Shown here: one piece after another, positions 1 through 64,000 of the stretch
Layout of the letters: the number at the start of each line of letters is the position of its first letter
Position numbering within the stretch: the first letter of the stretch is position 1
Origin: Ischnura elegans
Taxonomy: Eukaryota > Arthropoda > Insecta > Odonata > Coenagrionidae
Direction: 5' to 3'
Assembly (NCBI RefSeq): GCF_921293095.1
Contig: NW_025791721.1
Span: 1-64,000 of the forward strand
Length of the DNA stretch: 64,000 nt
Program-made: the position numbers and the translations under genes
The notes under the pieces: model-generated
What the model was told of the DNA's origin: nothing
Seen by the model: the letters and a program-made list of their open reading frames with translations, nothing else
The model's database searches: none

Positions 1-1305
1 ACACTCGTCACCGACAATTGCCTTATTTCTCCTATTGTTTTAAAACTTGTCCCACCGAAATCCGCTGGTTTTTCACTGTTTATAGGACATAATATTGTTA
101 TTCATTATTTAGCCTCTGCAATATTTCAGTCACTACAACTGGAATATTTTTTAAACTAATTACTCTAACGCTACGAAACTCGACACTAACGTATGTTTTA
201 CTATTGTTAACGTTTTAAAACGCATCCCGTCAAATCCCTCGGTAATTATGGTTTTTATGAATAATTTTGAGTATGACACATTTAATGTCATTATGTCATA
301 CACACATTGTAACATATTAATTAAACCATTGATTCAATCGCACTGACACTCGTCACCGACAATTGCCTTATCTCTCCTATTGTTTTAAAACTTGTCCCAC
401 CAAAATCCGCTGGTTTTCACTGTCTATAGGACATAATGTTGTTATTCAATATTTAGCCTCTGCAATATTTCAGTCACTTCAACCGGAATATTTTTTAAAC
501 TAATTATTCTAACGCTACGAAACTCGACTCTAACGTATGTTTTACTATTGATAACGTTTTAAAACGTATCCCGTCAAAATCCCTCGGTAATTATGGTTTT
601 TATGAATAATTTTTGAGTGTGACACATTTAATGTCATTTTGTCATACACACATTGTAACATATTAATTCAACCATTGATTCAATCGCACTGACACTCGTC
701 ACCGACAATTGCCTTATTTCTCCTATTGTTTTAAAACTTGTCCCACCGAAATCCGCTGGTTTTCACTGTTTATAGGACATAATGTTGTTATTCATTATTT
801 AGCCTCTGCAATATTTCAGTCACTTCAACCGGAATATTTTTTAAACTAATTACTCTAACGCTACGAAACTCGACACTAACGTATGTTTTACTATTGTTAA
901 CGTTTTAAAACGCATCCCGTCAAAATCCCTCGGTAATTATGGTTTTTATGAATAATTTTGAGTATGACACATTTAATGTCATTATGTCATACACACATTG
1001 TAACATATTAATTCAACCATTGATTCAATCGCACTGACACTCGTCACCGACAATTGCCTTATCTCTCCTATTGTTTTAAAACTTGTCCCACCAGAATCCG
1101 CTGGTTTTCACTGTCTATAGGACATAATGTTGTTATTCAATATTTAGCCTCTGCAATATTCAGTCACTTCAACCGGAATATTTTTTAAACTAATTACTCT
1201 AACGCTACGAAACTCGACACTAATGTATGTTTTACTATTGTTAACGTTTTAGAACGCATCCCGTCAGAATCCCTCGGTAATTATGGTTTTTATGAATAAT
1301 TTTGA
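1..1305. repeat. 345-bp satellite array (end of the preceding array)
   Basis: Direct tandem repeats with a period of 345 bp; about 3.8 copies are visible because the array begins before the window. Copies start near 1, 346, 692 and 1037 and are well over 90 percent alike. Each copy is AT-rich and carries a GTTTTAAAAC-like palindrome and a GACACATTTAATGTC inverted repeat. I see no coding capacity or RNA gene. Confidence 0.95.
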
Positions 1306-3223
1306 TATCACAATTGGAATTTCATTTACTCAGCCACACAAATGTCTGCCGTTCCCTTATCAAAACTATGTTCTTTCACGGATTAACACCAGTTCACTTT
1401 TAAAACGAAGGAAGAGTTAATGCACGTATTCCTGACGAGTTTCATTGCACGACTCATTACAATTTCATTTATATCACATATTATGTAATCTCCAAGCCCT
1501 GATGCCACAACTGCACATATCAACATTCCCCCAATCATCATTCTATTCCCAAACTATCGCCATGGACTAACGCTTCCATTGATACACTTCCTAAAACGCA
1601 TACTCCAGTCAAGTTTTACAATTTCCGAACATCAAATAGCAATGTTATTCTGCATAATGCCCCGACAATTAAGACTTGTTTTCAAATTGCAAACTTCACC
1701 TATCATGATATCTCTCCTTGGGTATCGATTTCCATCACATACCTTTTCAAATGCTAAGAAAGGTAAACCACTTATTCCTGACCAGTTTAATTGCATAAAA
1801 CAAACTAATTTCCATAATGACACAGTTTGTGTACTCTCGAAGCGTTGACAACATAACAGCTCATTCCAACATTTAACCATGAAAATTATATTTCCCTAAC
1901 GACGCCCAGCCTTTAACTAATAACATGATCAGTAATTTATGGAAAGAATTAATGTATGAATTCACTGCATTACGCCCCACATTTCCCTATCGTTTGCCTT
2001 TCTTATCAGCAAACTCCTACACATCGGCCAACTTCAGCCTGAACAAACAAATGATGTATTGGTTGTATTTGCAATGCAACGACATAATTACCACATTCAC
2101 ATGAAAGTATGCACTACCAATTTCTTCGCGTTAACACATTTTCTCAGTCACACGCAATAACGGATTTATTTTCCGAATTTTTCCTCTGTCGCCTTCCAAC
2201 ACTTCACTTTGCGCCGCCTTTCTTCTACCATACATTTCACAAACACGGGGACAACATCGACACGGGGACTTCACTTGCACATTAGGGAACACTTGTCACA
2301 GTGTTTGCGACGAGTACCACTTCCACATTGCGTTTTAATACCTACAATTTTTACTCAAATTCCGTGAGGTTCTTGCGTGATGCAAGAATCCTAGCCGATA
2401 GTTCCGCAACTGCCACTAGGGCGCACCACCTCCCGAGACACGGTTCCGTGAAACGGCAGGCGATGAGTCCAGCATACGATACAATGTATTATACCATCCG
2501 AGAATGCCACGTTTAACCAAGAAATGTAACTAATTCCACGTCAATGAGTGCTGCGCTGTCATTACCCGTACGCCTGTGTTGTTGATTCTCGTCTTGCCTC
2601 GTTGCCAAGGTAATGGCGTATTGTTGATCGAGCATCGAAATTTCGTGCTTTCGCGAAACGTACCGTGGGATGGTTAGGGAGATGTACCGTTGAACATCGA
2701 TGGTATGATAACAATCTTCAAACCTTATCTTTTCTGAAAATGACCGTTATTAATTACTTGGGTAGTTTTAAACTATTTTTAATAATTCAATGAAAAACCC
2801 TCTGCACGCCATCTCCCAATGGACACCGGGAAGCGGAAGCCGATTTCCATGCCTTTAGAGTATGTAATCCCGCTGTGATAACCGAGGATCGAAGGAAAAT
2901 GTCGCGTGGCATGCAAATTAAAATTATTCCCAAACCTATTTCTCTCATTCACCACATATCGGAGTCAACGAAACTCTCGCATTAGGGAATAAATTCGAGG
3001 AAGTGATTGCAGTAATGACTGAAAATGGATTTTTCCCAAAGCCTTTCCTCTCCAACGCTACGTTAATGTCACTCTTGAAACACGCGAATAAAATATGTAG
3101 AAAATATTTCACATAGTGACCTTTCTTTCTCAAAAGAAATTTTCGCGGCATATTCCGGCTCTGCATTGCTCGCGGTAGGTGATTGAAAATATTTTTTTAA
3201 ACAAGTTCAAGAATAAAAGTAAT
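1306..3223. other. Long spacer segment, no gene recognised (unit 1)
   Basis: AT-rich intergenic DNA between the satellite array and the variant 5S copy. Short frames occur on both strands but resemble no protein family and have no coding character. Nothing else is recognised. The same sequence recurs at 39020-40938 in unit 2 and begins again after 63275. Confidence 0.7.
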
Positions 3224-3341
3224 GCCAACAGCACCCGGTATTCCCAGGCGGTCACCCGTCCAAGTACTATCCGGGCCCTACGTAGTTTAACTTCGGTGAT
3301 CGAACGAGAACCGGTGAATTGTACGTGGTATGGCCGTTGGC
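3224..3341 (-). rRNA. 5S rRNA variant copy 1, possible pseudogene (unit 1)
   Basis: A 118-nt 5S rRNA sequence on the minus strand, starting GCCAACGGCCATACCACG and ending CTGTTGGC, with a T-run pol III terminator just downstream (minus-strand CTTTTATTC). It differs from the canonical 5S copy of the same unit at 10 of 118 positions (about 20, 21, 25, 39, 56, 58, 63, 84, 102, 118). Three of these changes (56, 58, 63) fall in the box A part of the internal control region, which is very conserved in metazoan 5S genes. It may be a silent variant, a pseudogene or a specialised 5S type. No retrotransposon has entered it. Confidence 0.85.
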
Positions 3342-5452
3342 GAGTACATGACCGAATCCTCAAAAAGTTATCATGACTTGAGAATCGAAGGAAGATCTGG
3401 TTTCTTCGCGGTTGTATCTGCTTTTGTTTCTGTTGAATAGTTACCATTTCCAGACAACAGTCCCTTGATGCTTAAGCAATTCTCAATTCCGTTATATCTT
3501 TTGGTCCATCTTTGAAAATGTGTTTATGAAAAATGTCTTTCGTAACGGTGTGCTTTTTGGTGTAATGGCGATTCGTTTCAGCTTTAATCCATTGTTAAAT
3601 GTCGCCTGTTGTTGTTTCGACTGTTTAATGATCGATGTAACGCAAGGGATGCATTTACTTCTTCAAAGAAATTTTCTGGCAAAAGAGGATTATGTAATGC
3701 GTAACGAGGGAATTAATTTGAGAAAGATAATTCTTGTCGTTCCAATTTCTTCATCAACATTTTCCGGACTTGACGGTGTTATGCTCTTTGTTGGTTAAGC
3801 AACGTGTAAAAAATCGTTTTCACCATTCTTGGAACATAATGTTTAAACCCTACATTCATACATTTTTCTTTATGTCATTTATCTATCTCCCAATGCCAAC
3901 ACACTGCCACGGAGACAGGAATTCGTGGTTATACTCCAAGTTATATTACGGATTGGAAGTTGTTATCCTTCCTCGCTTATCGTGCTTCACTCTTTTTCCC
4001 AATTGCGATTATGAGGTGGCATTACTGCCCCTGTGATGCGAACCGATTTCGTAACATTTACGTGGAGGAATGACGAACGATACTGCGCCCCTTCAAAAAC
4101 TCTGTCCGTTGGCAGGGAGCCGACCTCGATTCAAAGTTCTCCCCTACCGACAGTTGCTTACGTCACACGCTGCCGCTTCTCGGTCGGGGAGACGTACCTT
4201 CCCCCACCACCATTTCCGACCGTGGGAACAAGAGTCCCCTTCATGTTCCCATACAGGCGGGCGACTGGCATTTGCTTTCGTGAAACGTATGCCCGACGGA
4301 AATATTTCCAACCCTAAAATTTCACTTGCGCTATGGAAATACTTCATTGGACGTGTACACCGATCATTGATTGATAAATTCCTCGACATGACTATTGCGT
4401 GAAAGTAATGAAAGTGTACTGTTGACGAGGGAACGTTATACATTGAGCGTTTTTTTTTTCAAGTATTACACGTTATCTCGAAGCCTTGCAAAACCCTACT
4501 TCCATTAATGGCAGTCGATTACCTTTCCACATTTTTAATGGTGCTATGCCATGAAAGTATGTGTTGCTGTCATTGGAGTGATTATCCTCGCGTGCAAGTC
4601 TTTCGATACGGCAGGTATTGAATGATGCCATGAATAGAAAACACTTACTCACTTTTTACGTCGACGGGAAACAAACGAAGGAGGCCATTGCGTCTTTTGA
4701 AAAATTCGCCCCTTGGAACTTCTTTTTTTCTTCCCGGCGTCCCCTGCCCCACTCGCTGCGTTTAGGTTCGTGGTGGGGGAACCCGTCCCCCACCACCCGG
4801 ATCCAAGCGTGGGAACTACCCCACACACGGGTTCCCAGGAAAGTTGTCTTCGTTGACCCAAGAATTTCCCCACCCCCGGATTCTTTCCACGTGGCGGAAC
4901 CTCGCACGAAGAGACAGTGCGTTACAAAAAATTTGTGGACGAATAAAACTTTGAAACGGTATGGAGGGAAATGTTTATAACTGACTGCACGAAATGGATT
5001 ACGTCGCACTGGTTTTTTCTGAAACAGTCTTCATTAATGAATTAGAGAATGAGGGATACAAATACATCTTCCAATAAGGACGCTGAATAATCCGATTCGC
5101 CAAGTAATACTTTCCAACTGCAACGAAAGAAAATGCTCGTGACGAGGGAGCATAATTTTAGACGATTCCGGCATTTAACGCGACTCCGGTGTATATGGAA
5201 AAGGTGTTTGCGATATTCCGTGTCCACCACGGCTAAAAATTTATTTCAAAGTCACGGGGGACTGCATTGGGAATGATGCATCACATTTTAGAATTTTCTT
5301 TCATTCCCGTGATTTAATGAAGGGGAAAATAGGCGCTCTGGGATTTTCTCACCCGCGCGGTTACCCGAAGGAATGTTTCTTATTTCAGTAGCCGCCTTTC
5401 CGTCGGCCGATGTGCGCAGAGAAAGTCTGTGAATCGCCGGGAGAAGCACGCC
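3342..5452. other. Spacer with GC-rich stretches, no gene recognised (unit 1)
   Basis: The part next to the 5S copy (to about 3800) is a diverged duplicate of about 12475-12990. Around 4185-4260 and 4735-4880 the sequence becomes GC-rich with short inverted repeats, for example GGTGGGGGAACCC facing CCCCCACC near 4770-4796. Frames of up to 120 codons arise there from composition and match no family I know. The unit 2 copy is 41057-43167. Confidence 0.65.
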
Positions 5453-5467
5453 GCACCATCTAGCGGC
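5453..5467. promoter_or_regulatory. CTCF-like motif 1 (unit 1)
   Basis: GCACCATCTAGCGGC, the first of four matches per unit to the pattern GC(A/G)CCATCTA(G/T)(C/T)GGC. It resembles the GCGCC...CTAG/TGG core of CTCF-type insulator motifs. Binding is inferred, not shown. Confidence 0.45.
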
Positions 5468-5915
5468 GGCGGCGGAACCATACTCGGACAGTTCGCAGCC
5501 AAGTGCGAAATAGGCGACCAGCTAGTTATTAGTTAATTTATGGTATATTAATACGAGACTTAGTCATTCACTAGTAACCGAAGAAGGGGAGAATATCAAT
5601 AACATTCTCGCTTTTTCTGCATTTCCCTTGCAAACCATTCCTAATTAACATGCTGAAGTAACACAATGGCAAGAATGGTTTCCAATGCAGTGCACGAAAA
5701 AAAATTATGTTAGAATTATGGAGTTATGACTAAATTTATCAAAGTTTTCGGTTCACGAGGGACATCAAAATATTCGGTAGAAATCAGCAAACGATTTGGA
5801 TAAAGTGTATGAAATTGGATTGCTATTTGTCAACTTACAGGCCACAGAATTTTTTTTCCCGTGTCTTATATGTCTTCGGGAGGCAATTTATATTAAGCAG
5901 ACAACATTCCCCTAT

Positions 5916-6119
5916 TATTCATGGTTAAATAAAAAACACAGTACTATTCCACAACCTTATATTTTTGCAGTCTACTAGTTTCAACGTTACAACGTCATTA
6001 TCAAGACTAACTTTTAAAGTAATGTTAGTCTTGATAATGACGTTGTAACGTTGAAACTAGTAGACTGCAAAAATATAAGGTTGTGGAATAGTACTGTGTT
6101 TTTTATTTAACCATGAATA
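5916..6119. mobile_element. Foldback element (unit 1), MITE-like
   Basis: Two inverted arms of 96 nt (5916-6011 and 6024-6119) are complementary throughout and separated by a 12-nt AT-rich centre. The outer ends read TATTCATGGTTAAAT and its complement. No coding capacity is present. A nearly loopless inverted repeat of this size fits a foldback transposon or MITE remnant; a transcript would form a long hairpin. I could not identify a target-site duplication with confidence. Confidence 0.75.
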
Positions 6120-7789
6120 TCTCATCGTTCCACCAAGTAACGCCTAAATCTGTTGATTATATTCCCCTATTAATAAAAATTAGCAGTAGTTGCAAGAAGT
6201 GGCATTTTTGATAAGCGAATTCCATGATTTTCCACCGTTGGTTGCTATGTTACGTCGCACGTAATGTTGAAAGAATTAGCGACGCAAAGTTTCCATTATT
6301 TGCTGTACTCGCGTTACGTCTTGCATTGAAATGTTTATGTGTAGCAAACAGCCAACAGGAAACCAAATTACTTCGTTACTAAGGGTAACTATATCGTTCA
6401 GCGCTCAAGCGAAACTGCTCAATGTCACGAAAAGCTTTCCAAATAATTAAGTTATGATTTGAAAATCATTGTGGAAGAGACGAGTGTGTTCATTAACATA
6501 TTTCACAAGGCAGACGGCACGGATATTTATTGCTACGGATTAACTCGTTCCGTGCGTTTTAATAGAATGTAGAGAAATGTGGATTGCCTATTCATAAGAT
6601 ATTAATTAATCGGTTCCCTCCCTTTACTGACTAAATGTACGGCTATACTCCGAAACTCTGCGAACTCCTCTCGTGTACTGCGAATATGTACAACTATGGG
6701 AGTTCCGTTTAAGGATAAGTCGTTGACAATGGCAGACAGTAACGATATTACTTATTGATAAGAGGAAGGATATTTGACGTATGTAGGGTGCAATCGAGGA
6801 AGGAAAGTAGACCTGGCTAATCACGAGACATAATTTATTCGGATAAGGAAATTCTTCGATCGCTCGCGAAATAATGTAATTTCCGCTTCACTCCAATGGC
6901 TGGAGAACGATTGTCATTAACCGTGGCATGCGAAAATGTAGTAAGAACTTACGGTACCGTTAGGGAATATGTAAAATTGAATCGTGGACAACTGCGAGCA
7001 GCAACTCGGACACGAAACATTTTCAGAGTAGGAAGGAACGGTAACTAACAATTAAATCGCTCACTGCATTCGTCGCGGAATCAATATGCTAATGAAATGG
7101 TCCGGTATTCACGGCTTATGAATGAATCACTTCTAATCACCTATGGTATAACCGAGCCGAGTTCTTTCCCCGCTTATCCGTGTTATCGCGTTTTCTCTTT
7201 CCGTACTGCGATCGTGAACCCACTCTTGTCATAAGGACACTGCGCGATGTGTCATCGAGAGCACACACAATGCCATGCGATGGTAAAGTTCCTCGTCTCG
7301 CGACGAGCACCTACGGCCGAGATGTTCTCTGCCTCGCGGCCCCCTGCCCTGCACCCGCGATGCCGAGAATCGTCAGCCGCACGGAGTGTATTCCTGCCTT
7401 GAGTCGAAGCGGTCCGCTCCCTTCGATCGCCGAAATGAAATGGAAATCGCGGGCGGAGGAAAGACACCGCTTGACAGTCGTCACTTCACTGGCAGATGAT
7501 CATTTACGAGGCGGTCGTGTTCCGATCATGTACATTTAAACGATACTGTGTTTGATGAATGGATTATTTACAGATATTCCGTGCTTCGCGTCGTTGGAAT
7601 ACAGTGTGGTGTTTCATTGTTGTAAATGACAACATTTGTTTTCCGCATTTCACGACAATTGACCGCGGATGAGTCGATAAATCATTCATCATGGCTAGCG
7701 TTCACATATTTGCGACGAGTCGCAATCCGGGAAAGAAATCCCACCGAGAGACGATATTTCAAATTCCGCTCTGGACGTCCACGGCGAGC
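6120..7789. other. Spacer, no gene recognised (unit 1)
   Basis: AT-rich, with a GC-richer patch at about 7240-7520. A segment with GAGTCGAAGCGGTCCGCT at about 7398 is echoed by GAGTCGAAGTGGTCCGCT at about 11747, evidence of old internal duplication. The 119-codon plus-strand frame here matches no family I recognise and is not annotated. The unit 2 copy is 43835-45504. Confidence 0.6.
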
Positions 7790-8930
7790 GACTGCGAAAA
7801 GGCCCCCTGCGCCATCTATTGGCGGAATCTGAATTACTACTTGATCACTCTTGCAGCGGTAGCTGTCGTGAGAAGACGACGCGAATAATTATTAACAGTT
7901 ATAATTAGTCCATGTTTATCAGCGGTTACTCACATAACGCCGGTTATGTAGTGTTCTTTGTGACGCACAGCAAACGCGAGGAAATGAGTGAAAGTGTCTG
8001 TGTCGAAGGATGTATAGGAAAAGTGAGTGAAGTGCACGAGAATCAATAGTGTGATGACAACAGCGATTCTGATAGCCGTGCAGGTGAATACTGTGATCCA
8101 CAACCAGCGAGCCGAGTAAGTACGCTATTACTTATTTAAACACTTTTCACGCTCGTATTCGTCGACTGTGTTGTTCCTTGCGTTTCTCTTTTGTGTGGAA
8201 AAGTAAACTGTGTAGTGATTAATTCACTGTTTGACGATGATGACGGTTGATTGATCCCAACGTGTAATTGTGTATCCTAAGAAAACCGAAATTATTCGTG
8301 GCGTCCTTAATTGTTACGAGTTGAGTGAATCGCGGCTTAATTTAAAATTGTTTGCCTTTCTTTGTTCCAAGAAGTTGATGGTTTTCCCTTGCACTTTGTA
8401 TCTTAGGCACTGTGCACTGTTTGAAATGTTGACGAAAGAGTGGAAGGAAGAATATTTTTCGCTAATGTTTTCCTTAGCAACGGATTGCTGGTTTCACATT
8501 AGTGAATACGGAATAATTAAATGGAAGTGTTTAGCGTGTTATATCGTCGTCCTTAAATTTGCATGAGTGAAGTGATGTTAATTGCCAGATCTTGATTAGT
8601 AATACGTGTCAATGCTAAGTCTAGTAAGTGCAATGAAAGAACAATTAACGATGTTGACGATTACACGTCCCATTCCTACCGTCAGGCGTCTTTGGTTATT
8701 CTTAACGTTCCTTTCGTGGGAATGTAATTCCTTTTGTGCTATTTCATTTTCTCTTGGCAGCGGAATAACGTAAATAATTAGGGCAGGGATATTATAACGT
8801 AAATAATTAGGGCAGTTTTATGGTAAGCTGTGATAACTTAACATGTGATTTTAAAAGCGAACTGTTAGCATAACGGAGCCCAAGGAATGTTATCGGACGT
8901 AGTAGAGGAATTACTTTTCAAACGTCAAAG
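7790..8930. repeat. Spacer duplication, copy A (unit 1)
   Basis: This roughly 1.1-kb segment is paralogous to 9400-10460. Both carry a CTCF-like motif near the start, then a shared CATAACGCCGGTT block, a GAGCCGAGTAAGTACGCT block and closely similar downstream text. The frames that translate alike in both copies are not ATG-started genes. They only show that the two segments share ancestry. Two tandem copies of ATAACGTAAATAATTAGGGC occur near 8765-8815. The unit 2 copy is about 45505-46645. Confidence 0.8.
7809..7823. promoter_or_regulatory. CTCF-like motif 2 (unit 1)
   Basis: GCGCCATCTATTGGC. It is preceded, as at motifs 3 and 4, by a GACTGC...CCC stretch about 10-30 bp upstream, so conservation extends beyond the core. 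Confidence 0.45.
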
Positions 8931-9399
8931 GCAAACTCACAAACATTTCCCAGATTGTACTGCCTCTTTCAGTAATTCCTGATTGCTACATCATTTTCTT
9001 CGCCATACGAATGTTAACAGTGACATCCGTACTTGATATATTGGTTTAAAATCGCTTGGAAATCGTCGAAAACCACGTAAGACTCTGCATCATGAGGTAC
9101 GTTTTGGTGGATATTTTGAGGTACAAGAGTACTCTATATTCCAATTATGCAAATGTTCACCACATTGCGCTTGAATCTTGGCTTAATTTACGAAATTATA
9201 TGCGACTTTAAGGCGGGGATTTGGTCGTTCGACGTGCCATTGTTGTGGAGAACATTAATAGTTCACGACAATTGACAATCGATGGTTCATTAGGTATGGC
9301 AAGGATTCGCATATTGCCGCTGCGTTGCGAATAATTATCCCAATTGCTTTCCCACGCGCGATTCCTAATTCCCAACAGCGATGCGCGCAGTGGACTGCT

Positions 9400-10462
9400 G
9401 GAGGTTCCCCCCGCACCATCTAGCGGCCGAATCTGTATTACCACTCGATCGCTCTTGCTGCGGCAGCTGCAGTGAGAAGACGTCGCGAGTAACTAATATC
9501 AGTGATAATTGTATAATGTTTATCAGCTGTAACTGACATAACGCCGGTTCTGTAGTGTTCTTTGTGACGCTTGGCAATCGTGAGGAAAGGATTGAAAGTG
9601 TCTGTGTCGCTGGATGCATAGGAAAAGTTAGTGAAATGAACGGGAATGAAGTGTGTTGACAACAGCGATTGTGATCTACAGCCGAAGAGCCGAGTAAGTA
9701 CGCTGTTACTTATTTTTCCACTTTTTACATTCATAATCGTTGTCTGTGTTATTCCTTGGCTTTCTCTTTTGTGTAGAAAAGTGAACTGTGATGTGATTAA
9801 TACACTGTTTGACGATGATGACGGTTGATTGATCCCAGCGTTTAATTGTGCATCTTAAGAAAACAGAAATTAGTCGTGGCGTCCTTAATTGTTACAAGTT
9901 GAGTGAATCGTGGCATAATTTAAAAGTGTTTGCCTTTGAATGTGCTAAGACGTTGATGGTTTTCCCTTGCACTTTGTATCTTAGGCACTGTGCACTGTTT
10001 GAAATGTTGACGAAGGAGTTGAAGGAAGAATATTTTTCGCGAATTCCTTAGCAACGGATTGTTTGGTGTCACAAGATTTATTACGGAATATTTTAATGGA
10101 AGTGTTTGCGGTGTTACATCGTGGTCGTATACTCTGTATGTGTGAAGTTATGTACATTGGCAGATCCGGATTAATAATAAGTGTAATGCTATGTATTTGG
10201 ACTGCTGTTATGAAAGCAGTCAGCGATATGGAATAGTGCACACCGCATTTCCACTGTCAGCCGGCGTTGATTATTGTTAACGTTCCTTTCGTCCGAATAT
10301 AATTCCTTGTGTGATATTTCATAACGTCTTGGCAGCGGAACTACTAAATTATTTGGAGCAACGATAACATTTTATGGTAATGCTGTGTTAAGTTGACATG
10401 TGACTTGAAAAGCGTAGTGTTACCATCACGGAGGCCAAAAGAATTTTATCGGATATGGAAAA
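9400..10462. repeat. Spacer duplication, copy B (unit 1)
   Basis: Paralogue of 7790-8930. Its last 386 bp (10077-10462) are directly duplicated again at 10468-10853. The unit 2 copy is about 47115-48177. No gene recognised. Confidence 0.8.
9413..9427. promoter_or_regulatory. CTCF-like motif 3 (unit 1)
   Basis: GCACCATCTAGCGGC with an upstream GGACTGCTGGAGG stretch. It lies in the second copy of a diverged 1-kb spacer duplication whose first copy carries motif 2. Confidence 0.45.
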
Positions 10463-10853
10463 CAAAATTTATTACGGAATATTTTAATGGAAGTGTTTGC
10501 GGTGTTACATCGTGGTCGTATACTCTGTATGTGTGAAGTTATGTACATTGGCGGATCCGGATTAATAATAAGTGTAATGCTATGTATTTGGACTGCTGTT
10601 ATGAAAGCAGTCAGCGATATCGAATAGTGCACACCGCATTTCCACTGTCAGCCGGCGTTGATTATTGTTAACGTTCCTTTCGTCCGAATATAATTCCTTG
10701 TGTGATATTTCATAACTTCTTGGCAGCGGAACTACTAAATTATTTGGAGCAACGATAACATTTTATGGTAATGCTGTGTTAAGTTAACATGTGACTTGAA
10801 AAGCGTAGTATTAGCATCACGGAGGCCAAAAGAATTTTATCGGATATAGAAAA
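10077..10853. repeat. 391-bp direct repeat, two copies (unit 1)
   Basis: Copies at 10077-10462 and 10468-10853 differ at only a few positions, for example AGATCC against GGATCC near 10165 and 10556. This is much younger than the 1-kb duplication that contains it. The unit 2 equivalent is about 47792-48568. Confidence 0.9.
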
Positions 10854-13406
10854 GGAATTGATTGTAAAACGTAAAATCAGAAACGTTTCCTCAGACTCGT
10901 GAAATTGGAGACCAGCAAAACGCCATTGTCATATGATTGAATGAAGACTATTTTAAGTCCTCGACACTCATTTTCGCACACCGCATGTGTTATGATTTCC
11001 GGGAATATTGTAAACTGTGCTCTTTCAATGCGTTACTGATTGTTGCGAGGTAACCGTGGGGGCTCGAAAGTTAAATAGCTTTCGCCATGAGTGATAATTA
11101 CTCGATTTCATTACATCAAACTTTTTTATCGCTGTTCTTTCCTGGGAAAGGGAATGATATATGTGATTGTTGACGTTCTAATTATCCTTAGCAACCGGGT
11201 GTTTGCTGGTTTCATTGCTGTTGTTTTCAATTGTTTCAACAAGTACGAACGCTGAAGTTGTTGCACCGATTTGCGTGTGGGAAGTGTTCCCCTACATTTA
11301 GCTTGCATTGAAATATTCTGCTTGTTGCGAATTAAGTGTCGATAGTAAGTATCGTACGTAGGCGTTTTGTTGTCTTTGATAGGCCGTCGAAATTGTGCTT
11401 CGTAGGACGTCGTGCGTTTGATGAGTAACTGTTACAATAAATCTGTAATGGAATTGATGTAATGAATAGTTCACGAAACAACTCCGCGATTAATATATTT
11501 CTCGAATGCATCTGCAAGCTTTGTCCGTTTAACCGATTGCAAGCGTGCCATTACAACGTAAATGAGACATAATGAAAGAAAGAAATTGCGTCCTTCATGT
11601 TCCGGGAGCACAATTTTATCCATCGCATGACACGCAAGTTCGGACGACAGCATTTTGTTTTGCTTTTCTCCAGGCTCGACACCCCCGATACCGGCTGCCT
11701 AGTCAGTGTGCGTGTCGAGACTTGCAGGAACTCAAATCGTATGGGAGTCGAAGTGGTCCGCTAGTTTTGAACGCGAAAATAAAATGCGATACGCCGAGCG
11801 ACGCTCGGTGGTCGGCAGTTAATAGCATTGCCCGGATTTAATTTCCTTCAGTCAAAATTAACATTCACCAACGATGAGAAATGTGCAGGTTTACAATGAT
11901 GTGTTCATAGATTGAATTTATAAGTGGTTTTACGTGCGAAACGGACGCAAGCTTTGCGTCTTCGGACGAAAAGGCTATGTGCCATTGCTGTCATTAATAG
12001 TAATTGTTCGAGACAGTCAAGATCCGAGGACTCGACAGCGTATGCATTGGCATTGTTGACCTCGGTCGTAAACAATAGCCCGGGTGCGCTGTCCCTCGGG
12101 GGATCGAACGTTCAAACTTGTGTTTGCACGCGCCCGGCGAGGCAGGCACCGGACTGCGGAGTGGCCTCCCTCGCACCATCTAGCGGCAGCGCGTGTTACT
12201 TTTTGAGCACTCACGATGCAATACTTGTCCCGGGATGCGGATGACGAGATTAATTATTACATTGTTGCAAGTTTGTCAGTGACACCTGACATTACGTCGT
12301 TTGTATCTTCCACCTTTTGACGCTACACACGTGTAAGAAAAGGAATGATGAATGATCAATAGCCGATCCGGTTAATGAAGGGAATCGCACGTAGCAGGGT
12401 TTTAATTATTACGCTATGAATTAATTTTCGTTTCCAGAAAATCTAAAAGGAGAATACTAATCGTTGAAAGCATTTCACAAATTGACCTTCGTCTTCTTTT
12501 TTTAAAGAATTTTTCTCGGCATTCTCTGGCAATGCATAGCTCGTGGTAGCTGAGTTAAAATATTTTTTTAAGTTTAATAGTTGCCAGTTTCCCGCAGTAG
12601 TTGGATGTGCTTTAGTGTCTCTCAATTCCGTTATTTCATGTACTCGATATTTCAAAATGTGTTTCTGAAAAATGTCTGTAGCAACGGTGTGCTTGTTACT
12701 GTAATGGCGATTTCTTTCAGCTCCCATCGCTTAGTGAATGTCGCCTGTTGTTGTGTCAACTGTTTCATGATCGAAATTATTTTGGGTATGCATTTAATTT
12801 TAAAAATGGATTCGCTGGAAATGGAGCATTATGGAATGCAGACAGGAAATGCAGTTCTCTCAAGGAATAATTTCGAGAAGTATATTGTTCGGCGTTACAT
12901 TACTTTATTTAAATTTTCCGGGCTTGACTGTTTTAAGCGCGGTTTCTCTACGAATGACATAACGAATGTATCAACCTAGGAACAGAAATATATTATCCAA
13001 GAGTGGTGAATAAAAAAGTTATATCGATCGTTCGTGGAACAATATAATTTTCGCTGTAATCACGGACGTTTCCTTCATGAGATGTCATTTACTATACTCA
13101 CGGAATTTACTCGAGCGAAATGATTTTTTTCAGTATGTACGATGTAAGTAACTTACGTGTAGAATACGGAAGGAATGGTATGGGCCTAAGAAATGGCATG
13201 GACTGCACAAAGGCAGCGTTCTGCGCGATAAGGAAAAGTTAATTGGGAAAACTGAAGTGGCGTGTTTCAATCGTTTCACTTGAAGGAAGTGGGAGTACTG
13301 CCATTTCACGTGAAAGAAAATGCAATGCACATCCTTCAACGCATGCATGTGGTGAATAACTTGTAATTAGTTCTCATAAGGATAGGGGAAAAAAATAAAA
13401 AGTGAT
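10854..13406. other. Spacer up to the canonical 5S gene (unit 1)
   Basis: No gene recognised. About 12475-12990 is a diverged duplicate of 3110-3800 but without the embedded 5S sequence. The stretch just before the 5S gene (minus-strand downstream) ends in T-runs that would terminate RNA polymerase III. The unit 2 copy is about 48569-51121. Confidence 0.6.
12173..12187. promoter_or_regulatory. CTCF-like motif 4 (unit 1)
   Basis: GCACCATCTAGCGGC with an upstream GGACTGCGGAGTGG stretch, 1.2 kb from the canonical 5S gene. Confidence 0.45.
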
Positions 13407-13514
13407 ACCAACAGCACCCGGTGTTCCCAGGCGGTCACCCATCCAAGTACTATCCGGGCCCGACGTTGCTTAACTTCGGTGATCGGACGAGAACCGGTGT
13501 ATTCAACGTGGTAT
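13407..13514 (-). pseudogene. 5S rRNA gene, 3' part, split by a LINE (unit 1)
   Basis: Minus-strand positions 11-118 of a canonical insect-like 5S rRNA gene, including box A (AAGTTAAGCAACGTCGGG), the intermediate element and box C, followed by a pol III T-run terminator at about 13389-13402. The first 15 nt of the gene lie 5.8 kb away at 19345-19359. The break falls at gene positions 11-15; ATACC is present on both sides (plus strand GGTAT at 13510-13514 and 19345-19349), a 5-bp target-site duplication. Apart from the insertion the gene looks normal, so it was probably functional before the insertion. Confidence 0.95.
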
Positions 13515-13732
13515 TTTTTTTTTTATTTTTTTAAATATTTTAATGTCAGAATTCAAAAACAATACAAAATAGAACATAATACAAGTCACTTCAATGCCCT
13601 TAATAATTTTTTTTTTACATACAAAAAGTAGAAAAAAAAGAAAAATTTTGAATGTATAAAAAACTTTTCATACAGATTATGACCATTTTTTTTTTTTTTA
13701 GCTCTCTTTTCTTCTATTATCTTGAAGTAGGA

Positions 13733-13807
13733 GGCCTGGGGATTCGAACGTCCGGTCTCACTCACTGCACTTCACTCTTCACTGGCCGGACGTCGATCCA
13801 CCAGGCC
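13733..13807 (-). other. tRNA-like stem-loop 1a in the 3' UTR of element 1
   Basis: In the element's sense the module opens GGCCTGGTGGATCGACG and closes GTTCGAATCCCCAGGCC. The outer 7 bp (GGCCTGG/CCAGGCC) and inner 8 bp (ACGTCCGG/CCGGACGT) pair perfectly around a loop of about 27 nt. The start matches a tRNA box A (TGGC..GGTGG) and the end a box B (GTTCGAATCC). Because box B takes part in the hairpin, the fold is hairpin-like and not a normal cloverleaf. It lies 218 nt from the element's 3' end. Confidence 0.7.
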
Positions 13808-14033
13808 ACCGTCACTTGCATTCATTCACACTTAAAACACGTCCTATGAGCTTTTTATAAAGTCCAAAGTGGTCATATGAAACAAAAATTTTATTATTTT
13901 TTTTTTTTACCGGAATTTCTTATTATCTTGTAACACTTACAGTTACAAATTTTTAAACAATTATACATTCCACAAAGTTTATAGTATACATTACACCATT
14001 CCTTGACCAATTAACACAATAAAATATTTTGGA

Positions 14034-14102
14034 GGCCTGGGGACTCGAACACCCGACCGACCATCTCCTCCGTTTGCCGGCCGGGCTTCTATCCACCAGG
14101 CC
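14034..14102 (-). other. tRNA-like stem-loop 1b in the 3' UTR of element 1
   Basis: Same module as 1a, 301 nt further into the element. The outer stem GGCCTGG/CCAGGCC is kept. The inner stem is a different sequence but still pairs (CCCGGCCG with CGGTCGGG), so changes are compensatory. Box B-like text reads GTGTTCGAGTCC. Confidence 0.7.
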
Positions 14103-14377
14103 ACCGCGGTCTCTTAACCAACCCCAAGAAATTTCTCACTACATACGTGGTAGGTCTTTATGATCCATTTTATTATTATTAAATGCATAATTCAGATTCA
14201 ATATTACAATTTAGGTGAAAATATAAAGCACTCAATGAATCAATGTTTACACAGGAAAGAGGTTTCCTTTTTTTTTTTTTTTCAGGGTTAAAATTAATTT
14301 CATACATTAGTAATACACTTTAAAAGAACCATATACATAATATTTCTTTCCTAAAGTTAAACATTAAGCAGTACATT

Positions 14378-17300
14378 TTAGCCGGAGTAAAACTGAAGTA
14401 ATAAGTTTTTAGCATCCTTGTTTAAAAATATAATTTCTTTTTCATTTACCTTTTTATTTACTTCCCCACTTCGATTTATTATATCATAAATGTATCTACC
14501 AATTATGAACACTATCACTTCATTTTTGTACGATGGGAACACTTTAAAGTTTAACGATAAAATATTCCAACTATCTGTATCTCCATCACCAAATAGATTT
14601 ATATTTTTAAATGCCCTTTTAATTTTTTTCCATTCTTCCCTAACACTTAAACAATTTATGAACTTGTGCTTTAAATCTTCCACCATATTACACTGAGTAC
14701 ATTTACCCGATAACTCTTTCCCTATTTTAAACAATTTTTCTTTCGTGATTACTAAATCATTTACAACATTAAAAATCGCTATTTTATACTCCATTGGCAT
14801 ATTTACCTTTTTTAAATTTTCCCACGTTTTCTTATTTGGTCTTTGTTTTATGCTAATATCCTGTCTGAGACTGACTAGGTATTTGTAAACCTTTTTTGTA
14901 ACAATCAGCTCAGCCATTTCCATCTTTGGGATGATCTCTTTCAAATCTTTCACATAGATTTTGAAAATTTCCGTTGATTCCATCACGTTAAGAGATTTTT
15001 TTAACAGAGCTTTTTTATATTCGTTCTCTCCATCTATGGTCTTTACAATGGCAGCGTAAAATAGGGCTTTCGCCTTGCTGGGGAAATCGATGAGGCCTAT
15101 TCCCCCCTCACCCCATTTCTGAATGGCTCTTTGTTTATTAATTTTAAAGATATATTCTTTCCATGTGAAGAAGTTTATATATTTTATAATACTAGCGGCA
15201 ATGTCGTTTGGGGGCGGTAATACGTGGCCGACATACCACATTTTGCTCAGAATTTTTAAATTTAGTAAAGCTACCCTTTGTAAAATATTTAATTTTCTAT
15301 CGTTTAATCGAAAGCATTCTCCTACCATATAATTTTTCAGGAATTCCCAGTTTTTCCTCACTGTATTCCCAATATCCCTCTCCCAATGAATCCCTAAAAT
15401 TTTAATTGTTGCGTTTTCCTTCCAAAAGTTGGTACTGAAGGTACCTTCACTTCTTAAATTTAAAAAACTGGTTTTATCTCTATTCACATTCATTCCACTC
15501 ATTTTACAATATGTTTCCAAAACCTCACTTATTATACTATGATGCTGGGCTTCCCGTGCCAAAATGGTCACATCATCAGCGTATGCTATTGCCGGCAGCA
15601 TTCTATTTTCAATGCGTATTCCCAGCCCCCTTTGCATCAGCATATCCAACAGGGGATTTAGCTGAACGCAAAACAGCAACATTGAGAGAGGACAACCTTG
15701 CCTCAGAGATTTTTGGACTGGAATCCAATTTGTATATACCGATGGTTTAATTTTAATTTTTACCTGGGAGTCATTATATAGGGTTTTTATTAGGTTTATG
15801 ATACTAGTCGGAAATTCCATTTTCCTCATAACCTCAAAGAGGAAATCCATGTTTACTCTGTCGAAAGCTTTCTCAAAATCTACCCCTATCAGCTGTAGAT
15901 TCTCCTCTTCTAAAGTATCCTTTGATGTTATAATGTCCCTAATTATTCCCGTTGCGGTAATGATATTGTCACCTCCTGTTTTAACCGCAAATTGTAGCGG
16001 ATGCATGAATTCTTCACTCTTTAACATTATTCTATTTTTTATAATTTTTGCCAAAACCTTGTAGTCCGTATTTAAAACAGTGATTGGGCGATAATCTTTT
16101 ATATTTTTCGGGGATTTACATTTTGGAATCAAAATTACTTTCCCCTCTCTCTGGGACTTTGTTAAAACACCTTTCCTAATGTTATAAGTGAGGGCCTCAA
16201 ATAAACTGTTTTCTATTAAAGTACTAAAGATTATGTAAAATTCCGACCCAAGGCCGTCAGTTCCTGCCGCTTTCCCTGCTTTTAATTCCAAAATTGCGCC
16301 CCTTAAATCCCCCAACGTAAAATCCCCTTCTATATTTTCGATTCCATCTTCAGAAAGTTTATGCTCTAAGGTAAAGTCTTTCTTTTCAATTTTACTGCCC
16401 ACCGAGAGCGTATTTTGGAAATAATTACACACAAAATCTTTTATTTCATTTTCATCTGTTAATGTAATGTTGTCGTCTGGGCTATAAAGACTTTTTATTT
16501 CTGTTTCCATTCTTTCTTTATGTTCTCTCACGAAGTGAAACAAAGATTTATTTTCTCCCTCCATGTAATCCCTACTGTTTTTAACAGTGCAAAAGTCCTG
16601 TCTTTCTTTCTCCAGGTATTCTATTTTCTTTTTTATTTTATATGCCATCTCTAGGTTATCCCTTAAGCTGAGACAGCCTCTCAGGGCTTTTTTATAAAAA
16701 TTTAGCAAAGATTTAATATTCCTTATTTTCTTTACACCCTGTTGAGCGTAAAATTCCCTTGATTTTGTTTTTAAGATTTCCCATTTCAACCCCGGGTTTA
16801 GATGTTCAAATCTGCAATTCCACTCTCTCCATTTATTTCTAAAGATCTCTTGCAGATTTTTGTCCTGCAAAAGATTAATATTTATTTTTTTATCACGGCC
16901 CAGTTTCGTATGTGAAAGGTTGTTATTTATTGATACTTTTAAAATGACCAAGTTATGGTCACTGCATGTTACTGAGAGGCTTTCCTGTGTCTCCAGGCTA
17001 ACATCCGAGTTCTTTCGGAGGTAGAATCTGTCTATTCTCGTGGCATATGTTCTTGTGATTAAAGTATAATCTATTTTTTCTGAAGCGTCTACTAGCTCAT
17101 TTGTGTCTACTGCGTTTATAGTGTTGAGTAAACTTTTTAATTCTTTGTTCAACGGGTAAATTATTTTTTTATCATTATTATAACTATCTTTTGCCTCTGT
17201 TATCGCATTAAAATCTCCCCCCAAAATTGTCTTTTTCGTGAACCCATTTAAATAAAAAGGCAAGGTAGTTGAGAAAAACTCTTTCCTCTCTTTGTACAAT

Positions 17301-17617
17301 CTACTGCCCGCCGGAGCATACACATTTATGATTTTTACAAATTTAAATTCCACTACTAGTATTCTACCGTCCGGGCTTAAACAAACATCAATAGGTTTCA
17401 AATTATTTTTAAATAAAAGCCCAGTTCCCCTGTTACCGTTAGAATTACATATAAATTTACAATTAGCAATACAACCACTCCAACAATCAGCAGGAATAAC
17501 CTCCTGCAACAATAGGATATCAAAGTTGTTCACCAAGAAACAATTTATTACCTCCTGCACCTTATTCAATGCGGATATACCGCGTATGTTTAAGGACCCG
17601 ACTTTTAATTTATTCAT
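14378..17617 (-). CDS. LINE element 1 ORF2, endonuclease-reverse transcriptase
   Basis: 1,079 codons, uninterrupted. Residues 1-235 form an AP-type endonuclease: GSLNIRG start, LLLQEV with the catalytic Glu, GGDFNAI, and a SDHNLV motif near the end. The reverse transcriptase lies at about 440-760: VILIPK, DYRPITVLN, VDFEKAFDRV, LRQGCPLSMLLF and AYADDVTIL with the YADD catalytic pair. The RQGCPLS form is typical of Tx1/L1 types and not of Jockey types. A CCHC-like knuckle (CTQCNMVEDLKHKFINC) is near residue 980. The ATG overlaps the ORF1 stop in ATGAATAA (8 nt), an arrangement suited to termination-reinitiation. The product would nick the 5S gene and prime reverse transcription there. It appears intact. 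Confidence 0.95.
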   Translation of the reverse strand: MNKLKVGSLNIRGISALNKVQEVINCFLVNNFDILLLQEVIPADCWSGCIANCKFICNSNGNRGTGLLFKNNLKPIDVCLSPDGRILVVEFKFVKIINVYAPAGSRLYKERKEFFSTTLPFYLNGFTKKTILGGDFNAITEAKDSYNNDKKIIYPLNKELKSLLNTINAVDTNELVDASEKIDYTLITRTYATRIDRFYLRKNSDVSLETQESLSVTCSDHNLVILKVSINNNLSHTKLGRDKKININLLQDKNLQEIFRNKWREWNCRFEHLNPGLKWEILKTKSREFYAQQGVKKIRNIKSLLNFYKKALRGCLSLRDNLEMAYKIKKKIEYLEKERQDFCTVKNSRDYMEGENKSLFHFVREHKERMETEIKSLYSPDDNITLTDENEIKDFVCNYFQNTLSVGSKIEKKDFTLEHKLSEDGIENIEGDFTLGDLRGAILELKAGKAAGTDGLGSEFYIIFSTLIENSLFEALTYNIRKGVLTKSQREGKVILIPKCKSPKNIKDYRPITVLNTDYKVLAKIIKNRIMLKSEEFMHPLQFAVKTGGDNIITATGIIRDIITSKDTLEEENLQLIGVDFEKAFDRVNMDFLFEVMRKMEFPTSIINLIKTLYNDSQVKIKIKPSVYTNWIPVQKSLRQGCPLSMLLFCVQLNPLLDMLMQRGLGIRIENRMLPAIAYADDVTILAREAQHHSIISEVLETYCKMSGMNVNRDKTSFLNLRSEGTFSTNFWKENATIKILGIHWERDIGNTVRKNWEFLKNYMVGECFRLNDRKLNILQRVALLNLKILSKMWYVGHVLPPPNDIAASIIKYINFFTWKEYIFKINKQRAIQKWGEGGIGLIDFPSKAKALFYAAIVKTIDGENEYKKALLKKSLNVMESTEIFKIYVKDLKEIIPKMEMAELIVTKKVYKYLVSLRQDISIKQRPNKKTWENLKKVNMPMEYKIAIFNVVNDLVITKEKLFKIGKELSGKCTQCNMVEDLKHKFINCLSVREEWKKIKRAFKNINLFGDGDTDSWNILSLNFKVFPSYKNEVIVFIIGRYIYDIINRSGEVNKKVNEKEIIFLNKDAKNLLLQFYSG

Positions 17618-19121
17618 TAGGACTCTTTTGAGAATCCCTAATAACTAAGCCCTTGACTATAGGAGCACTTCTCCTTTTCGTTTTCTGTTTATCCCAATAA
17701 TCATCATCCTTATGATCCACTTTTGAGATCGTTTCTTCACGATTCTCAGCTGTTTTGGACTCGACTCTCTCGTTCAACAGCTGATCGCCTCGGAGTTCTT
17801 TTTCCTCAGCGACCAACTCACAAACGCCACTCTCCTCATAAACAGGTTTTTCCCCCTCCGTTCCCTTCCCATCCCGCAGCTCGACGCACGTGGCGGCCAG
17901 AGCGCACTCCTCCTTCCCCTCACCCGGCTTCTCCCGCGGTCGACCAAGCGTGACGGCAGATGCACTTTCCTCCCCGCACACACTTCCCTTCCCCTCCGCC
18001 TTCTCACCACCAGGATTTCCCGTTATGTCGGCCGAGACACACTCTTTCCTCTCTCCCCCTCCGTCCCCTGCCATTCCAGTGACCCAGTCCATGTGGAAAA
18101 TTCCAATGTCTGAGTCCCCCTCCTTCTCACTCGAGGACTCCTTACCCTCCCCCAAACGGTTCTGAAAGCCAGGTACCTTATTTCGCGTCATGGAAAATTC
18201 CACGCTTTTCCCGTCAATTCTCATTTTTTTAGTGACATTTTGATCTTTGCTTATAATTTCTAAATCACCGTTCGTGCAAGAGGATGAGTCCGAAACACCA
18301 CTAAGATTCCTCACTCTCCCTTCCCTCTTTCCCCTTTCCCCTCTTCTTGCCCCCTTTTTTTTCTCTTGAGACAAGTCCTTATTTACCAAGCCCTCACTCC
18401 CTGCACTTGTCTTTTTAATTGTACCCAGTGTTTTAATACCACTCCCTTCCCCTCCAAAATCAGCTTGTCTATAGCTAACTTCCATCTCCTCTTCCTCCTC
18501 TACTGTGATTGACTTAGCGGCATCACTATAGCCCCTTTTTAACACAGTATTTAAATTTGGACAATTAATACGTAAGTGTTCGGTGCTACCACATCTGGAG
18601 CAGGTTTGAATCTGCCCATCATAATATATCACCGCCCTTTCCCCAGACACATTAATATAACTTGGGATGTTTTTTTCTACAATCATTTTAACTGATCGGT
18701 TTCCATTCCATTTCTTGAATCTGTGCTCTCCCCCCCATCTTGACTCAGAATAATCCAAAATTTTTCCGTAGTCTCCCAAAACACCACATACCTGCTCTCG
18801 GGTGATCTCAAAGGGCAGCATGCATATCCTCACGTATGATGCCCTTCGCGTGGCCGGCTCTACTCTCACGAGTCCTCTTTTTCGATGTTTGGATGGGTAG
18901 GGCACAAGACCTTCCGCTTCCTGAAGTATCCTCTGCATCGCTTCCTCGGTTACCATCTTGAGGAACACCGACTTCTTAAATGGTCCAAACTGAATCCCGA
19001 CGATCTCTTCGTCCTTCACGCCCAACTCTTCTTCAAGGAAAATCATGAGCTCATAGCTCGTTAAATCGTTAACCACTTCCGCAAGATTTATCTTGATTGT
19101 TGCTACTCTTTCTGTCGGCAC
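17610..19121 (-). CDS. LINE element 1 ORF1, RNA-binding protein
   Basis: About 500 codons. Residues 1-100 and 90-160 look like RRM-type folds (ASYVRICMLPFEITREQVCG, then a GKILDY segment). A stretch typical of Tx1 ORF1 follows (IPSYINVSGERAVIYYDGQ), leading into a CCHC knuckle at about 175-188 (CSRCGSTEHLRINC). The rest is a long, charged, low-complexity tail. The expected role is binding element RNA in the ribonucleoprotein. Oddity: the open frame begins at a GTG; the upstream in-frame stop is about 18 nt earlier and the first in-frame ATG is codon 26 (ending at 19046), inside the first conserved region. Non-AUG initiation or a shortened N terminus is implied. The ORF1 stop overlaps the ORF2 start. 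Confidence 0.85.
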   Translation of the reverse strand: MPTERVATIKINLAEVVNDLTSYELMIFLEEELGVKDEEIVGIQFGPFKKSVFLKMVTEEAMQRILQEAEGLVPYPSKHRKRGLVRVEPATRRASYVRICMLPFEITREQVCGVLGDYGKILDYSESRWGGEHRFKKWNGNRSVKMIVEKNIPSYINVSGERAVIYYDGQIQTCSRCGSTEHLRINCPNLNTVLKRGYSDAAKSITVEEEEEMEVSYRQADFGGEGSGIKTLGTIKKTSAGSEGLVNKDLSQEKKKGARRGERGKREGRVRNLSGVSDSSSCTNGDLEIISKDQNVTKKMRIDGKSVEFSMTRNKVPGFQNRLGEGKESSSEKEGDSDIGIFHMDWVTGMAGDGGGERKECVSADITGNPGGEKAEGKGSVCGEESASAVTLGRPREKPGEGKEECALAATCVELRDGKGTEGEKPVYEESGVCELVAEEKELRGDQLLNERVESKTAENREETISKVDHKDDDYWDKQKTKRRSAPIVKGLVIRDSQKSPNE

Positions 19122-19344
19122 ACTGACAGACTTTCACGCCGTCGCGTTTCCGCGCACTAGCAAAAAACAACTTTTAAAAGCGCAAAAACTGCGCCGCAAG
19201 ATCGCAAAAACAAAACACGATCGCCTTTTCCCAGGCCAGCGGAGCCCGGCGATGCCTAAGCAAACGCCGGGCAGAGAGAAAACCGGTCTCGCTTCGGTGT
19301 GCGCTCGAGCGTGTCGACGGAGCTCGTCGCAGACACGTCCGTCC

Positions 19345-19359
19345 GGTATGGCCGTTGGC
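19345..19359 (-). pseudogene. 5S rRNA gene, first 15 nt (unit 1)
   Basis: GCCAACGGCCATACC on the minus strand, the 5' end of the gene whose remainder is 13407-13514. It abuts the 5' end of the inserted LINE. Confidence 0.93.
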
Positions 19360-20263
19360 GAAGATATGTATGGCTTTTGAAGAATGTTATACTCATTCGG
19401 TGATTAGATTCGATAGTTCACTATCTGACTTTGTAACAATTTGGAGTTAAATGTCATACAGGAATGAAATTGAGCATCAACGGCGCATAAAAAATTTCCA
19501 TTTCAAAAGTATCAGTTTCGGAAATGGATCTGTAAGAGTTAGTTTTCATAAATGTTGCGGAAAGGAAGACAGCTGAAGCGCGGACCTCCCGTGACAAAGT
19601 AGAGGCTTTCGAAGATGGATTACAATGGGCTGCCAACGTGGAATATGGAGTGAACTGAAAATGATGGAATAACGGACAAACGGTTTGACGTAAGAGAAAC
19701 TGTCCCACCAGTTTTCTGAGTAACAAAGTGCCTTTCGTTGTCATAACAAGGAAATAACATTAACGATCGTCTCGTGCGGCTGCAAGTAGACAAAATTTGT
19801 ACGCACTGGAAGGATTGTCATGCAACGAGGAACTGTGGAGACGTTACGGAGGACTTTACATATAGCGACAGTAGAAATTCATGTACGCGATAGAGGGAAA
19901 GGAGAAACATCTGCCATGAAGATAAGGAAAGAGAAAATAATGTTGCATAAATTATTAATTTGTGGGAACATTGTATCTGTTACGCTCGTGGAAAAACGAT
20001 TTTTGAACTTGAACATTTGAGAGAGCCCGGAGACACCGTCACACTTCGCTTTCACAATGCGACGGCAACAATCACAGACTGTTGGAATGAAATAACTGAT
20101 GAATGATCAACAATCTGTTGCTATGGCAACCAAGGATTAATCATAAAAATTAGGACCTTCTGAGCACTGAAAATGAGATATGGACTACCGTTGTGAATTT
20201 TAAAGTGGAACTTCGTTTTTGTCGTTGAAGTAAGCAATGGAAACATCACACTGAATGATGTAG
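19360..20263. other. 5S-H2B spacer (unit 1 only)
   Basis: Non-coding spacer of about 0.9 kb. The only recognised item is a very short LINE tail at 19973-20010. Absent from unit 2. Confidence 0.7.
19973..20010 (+). mobile_element. 38-bp tail of a LINE related to the H3-promoter insertion
   Basis: The text CTCGTGGAAAAACGATTTTT followed by GAACTT matches the last bases of the LINE ending at 32226 at about 30 of 31 positions, and GTATCTGTTA before it matches GTATTTGTTA at 32171. It is bounded by GAACATT on both sides (19966-19972 and 20011-20017), a plausible 7-bp target-site duplication. It reads as an extremely 5'-truncated copy. Confidence 0.6.
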
Positions 20264-20279
20264 GGCCCTAAAAAGGGCC
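20264..20279 (-). promoter_or_regulatory. H2B histone 3' stem-loop
   Basis: Minus-strand GGCCCTTTTTAGGGCC, 6-bp stem and 4-nt loop, 21 nt after the H2B stop. It is the processing signal of replication-dependent histone mRNAs, bound by SLBP. Confidence 0.93.
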
Positions 20280-20300
20280 GTTGGGGCGCTACCAAGTAAT

Positions 20301-20672
20301 TTACTTGGAGCTGGTGTACTTGGTCACAGCCTTGGTGCCCTCAGACACGGCGTGCTTGGCCAGTTCACCGGGGAGCAGGAGCCTGACGGCGGTCTGCACC
20401 TCCCTGGAGGTGATGGTGGAGCGCTTGTTGTAGTGAGCGAGACGGGAAGCCTCGGCGGCGATCCTCTCGAAGATGTCGTTGACGAAGGAGTTCATGATGT
20501 TCATGGCCTTGGAGGAGATACCGGTGTCAGGGTGGACCTGCTTCAACACCTTGTAGATGTAGATTGCGTAGCTCTCCTTCCTCCTGCGCTTCTTCTTCTT
20601 GTCTCCCTTGGAGATGTTCTTCTGGGCCTTGCCGGCCTTCTTGGCAGCCTTTCCGCTAGTCTTGGGTGGCAT
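20301..20672 (-). CDS. H2B: Histone H2B
   Basis: 123 codons, intronless. Basic N-terminal tail ([19 protein letters not shown]) followed by the histone fold: [21 protein letters not shown], the long alpha-2 region, and the C-terminal helix ending AVTKYTSSK with the usual ubiquitin-acceptor lysine. It packages DNA as a dimer with H2A. It is divergently paired with H2A across a 218-bp intergenic promoter and ends with a histone stem-loop in place of a poly(A) signal, marking a replication-dependent gene. It is the only H2B in the window; unit 2 has lost it. Confidence 0.98.
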
Positions 20673-21265
<593 letters not shown>

Positions 21266-21296
21266 GCGATCTCTTTCTTGGAAGAGAATAAAAAAT

Positions 21297-21312
21297 GGTC
21301 CTTTTTAGGACC
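21297..21312 (+). promoter_or_regulatory. H2A histone 3' stem-loop
   Basis: GGTCCTTTTTAGGACC, 6-bp stem and 4-nt loop, 31 nt after the H2A stop. Confidence 0.93.
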
Positions 21313-22211
21313 GCAAACCATCAAGGTCTGTCAGTCTTACGACTATGTCAAAAATTTGTATACTTCCCAAAATACGCACGAAAAATAGTCTAGAAATTAC
21401 TTTCCATTTGTCATGTAGGTGAATCGAGTTGTCAAGTAGTAATGCTTGTAGATAATTATAATACATTTAATAATATTGACGGGTGAAGTGTAATGAAGGG
21501 AAGAAATTGTTGATCTAGTATAGCTTCGCTGTGAAAAAGTAAAACAGTGGAAATGATATGCAATGCAACGAAAACGTAGCGCTACTATGTAGAAATTTGA
21601 AAACATTGTGGCAGCTGTCCGTTTCTTAATTAATGATGCATAACAATGTGTCAAGGAACACATTTGAATGGATATCCAAAGTAGCAAAAAAGTCGCGATA
21701 CTATGTAGCAAATTTAAAATATGTTGGCAGCAGTGCGTTTCTAAGTAACTGATAGGCGATGTCTAACAATATGTCACAATCACCGCATTCGGCCGAAGAA
21801 TTGTTACAAAAGCGATGAAGGCATTTGGTCGTTGCTAAGTAACGCAACACACTATCAATAGACGACAATGGCAACGGCTTTTGCCGCTTGAAACTGCAAC
21901 AATTAGTACTGGAAATGGAACACTGAGCGACCATTATTGTTGAAGTCGCTTAACTTGGATGGATAAAAAAAACACATTGATCGTCCCTCAGCAGTTTACT
22001 AAATGAACTTTCAGTATGGATGAACGTATTAGGTTTAATAGCATAATAACTTACTTAATTTTGTGATTAGTGACAAAATAAGTTGTATTCCATTGATGTT
22101 CTTTTATTTACACTCCATCATTACCTGATATTTCATTTGTTATCGTTGACATCACATTTCTGTGATTGCGACGTGTTTAAGCAATGGCAAATAATATCCT
22201 GCATGTTCTAT
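21313..22211. other. H2A-H4 spacer (unit 1)
   Basis: Non-coding. Two imperfect tandem copies of about 95-120 bp lie at about 21570-21665 and 21690-21785 (shared ACTATGTAG...GGCAGC...GTGCGTTTCT text). The unit 2 deletion ends inside this spacer, at the position equal to 21980. Confidence 0.7.
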
Positions 22212-22227
22212 GGTCCTGAAAAGGACC
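22212..22227 (-). promoter_or_regulatory. H4 histone 3' stem-loop (unit 1)
   Basis: Minus-strand GGTCCTTTTCAGGACC, canonical UUUC loop, 56 nt after the H4 stop. Confidence 0.94.
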
Positions 22228-22283
22228 TTTGTTATTCGATGATGCAGCTGCCAGATGTAATGGGCTGCTGCCACGATGGAAAT

Positions 22284-22756
<473 letters not shown>

Positions 22757-22757
22757 G

Positions 22758-23816
22758 AGTAAACTTGTGCGAATGGTAGACTACATCACGGATGGGTTCA
22801 ACAGGAACTGCTGCGCTGCTGCCTCCTTTTTCGATGTGCAGAAGGCGTTTGACAGCGTTTGGCACTGTGGACTTCTACTGAAACTGAAGCGGTTCGGATT
22901 TCCATTCTGGCAGAGAAGGATGATAGAATCCTATCTTCGGCAGCGGACCTTCACCGTCACCTGGGGGAGAGCGGTATCCGGAAAGAAGATCATACGGGCA
23001 GGAGTCCCTCAAGGATCCGTCCTTGGACCAACGCTGTTCAACATCTACACGGCAGACATTCCACGGCAATTCGGATGGAACACCATCGTCACACTTTTCG
23101 CCGATGATGCAGCGATCGTAGCGCGTTCATGGAAGCCTCACATGGCGGCGACATACCTGCAGCGTACCATTGACATACTCCTACCGTGGTACGCGCAATG
23201 GCGAATTACCATCAACGCCAAGAAAACTAATGCAGTTTTCTTCTCAACATCGCCGAAAACACCAACACCAGGGGAAGTGCTGATCGACACGGAAGAAACA
23301 CCGTGGAAAACGGAAGCCCTCTATCTCGGCGTGATGCTGGACAGGCACCTCTCCTTCCGTCAGCATGCCAGATACGTGACGAACAAGGCAAGACACAGAA
23401 GATTCCTGCTGTCACCGCTTCTACGGTCAAAACATCTCTCTTTAGAGAACAAGCTGAAAATCTACAAGATGGCCATCCGACCCATACTCACATACGCTGC
23501 ACCTGCATGGAGCGGCCGGATGCAGAAGACCTGGAGTCAACCTATTCGGGTGACGGAGAACATTGCCCTAAGGACGATCCTAGCACTCGGATGGACATAC
23601 CATCGTGAAATTATGTATGCACTGACAGGAATGGAGCCCATCGAAGACTTCCTTCGCCGGACATCAAAGGAGTTCTTCACAAAGGCGAAGGAGTCCGAAA
23701 TTGAAGAAATTCGACGCATCGCAGCAGCAAAACCAACGGTCTACGAACGGTTCAAGCGACCATGCTCATCAACAGGCGAGGAGGAGGACCTCCCGCCATT
23801 GAAGAGACGGAGGTGA
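22758..23816 (+). pseudogene. LINE A, 5'-truncated reverse transcriptase
   Basis: About 353 codons, open from the insertion border to the stop. It begins inside the reverse transcriptase (SKLVRMVDYITDGFNRN), then FFDVQKAFDSVW, RAGVPQGSVLGPTLFNIYTADIP, LFADDAAIVARS, a thumb region and the Jockey-type tail with AIRPILTYAAPAWS. It ends in a basic DLPPLKRRR. The endonuclease and first RT blocks are absent, as expected for 5' truncation during target-primed reverse transcription. GVPQGSVLGP and the FADD box place it in the Jockey group. It is clearly a different family from LINE B. Confidence 0.9.
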
Positions 23817-24530
23817 AAGGACCCTCACTGAAGATGACGACGGGAGTTACACTCCAAGGACTCATCTGCTGAAAGACTCAACGTTGGTCAGCAAAGAAGA
23901 TCTGGCAAGAAGGACTGCCAGACCTAAACACATCCCTGTTAGGTTAGGAGTAGAGAGAAGCAGCTCATCGAGGGACTTCGAGGACAGCGAGGAGCAGCCG
24001 ACTAGGAGCAGACGCCGACGCCGAGAGGACACCGACACGCCAAGGAGGACACCAGAGGAAGCGCTTGCGCTACCGAGGCACCCGCCTAGGCACCGCCAGG
24101 GATCTCTCCGGGTTTCGCCCGTGTCCTTCTAAGGACAACGTAGAAGCCGCCGACGCCGAGTGAGGGGACAGCACCGCGAGGACATCCGCGAGCAGCGCTT
24201 GCGCTGCTGTAGGCAGCCGCGAAGGCACAGTCCTACCCAGGACTTGCCTCTTGGTTATCTCCATTGCTTAGCGTATTAGCCCTTTTAAGGGCCGTTTCTT
24301 TTACAGGAGAAGAAGGCAGCCGCGAAGGCAGTCCTACCCAGGACTTGCCTCTTGGTTATATCCATTGCTTAGCACATTAGCCCTTTTAAGGGCCGTTTCT
24401 CTTACAGGCATACCAGCAGCCGCCGCCGTCGGGGAGACAACGCCGACAGGACTTCCGTGGGCAGCGCCCGCGCTGCCGAGCAGTCACCGGCGCCGCCAAC
24501 CCGACTGACCAGGACCCAGGAAGAGGGACC
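23817..24530 (+). mobile_element. Probable 3' UTR of LINE A with a 103-bp duplication
   Basis: GC-rich, with many GCCGACGCCGA and GCAGCGCTTGCGCTGC motifs. A segment beginning AGGCAGCCGCGAAGGCA is present twice (24211-24307 and 24314-24408). Each copy ends with a hairpin AGCCCTTTTAAGGGCC (24278-24293 and 24379-24394). Assignment to A and not B is by position only. Confidence 0.5.
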
Positions 24531-27358
24531 GGAGGGCCGCGGCATATTTTTCTTTTCCCTTCTCCTCTAGGCCTGTGTAAGGAACTCTCTGCGGGCCCTA
24601 CGGGTAACCCAAAGTTAGCACCCTTGCGACAGTAGGGGCATTCCCCCGCCCGGGGGAACTAGTATCTGCCCAAGTGAAGTCTGCTAGTGGAGAGGGTTCG
24701 GTCCTCCAATCGCCGGCTGGTACACGCAAAACCTCTCATCCGATCTACCCCGACGCACTCGTCGGCCATAGAGTGAGAGTCCCTGACTCCCGAGGCATTG
24801 CACGCTAACGCACTCGTTGGCAGCCGAAGGAAACTCCCCATCACAAACACATACGGCGCCCACGTAACGTGCGGTGGGTTCTCCAGCCGTGGGGCAGCTC
24901 ATCGTCGGGGCTTCTCTGCTTGTCTGCGGGCAAGTAGTCCAATAGGCACACTGGGGTAGGGGGGACAACACAGCGCTAGGCGGCCCTCCCCCGTCAGGGG
25001 GGGACCTGACACCAGGGCCTTCAGCCACCAAAACCGAAAAAGGACCCAAAGAGGGCCTTTTACGGACTTACACTCTTCGAATCTAAGCGCGCTCTCAGAA
25101 GAGGACCATCGTGTGGGAGTTGGCATAAGAGCCTCTCTCCAGCAGTAAGTCCGCGGTTGGTTCGCACTTAGTTTCTTTTTCTTCCGGACTTAGTCAATTT
25201 TAACTTCACTTGGACTTAGTTTATTTTCCTCTCTCCGGACTTAGTCAGTTTCGAGCTTGGGCACTTAGCCCATTTTTCACCTCCGGACTTAGTAAATTTT
25301 AACTTCACTTGGACCTACTTTATTTTCTCTCCGGACTTAGTCAATTTTTCACTTCACTTGGACTTAGTTTATTTCCTCTCCCCGGACTTAGTCAATTTTT
25401 CACCTCACTTGGACTTAGTCAATTTTCACTTCCCTTGGACTTAGTTTATTTTCTTCTCCCCGGACTTAGTCAATTTCTTAACTTCACTTGGACTTAGTTT
25501 ATTTTCTTATCTCCGGACTTAGTCAATTTCTTAACTTCACTTGCACTTAGTTTATTTTCTTATCACCGGACTTAGTAAATTTTAACTTCGCTTGGACTTA
25601 GTTTATTTTCTTCTCTCCGGACTTAGTCAATTTTCCTCTCTCCGGACTTAGTCAATTTCGAGCTTGGGCACTTAGCCCATCTTTTCCCCTCCGTACTTAG
25701 TCAATTTCCAACCTCACTTGGACTTAGTTTATTTTCTTATCTCCGGACTTAGTCAATTTTTAACTTCACTTGGACTTAGTTTATTTTCTTCTCTCCGGAC
25801 TTAGTCAATTTTCCTCTCTCCGGACTTAGTCAATTTCGAGCTTGGGCACTTAGCCCATCTTTTCCCCTCCGTACTTAGTCAATTTCCAACCTCACTTGGA
25901 CTTAGTTTATTTTCTTATCTCCGGACTTAGTCAATTTTTAACTTCACTTGGACTTAGTTTATTTTCTTCTCTCCGGACTTAGTCAATTTTCCTCTCTCCG
26001 GACTTAGTCAATTTCGAGCTTGGGCACTTAGCCCATCTTTTCCCCTCCGTACTTAGTCAATTTCCAACCTCACTTGGACTTAGTTTATTTTCTTATATCC
26101 GGACTTAGTCAATTTCTTAACTTCACTTGGACTTAGTTTATTTCCTCATCTCCGGACTTAGTCAATTTCTTAACTTCACTTGGACTTAGTTTATTTCCTC
26201 ATCTCCGGACTTAGTCAATTTCTTAACTTCACTTGGACCTAGTTTATTTTCTTCTCTCCGGACTTAGTCAATTTAACTTCACTTGGACTTAGTTTATTTC
26301 CTCTCTCCGGACTTAGTCAATTTCGAGCTTGGGCACTTAGCCCATCTTTTCCCCTCCGGACTTAGTCAATTTCCAACTCCACTTGGACTTAGTTTATTTT
26401 CTTCTCTCCGAACTTAGTCAATTTTAACTTCACTTGGACTTAGTTTATTTCTTCTCTCCGGACTTAGTCAATTTTAACTCATTCTCCCCGGTCTTAGTTA
26501 ATTTTAACATCACTTGGACTTAGTTTATTTTCTTCTCCCCGGACTTAGTCAATTTTAACTTCACTTGGACTCAGTTTATTTTCTTCTCCCCGGACTTAGT
26601 CAATTTCTAACTTCACTTGGACTTAGTTTATTTTCTTCTCCCCGGACTTAGTCAATTTTAACTTCACTTGGACTCAGTTTATTTTCTTCTCCCCGGACCT
26701 AGTCAATTTCTAACTTCACTTGGACTTAGTTTATCTTCTTATCTCCGGACTTAGTCAATTTTTAACTTCTACACTCTACTAGCGAACTGAGTATACCGCA
26801 AGGTTAACACAGAAAGGTATAAGAGCCTTTCAAGGTTAAGTGTACCGGGCATAAGAGCCCGCAGCTTTCCCCAAACTGGTTAGGGCGAAAGGGGTATAAG
26901 AGCCCTTTTCCTATCGCCACAACTTAGCCTCACCTCTCACCTCACAAGTAACTCAATCTTAGTGCAGTAGCTTCAGTCCCCTACTTGTTTTCAACCCCAT
27001 CTTATTCGACCTTCATTTCACCTGCTCACTCACTCTTAGTGCATTAGCTTCAGTACCCAGCTTATACAGCCTAAGTCTTACTGTTATACTCGCACCGTTC
27101 CATCCTTGATTTTACTTAACTCTCACTTAGCAACGCACTTCGCGACTTATTGCTTAAGAAAACCAACTTGTCTCCGTACCACAGCAACTAGCATGTAACT
27201 TAACTTGTTCATATCGTGACCTCTTCTAAAGTAGCAACTGTATCTACTAGCCGCGTCACGACAACCGCTATCTAAAGAACCGCCTATCGGCCACTTTCCT
27301 TGGACTGCCCCGCCTCCCGGGGACCAGGCACCGACAACGGGCCTGGGCAAGCCTAGGG
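24531..27358 (+). mobile_element. Probable 5' UTR of LINE B with tandem repeats
   Basis: A GC-rich leader (about 24531-25150) is followed by a minisatellite at about 25170-26775. This is built from a short module, CGGACTTAGTCAATTT plus CACTTGGACTTAGTTTATTT, repeated some 35 times. Higher-order units are marked by GAGCTTGGGCACTTAGCCCA at about 25253, 25660, 25840, 26018 and 26325. Then come (G/C)ATAAGAGCC repeats (26818-26910) and a CTTAGTGCA(G/T)TAGCTTCAGT pair. Tandemly repeated 5' UTRs with promoter activity are known in several LINE groups, so a promoter role is plausible. Confidence 0.7.
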
Positions 27359-28828
27359 ATGGACCGGCTCCCGCGCCCAAACTCCCGCATCCGCCGCCCA
27401 AGCTCCCTATGCTCCCTGCGGAGTTACGCCCTAAGATCTCTCGGACCACCGCCATTCCTCTCGACAGTTAAGTCGCCCAGCGTGCCCCCGGATGGCAAAG
27501 GTGCTTTCAAGGTGGCGGAGCCGTCTGCCTCGCCACTGCAGGATTCACCAGACTCCCCGGGCTCAAGCGTGCCGTCAGCACGAGTGAGTCGGGATGCACC
27601 CCTAGATGATGCTGCCTCGCCCTCTGCGCAGGACAACACTCCCCCCCGCGCTGCAATGTCCTCCCTTTCGCCATTTAAGGACACATCCATGAGGTTGCTC
27701 ACCTCCCCTAAGTCCGCCTTTGTCCCGATCCAACCTGCGGCTACCTCAACCCCATCCTCGGTGCTTACTCTGGTACGCGCCACTCCAGCTAAACCCTCTT
27801 CCATAAACCCGAGCAATACCGTCCGCCTTAATGCGACAAGGCCTCCATCCGGGGACCCAGCACGCCCCCCACCTGCTACCACCTGCCCCCCCGAGAGACC
27901 AACCCTCAACTCACCCCAACCTACCCAGCAACCACAACGGACCTCTCCCCTCCAAGTTTCGGGCCTCCCTAGGAACTGCAGTCAGCGCGGGTTTTCCCAA
28001 GCCTGGCGCGCGGTTTTCCCGGGACTCAGCCAAGTCTCCGGAGTGGTAGATACTGACAGGGGCACGGCTGTGGTACATGTAACGGCCAAGGAGATGGAAT
28101 TCCTCAGGCGCGGATACCGCCTCCTAGACCACCGCCTGGGGGAGCCGCTCCGATGGCATTTCCCCCCCGACAGCAGGAAACAACGTGACCCCGATTCGAC
28201 TACTAATGATTCTGCCCGCACATGCTTTGTTGTGTGCGGAGTTCCCTTCTCCACCAGGGTGGAAGTGATTGGCCGGAAGCTGGAGAGGATGGGCATCCGG
28301 TTCGTAGAGGCATGGAGGATCACTGACTACCGGTACCGGAGGACCAGATACGTCCGGGTCCTCTTCAGAGATACGCAGCCGGCACAGGACGTCTGCGACA
28401 AAATGTGCAGGACTGGGCTTTGGCTGGGCAATCGCTGGTATCGGTGCGAGCCACCCCGCCCAGTCTCCAGGGAGTTCAACGGAGAGGAGAGGCGCCCCTA
28501 CCGCGACCAACGTCGGCCCCCGTCGCCAATGGCCGCCCCTTCACACGCCCCGACGCCGACGTGCCCCCAGCGTCCGACGGCGGAGCGTGAAGTAACACCT
28601 AATCTCCCCGACCCTTTCTATGACCTTTTACAGGTTCCAGAAACCGACACGTCCAGACCGGCAACGACGAACGACGTAGTACGGTTCTTCACCAGGGTGG
28701 TCAAGGAGACGTCGCCATCAAGAGACGGGGGAGCCCTGGCAGCCATCATCCGCACGGCAGCCAGAGAGGTCTTCGGATGGGGCAACGACGCCGCGAGCTA
28801 CGCCAACATTTTAACCCGCAATGGATAA
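27359..28828 (+). CDS. LINE B ORF1
   Basis: 489 codons from an ATG. The first 200 residues are Pro/Ser/Thr-rich and disordered. From about 200 on there are two folded stretches (QAWRAVFPGLSQVSGVVDTD and CFVVCGVPFSTRVEVIGRKL...YVRVLFRD), the latter resembling the RRM-like region of Jockey-group ORF1. I find no CCHC knuckles, which Jockey ORF1 proteins usually have. The end (VVRFFTRVVKETSPSRDGG...) overlaps ORF2 in ATGGATAA (8 nt), the same stop-start style as in element 1. The expected role is RNA binding in the retrotransposition particle. Confidence 0.85.
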   Translation: MDRLPRPNSRIRRPSSLCSLRSYALRSLGPPPFLSTVKSPSVPPDGKGAFKVAEPSASPLQDSPDSPGSSVPSARVSRDAPLDDAASPSAQDNTPPRAAMSSLSPFKDTSMRLLTSPKSAFVPIQPAATSTPSSVLTLVRATPAKPSSINPSNTVRLNATRPPSGDPARPPPATTCPPERPTLNSPQPTQQPQRTSPLQVSGLPRNCSQRGFSQAWRAVFPGLSQVSGVVDTDRGTAVVHVTAKEMEFLRRGYRLLDHRLGEPLRWHFPPDSRKQRDPDSTTNDSARTCFVVCGVPFSTRVEVIGRKLERMGIRFVEAWRITDYRYRRTRYVRVLFRDTQPAQDVCDKMCRTGLWLGNRWYRCEPPRPVSREFNGEERRPYRDQRRPPSPMAAPSHAPTPTCPQRPTAEREVTPNLPDPFYDLLQVPETDTSRPATTNDVVRFFTRVVKETSPSRDGGALAAIIRTAAREVFGWGNDAASYANILTRNG

Positions 28829-31785
28829 GTCCGAACCAAGAGTGTCGTTCCTGAACATCAACGGGGCAGTGACTCAGAAACGGGCACTGCTCCGAGAACA
28901 CCTACGGAGCAGGAAGGTCGCCATCATGGGACTGGTGGAGACCTTCCTCAAACCCTCCGCTAAAGTAAAGATCTCTGTCTTCCAGGAATTCTCCGTGCCG
29001 AGGGCCCGACCACGATCCGGCGGGGTCGCCCTTCTGATCCGTTCAGACCTTGCGGCATCATCAACAGACATCCCGGAGGATTGCATACCAGAGGGGAACG
29101 ACGCAGTGATGGCCAGCGTGCGACTGGGACGTAGAGATATACAGGTTTGCGTCCTCTACTGCAGACCGAAAGCGCCGCTCCCGATGAAGCTCCTGGACTT
29201 CATCGTGGATAGCAAGAAGCCCACCATCATCCTTGGAGACTTCAACGCCCGCCATCACGCCTTCAGGGACCATACCACAACCGCAAAAGGACGACAACTT
29301 CTATCCTTCCTCCTCCGTAGTGCGGATGGACATCCCCTCTCCTACCTGTATCGGGAGAGGGGCAACTTACCCGGACCACGCCCTCATAACGAGTGACCTC
29401 TCGCCCTACGTGGGAGACGTCACCGTCGACGACTGCCTGACATCTGATCACCTCCCTTTTTCTTTCCCTTTCAGGTGGGTCAAGCATCGTGGGAACTACG
29501 TCTTTGAAACCCCGGACTGGAAGAAAGTGGACTGGCAAGCCTTCAACGGGACGGTACGACAAAAAACTACACCTGCAGAAGAAATCCACACAGTTGCAGA
29601 AGTGGACGAGGCAATAGCAACAATGGAAGCAGCCTTCCACGAAGCAGTCGCAGCCATACCAATGAGGAAGATCGACACCGCATGCCCTCCCCTGGCTCCG
29701 CATATCGTCCGCAGGATAAAAGAAAAACGGGCGCTCTACAGGGAATGGATTAAAACCAAAGACCCAGCTATGAAACAGGAGTGGAACCGGCAAAACGCCA
29801 TCATCAGGCAGAACGTCATCCAGACGAAAGAGAAGGCATGGGCCGCCGCCTGCAAGAAACTGGACTACCGGGACGGAGGGGCATTTTGGCGGAAATTTAA
29901 AATACTCACAGGCCAGATGACGAACACGCCTGTCTCCCTAAAAGGTCCCGATGACAAACCAATAGCAGACGCGGCAGGAAAAGCAGAGGAATTCCGGCGA
30001 GTACTTAAGGATGTATACTCACCGATGCGCGACCCCCTCTTCAGTGAAAAGAAGTTTGCGATCTGCACCAGGCACGCAGTAAGGAAAAGGGGCTACCTGC
30101 AACCCAAGCAGACGATGGATGCAGTCCAGCCGGACACAGGACTACTCAAGCACATATCAGAAGAGGAAATGGAAGACACTAGGCCCAGGAAGAACAAAGC
30201 ACCGGGCGACGATGGCATCCGGACACTCCACCTACAGAAAGCCCCAGCGTGCCTTCCACTCCTGAACAAAATCTTCAACGCCTCCCTCGCCCTCGGATAC
30301 TACCCCCGGGCTTGGAAGAAAATGACGATGGTGATGATCCCCAAGCCCGGAAAGGACAAAGCCAAGGCAGAAAACTACCGGCCCATCAGTCTGACCAGCA
30401 CCGTGGGAAAATGGTTCGAGAGGATCGTAGTCCGGAGACTGACGGATCTCCTGGAGAGTAATGGAGGGCTACCACAGCTCCAGTATGGGTTCCGTCCTCA
30501 CAGATGCACCACAGACCCGCTGACACTCCTGACCAGCACCGCCGCAGAAGCCAGCAACAGGAACCAATACACGGCCGCACTATTCCTAGACATAGAGAGG
30601 GCATTCGACAGCGTGTGGCACGACGGACTCATGTACAAGCTAGAGAAGCTGCCAGGGATGGAGCCGGACATCCTGAGGCTCATTAACTGTTTCCTGAGAA
30701 ACAGAAATGCGAAGGTACGAGTCGCATCGCAGCTCTCTTCCGCATTCCCACTACGAGCAGGTGTCCCTCAGGGCACTGTGCTATCCCCCCTACTCTTCTC
30801 GCTGTACTGCCACGACATTCCCACTCACAACTGCCATCGCAGGACCGCAAGAGTGGAAGTTATCCAATATGCTGACGACACTGCCCTATGGAGTATATCC
30901 CCGCAGGCCGACAAGGCAGTGAAGAAAGTCCAAACCATGCTCTTCCGGCTAGAGAGGTGGTTCAAGGACTGGAGAATCCGGCCCAACCCGAAGAAGACGC
31001 AACTGATAGTCATCAAACCCGCGACGAAGAGGCACTTTGACAACCACAGTGTCACCCTCTGGGGACAAGAAATTCATCGGGCCGACACCGCAACGTATCT
31101 GGGGACCCTAATCGACCAAAACCTTAATTTCAGGAAGCATGTCCACAACGTATGGTCGAGGTGCAACAGACGAAGTAACCTAATCCGCGCAGTAAGAGCC
31201 AGAGGGCGCGGGGTCTCAGAACAGTGCGGCCTGCTCCTATACAAGGCTTTCATTAGACCTGTCATGGAGTACGCCGCACTGGCTGTCCTCCCGACTAGTA
31301 ATGCCCTAAGAAAATACGCCACACTTGAAAGACGAGTTTTACGTCAGATTTTCCTGTTGCACCCTCGAACGAAGGCTCGAAGGGTATACGAATCCACTAA
31401 TACTGAACCTCTCCTCCACAGACTATGCAGACTAAGGACCAACGCGGCCCAACGGATCTCCGTACACAACCCAAGGCTCTTCGAGGACATCATGCTTACA
31501 TCTAAGGGGGTCATCATCAAAAGGAAAAGGAAGAAGCTCTACTCTGCCCCCAGGTTCATCAACGACCACATGCACCTCTACCACCGCGACGTCGTAATAC
31601 CGCACACCCCGACGAATCGACCGGCCATACCAGCTCCAGAGACTCTGACCATCACCCCTGGACTCCCACTCGTGCGGAAGAAGAAGACAAGGAAAAGGAA
31701 GAGGACGCCAACAATCACCGAAGATACCAGTGACCCACCCATGTGTCCCCAAGTGCGTCCCTTAAGGGCGGCAGATAGAGAATAG
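28821..31785 (+). pseudogene. LINE B ORF2 with one frameshift
   Basis: Endonuclease-reverse transcriptase of the Jockey group. The first frame (28821-29396) gives the endonuclease N-terminal part: VSFLNINGA, IMGLVETFLK, GGVALLIRS and IILGDFNARH. The continuation is in another frame to 31785: YPDHALITSD, SDHLPFSFPF, then the RT with MVMIPKPGKDK, YRPISLTSTVGK, LFLDIERAFDSVWH, RAGVPQGTVLSPLLFSLYCHDIP and VIQYADDTALWS. It ends without RNase H. The frame changes at about 29317-29345, within the endonuclease. Otherwise it is open, so the copy is recently dead or carries one sequencing error. Confidence 0.88.
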
Positions 31786-32667
<882 letters not shown>

Positions 32668-32707
32668 ATCGTCGTCGCTGTCGACTTCTTGTCGGCACAA
32701 AAACAAA

Positions 32708-32723
32708 AGTCCTTTTCAGGACT
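32708..32723 (+). promoter_or_regulatory. H3 histone 3' stem-loop (unit 1)
   Basis: AGTCCTTTTCAGGACT, with an A-T pair at the base of the stem in place of the common G-C; 40 nt after the stop. Confidence 0.92.
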
Positions 32724-33509
32724 AGACGTCATACAGACGATTGTTTCCCATTGCTTACATCGACGAGAATGAAATAATATTTCATAAAGAAAATCTGAAA
32801 GAGAATGAAAAAATAATAAAGTTGTAATTAATGATAATTATAATTAACTAATGAAAAATAGTTGAAATGAATACTGGAAGATATGAATAAAACTTATGAA
32901 AAGATGTTTTTTTGCAGATGGAGTGCTTGGCATCCTGGTAGTTTCCTGACGGAAAATGCTATCTTTACAGAATGGCAATTTAAATTTCATAAGTAACGGA
33001 AATTACGAAGATCTATCAGAATAACAAAGTCAGGAGTACACTCAATCCTTTATCGAGTTACGACAATGTAGGCATCTCTCGAACTCAAAAAACGTCGTTA
33101 GGAGATGTTGCCATGCGCGACGATTGTTTTCAGCCAGCAGTATTGTCACGGAAAATACTAATGCAACAATGACATTCGCCAAGATTTCATTGTTTTCAAC
33201 AATCGACCGTCTTGGTTGCAAATATGTGATACGCAAATACTTCATTCTTTTGAGCAATCAGGCTTTCTGCTGCAGCAGACGTCTCTTTCGAAACTTAGTT
33301 TCATAGGTAAATTTTTACTGCCAAAAAATTATCTGACAACCTTCAATGGAAGGTGCATTAATTTGACGTAAAATTAGCGGATTTGTAGAAGGAATATTGT
33401 CCATCTACTCATTTCCTTCAATGGGTAAGGTTTGAAACTTTACTGGGTAAGGTGAAGGAGTTTGGAATTTTGTTTTAAGCATGGAAAATAGTCATCTGTA
33501 TGACTTGAT
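32724..33509. other. H3-H1 spacer (unit 1)
   Basis: AT-rich spacer between two convergent histone genes. No gene recognised; the unit 2 copy is 56979-57764. Confidence 0.7.
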
Positions 33510-33525
33510 GGCCCTTAAGAGGGCC
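33510..33525 (-). promoter_or_regulatory. H1 histone 3' stem-loop (unit 1)
   Basis: Minus-strand GGCCCTCTTAAGGGCC, 53 nt after the H1 stop; the loop is CTTA, unlike the TTTC of H3 and H4. Confidence 0.9.
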
Positions 33526-33578
33526 TAAATTGAACTTCGCGTACATCGAAGTTCGGTGAACCTGCGAGGTTCGGTCGC

Positions 33579-34301
33579 TCACTTCTTCTTGGGGGCGGCG
33601 GCGGCCTTCTTTGCTGCCGCGGGCTTGGGCTTGGTGGGCGTCTTCTTGGGCTTGGGCGCCTTGGGCTTGGTGGGCGCCTTCTTCGCCTTCGATGGGGACT
33701 TTGCTGCCTTCGCCGCTGGCTTGGCTGCTGCGGGCTTCTTCTTGGGCTTGTCTGCTTTCTTTGCCTTCTTCGCGGGAGGCGCGGACTTGGAGCGCTCCTT
33801 GGGCGCGGACCGCTTGGTGGCAGCCTTCTCCTTCTTCGCGGGCTTGGGCTTCTTGGCCGCGGCGGTCTTCTTGGCTGCGGTCTTCTTCGCCTTGGCTGCA
33901 GCGGGTGCAGCCTTGTCCTTCAGCGTGGTGGAGCTCAGCTTGAAGGACCCCGACGCTCCCTTGCCCTTGGTCTGTACGAGTGTGCCGGAGGTGACGGCGG
34001 ACTTGAGGTACTTCTTGATGAAGGGGGAGAGCTTCTCGGCGTCGACCTTGTAGGAGGCGGCGATGTACTTCTTGATGGCCTGGAGGGAGGAGCCGCCGCG
34101 TTCCTTGAGGCTCTTGACGGCGTTGTTGACCATCTCGGAGGTCGGTGGATGCGAGGGCTTTGCGCGGGCCTTCTTGGAGGCGGCGCCCTTGCTGGCCTTC
34201 TTGGATGCTGCGGATGCGGCGGGCAGGGGCTTGACGGCTGCGGTGCCGGACGGCTGGGCCGCCGGGGGCGCTGCTGCGGCTGCTGCGGTAGCGTCTGCCA
34301 T
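33579..34301 (-). CDS. H1: Histone H1 (unit 1)
   Basis: 240 codons from [13 protein letters not shown]. Ala/Pro-rich N-terminal tail, winged-helix globular domain at about 45-120 ([20 protein letters not shown]...[20 protein letters not shown], then GASGSFKLS), and a long Lys/Ala/Pro tail. It is the linker histone that binds the nucleosome entry-exit site. The frame is open 22 codons upstream, but the MADAT start is the H1-like one. It is transcribed towards H3 and ends in a histone stem-loop, so it belongs to the replicative set. Confidence 0.97.
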
Positions 34302-35240
34302 GGTCTCGGACGAGAGGTATGAAAATTTCAAAATTTCGCGTTTCCCACCTTCGAGATATCGTACCATTTCGGAGCGCGTTCGCCGCTGTCGAACTTGTCG
34401 TCGGCGTTCTCCTTCGAATCTTTGTACTCGACTTCGTCTCGCACTTTATCGTTTCGGACGGCGCCGGCGGCTCCGACGTCGGCGTCCGATCTCGACGCGC
34501 GAGGCGACAGTCCCGGCCGCGCGCGGGCGGCCCGCCGTCGGCGACCGGAACGTCGCGGGCGCCGCGGCGCCCGAGCGAAATACGGCATGTCACCGGCGCG
34601 CCTTCCGACCCGATAATTAAAGTGTCGCCGTGGCGTCGCGGGTTCGCGTGGTCGATCGGCGACCTGCCTCGCCGTTTCTCTGAACCTTCCTGCGTGTGCC
34701 GGCACGCCGGCGCCGGTCTGGACGGCGCCCCGCGGACGGAGAACGATGGTCGGAAGATGTGCCTGTCGGACGGATCGGCGTCGTGTCGCGACGACTCGAT
34801 CCGCGGTTGTGCATTCGTCTGTTGCACTTTTCGATCCGAGTTTGCGGCGATTTCGATCGACGATCGAGACGCCACTTCGGCGTCGCCGAAACGCGACTGT
34901 TTCCCTCGATCTCGCCTTTTCGCGACGCCGAAATCACTCTTTCCGCGTGCGACTGCGATCGTTCGCGCTGCCGCGAACCCGCGATCCCCGGGAGAAGCGG
35001 ACGAATGTCCATAATTTTTGTTCTCGTGCCGTTATTCCGCAAACGGCGGCACTCGATTATCGTTTCCCCTTTCCGGCGGGGGCTGAATGTCGCGAGAGTA
35101 TTCCGATTGCGCCGCGAGTCGTGATATTCGAAGGAAATGGAATGACTCCGTTTGACGCTCCTACGGTTTTCGGTTCGCCCCGTTCGTTTCACTCCGTGCG
35201 CTTTCTGTGCCTATTCTGGGGGGGAATGTGGTGAATTTGA
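34302..35240 (-). promoter_or_regulatory. CpG-rich H1 upstream region (unit 1)
   Basis: About 0.9 kb dense in TCG, CGA and CGCG, unlike the AT-rich spacers. Several frames stay open on both strands simply because stop codons are rare in such DNA. It should contain the H1 promoter, but I see no convincing TATA box. The abundance of CpG suggests an unmethylated island. Confidence 0.55.
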
Positions 35241-36002
35241 TTCCTGGGCAGGGATTGCGAAAGGTTGGTGAAAAAAAAATTACGCCTCGACGGGAGGGAT
35301 TGTCGAGTGAGGCTGGCTTTTCCATACTCGAGTCGCAGGATATTTCTGGTCTAGCGTGCGATTCTGGAAATTGATGACTGCGATTTTCTGTGTGTGAGAA
35401 GGCTGATTTTGAATGACTTTTGTGAAAATGAATTACCGTTCCCTACAACATTGTGACGACGTAGCGCGTTACACGTATTACTTAAATTACCACACGCCAC
35501 TTCGGGATTGGAAATGATGTGTCTTTCCCGCAGGAACGTGTATTCGTGAATGCGGACGTGCAAGGGAAAAGATGTACCCTTCACATCGCCGATCGATAAC
35601 TTTCCCTTTTTAGTTTTTCGTACATTGTTCTGTGGATTAATTCCACTCTCTACGGTAACGTCCAAGTTTTAAACCTAACTTTGCTATTTCCTGAAACGTG
35701 GTATTTGTTGTTTCGGCATTCTTACAATTACCTCTTTTGGCAAATCAATTTTCCTTTGACTTACTTCGTTCGTCAATATTTCCGATGCATTTCACTGTCT
35801 GATTGCGGAATTACGAAGGAAAAGAGCGAGTACGACTTCGGAGTTATTCCTTTCGAACTTCACATATCCCTATTGCAATGCATGAAGTGACAATCTGCAT
35901 GTTATGACGAAATGTCACACGCCTACGACGAATACATCGTGCGCTGTCGCAGTAGCCACGTATGTGGCATTAACGTAGCTATTATTCTGTCGAACTTTGT
36001 CT
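35241..36002. other. Spacer between H1 upstream region and satellite (unit 1)
   Basis: AT-rich, no gene recognised. The unit 2 copy is 59496-60257. Confidence 0.6.
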
Positions 36003-39000
36003 CCAAATAATTAATTGTCATTTTTCTGCACGTTTTAAAACGTGCCTCGTGAAAATCCGACCGGAAGTGTGGTTTCCACGCTCACTTGTTGAGTTTAAAC
36101 GGACACTTTGCAATGTGACGGGCACAGAGCATGGAACATTGTTGAAATTTTCAATTCCGTCGCACTGAAGGTCCACGATAATGTTTGTTTCAATTTATGT
36201 TAACGTTCTAAAACGTCTCCCGTCCAAATCCCTCTGTAATTATTGCTTTTTATGAATAATTTGGAGTATGGCATTGGAAATTTGTTTTTGTCAGCAACGG
36301 ATTACAATATATTTCTTAAACCATGGAATCAGTCGCACTGACACTAGTCACGAATAATTGCCTTAATTTCCTTGTCGTTTTAAAACCGGTCCCATCAAAA
36401 TTCACTGGTTTTTACTGTTCCTATGACATAACGTTGATATTGAAAAATCAGCATTTGCTGTCAGACACATAATATGGGATATTTTTCAAAGTATTCATTC
36501 TGTGGCTACGGAACTCCGCTATAATGTTCTTTTTGAATACACCTAAGTTTTGAAACGTCTCCCGTCCAAATCCCACGGTAATTATGGTTTTTAGAAATAA
36601 TTTTGAGTATGAAAATGGAAATTTGATTAACTCATTAGCGACTGTAACACATTTTTAAAACTATTTACTCCGTTGCACTGACACTTGTCACGAATATTTG
36701 TCTTAATTTTCTTGTCGTTTTAAAACCGGTCCCATCAAAATCCACTGGTTTTTACTGTTCATATGACATAATGCTGATATTGAAAATTCAGTCTTCGCTT
36801 ACTTTCAACCCAAAAAATGGCGTATTTTGAAAGTATTCATTCAGAGACTATGATACTCCTCAATAATGTTTGTTTTCACTTTAAGAACGTTTTAAAATGT
36901 CTCCCATCAAAATCCCTCGGTAATTATGGTTTTTATGAATAATTTTGAGTATGACACATTTAATGTCATTATGTCATACACACATTGTAACATATTAATT
37001 CAACCATTGATTCAATCGCACTGACACTCGTCACCGACAATTGCCTTATCTCTCCTATTGTTTTAAAACTTGTCCCACCAGAATCCGCTGGTTTTCACTG
37101 TCTATAGGACATAATGTTGTTATTCAATATTTAGCCTCTGCAATATTTCAGTCACTTCAACCGGAATATTTTTTAAACTAATTACTCTAACGCTACGAAA
37201 CTCGACACTAACGTATGTTTTACTATTGTTAACGTTTTAAAACGCATCCCGTCAAAATCCCTCGGTAATTATGGTTTTTATGAATAATTTTCAGTATGAC
37301 ACATTTAATGTCATTATGTCATACACACATTGTAACATATTAATTCAACCATTGATTCAATCGCACTGACACTCGTCACCGACAATTGCCTTATCTCTCC
37401 TATTGTTTTAAAACTTGTCCCACCAAAATCCGCTGGTTTTCACTGTCTATAGGACATAATGTTGTTTTTCAATATTTAGCCTCTGCAATATTTCAGTCAC
37501 TTCAACCGGAATATTTTTTAAACTAATTACTCTAACGCTACGAAACTCGACACTAACGTATGTTTTACTATTGTTCACGTTTTAAAACGCATCCCGTCAA
37601 AATCCCTCGGTTATTATGGTTTTTATGAATAATTTTGAGTGTGACACATTTAATGTCATTTTGTCATACACACATTTTAACATATTAATTCAACCATTAA
37701 TTCAATCGCACTGACACTCGTCACCGACAATTGCCTTATTTCTCCTATTGTTTTAAAACTTGTCCCACCGAAATCCGCTGGTTTTCACTGTTTATAGGAC
37801 ATAATATTGTTATTCATTATTTAGCCTCTGCAATATTTCAGTCACTACAACTGGAATATTTTTTAAACTAATTACTCTAACGCTACGAAACTCGACACTA
37901 ACGTATGTTTTACTATTGTTAACGTTTTAAAACGCATCCCGTCAAAATCCCTCGGTAATTATGGTTTTTATGAATAATTTTGAGTATGACACATTTAATG
38001 TCATTATGTCATACACACATTGTAACATATTAATTAAACCATTGATTCAATCGCACTGACACTCGTCACCGACAATTGCCTTATCTCTCCTATTGTTTTA
38101 AAACTTGTCCCACCAAAATCCGCTGGTTTTCACTGTCTATAGGACATAATGTTGTTATTCAATATTTAGCCTCTGCAATATTTCAGTCACTTCAACCGGA
38201 ATATTTTTTAAACTAATTATTCTAACGCTACGAAACTCGACTCTAACGTATGTTTTACTATTGATAACGTTTTAAAACGTATCCCGTCAAAATCCCTCGG
38301 TAATTATGGTTTTTATGAATAATTTTGAGTGTGACACATTTAATGTCATTTTGTCATACACACATTGTAACATATTAATTCAACCATTGATTCAATCGCA
38401 CTGACACTCGTCACCGACAATTGCCTTATTTCTCCTATTGTTTTAAAACTTGTCCCACCGAAATCCGCTGGTTTTCACTGTTTATAGGACATAATGTTGT
38501 TATTCATTATTTAGCCTCTGCAATATTTCAGTCACTTCAACCGGAATATTTTTTAAACTAATTACTCTAACGCTACGAAACTCGACACTAACGTATGTTT
38601 TACTATTGTTAACGTTTTAAAACGCATCCCGTCAAAATCCCTCGGTAATTATGGTTTTTATGAATAATTTTGAGTATGACACATTTAATGTCATTATGTC
38701 ATACACACATTGTAACATATTAATTCAACCATTGATTCAATCGCACTGACACTCGTCACCGACAATTGCCTTATCTCTCCTATTGTTTTAAAACTTGTCC
38801 CACCAGAATCCGCTGGTTTTCACTGTCTATAGGACATAATGTTGTTATTCAATATTTAGCCTCTGCAATATTTCAGTCACTTCAACCGGAATATTTTTTA
38901 AACTAATTACTCTAACGCTACGAAACTCGACACTAATGTATGTTTTACTATTGTTAACGTTTTAGAACGCATCCCGTCAGAATCCCTCGGTAATTATGGT

Positions 39001-39019
39001 TTTTATGAATAATTTTGAA
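36003..39019. repeat. 345-bp satellite array between units 1 and 2
   Basis: Six well-conserved 345-bp copies start at 37023, 37368, 37713, 38058, 38403 and 38748. They are preceded by older, clearly diverged copies from about 36003 (copy starts near 36340 and 36680). Divergence increases towards the H1 side, the usual pattern for an array that homogenises by unequal exchange in its interior and decays at one edge. Confidence 0.95.
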
Positions 39020-40938
39020 TATCACAATTGGAATTTCATTTACTCAGCCACACAAATGTCTGCCGTTCCCTTATCAAAACTATGTTCTTTCACGGATTAA
39101 CACCAGTTCACTTTTAAAACGAAGGAAGAGTTAATGCACGTATTCCTGACGAGTTTCATTGCACGACTCATTACAATTTCATTTATATCACATATTATGT
39201 AATCTCCAAGCCCTGATGCCACAACTGCACATATCAACATTCCCCCAATCATCATTCTATTCCCAAACTATCGCCATGGACTAACGCTTCCATTGATACA
39301 CTTCCTAAAACGCATACTCCAGTCAAGTTTTACAATTTCCGAACATCAAATAGCAATGTTATTCTGCATAATGCCCCGACAATTAAGACTTGTTTTCAAA
39401 TTGCAAACTTCACCTATCATGATATCTCTCCTTGGGTATCGATTTCCATCACATACCTTTTCAAATGCTAAGAAAGGTAAACCACTTATTCCTGACCAGT
39501 TTAATTGCATAAAACAAACTAATTTCCATAATGACACAGTTTGTGTACTCTCGAAGCGTTGACAACATAACAGCTCATTCCAACATTTAACCATGAAAAT
39601 TATATTTCCCTAACGACGCCCAGCCTTTAACTAATAACATGATCAGTAATTTATGGAAAGAATTAATGTATGAATTCACTGCATTACGCCCCACATTTCC
39701 CTATCGTTTGCCTTTCTTATCAGCAAACTCCTACACATCGGCCAACTTCAGCCTGAACAAACAAATGATGTATTGGTTGTATTTGCAATGCAACGACATA
39801 ATTACCACATTCACATGAAAGTATGCACTACCAATTTCTTCGCGTTAACACATTTTCTCAGTCACACGCAATAACGGATTTATTTTCCGAATTTTTCCTC
39901 TGTCGCCTTCCAACACTTCACTTTGCGCCGCCTTTCTTCTACCATACATTTCACAAACACGGGGACAACATCGACACGGGGACTTCACTTGCACATTAGG
40001 GAACACTTGTCACAGTGTTTGCGACGAGTACCACTTCCACATTGCGTTTTAATACCTACAATTTTTACTCAAATTCCGTGAGGTTCTTGCGTGATGCAAG
40101 AATCCTAGCCGATAGTTCCGCAACTGCCACTAGGGCGCACCACCTCCCGAGACACGGTTCCGTGAAACGGCAGGCGATGAGTCCAGCATACGATACAATG
40201 TATTATACCATCCGAGAATGCCACGTTTAACCAAGAAATGTAACTAATTCCACGTCAATGAGTGCTGCGCTGTCATTACCCGTACGCCTGTGTTGTTGAT
40301 TCTCGTCTTGCCTCGTTGCCAAGGTAATGGCGTATTGTTGATCGAGCATCGAAATTTCGTGCTTTCGCGAAAACGTACCGTGGGATGGTTAGGGAGATGT
40401 ACCGTTGAACATCGATGGTATGATAACAATCTTCAAACCTTATCTTTTCTGAAAATGACCGTTATTAATTACTTGGGTAGTTTAAACTATTTTTAATAAT
40501 TCAATGAAAAACCCTCTGCACGCCATCTCCCAATGGACACCGGGAAGCGGAAGCCGATTTCCATGCCTTTAGAGTATGTAATCCCGCTGTGATAACCGAG
40601 GATCGAAGGAAAATGTCGCGTGGCATGCAAATTAAAATTATTCCCAAACCTATTTCTCTCATTCACCACATATCGGAGTCAACGAAACTCTCGCATTAGG
40701 GAATAAATTCCGAGGAAGTGATTGCAGTAATGACTGAAAATGGATTTTTCCCAAAGCCTTTCCTCTCCAACGCTACGTTAATGTCACTCTTGAAACACGC
40801 GAATAAAATATGTAGAAAATATTTCACATAGTGACCTTTCTTTCTCAAAAGAAATTTTCGCGGCATATTCCGGCTCTGCATTGCTCGCGGTAGGTGATTG
40901 AAAATATTTTTTTAAACAAGTTCAAGAATAAAAGTAAT
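39020..40938. other. Long spacer segment, no gene recognised (unit 2)
   Basis: Unit 2 equivalent of 1306-3223, almost identical apart from one-base indels near 40371, 40481 and 40709. No gene or RNA recognised. Confidence 0.7.
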
Positions 40939-41056
40939 GCCAACAGCACCCGGTATTCCCAGGCGGTCACCCGTCCAAGTACTATCCGGGCCCTACGTAG
41001 TTTAACTTCGGTGATCGAACGAGAACCGGTGAATTGTACGTGGTATGGCCGTTGGC
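40939..41056 (-). rRNA. 5S rRNA variant copy 1, possible pseudogene (unit 2)
   Basis: Identical to the variant copy at 3224-3341, including the three changes in box A and the 3' T-run. The variant has therefore been homogenised along the array together with its spacer instead of decaying separately in each unit. Confidence 0.85.
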
Positions 41057-43167
41057 GAGTACATGACCGAATCCTCAAAAAGTTATCATGACTTGAGAAT
41101 CGAAGGAAGATCTGGTTTCTTCGCGGTTGTATCTGCTTTTGTTTCTGTTGAATAGTTACCATTTCCAGACAACAGTCCCTTGATGCTTAAGCAATTCTCA
41201 ATTCCGTTATATCTTTTGGTCCATCTTTGAAAATGTGTTTATGAAAAATGTCTTTCGTAACGGTGTGCTTTTTGGTGTAATGGCGATTCGTTTCAGCTTT
41301 AATCCATTGTTAAATGTCGCCTGTTGTTGTTTCGACTGTTTAATGATCGATGTAACGCAAGGGATGCATTTACTTCTTCAAAGAAATTTTCTGGCAAAAG
41401 AGGATTATGTAATGCGTAACGAGGGAATTAATTTGAGAAAGATAATTCTTGTCGTTCCAATTTCTTCATCAACATTTTCCGGACTTGACGGTGTTATGCT
41501 CTTTGTTGGTTAAGCAACGTGTAAAAAATCGTTTTCACCATTCTTGGAACATAATGTTTAAACCCTACATTCATACATTTTTCTTTATGTCATTTATCTA
41601 TCTCCCAATGCCAACACACTGCCACGGAGACAGGAATTCGTGGTTATACTCCAAGTTATATTACGGATTGGAAGTTGTTATCCTTCCTCGCTTATCGTGC
41701 TTCACTCTTTTTCCCAATTGCGATTATGAGGTGGCATTACTGCCCCTGTGATGCGAACCGATTTCGTAACATTTACGTGGAGGAATGACGAACGATACTG
41801 CGCCCCTTCAAAAACTCTGTCCGTTGGCAGGGAGCCGACCTCGATTCAAAGTTCTCCCCTACCGACAGTTGCTTACGTCACACGCTGCCGCTTCTCGGTC
41901 GGGGAGACGTACCTTCCCCCACCACCATTTCCGACCGTGGGAACAAGAGTCCCCTTCATGTTCCCATACAGGCGGGCGACTGGCATTTGCTTTCGTGAAA
42001 CGTATGCCCGACGGAAATATTTCCAACCCTAAAATTTCACTTGCGCTATGGAAATACTTCATTGGACGTGTACACCGATCATTGATTGATAAATTCCTCG
42101 ACATGACTATTGCGTGAAAGTAATGAAAGTGTACTGTTGACGAGGGAACGTTATACATTGAGCGTTTTTTTTTTCAAGTATTACACGTTATCTCGAAGCC
42201 TTGCAAAACCCTACTTCCATTAATGGCAGTCGATTACCTTTCCACATTTTTAATGGTGCTATGCCATGAAAGTATGTGTTGCTGTCATTGGAGTGATTAT
42301 CCTCGCGTGCAAGTCTTTCGATACGGCAGGTATTGAATGATGCCATGAATAGAAAACACTTACTCACTTTTTACGTCGACGGGAAACAAACGAAGGAGGC
42401 CATTGCGTCTTTTGAAAAATTCGCCCCTTGGAACTTCTTTTTTTCTTCCCGGCGTCCCCTGCCCCACTCGCTGCGTTTAGGTTCGTGGTGGGGGAACCCG
42501 TCCCCCACCACCCGGATCCAAGCGTGGGAACTACCCCACACACGGGTTCCCAGGAAAGTTGTCTTCGTTGACCCAAGAATTTCCCCACCCCCGGATTCTT
42601 TCCACGTGGCGGAACCTCGCACGAAGAGACAGTGCGTTACAAAAAATTTGTGGACGAATAAAACTTTGAAACGGTATGGAGGGAAATGTTTATAACTGAC
42701 TGCACGAAATGGATTACGTCGCACTGGTTTTTTCTGAAACAGTCTTCATTAATGAATTAGAGAATGAGGGATACAAATACATCTTCCAATAAGGACGCTG
42801 AATAATCCGATTCGCCAAGTAATACTTTCCAACTGCAACGAAAGAAAATGCTCGTGACGAGGGAGCATAATTTTAGACGATTCCGGCATTTAACGCGACT
42901 CCGGTGTATATGGAAAAGGTGTTTGCGATATTCCGTGTCCACCACGGCTAAAAATTTATTTCAAAGTCACGGGGGACTGCATTGGGAATGATGCATCACA
43001 TTTTAGAATTTTCTTTCATTCCCGTGATTTAATGAAGGGGAAAATAGGCGCTCTGGGATTTTCTCACCCGCGCGGTTACCCGAAGGAATGTTTCTTATTT
43101 CAGTAGCCGCCTTTCCGTCGGCCGATGTGCGCAGAGAAAGTCTGTGAATCGCCGGGAGAAGCACGCC
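41057..43167. other. Spacer with GC-rich stretches, no gene recognised (unit 2)
   Basis: Unit 2 copy of 3342-5452, essentially identical. No gene recognised. Confidence 0.65.
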
Positions 43168-46100
43168 GCACCATCTAGCGGCGGCGGCGGAACCATACTC
43201 GGACAGTTCGCAGCCAAGTGCGAAATAGGCGACCAGCTAGTTATTAGTTAATTTATGGTATATTAATACGAGACTTAGTCATTCACTAGTAACCGAAGAA
43301 GGGGAGAATATCAATAACATTCTCGCTTTTTCTGCATTTCCCTTGCAAACCATTCCTAATTAACATGCTGAAGTAACACAATGGCAAGAATGGTTTCCAA
43401 TGCAGTGCACGAAAAAAAATTATGTTAGAATTATGGAGTTATGACTAAATTTATCAAAGTTTTCGGTTCACGAGGGACATCAAAATATTCGGTAGAAATC
43501 AGCAAACGATTTGGATAAAGTGTATGAAATTGGATTGCTATTTGTCAACTTACAGGCCACAGAATTTTTTTTCCCGTGTCTTATATGTCTTCGGGAGGCA
43601 ATTTATATTAAGCAGACAACATTCCCCTATTATTCATGGTTAAATAAAAAACACAGTACTATTCCACAACCTTATATTTTTGCAGTCTACTAGTTTCAAC
43701 GTTACAACGTCATTATCAAGACTAACTTTTAAAGTAATGTTAGTCTTGATAATGACGTTGTAACGTTGAAACTAGTAGACTGCAAAAATATAAGGTTGTG
43801 GAATAGTACTGTGTTTTTTATTTAACCATGAATATCTCATCGTTCCACCAAGTAACGCCTAAATCTGTTGATTATATTCCCCTATTAATAAAAATTAGCA
43901 GTAGTTGCAAGAAGTGGCATTTTTGATAAGCGAATTCCATGATTTTCCACCGTTGGTTGCTATGTTACGTCGCACGTAATGTTGAAAGAATTAGCGACGC
44001 AAAGTTTCCATTATTTGCTGTACTCGCGTTACGTCTTGCATTGAAATGTTTATGTGTAGCAAACAGCCAACAGGAAACCAAATTACTTCGTTACTAAGGG
44101 TAACTATATCGTTCAGCGCTCAAGCGAAACTGCTCAATGTCACGAAAAGCTTTCCAAATAATTAAGTTATGATTTGAAAATCATTGTGGAAGAGACGAGT
44201 GTGTTCATTAACATATTTCACAAGGCAGACGGCACGGATATTTATTGCTACGGATTAACTCGTTCCGTGCGTTTTAATAGAATGTAGAGAAATGTGGATT
44301 GCCTATTCATAAGATATTAATTAATCGGTTCCCTCCCTTTACTGACTAAATGTACGGCTATACTCCGAAACTCTGCGAACTCCTCTCGTGTACTGCGAAT
44401 ATGTACAACTATGGGAGTTCCGTTTAAGGATAAGTCGTTGACAATGGCAGACAGTAACGATATTACTTATTGATAAGAGGAAGGATATTTGACGTATGTA
44501 GGGTGCAATCGAGGAAGGAAAGTAGACCTGGCTAATCACGAGACATAATTTATTCGGATAAGGAAATTCTTCGATCGCTCGCGAAATAATGTAATTTCCG
44601 CTTCACTCCAATGGCTGGAGAACGATTGTCATTAACCGTGGCATGCGAAAATGTAGTAAGAACTTACGGTACCGTTAGGGAATATGTAAAATTGAATCGT
44701 GGACAACTGCGAGCAGCAACTCGGACACGAAACATTTTCAGAGTAGGAAGGAACGGTAACTAACAATTAAATCACTCACTGCATTCGTCGCGGAATCAAT
44801 ATGCTAATGAAATGGTCCGGTATTCACGGCTTATGAATGAATCACTTCTAATCACCTATGGTATAACCGAGCCGAGTTCTTTCCCCGCTTATCCGTGTTA
44901 TCGCGTTTTCTCTTTCCGTACTGCGATCGTGAACCCACTCTTGTCATAAGGACACTGCGCGATGTGTCATCGAGAGCACACACAATGCCATGCGATGGTA
45001 AAGTTCCTCGTCTCGCGACGAGCACCTACGGCCGAGATGTTCTCTGCCTCGCGGCCCCCTGCCCTGCACCCGCGATGCCGAGAATCGTCAGCCGCACGGA
45101 GTGTATTCCTGCCTTGAGTCGAAGCGGTCCGCTCCCTTCGATCGCCGAAATGAAATGGAAATCGCGGGCGGAGGAAAGACACCGCTTGACAGTCGTCACT
45201 TCACTGGCAGATGATCATTTACGAGGCGGTCGTGTTCCGATCATGTACATTTAAACGATACTGTGTTTGATGAATGGATTATTTACAGATATTCCGTGCT
45301 TCGCGTCGTTGGAATACAGTGTGGTGTTTCATTGTTGTAAATGACAACATTTGTTTTCCGCATTTCACGACAATTGACCGCGGATGAGTCGATAAATCAT
45401 TCATCATGGCTAGCGTTCACATATTTGCGACGAGTCGCAATCCGGGAAAGAAATCCCACCGAGAGACGATATTTCAAATTCCGCTCTGGACGTCCACGGC
45501 GAGCGACTGCGAAAAGGCCCCCTGCGCCATCTATTGGCGGAATCTGAATTACTACTTGATCACTCTTGCAGCGGTAGCTGTCGTGAGAAGACGACGCGAA
45601 TAATTATTAACAGTTATAATTAGTCCATGTTTATCAGCGGTTACTCACATAACGCCGGTTATGTAGTGTTCTTTGTGACGCACAGCAAACGCGAGGAAAT
45701 GAGTGAAAGTGTCTGTGTCGAAGGATGTATAGGAAAAGTGAGTGAAGTGCACGAGAATCAATAGTGTGATGACAACAGCGATTCTGATAGCCGTGCAGGT
45801 GAATACTGTGATCCACAACCAGCGAGCCGAGTAAGTACGCTATTACTTATTTAAACACTTTTCACGCTCGTATTCGTCGACTGTGTTGTTCCTTGCGTTT
45901 CTCTTTTGTGTGGAAAAGTAAACTGTGTAGTGATTAATTCACTGTTTGACGATGATGACGGTTGATTGATCCCAACGTGTAATTGTGTATCCTAAGAAAA
46001 CCGAAATTATTCGTGGCGTCCTTAATTGTTACGAGTTGAGTGAATCGCGGCTTAATTTAAAATTGTTTGCCTTTCTTTGTTCCAAGAAGTTGATGGTTTT

Positions 46101-49100
46101 CCCTTGCACTTTGTATCTTAGGCACTGTGCACTGTTTGAAATGTTGACGAAAGAGTGGAAGGAAGAATATTTTTCGCTAATGTTTTCCTTAGCAACGGAT
46201 TGCTGGTTTCACATTAGTGAATACGGAATAATTAAATGGAAGTGTTTAGCGTGTTATATCGTCGTCCTTAAATTTGCATGAGTGAAGTGATGTTAATTGC
46301 CAGATCTTGATTAGTAATACGTGTCAATGCTAAGTCTAGTAAGTGCAATGAAAGAACAATTAACGATGTTGACGATTACACGTCCCATTCCTACCGTCAG
46401 GCGTCTTTGGTTATTCTTAACGTTCCTTTCGTGGGAATGTAATTCCTTTTGTGCTATTTCATTTTCTCTTGGCAGCGGAATAACGTAAATAATTAGGGCA
46501 GGGATATTATAACGTAAATAATTAGGGCAGTTTTATGGTAAGCTGTGATAACTTAACATGTGATTTTAAAAGCGAACTGTTAGCATAACGGAGCCCAAGG
46601 AATGTTATCGGACGTAGTAGAGGAATTACTTTTCAAACGTCAAAGGCAAACTCACAAACATTTCCCAGATTGTACTGCCTCTTTCAGTAATTCCTGATTG
46701 CTACATCATTTTCTTCGCCATACGAATGTTAACAGTGACATCCGTACTTGATATATTGGTTTAAAATCGCTTGGAAATCGTCGAAAACCACGTAAGACTC
46801 TGCATCATGAGGTACGTTTTGGTGGATATTTTGAGGTACAAGAGTACTCTATATTCCAATTATGCAAATGTTCACCACATTGCGCTTGAATCTTGGCTTA
46901 ATTTACGAAATTATATGCGACTTTAAGGCGGGGATTTGGTCGTTCGACGTGCCATTGTTGTGGAGAACATTAATAGTTCACGACAATTGACAATCGATGG
47001 TTCATTAGGTATGGCAAGGATTCGCATATTGCCGCTGCGTTGCGAATAATTATCCCAATTGCTTTCCCACGCGCGATTCCTAATTCCCAACAGCGATGCG
47101 CGCAGTGGACTGCTGGAGGTTCCCCCCGCACCATCTAGCGGCCGAATCTGTATTACCACTCGATCGCTCTTGCTGCGGCAGCTGCAGTGAGAAGACGTCG
47201 CGAGTAACTAATATCAGTGATAATTGTATAATGTTTATCAGCTGTAACTGACATAACGCCGGTTCTGTAGTGTTCTTTGTGACGCTTGGCAATCGTGAGG
47301 AAAGGATTGAAAGTGTCTGTGTCGCTGGATGCATAGGAAAAGTTAGTGAAATGAACGGGAATGAAGTGTGTTGACAACAGCGATTGTGATCTACAGCCGA
47401 AGAGCCGAGTAAGTACGCTGTTACTTATTTTTCCACTTTTTACATTCATAATCGTTGTCTGTGTTATTCCTTGGCTTTCTCTTTTGTGTAGAAAAGTGAA
47501 CTGTGATGTGATTAATACACTGTTTGACGATGATGACGGTTGATTGATCCCAGCGTTTAATTGTGCATCTTAAGAAAACAGAAATTAGTCGTGGCGTCCT
47601 TAATTGTTACAAGTTGAGTGAATCGTGGCATAATTTAAAAGTGTTTGCCTTTGAATGTGCTAAGACGTTGATGGTTTTCCCTTGCACTTTGTATCTTAGG
47701 CACTGTGCACTGTTTGAAATGTTGACGAAGGAGTTGAAGGAAGAATATTTTTCGCGAATTCCTTAGCAACGGATTGTTTGGTGTCACAAGATTTATTACG
47801 GAATATTTTAATGGAAGTGTTTGCGGTGTTACATCGTGGTCGTATACTCTGTATGTGTGAAGTTATGTACATTGGCAGATCCGGATTAATAATAAGTGTA
47901 ATGCTATGTATTTGGACTGCTGTTATGAAAGCAGTCAGCGATATGGAATAGTGCACACCGCATTTCCACTGTCAGCCGGCGTTGATTATTGTTAACGTTC
48001 CTTTCGTCCGAATATAATTCCTTGTGTGATATTTCATAACGTCTTGGCAGCGGAACTACTAAATTATTTGGAGCAACGATAACATTTTATGGTAATGCTG
48101 TGTTAAGTTGACATGTGACTTGAAAAGCGTAGTGTTACCATCACGGAGGCCAAAAGAATTTTATCGGATATGGAAAACAAAATTTATTACGGAATATTTT
48201 AATGGAAGTGTTTGCGGTGTTACATCGTGGTCGTATACTCTGTATGTGTGAAGTTATGTACATTGGCGGATCCGGATTAATAATAAGTGTAATGCTATGT
48301 ATTTGGACTGCTGTTATGAAAGCAGTCAGCGATATCGAATAGTGCACACCGCATTTCCACTGTCAGCCGGCGTTGATTATTGTTAACGTTCCTTTCGTCC
48401 GAATATAATTCCTTGTGTGATATTTCATAACTTCTTGGCAGCGGAACTACTAAATTATTTGGAGCAACGATAACATTTTATGGTAATGCTGTGTTAAGTT
48501 AACATGTGACTTGAAAAGCGTAGTATTAGCATCACGGAGGCCAAAAGAATTTTATCGGATATAGAAAAGGAATTGATTGTAAAACGTAAAATCAGAAACG
48601 TTTCCTCAGACTCGTGAAATTGGAGACCAGCAAAACGCCATTGTCATATGATTGAATGAAGACTATTTTAAGTCCTCGACACTCATTTTCGCACACCGCA
48701 TGTGTTATGATTTCCGGGAATATTGTAAACTGTGCTCTTTCAATGCGTTACTGATTGTTGCGAGGTAACCGTGGGGGCTCGAAAGTTAAATAGCTTTCGC
48801 CATGAGTGATAATTACTCGATTTCATTACATCAAACTTTTTTATCGCTGTTCTTTCCTGGGAAAGGGAATGATATATGTGATTGTTGACGTTCTAATTAT
48901 CCTTAGCAACCGGGTGTTTGCTGGTTTCATTGCTGTTGTTTTCAATTGTTTCAACAAGTACGAACGCTGAAGTTGTTGCACCGATTTGCGTGTGGGAAGT
49001 GTTCCCCTACATTTAGCTTGCATTGAAATATTCTGCTTGTTGCGAATTAAGTGTCGATAGTAAGTATCGTACGTAGGCGTTTTGTTGTCTTTGATAGGCC

Positions 49101-49902
49101 GTCGAAATTGTGCTTCGTAGGACGTCGTGCGTTTGATGAGTAACTGTTACAATAAATCTGTAATGGAATTGATGTAATGAATAGTTCACGAAACAACTCC
49201 GCGATTAATATATTTCTCGAATGCATCTGCAAGCTTTGTCCGTTTAACCGATTGCAAGCGTGCCATTACAACGTAAATGAGACATAATGAAAGAAAGAAA
49301 TTGCGTCCTTCATGTTCCGGGAGCACAATTTTATCCATCGCATGACACGCAAGTTCGGACGACAGCATTTTGTTTTGCTTTTCTCCAGGCTCGACACCCC
49401 CGATACCGGCTGCCTAGTCAGTGTGCGTGTCGAGACTTGCAGGAACTCAAATCGTATGGGAGTCGAAGTGGTCCGCTAGTTTTGAACGCGAAAATAAAAT
49501 GCGATACGCCGAGCGACGCTCGGTGGTCGGCAGTTAATAGCATTGCCCGGATTTAATTTCCTTCAGTCAAAATTAACATTCACCAACGATGAGAAATGTG
49601 CAGGTTTACAATGATGTGTTCATAGATTGAATTTATAAGTGGTTTTACGTGCGAAACGGACGCAAGCTTTGCGTCTTCGGACGAAAAGGCTATGTGCCAT
49701 TGCTGTCATTAATAGTAATTGTTCGAGACAGTCAAGATCCGAGGACTCGACAGCGTATGCATTGGCATTGTTGACCTCGGTCGTAAACAATAGCCCGGGT
49801 GCGCTGTCCCTCGGGGGATCGAACGTTCAAACTTGTGTTTGCACGCGCCCGGCGAGGCAGGCACCGGACTGCGGAGTGGCCTCCCTCGCACCATCTAGCG
49901 GC
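43168..49902. promoter_or_regulatory. Four CTCF-like motifs of unit 2
   Basis: The four motifs recur unchanged in unit 2 at 43168-43182, 45524-45538, 47128-47142 and 49888-49902, all in the same orientation and at the same spacing as in unit 1. The coordinates of this entry span all four sites and are not one continuous element. Confidence 0.45.
43631..43834. mobile_element. Foldback element (unit 2), MITE-like
   Basis: Exact counterpart of the foldback at 5916-6119. The arms are still fully complementary, so the element entered before the units were last homogenised and has not lost its symmetry. Confidence 0.75.
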
Positions 49903-51121
49903 AGCGCGTGTTACTTTTTGAGCACTCACGATGCAATACTTGTCCCGGGATGCGGATGACGAGATTAATTATTACATTGTTGCAAGTTTGTCAGTGACAC
50001 CTGACATTACGTCGTTTGTATCTTCCACCTTTTGACGCTACACACGTGTAAGAAAAGGAATGATGAATGATCAATAGCCGATCCGGTTAATGAAGGGAAT
50101 CGCACGTAGCAGGGTTTTAATTATTACGCTATGAATTAATTTTCGTTTCCAGAAAATCTAAAAGGAGAATACTAATCGTTGAAAGCATTTCACAAATTGA
50201 CCTTCGTCTTCTTTTTTTAAAGAATTTTTCTCGGCATTCTCTGGCAATGCATAGCTCGTGGTAGCTGAGTTAAAATATTTTTTTAAGTTTAATAGTTGCC
50301 AGTTTCCCGCAGTAGTTGGATGTGCTTTAGTGTCTCTCAATTCCGTTATTTCATGTACTCGATATTTCAAAATGTGTTTCTGAAAAATGTCTGTAGCAAC
50401 GGTGTGCTTGTTACTGTAATGGCGATTTCTTTCAGCTCCCATCGCTTAGTGAATGTCGCCTGTTGTTGTGTCAACTGTTTCATGATCGAAATTATTTTGG
50501 GTATGCATTTAATTTTAAAAATGGATTCGCTGGAAATGGAGCATTATGGAATGCAGACAGGAAATGCAGTTCTCTCAAGGAATAATTTCGAGAAGTATAT
50601 TGTTCGGCGTTACATTACTTTATTTAAATTTTCCGGGCTTGACTGTTTTAAGCGCGGTTTCTCTACGAATGACATAACGAATGTATCAACCTAGGAACAG
50701 AAATATATTATCCAAGAGTGGTGAATAAAAAAGTTATATCGATCGTTCGTGGAACAATATAATTTTCGCTGTAATCACGGACGTTTCCTTCATGAGATGT
50801 CATTTACTATACTCACGGAATTTACTCGAGCGAAATGATTTTTTTCAGTATGTACGATGTAAGTAACTTACGTGTAGAATACGGAAGGAATGGTATGGGC
50901 CTAAGAAATGGCATGGACTGCACAAAGGCAGCGTTCTGCGCGATAAGGAAAAGTTAATTGGGAAAACTGAAGTGGCGTGTTTCAATCGTTTCACTTGAAG
51001 GAAGTGGGAGTACTGCCATTTCACGTGAAAGAAAATGCAATGCACATCCTTCAACGCATGCATGTGGTGAATAACTTGTAATTAGTTCTCATAAGGATAG
51101 GGGAAAAAAATAAAAAGTGAT
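48569..51121. other. Spacer up to the canonical 5S gene (unit 2)
   Basis: Counterpart of 10854-13406 and almost identical to it. No gene recognised. Confidence 0.6.
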
Positions 51122-51229
51122 ACCAACAGCACCCGGTGTTCCCAGGCGGTCACCCATCCAAGTACTATCCGGGCCCGACGTTGCTTAACTTCGGTGATCG
51201 GACGAGAACCGGTGTATTCAACGTGGTAT
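51122..51229 (-). pseudogene. 5S rRNA gene, 3' part, split by another LINE (unit 2)
   Basis: Same sequence and same end point as 13407-13514 (gene positions 11-118), but joined to a different retrotransposon at 51230. The 5' 10-15 nt of the gene are missing because the far end of the element and its flank have been deleted. Confidence 0.95.
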
Positions 51230-51444
51230 GATTCAAAACATTTATTATTTCAAATATCAAAATACATACATCATGGAAAAAAAACATTCGTACATAAGAG
51301 AATGGGAAGCTGCACAACAACAAAATTGTACAGTTAAATTAAAGCCTTTTAAAGTCCTCTTTTTTTCCCATTGCAACAGATAAAGAACAAAAATTATTGA
51401 CATATTAAAAAAGAAAAAATAATTTCTTTTCTTCCAAAGTTGGC

Positions 51445-51515
51445 GGCCCGGGGACTCGAACACCCAGCTAAAACACAGCACTTCGCACACCAGCCGGGCG
51501 TCGATCCACTAGGCC
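51445..51515 (-). other. tRNA-like stem-loop 2a in the 3' UTR of element 2
   Basis: The element 2 counterpart of 1a, 215 nt from its 3' end. The sense strand opens GGCCTAGTGGATCGACG and closes GTGTTCGAGTCCCCGGGCC. The inner stem CCCGGCT/AGCTGGG pairs over 7 positions. Confidence 0.7.
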
Positions 51516-51739
51516 ATCGCTGCTTTACACTCGAGATGGGAAAAACAACCAATAAAAGCTTCAGAATGCACTCACGATGCGGTTACAAAAAAAAAAAAGT
51601 TCTTTTTTTCTCTTCCTTGAATAAAGCAAATAAACAATCATTTTTAATTAAGAATGAAACAATTTTTACATATTTGTAAAGATTCTTCCCTATTGAAATC
51701 TTCTAAGAAATGTTTTTAACAGAAAAAATTGGACAAGGG

Positions 51740-51813
51740 AGCCTGGGGATTCGAACACCCGGACCAGACACTCCATACTTCTCCTTACTGGCCGGGCGCC
51801 GATCCACCAGGCC
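51740..51813 (-). other. tRNA-like stem-loop 2b in the 3' UTR of element 2
   Basis: The element 2 counterpart of 1b, 295 nt from 2a (301 nt in element 1). It opens GGCCTGGTGGATCGGCG and closes GTGTTCGAATCCCCAGGC. The inner stem CCCGG/CCGGG is extended by CCAG/CTGG with one bulge. Confidence 0.7.
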
Positions 51814-51939
51814 ACCGTAAGTTTCTGAGCTCACAAGCATAAAATGCGGTCTAAGAGCTTCCCATCTGGTTTTTCCCTAAATTTATTCTGTCATTCCATT
51901 TCTCATTCACATCATTTGTTTGTCCATCTGGGCGTTGAA

Positions 51940-54900
51940 TTAACCGGGGTCAAAGTCCACGATCTCCATGAAAACATTTTTTAAAAAGGAACGAAAGTTC
52001 GGCGGTGCGCCGGGTAATGGAGCACACAACACGAAACTTAAGAGCCCTTCTCCCACTGGCTTTCTTTGTAATGTTAAGAAGGTAAATTTAGAAATGATGG
52101 CCGAAAGTGCATTGGTTTTAAAAGAAGGAAAAAGTTTGAAATTCAAAGTTAAGAGTGTATGGTCGTCAAGCCGAGGACAAGTACCAAAGGAATCTATATG
52201 AAAAAAAATATCTCTAATAGCCCTCCATGCCCTCGGGCTATCGCCACAGCCGAGGACATGGTGGGGCAGGTCATCCATGTGATTACACACAGGGCAGAGG
52301 GGCGCGTCAGCCAGACCCATTTTAAAAAGATTTACCCTTGTGAGCTGAAGGCCCGCAATCACGCCAAACATAACACTGGCGACACACTCCTCCACCCTGC
52401 ATGCCGCCCAGTTCCTCCACGAGTTGGCGGAGGGGGGCGCAGAACCCCCCTCCCCTCCCCTTAAAACCCGTTCATACAAGCGCTTGACCAAGAATGCCTC
52501 GCCCGGGCGAACAATGTCGGCAACCGCCCGCGCTGATGCGAGCGATTTTTTTAACTCGTGAGAGGAGGCGCTGCCGGCAGCCCATGCCGCCTTGAGCAAC
52601 GCGCTCCTCTCCGGCGAGTCCCCTCCCAGAATCTTAAAAGCGATCTTACAATGGATCACTCGCGCTTTTATTTCAGCATTAATAAGGTCAAGCCCCCCCT
52701 TATCGCGACTCAAATACAGCTGTTGCCGTTTCACTTTTCGTGGCATTTTGTGCCACACCATGCTGTTTGTAAGTGTAACAAGTTGTGCATGGTGCTTTCG
52801 TGTTAATGGCCATGTATGCGCCACGTACCAAATCTTCGGATAAATCAATGTATTAATTAATTTAACCCTAGCCGTCAGGGGCAGGGAGACACAAGTGTAT
52901 TTACGAATATTAAAAGTTATTGTCTGAAGGACCTCATCCCAATTATGCTCGAGCATGGCGGGGATTGGCTTCTCCCACCATATACCGAGAATCTTGACTG
53001 GATCCTGCGTCACCTTCCAGCAGGGATTAGACGGGGGTGTCCCTTGTAAGACAATCGCCTTACTTTTAACGTGGTTAATTTCCACTCCCCCCGCCGTATA
53101 CGCCTCGATTACCTCACGAGCAGACTCCATCTGCTCGTGATTGTCGATGAAAAGAGTAATGTCATCGGCGTACACAATCCCGGTATATCTTGAGCCGAAA
53201 CGCTCAATGCCAACCCCCGCCAGCTGTAATCCTCTAATTAGAGGGTCCATGGCTACCGCGAAGAGAGCCATAGATAGGGGGCACCCCTGACGGACTGAAT
53301 TCCTGACTAAAAAGGGCCCTGAAAACCCTCCCCCAACCCGAAGACAGGCAGTGGCGTCAGTGTATAATAATTTAATAACATTAGTAAAAATATCAGGAAA
53401 AGCCATTCGTTTTAAAACAGTTAAAATGAACTCGATCCTAATAAAATCAAAGGCTTTGCTGAGATCTATAGCTAAAACACAATAAAAAGGATTACTGTTT
53501 GGCGTGATAAAAAGGTCTCTCAGCAAAGCCGAAGCATCCAGGATGCTACGTTCTTTAGAGACCGCATACTGGGATTTGTCTAAAATCAAATCGGCAACGG
53601 CCGAGAATCTGTTTTTTAAAATTCGGCTAAAAATTTTAATATCACAGTTTAATAGGGCGATCGGCCGTAAGTCGTTACACGACTTCGGCCGATCCTTCTT
53701 TGGCAATAAGGTAATCACCGCGGTCCGCTGACTTGGAGCCAACTCGCCGCCAGAAATATAAAAATCATTAAAAATTCGCGTCAACACCGGAGTTAAAATG
53801 TCCCAGCATGCGGCATAAAACTCGTAGGGAAGCCCGTCCGAGCCGGGTGACTTACCCTTGGGGAGGGAGCGGAGAACCAGCTCCACCTCCTCCCCTCGGA
53901 TCGCGCTTTCGAGCTCGAGGGACTCATCAGGCGGGAGCGTGGGTAAGGCGGGGAGTGGGGGGCAGTGCGCATCACTCCAAGCAGGGTAGCGGTCATATGT
54001 GCCCTTGAAATGTCCCTCCGCCTCACTCATGAGGCGGTCGATATTTGCAGTGGAGTGCTTATTTTTCATTCTTATTACTCGCTTGAGCTCAGAGAGGGAT
54101 AGCGGGCCCCACCCCTCCTTATCTATCTCCCGCTGCCAGCTGCGGGGAGAGTAACGAGCAATTTCATGGGTTAGAATAGTGCCTTTCAATTCTCGCACCA
54201 TGGCGTAATAGTTATCAGGCCGGCGAGGCAAGGTAATGAGCTCTTTCAAAGCCAACCTATAAAATTTTATTGTGGCATCTTTCCGTTTTTTCCATTGCCT
54301 GGACATTTTCCTCAGCAAGAGGGTAGCCTTGGGCTTGAAGATGCTCTCCCACCATATAATTGCGTCCATGTTTGGGTCGAAGGAGTCAGCCAGCTGAACT
54401 ATCTTCGCCCTGATTAACTCAATGTACTCAGACATTCCTAAGAGTCGAGTATCTAGACGCCAAAAGGGAGTTGCATTGGAAATGACCGGGGTGAGGGAAG
54501 GTAAGGGTAGGGAGAGGTCTAGAATAAGGGCACAGTGGTCAGAGAGAGACACTGGCAATAAATACGGGGTTCGAGGGAAGGATTTAAGGGCTTTGGATAA
54601 AAAGATGAAGTCAATTCTCGAGCGCGATGTTGGGCCCGTGCGCGTGAATGGCACAGTGTCAGAATTGGAATTTAAAAAACTATCTGTTAAACATACAGAA
54701 TCTATTAACATTTTAAAAGCCCGGCTCGGAGGTTCGATACGAGCGCGGGAAGATTGACGATCTTCGCCGCGATAAGTACAATTAAAATCCCCCGCGAGAA
54801 TGGCTTTCCCAGTAAAAACATGTAAATACGGCAACAGTGTTTCATTTAAAAACAAATCTCTGTCCACCCTCCGCTCAACATGCGCAGGAGCGTAGACGTT

Positions 54901-55179
54901 TACCACATGGATGTCGAATACAGTTAGGGAGGTTATTCTCCCTGAGGGGTGGAATCTGATATTTCTTACCGGAAGCCCGGATTTAATTAAAATAGTCGTA
55001 CCTCGGCCCGGCCCGTCGCAATTGGCGAAGGACCGGTAGAGGGGGTCAGGCCAAATGATCCCCTCTAATGACTCTTGAATACATGCGATGTCTATATTTT
55101 GTGTTTTTATGAAATTTAGAATTAAATTTATCTTAAGGGGATTATAAATCCCCGCAATGTTTAAGGAAAGAATTTTCAT
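51940..55179 (-). CDS. LINE element 2 ORF2, endonuclease-reverse transcriptase
   Basis: 1,079 codons from the ATG at 55179, the same length as element 1 ORF2. The frame is open 9 codons further, to a GTG overlapping the ORF1 TGA. Endonuclease motifs: ILSLNIAG, IACIQES, AILAGDFNC, SRIDFIFLS and LSDHCALIL. Reverse transcriptase motifs: ITLLPKKDRP, DLRPIALLN, AIDLSKAFDFI, VRQGCPLSMALF and VYADDITLFID. A C-terminal knuckle CPVCNHMDDLPHHVLGC follows. The layout is as in element 1, but the amino-acid sequence is far apart, so the two are separate families. The frame is intact, but the element cannot be whole because ORF1 and the 5' UTR are cut. Confidence 0.94.
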   Translation of the reverse strand: MKILSLNIAGIYNPLKINLILNFIKTQNIDIACIQESLEGIIWPDPLYRSFANCDGPGRGTTILIKSGLPVRNIRFHPSGRITSLTVFDIHVVNVYAPAHVERRVDRDLFLNETLLPYLHVFTGKAILAGDFNCTYRGEDRQSSRARIEPPSRAFKMLIDSVCLTDSFLNSNSDTVPFTRTGPTSRSRIDFIFLSKALKSFPRTPYLLPVSLSDHCALILDLSLPLPSLTPVISNATPFWRLDTRLLGMSEYIELIRAKIVQLADSFDPNMDAIIWWESIFKPKATLLLRKMSRQWKKRKDATIKFYRLALKELITLPRRPDNYYAMVRELKGTILTHEIARYSPRSWQREIDKEGWGPLSLSELKRVIRMKNKHSTANIDRLMSEAEGHFKGTYDRYPAWSDAHCPPLPALPTLPPDESLELESAIRGEEVELVLRSLPKGKSPGSDGLPYEFYAACWDILTPVLTRIFNDFYISGGELAPSQRTAVITLLPKKDRPKSCNDLRPIALLNCDIKIFSRILKNRFSAVADLILDKSQYAVSKERSILDASALLRDLFITPNSNPFYCVLAIDLSKAFDFIRIEFILTVLKRMAFPDIFTNVIKLLYTDATACLRVGGGFSGPFLVRNSVRQGCPLSMALFAVAMDPLIRGLQLAGVGIERFGSRYTGIVYADDITLFIDNHEQMESAREVIEAYTAGGVEINHVKSKAIVLQGTPPSNPCWKVTQDPVKILGIWWEKPIPAMLEHNWDEVLQTITFNIRKYTCVSLPLTARVKLINTLIYPKIWYVAHTWPLTRKHHAQLVTLTNSMVWHKMPRKVKRQQLYLSRDKGGLDLINAEIKARVIHCKIAFKILGGDSPERSALLKAAWAAGSASSHELKKSLASARAVADIVRPGEAFLVKRLYERVLRGGEGGSAPPSANSWRNWAACRVEECVASVMFGVIAGLQLTRVNLFKMGLADAPLCPVCNHMDDLPHHVLGCGDSPRAWRAIRDIFFHIDSFGTCPRLDDHTLLTLNFKLFPSFKTNALSAIISKFTFLTLQRKPVGEGLLSFVLCAPLPGAPPNFRSFLKNVFMEIVDFDPG

Positions 55180-55202
55180 TACGGGCCAGTGGGAAGAAAG
55201 AC

Positions 55203-55715
55203 TCACGTGGGAATCGAACTTGAATAAGGGGGCACGTCTTCCGTCTTTTGTTTGCTCTTTCGTCTCGACGACCCGTTATGGGATCGGCGGCGTGAGCGTC
55301 GAGAATCCGTCGGCTGCTCTTGGCTGCTTCCGCCTTCTCCCACACCCCGCTCCGGTTCGGCATCGCTGCCACTTAGACTCCCGCTGGGAGGGACAGCTCC
55401 GTGGGACGGCGAGCGTGTGGGGGAGGTCGTCGCCTGCCGGTCGCCTTTCTCCGCCATGTCGAGGGTGAGGGATGGGATGGGGTCGCTCTCGCTGATATGC
55501 GAGAGGTCGGAGAGGGAGTTGTGAAGGGAAAGGGAGGTAGGGGAGGTGGAGGGGGAAGTGACGGTGCTGATGGTAATTACTTCGTTTGGGGTGAAAAGGT
55601 CTTCTATTATTTCACCCTCATATTCCGCTGCGTTATCTGCCACGTGTTCTGTAGCAGGTTCCGCACCGCTGGTGTCCATCAGTCCTTCTTTGGAAGACTT
55701 TAGGTCGCCTTCGTC
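55203..55715 (-). pseudogene. LINE element 2 ORF1, C-terminal remnant
   Basis: About 170 codons of an open frame rich in Ser, Pro, Thr and Glu, ending in a basic stretch (SRRSRRRSHNGSSRRKSKQK). It stops 23 nt before the ORF2 ATG. Position just upstream of ORF2 and the low-complexity tail match the end of element 1 ORF1. The RRM and CCHC regions are missing because of the deletion junction at 55715/55716. Confidence 0.75.
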
Positions 55716-56922
<1,207 letters not shown>

Positions 56923-56962
56923 ATCGTCGTCGCTGTCGACTTCTTGTCGGCACAAAAACAAA

Positions 56963-56978
56963 AGTCCTTTTCAGGACT
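56963..56978 (+). promoter_or_regulatory. H3 histone 3' stem-loop (unit 2)
   Basis: AGTCCTTTTCAGGACT, 40 nt after the stop. Confidence 0.92.
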
Positions 56979-57764
56979 AGACGTCATACAGACGATTGTT
57001 TCCCATTGCTTACATCGACGAGAATGAAATAATATTTCATAAAGAAAATCTGAAAGAGAATGAAAAAATAATAAAGTTGTAATTAATGATAATTATAATT
57101 AACTAATGAAAAATAGTTGAAATGAATACTGGAAGATATGAATAAAACTTATGAAAAGATGTTTTTTTGCAGATGGAGTGCTTGGCATCCTGGTAGTTTC
57201 CTGACGGAAAATGCTATCTTTACAGAATGGCAATTTAAATTTCATAAGTAACGGAAATTACGAAGATCTATCAGAATAACAAAGTCAGGAGTACACTCAA
57301 TCCTTTATCGAGTTACGACAATGTAGGCATCTCTCGAACTCAAAAAACGTCGTTAGGAGATGTTGCCATGCGCGACGATTGTTTTCAGCCAGCAGTATTG
57401 TCACGGAAAATACTAATGCAACAATGACATTCGCCAAGATTTCATTGTTTTCAACAATCGACCGTCTTGGTTGCAAATATGTGATACGCAAATACTTCAT
57501 TCTTTTGAGCAATCAGGCTTTCTGCTGCAGCAGACGTCTCTTTCGAAACTTAGTTTCATAGGTAAATTTTTACTGCCAAAAAATTATCTGACAACCTTCA
57601 ATGGAAGGTGCATTAATTTGACGTAAAATTAGCGGATTTGTAGAAGGAATATTGTCCATCTACTCATTTCCTTCAATGGGTAAGGTTTGAAACTTTACTG
57701 GGTAAGGTGAAGGAGTTTGGAATTTTGTTTTAAGCATGGAAAATAGTCATCTGTATGACTTGAT
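56979..57764. other. H3-H1 spacer (unit 2)
   Basis: Same as 32724-33509. No gene recognised. Confidence 0.7.
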
Positions 57765-57780
57765 GGCCCTTAAGAGGGCC
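57765..57780 (-). promoter_or_regulatory. H1 histone 3' stem-loop (unit 2)
   Basis: Same as at 33510-33525. Confidence 0.9.
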
Positions 57781-57833
57781 TAAATTGAACTTCGCGTACA
57801 TCGAAGTTCGGTGAACCTGCGAGGTTCGGTCGC

Positions 57834-58556
57834 TCACTTCTTCTTGGGGGCGGCGGCGGCCTTCTTTGCTGCCGCGGGCTTGGGCTTGGTGGGCGTCTTC
57901 TTGGGCTTGGGCGCCTTGGGCTTGGTGGGCGCCTTCTTCGCCTTCGATGGGGACTTTGCTGCCTTCGCCGCTGGCTTGGCTGCTGCGGGCTTCTTCTTGG
58001 GCTTGTCTGCTTTCTTTGCCTTCTTCGCGGGAGGCGCGGACTTGGAGCGCTCCTTGGGCGCGGACCGCTTGGTGGCAGCCTTCTCCTTCTTCGCGGGCTT
58101 GGGCTTCTTGGCCGCGGCGGTCTTCTTGGCTGCGGTCTTCTTCGCCTTGGCTGCAGCGGGTGCAGCCTTGTCCTTCAGCGTGGTGGAGCTCAGCTTGAAG
58201 GACCCCGACGCTCCCTTGCCCTTGGTCTGTACGAGTGTGCCGGAGGTGACGGCGGACTTGAGGTACTTCTTGATGAAGGGGGAGAGCTTCTCGGCGTCGA
58301 CCTTGTAGGAGGCGGCGATGTACTTCTTGATGGCCTGGAGGGAGGAGCCGCCGCGTTCCTTGAGGCTCTTGACGGCGTTGTTGACCATCTCGGAGGTCGG
58401 TGGATGCGAGGGCTTTGCGCGGGCCTTCTTGGAGGCGGCGCCCTTGCTGGCCTTCTTGGATGCTGCGGATGCGGCGGGCAGGGGCTTGACGGCTGCGGTG
58501 CCGGACGGCTGGGCCGCCGGGGGCGCTGCTGCGGCTGCTGCGGTAGCGTCTGCCAT
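57834..58556 (-). CDS. H1: Histone H1 (unit 2)
   Basis: 240 codons, identical to unit 1 H1: Ala/Pro-rich N tail, winged-helix domain, and a Lys-rich C tail ending AAAAPKKK. Stem-loop and upstream region are intact. Convergent with H3. Confidence 0.97.
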
Positions 58557-59495
58557 GGTCTCGGACGAGAGGTATGAAAATTTCAAAATTTCGCGTTTCC
58601 CACCTTCGAGATATCGTACCATTTCGGAGCGCGTTCGCCGCTGTCGAACTTGTCGTCGGCGTTCTCCTTCGAATCTTTGTACTCGACTTCGTCTCGCACT
58701 TTATCGTTTCGGACGGCGCCGGCGGCTCCGACGTCGGCGTCCGATCTCGACGCGCGAGGCGACAGTCCCGGCCGCGCGCGGGCGGCCCGCCGTCGGCGAC
58801 CGGAACGTCGCGGGCGCCGCGGCGCCCGAGCGAAATACGGCATGTCACCGGCGCGCCTTCCGACCCGATAATTAAAGTGTCGCCGTGGCGTCGCGGGTTC
58901 GCGTGGTCGATCGGCGACCTGCCTCGCCGTTTCTCTGAACCTTCCTGCGTGTGCCGGCACGCCGGCGCCGGTCTGGACGGCGCCCCGCGGACGGAGAACG
59001 ATGGTCGGAAGATGTGCCTGTCGGACGGATCGGCGTCGTGTCGCGACGACTCGATCCGCGGTTGTGCATTCGTCTGTTGCACTTTTCGATCCGAGTTTGC
59101 GGCGATTTCGATCGACGATCGAGACGCCACTTCGGCGTCGCCGAAACGCGACTGTTTCCCTCGATCTCGCCTTTTCGCGACGCCGAAATCACTCTTTCCG
59201 CGTGCGACTGCGATCGTTCGCGCTGCCGCGAACCCGCGATCCCCGGGAGAAGCGGACGAATGTCCATAATTTTTGTTCTCGTGCCGTTATTCCGCAAACG
59301 GCGGCACTCGATTATCGTTTCCCCTTTCCGGCGGGGGCTGAATGTCGCGAGAGTATTCCGATTGCGCCGCGAGTCGTGATATTCGAAGGAAATGGAATGA
59401 CTCCGTTTGACGCTCCTACGGTTTTCGGTTCGCCCCGTTCGTTTCACTCCGTGCGCTTTCTGTGCCTATTCTGGGGGGGAATGTGGTGAATTTGA
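58557..59495 (-). promoter_or_regulatory. CpG-rich H1 upstream region (unit 2)
   Basis: Same as 34302-35240. Confidence 0.55.
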
Positions 59496-60257
59496 TTCCT
59501 GGGCAGGGATTGCGAAAGGTTGGTGAAAAAAAAATTACGCCTCGACGGGAGGGATTGTCGAGTGAGGCTGGCTTTTCCATACTCGAGTCGCAGGATATTT
59601 CTGGTCTAGCGTGCGATTCTGGAAATTGATGACTGCGATTTTCTGTGTGTGAGAAGGCTGATTTTGAATGACTTTTGTGAAAATGAATTACCGTTCCCTA
59701 CAACATTGTGACGACGTAGCGCGTTACACGTATTACTTAAATTACCACACGCCACTTCGGGATTGGAAATGATGTGTCTTTCCCGCAGGAACGTGTATTC
59801 GTGAATGCGGACGTGCAAGGGAAAAGATGTACCCTTCACATCGCCGATCGATAACTTTCCCTTTTTAGTTTTTCGTACATTGTTCTGTGGATTAATTCCA
59901 CTCTCTACGGTAACGTCCAAGTTTTAAACCTAACTTTGCTATTTCCTGAAACGTGGTATTTGTTGTTTCGGCATTCTTACAATTACCTCTTTTGGCAAAT
60001 CAATTTTCCTTTGACTTACTTCGTTCGTCAATATTTCCGATGCATTTCACTGTCTGATTGCGGAATTACGAAGGAAAAGAGCGAGTACGACTTCGGAGTT
60101 ATTCCTTTCGAACTTCACATATCCCTATTGCAATGCATGAAGTGACAATCTGCATGTTATGACGAAATGTCACACGCCTACGACGAATACATCGTGCGCT
60201 GTCGCAGTAGCCACGTATGTGGCATTAACGTAGCTATTATTCTGTCGAACTTTGTCT
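59496..60257. other. Spacer between H1 upstream region and satellite (unit 2)
   Basis: Same as 35241-36002. No gene recognised. Confidence 0.6.
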
Positions 60258-63200
60258 CCAAATAATTAATTGTCATTTTTCTGCACGTTTTAAAACGTGC
60301 CTCGTGAAAATCCGACCGGAAGTGTGGTTTCCACGCTCACTTGTTGAGTTTAAACGGACACTTTGCAATGTGACGGGCACAGAGCATGGAACATTGTTGA
60401 AATTTTCAATTCCGTCGCACTGAAGGTCCACGATAATGTTTGTTTCAATTTATGTTAACGTTCTAAAACGTCTCCCGTCCAAATCCCTCTGTAATTATTG
60501 CTTTTTATGAATAATTTGGAGTATGGCATTGGAAATTTGTTTTTGTCAGCAACGGATTACAATATATTTCTTAAACCATGGAATCAGTCGCACTGACACT
60601 AGTCACGAATAATTGCCTTAATTTCCTTGTCGTTTTAAAACCGGTCCCATCAAAATTCACTGGTTTTTACTGTTCCTATGACATAACGTTGATATTGAAA
60701 AATCAGCATTTGCTGTCAGACACATAATATGGGATATTTTTCAAAGTATTCATTCTGTGGCTACGGAACTCCGCTATAATGTTCTTTTTGAATACACCTA
60801 AGTTTTGAAACGTCTCCCGTCCAAATCCCACGGTAATTATGGTTTTTAGAAATAATTTTGAGTATGAAAATGGAAATTTGATTAACTCATTAGCGACTGT
60901 AACACATTTTTAAAACTATTTACTCCGTTGCACTGACACTTGTCACGAATATTTGTCTTAATTTTCTTGTCGTTTTAAAACCGGTCCCATCAAAATCCAC
61001 TGGTTTTTACTGTTCATATGACATAATGCTGATATTGAAAATTCAGTCTTCGCTTACTTTCAACCCAAAAAATGGCGTATTTTGAAAGTATTCATTCAGA
61101 GACTATGATACTCCTCAATAATGTTTGTTTTCACTTTAAGAACGTTTTAAAATGTCTCCCATCAAAATCCCTCAATAATTATGGTTTTTATGAATAATTT
61201 TGAGTATGACACATTTAATGTCATTATGTCATACACACATTGTAACATATTAATTCAACCATTGATTCAATCGCACTGACACTCGTCACCGACAATTGCC
61301 TTATCTCTCCTATTGTTTTAAAACTTGTCCCACCAAAATCCGCTGGTTTTCACTGTCTATAGGACATAATGTTGTTATTCAATATTTAGCCTCTGCAATA
61401 TTTCAGTCACTTCAACCGGAATATTTTTTAAACTAATTACTCTAACGCTACGAAACTCGACACTAACGTATGTTTTACTATTGTTAACGTTTTAAAACGC
61501 ATCCCGTCAAAATCCCTCGGTAATTATGGTTTTTATGAATAATTTTCAGTATGACACATTTAATGTCATTATGTCATACACACATTGTAACATATTAATT
61601 CAACCATTGATTCAATCGCACTGACACTCGTCACCGACAATTGCCTTATCTCTCCTATTGTTTTAAAACTTGTCCCACCAAAATCCGCTGGTTTTCACTG
61701 TCTATAGGACATAATGTTGTTTTTCAATATTTAGCCTCTGCAATATTTCAGTCACTTCAACCGGAATATTTTTTAAACTAATTACTCTAACGCTACGAAA
61801 CTCGACACTAACGTATGTTTTACTATTGTTCACGTTTTAAAACGCATCCCGTCAAAATCCCTCGGTTATTATGGTTTTTATGAATAATTTTGAGTGTGAC
61901 ACATTTAATGTCATTTTGTCATACACACATTTTAACATATTAATTCAACCATTAATTCAATCGCACTGACACTCGTCACCGACAATTGCCTTATTTCTCC
62001 TATTGTTTTAAAACTTGTCCCACCGAAATCCGCTGGTTTTCACTGTTTATAGGACATAATATTGTTATTCATTATTTAGCCTCTGCAATATTTCAGTCAC
62101 TACAACTGGAATATTTTTTAAACTAATTACTCTAACGCTACGAAACTCGACACTAACGTATGTTTTACTATTGTTAACGTTTTAAAACGCATCCCGTCAA
62201 AATCCCTCGGTAATTATGGTTTTTATGAATAATTTTGAGTATGACACATTTAATGTCATTATGTCATACACACATTGTAACATATTAATTAAACCATTGA
62301 TTCAATCGCACTGACACTCGTCACCGACAATTGCCTTATCTCTCCTATTGTTTTAAAACTTGTCCCACCAAAATCCGCTGGTTTTCACTGTCTATAGGAC
62401 ATAATGTTGTTATTCAATATTTAGCCTCTGCAATATTTCAGTCACTTCAACCGGAATATTTTTTAAACTAATTATTCTAACGCTACGAAACTCGACTCTA
62501 ACGTATGTTTTACTATTGATAACGTTTTAAAACGTATCCCGTCAAAATCCCTCGGTAATTATGGTTTTTATGAATAATTTTGAGTGTGACACATTTAATG
62601 TCATTTTGTCATACACACATTGTAACATATTAATTCAACCATTGATTCAATCGCACTGACACTCGTCACCGACAATTGCCTTATTTCTCCTATTGTTTTA
62701 AAACTTGTCCCACCGAAATCCGCTGGTTTTCACTGTTTATAGGACATAATGTTGTTATTCATTATTTAGCCTCTGCAATATTTCAGTCACTTCAACCGGA
62801 ATATTTTTTAAACTAATTACTCTAACGCTACGAAACTCGACACTAACGTATGTTTTACTATTGTTAACGTTTTAAAACGCATCCCGTCAAAATCCCTCGG
62901 TAATTATGGTTTTTATGAATAATTTTGAGTATGACACATTTAATGTCATTATGTCATACACACATTGTAACATATTAATTCAACCATTGATTCAATCGCA
63001 CTGACACTCGTCACCGACAATTGCCTTATCTCTCCTATTGTTTTAAAACTTGTCCCACCAGAATCCGCTGGTTTTCACTGTCTATAGGACATAATGTTGT
63101 TATTCAATATTTAGCCTCTGCAATATTTCAGTCACTTCAACCGGAATATTTTTTAAACTAATTACTCTAACGCTACGAAACTCGACACTAATGTATGTTT

Positions 63201-63274
63201 TACTATTGTTAACGTTTTAGAACGCATCCCGTCAGAATCCCTCGGTAATTATGGTTTTTATGAATAATTTTGAA
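60258..63274. repeat. 345-bp satellite array between units 2 and 3
   Basis: Same structure and copy number as the array at 36003-39019, with the diverged copies again on the H1 side. A few point differences separate the two arrays, for example near 61174 against 36920. Confidence 0.95.
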
Positions 63275-64000
63275 TATCACAATTGGAATTTCATTTACTC
63301 AGCCACACAAATGTCTGCCGTTCCCTTATCAAAACTATGTTCTTTCACGGATTAACACCAGTTCACTTTTAAAACGAAGGAAGAGTTAATGCACGTATTC
63401 CTGACGAGTTTCATTGCACGACTCATTACAATTTCATTTATATCACATATTATGTAATCTCCAAGCCCTGATGCCACAACTGCACATATCAACATTCCCC
63501 CAATCATCATTCTATTCCCAAACTATCGCCATGGACTAACGCTTCCATTGATACACTTCCTAAAACGCATACTCCAGTCAAGTTTTACAATTTCCGAACA
63601 TCAAATAGCAATGTTATTCTGCATAATGCCCCGACAATTAAGACTTGTTTTCAAATTGCAAACTTCACCTATCATGATATCTCTCCTTGGGTATCGATTT
63701 CCATCACATACCTTTTCAAATGCTAAGAAAGGTAAACCACTTATTCCTGACCAGTTTAATTGCATAAAACAAACTAATTTCCATAATGACACAGTTTGTG
63801 TACTCTCGAAGCGTTGACAACATAACAGCTCATTCCAACATTTAACCATGAAAATTATATTTCCCTAACGACGCCCAGCCTTTAACTAATAACATGATCA
63901 GTAATTTATGGAAAGAATTAATGTATGAATTCACTGCATTACGCCCCACATTTCCCTATCGTTTGCCTTTCTTATCAGCAAACTCCTACACATCGGCCAA
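63275..64000. other. Start of unit 3 long spacer
   Basis: Same sequence as 1306-2035 and 39020-39748, running off the window. No gene recognised. Confidence 0.8.

What the first reader, a model, noticed from the sequence alone, without database searches (positions are those of the whole stretch)
51445..51813. The same stem-loop pair, at matching positions, in the unrelated 3' UTR of element 2
Seen: module distance from the 3' end is 218 nt in element 1 and 215 nt in element 2; module-to-module spacing is 301 and 295 nt. The intervening sequence looks unrelated. Conservation of layout across two families that share a target suggests that the double module is part of the 5S-targeting or RT-recognition machinery and not passive cargo.
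Basis: partly seen in the sequence, partly recalled or inferred. Interest (0 to 1): 0.9.

Follow-up and report, generated by a model that had tools for sequence, protein, structure and literature searches.

The report
Paired tRNA-like hairpins in target-specific retrotransposons
A pair of hairpins resembling tRNA promoters, held about 210 nucleotides apart, is an old conserved part of the tail of a group of jumping genes that insert into 5S rRNA genes and tRNA-like sequences; it is not limited to the 5S-inserting ones, so it probably helps the element's own machinery handle its RNA and does not choose the target.

Summary
Element 2 (51230-55715, minus) carries two ~80-nt hairpins (51736-51817, 51440-51519) matching two in element 1 (14030-14106, 13729-13811): 295-301 nt apart, 212-215 nt before the 3' end, no significant UTR similarity outside them, although the ORF2 proteins are 27% identical.

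The window's own genome (1.72 Gb) shows how general this is. Of 40 places fetched by the module sequence, 26 have a pair (19 if a duplicated block counts once), 12 one module, 2 none. Over 15 two-module loci the spacer is little conserved in sequence but 208+-11 nt long; proximal modules stay 84% identical; the stem shows compensatory changes.

The 5S-targeting reading fails. The modules also occur in elements inserted before A-box-like motifs of tRNA-like sequences, and at two 5S sites. An autonomous relative has one module (7 of 7 copies read); two families nested in the clade have no recognisable one and still hit tRNA-like targets. ORF1-only derivatives keep the pair.

Best reading: an ancestral cis-acting RNA element, perhaps tRNA-derived, most likely for template recognition. 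Function is inferred.

The parts
51736..51817 (-). element 2, distal (5') hairpin module
   Evidence: cmsearch R1 91.7 bits; fold
51440..51519 (-). element 2, proximal (3') hairpin module
   Evidence: cmsearch R1 72.6 bits at 51441-51519; fold
14030..14106 (-). element 1, distal hairpin module
   Evidence: cmsearch R1 77.1 bits
13729..13811 (-). element 1, proximal hairpin module
   Evidence: cmsearch R1 94.4 bits
51230..55715 (-). element 2 (Tx1-like non-LTR retrotransposon); 5' end lost where it joins the histone spacer, by my reading a deletion
   Evidence: unit comparison and junctions
51940..55206 (-). element 2 ORF2, endonuclease-reverse transcriptase, 1088 aa
   Evidence: Pfam PF03372, PF00078
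55203..55679 (-). element 2, 158-aa ORF taken as the rest of ORF1
   Evidence: ORF listing; no Pfam hit
13515..19344 (-). element 1 (Tx1-like), both ends inside a 5S gene
   Evidence: 5' junction GCCAACGGCCATACC|GGACGG, 3' junction poly(A)|ATACCACG
14378..17617 (-). element 1 ORF2, endonuclease-reverse transcriptase, 1079 aa
   Evidence: Pfam PF03372, PF00078
17610..19121 (-). element 1 ORF1, 503 aa, with a CCHC-type knuckle read by eye
   Evidence: ORF listing; no Pfam hit
51121..51230 (-). 5S rRNA gene 3' of element 2, first ~9 nt replaced by the element
   Evidence: Rfam RF00001; blastn
13406..13514 (-). 5S rRNA gene 3' of element 1, first ~10 nt separated from it
   Evidence: Rfam RF00001; blastn
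19345..19359 (-). first 15 nt of the split 5S gene, 5' of element 1 (includes the ATACC duplicated at the target)
   Evidence: blastn of the intact 5S gene

Best explanation
The two hairpins are an ancestral 3'-UTR RNA element of a clade of Tx1-like non-LTR retrotransposons that insert into 5S genes and tRNA-like sequences. Each is an ~80-nt imperfect inverted repeat. Its 5' arm carries an A-box-like motif and its 3' arm a B-box motif (52-58 nt apart in the four window modules), but it folds as one long hairpin, not a cloverleaf. The pair stands on either side of a spacer whose length is kept and whose sequence mostly is not, with the element's poly(A) or GAATC end usually 121-215 nt downstream. 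Shown: presence, pairing, conserved geometry, occurrence in both deep lineages and with two kinds of target, one copy or no recognisable copy in some families. Inferred: it works in the RNA, most likely as a docking structure by which the element's own ORF2 (or ORF1) protein selects its template, with two hairpins at a fixed distance giving tighter binding. Target choice is made elsewhere, probably by the endonuclease. Families with one or no module would use another 3'-end signal.
For: Over 105 pairs of 15 loci proximal modules are 84% and distal 73% identical (medians), against spacer 53% (shuffled 47%), tail 51% (47%) and 150 nt upstream 46% (45%); spacer length 208+-11 nt, tail 164+-28 (Levene p 0.008). 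Proximal modules resemble proximal more than distal modules of other loci in 15 of 15, so the pair is inherited. Stem: 96.3% of 846 cells paired, 21 cells with two-sided changes against 7.7 in shuffles (0 of 500), sliding destroys it. Both deep lineages carry it. ORF1-only elements with no ORF2 match (L017 block, L054) keep two or three modules. Precedent: ORF2 of zebrafish LINEs binds the stem-loop of the 3' tail RNA (PMC4176376, abstract).
Against: The module is not at the extreme 3' end (13-361 nt away). The autonomous family at L058-L064 shows one module in 7 of 7 copies read. Two families nested in the clade have none that R1 recognises, so it is replaceable, unless the GC-rich stretch of one of them is a much-changed module. 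Covariation is concentrated in two inner pairs; the outer arms hardly vary; the number of pairs with two-sided change (3 against 2.3) and the further pair types (17 against 16.7) do not exceed shuffles. No binding or activity was tested. The A/B-box make-up is not explained by a pure RNA role.
Confidence: 0.45

Rival explanations
1. The modules are Pol III promoter-like DNA elements (A box plus B box): they bind TFIIIC, or drive a short RNA from the 3' end, and so couple the element to Pol III chromatin.
For: B box GTTCGANTC conserved in most modules; A-to-B distance 52-58 nt in the four window modules, inside the 30-60 bp said to be needed in tRNA genes (PMC5391098, passages); every target that I could name is 5S or tRNA-like (L022 and L025 unnamed).
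Against: The A-box position that is A in tRNA genes (A14, recalled) is G in 42 of 47 modules, where hairpin pairing asks for G. Compensatory changes in the stem speak for RNA. T runs lie within about 60 nt downstream of the proximal modules of both window elements. Relatives without a recognised module target tRNA-like sites too.
Confidence: 0.15
2. The double module is a determinant of 5S targeting.
For: Both window elements and many other places sit in 5S: 13 at one site, 6 at another, of the places read.
Against: The same modules occur in elements at tRNA-like targets; copies of one family 95.6-96.3% alike (L024, L026, L027, L033) sit in four different tRNA-like targets; 5S is hit at two sites; families without a recognised module still hit tRNA-like targets.
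Confidence: 0.04
3. The hairpins serve RNA stability, nuclear export or small-RNA processing, with no direct role in template choice.
For: Long GC-rich hairpins in an AT-rich UTR; one, two or three copies tolerated.
Against: Does not readily explain the kept ~208-nt spacer or retention in ORF1-only derivatives.
Confidence: 0.22
4. The modules are passive relics: tRNA-like target sequence picked up by 3' read-through and kept only by descent.
For: A/B-box make-up; one target (L047) scores above all 400 shuffles against the distal module string and above 397 of 400 against the proximal one.
Against: Relics should decay like the spacer; modules stay 73-84% identical while the spacer is close to shuffled, and pairing is kept.
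Confidence: 0.08

Closest known systems
Mutsu, Dewa and Keno (zebrafish target-specific non-LTR retrotransposons; 5S, tRNA-Leu spacer, U2) as listed in PMC3706591 (passages)
   Same: Multicopy small-RNA-gene targets; a zebrafish protein named transposon TX1 (P0038) is among the relatives found. Mutsu is described as ~5.5 kb with two ORFs and UTRs (PMC11202950, passages), like element 1.
   Different: No Mutsu, Dewa or Keno sequence was compared here, so shared hairpins could not be checked. Here one genome holds one clade that hits two 5S sites and several tRNA-like targets.
Stringent-type LINEs with a 3' stem-loop bound by ORF2 (ZfL2-1, ZfL2-2; PMC4176376, abstract)
   Same: Conserved stem-loop in the 3' UTR.
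   Different: Those are L2-clade LINEs with a stem-loop in the 3' tail; here the hairpins are usually paired and mostly stand 121-215 nt before the end.
TRE5-A of Dictyostelium (PMC5391098, passages)
   Same: Pol III genes as targets; importance of A and B boxes.
   Different: TRE5-A inserts about 47 bp upstream of tRNA genes; here insertion is at or within about 10 nt of the A-box-like motif, or within 5S. No A/B-box module in its UTR was mentioned in the passages read.
tRNA-derived SINE heads (general knowledge)
   Same: A box and B box at tRNA-like spacing.
   Different: No cloverleaf found by ARAGORN or Rfam; one long hairpin; lies in a LINE 3' UTR, not at a 5' end.

Membership tests
Tx1-like (L1/Tx1 group) non-LTR retrotransposon | APE-type endonuclease and reverse transcriptase in ORF2 | tested here: met
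   PF03372 and PF00078 in both ORF2s
Tx1-like (L1/Tx1 group) non-LTR retrotransposon | phylogenetic grouping with a named Tx1 element | tested here: inconclusive
   The Danio TX1-named protein P0038 falls on the branch of the window clade with 91/74 support in one tree, but not in the other, where the dividing fork is weak (57/20)
Tx1-like (L1/Tx1 group) non-LTR retrotransposon | target-specific insertion | tested here: met
   Junctions in 5S and at A-box-like motifs; 2 junctions (L022, L025) fit neither
Mutsu (5S-specific) | sequence relationship to Mutsu and same 5S site | not tested
   No Mutsu sequence at hand; one paper on zebrafish 5S retrotransposons was not held
Stringent LINE 3' recognition stem-loop | conserved stem-loop with compensatory changes in the 3' UTR | tested here: met
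Stringent LINE 3' recognition stem-loop | position at the very 3' end | tested here: not met
   13-361 nt from the end, mostly 121-215
Stringent LINE 3' recognition stem-loop | bound by the cognate ORF2 protein | not testable with these tools
   needs a binding assay
tRNA or tRNA-derived SINE head | A box and B box 30-60 bp apart | tested here: inconclusive
   B box and spacing met in the window modules, but the A14 position (recalled) is G in 42 of 47 modules
tRNA or tRNA-derived SINE head | cloverleaf | tested here: not met
   ARAGORN 0 genes in the window; no Rfam tRNA hit on the two UTRs at E up to 10

The most novel reading that the evidence does not exclude
The hairpins are domesticated copies of the elements' own kind of target: tRNA-like sequence captured by 3' read-through after insertion at an A box, refolded into a single hairpin, doubled, and used as the handle by which the element's proteins pick their RNA. 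A target-specific retrotransposon would then carry mimics of its target as its template signal, held at a measured distance.
Probability: 0.22. Interest if true: 0.75.

Novelty: new variant of a known kind. Interest (0 to 1): 0.58.

Why it matters
How non-LTR retrotransposons recognise their own RNA is worked out for few clades (general knowledge). Here is a natural series in one genome, with loci carrying 0, 1, 2 or 3 modules, a spacer of kept length and ORF1-only derivatives, which makes template recognition directly testable. It also shows one clade using both 5S and tRNA-like targets, which separates target choice from the 3' RNA element.

Tried and rejected
tRNA gene: ARAGORN and Rfam give nothing on the modules. 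5S specificity: rejected by other targets and by relatives without a recognised module. Strict ~295-nt periodicity of module, module and target: fits element 1 (295, 295) and roughly element 2 (298, 288), not the other two-module loci (252-305 between modules against 127-268 to the end, L047 439). Repeat unit including a downstream GGTCA motif: after the proximal module in 7 of 18 rows, after the distal one in 1 of 18, so not part of the doubling. Viral contigs: two hits of a 5'-arm pattern lie in what looks like a prophage gene, chance; a scan with the ORF2 alignment found no relative. Tx1-like loci from other animals (contaminants in bacterial records), L003-L008: no R1 match in 6 of 6; only L003, L004, L007 and L008 were looked at for other 3'-UTR hairpins, and L004 is full of microsatellite. 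Literature for the module's 12-mers: six papers on unrelated subjects by title. Rfam on three target flanks: tRNA model positions 7-64 at E 0.11 for L033 (below the gathering score); nothing for L060; no tRNA for L027; ten whole loci gave no tRNA, only one MIR475 match. ARAGORN on two joined empty sites found nothing; on the joins the printed part named two weak calls, both for L027, which I do not use.

The 40 were found by the module itself, so they cannot show how many relatives lack it; the ORF2 search lists 46 matches and scored 43 of 14536 first-look candidates. L047 counts as a pair although its second module scores only 26.6 bits (antisense matches reach 27.9). Places are not all independent: besides the L017 block, L041 and L049 are 98% alike over 6 kb. 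The A-box test was designed after seeing the junctions, and several of its 13 junctions share one target type; per junction p runs from 0.0009 to 0.81, and for the seven L058-type copies from 0.007 to 0.20. The first identity table used gap costs that were too lax and was replaced; for both I dropped L026, L027 and L049 as near-copies but kept L024 and L033, which are one family, so the 15 loci are fewer than 15 families. L050 enters with its last two modules, one of them partial. The second tree leaves out three long-branch rows of the first.

Full report
1. The observation. Both 5S-inserted elements lie on the minus strand. Rfam finds four 5S genes; at 13406-13524 and 51121-51239 the first 9-10 nt are displaced by an element's 3' end. 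Element 1 runs from 19344 to 13515, between GCCAACGGCCATACC and ATACCACG, so it sits inside a 5S gene with ATACC on both sides. Element 2's 3' end is at the same 5S position, but its 5' end is cut: at 55716 it joins sequence that matches 21980 of the neighbouring unit. Outside them the two UTRs show no significant match. The ORF2 proteins are 27% identical over 1077 columns.

2. Anatomy of a module. About 80 nt. The common 5' arm reads TGGCCTGGTGGATCGACG, the 3' arm CGTTCGANTCCCCAGGCC; they pair, with a variable tip. An alignment of 47 modules from 28 element copies (the two window elements and 26 other places) gives 18 consensus pairs, of which two inner ones change on both sides often: C-G 22, U-A 14, U-G 10, and G-C 32, A-U 6, G-U 4. 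Of 846 cells 96.3% are paired; 21 cells have two-sided changes against 7.7 in shuffles, reached in 0 of 500; sliding by one column drops pairing to 62% or 49%. The number of pairs with a two-sided change and the number of pair types do not exceed shuffles. The arms look like A and B boxes, but no cloverleaf is found, and the place that is A14 in tRNA (recalled) is G in 42 of 47 modules, as pairing requires.

3. The genome. A 22-base pattern, up to 3 mismatches, has 84 matches in the 1.72-Gb genome, against 1 for the reversed control. By pattern and covariance model 26 of 40 have at least two modules at close range (in L047 the second is weak), 12 have one (L045 has a second one 2.4 kb away), and 2 (L019, L020) have no complete module. 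Eight of the 26 (L017, L018, L021, L023, L028, L029, L032, L034) are copies of one duplicated block that lies 0.1-3.9 Mb from contig ends, so 19 remain if it counts once. L050 and L054 have three. Start-to-start spacing is 269-305 nt except in L051 (252) and one interval of L050 (198). A 3'-arm pattern has 154 matches against 15 for its control; only the first places were listed.

4. Conserved geometry, free sequence. For 15 loci with two modules and a known end I compared all 105 pairs (L026, L027, L049 dropped as near-copies, L024 and L033 of one family both kept). Median identity: proximal module 0.84, distal 0.73, spacer 0.53 (shuffled 0.47), tail 0.51 (0.47), 150 nt upstream 0.46 (0.45). 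The spacer exceeds shuffles by more than 0.10 in 36 of 105 pairs and the tail in 28, so they are not wholly random. Spacer length is 208+-11 nt, tail length 164+-28 (Levene p 0.008). Proximal modules resemble other proximal modules more than distal ones in 15 of 15 loci; distal modules prefer distal ones in 11 of 15, with two ties and two reversals. The pair is thus old and inherited.

5. Targets. From the 3' junctions, read by eye: 13 insertions, counting elements 1 and 2, at 5S site A (before ATACC or a close variant; in eight of them another element's 5' end follows within the split gene), 6 at 5S site B (before ACACCGG), 11 at other sites that I read as tRNA-like with an A-box-like motif at the junction (L035 is weak; the duplicated block counts once), 2 with no recognised target (L022, L025), 1 with no end found (L054). 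Against 20000 random segments, 13 non-5S junctions (those 11 plus L022 and L025) combine to p 5.5e-10 for A box at the junction plus B box downstream; the test was made after the fact and some junctions share a target type. Copies of one family 95.6-96.3% alike (L024, L026, L027, L033) sit in four different tRNA-like targets. For L033 the flank fits the tRNA model from position 7 on, at E 0.11; for two other flanks no tRNA match appeared.

6. Families with one or no module. The family at L058-L064 shows one module in 7 of 7 copies read (of at least 13 near-identical matches listed), and all seven are inserted 0 to about 10 nt before an A-box-like motif; four of the seven share one repeat as target. 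By the ORF2 coordinates the whole 3' UTR is in hand for L058, L059, L063 and L064. Four places of this family have a stop-free ORF2 match over residues 4-1076, 47% identical to element 1. Its module is of the distal type of L041, on a tail like that of L041, as if two modules had recombined (inference). Two further families, with open ORF2s of 1095 aa (5 places) and 1093 aa (7 places) and 30% and 28% identity, have no module that R1 recognises in the two 3' UTRs read for each: none at E up to 10 with filters, and at most 5.4 bits without them for one locus of each. In the first of them a GC-rich stretch that contains CGGACGTTCG, about 290 nt before the end, might be a much-changed module. One family inserts before TAGCTTAACTGG, an A-box-like motif followed by GGGTTCGAATCCC; the other inserts in the middle of a tRNA-like repeat, an intact copy of which ARAGORN calls tRNA-Ser. 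In the RT tree these two nest inside the module-bearing clade (99/95), which itself has 100/98 support and two deep lineages, around elements 1 and 2 (without them). So the module was present in the ancestor and lost or changed beyond recognition at least once, by the simplest count.

7. ORF1-only derivatives. L017 and its copies, and L054, have a match to ORF1 but none to ORF2 (tblastn, E up to 1e-5) and still carry two or three modules. L017's 5' end carries ATACC and L054's carries ACCACGTTGAATAC, both as in 5S, so their RNAs seem to have begun inside a 5S gene (inference).

8. What it does. Targeting is not where the module acts: targets differ between module-bearing elements, and relatives without a recognised module keep tRNA-like targets. 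Selection on pairing, spacing and retention in ORF1-only elements points to a role in the RNA. By analogy with zebrafish L2-clade LINEs, whose ORF2 binds a 3' stem-loop (PMC4176376, abstract), I take template recognition as most likely, at 0.45. In the two families without a recognised module the tails end in a short AAGC-AATAAA-GCTT-like stem (read by eye), a candidate substitute.

9. Origin. The A and B boxes, their distance and the likeness of one target (L047) to the distal module (0 of 400 shuffles as high; proximal 3 of 400) suggest descent from tRNA-like sequence. The CAGCCC repeat (13-29 of 400) and L056 against the distal string (5 of 400) lean the same way; most other comparisons do not exceed shuffles. 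This is a lead, not a result.

10. Known work. Zebrafish has Mutsu in 5S, Keno in U2 and Dewa in the tRNA-Leu spacer (PMC3706591, passages). Jockey-like elements interrupt 5S arrays of Tribolium freemani (PMC11202950, passages). TRE5-A targets Pol III genes from about 47 bp upstream (PMC5391098, passages). In paper searches no listed title or abstract start describes paired hairpins of this kind in a LINE; only open-licence papers are held, one zebrafish 5S paper was not, and the 2004 paper that named Mutsu was not looked up.

Noticed in passing
window 1-13514 and 37714-51229: The window is part of a tandem array of ~37.7-kb units holding histone and 5S genes, 99.93% identical between the two stretches.
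   Followed up: partly
window 1-1340, 36142-39200, 60397-63450; 25184-26770: Satellites: ~345-bp units made of two ~172-bp halves, and a ~52-bp GGACTTAGT repeat.
   Followed up: no
window 22083-23816 (+), 29233-31785 (+): Two further reverse-transcriptase ORFs, closer to each other than to the Tx1-like set compared; R1 finds only the four known modules in the window.
   Followed up: partly
L040, L041, L043, L044, L045, L049, L051, L053: Two elements stacked in one 5S gene: after the 3' end of one comes a stub of 5S and then what looks like another element's 5' end.
   Followed up: partly
L017 near 4119 (minus), L054 near 4425 (minus): Copies outside 5S whose 5' ends carry 5S letters, as if the RNA had started in a 5S gene.
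   Followed up: partly
L008:2950-3115 and 3497-3678: A Tx1-like element from another animal, ahead of a U2 snRNA gene, has two unrelated GC-rich hairpins in its 3' UTR.
   Followed up: no
L065-L068: Two families without a recognised module, with 5 and 7 listed places of open, closely similar ORF2, ending in a small AAGC-AATAAA-GCTT-like stem.
   Followed up: partly
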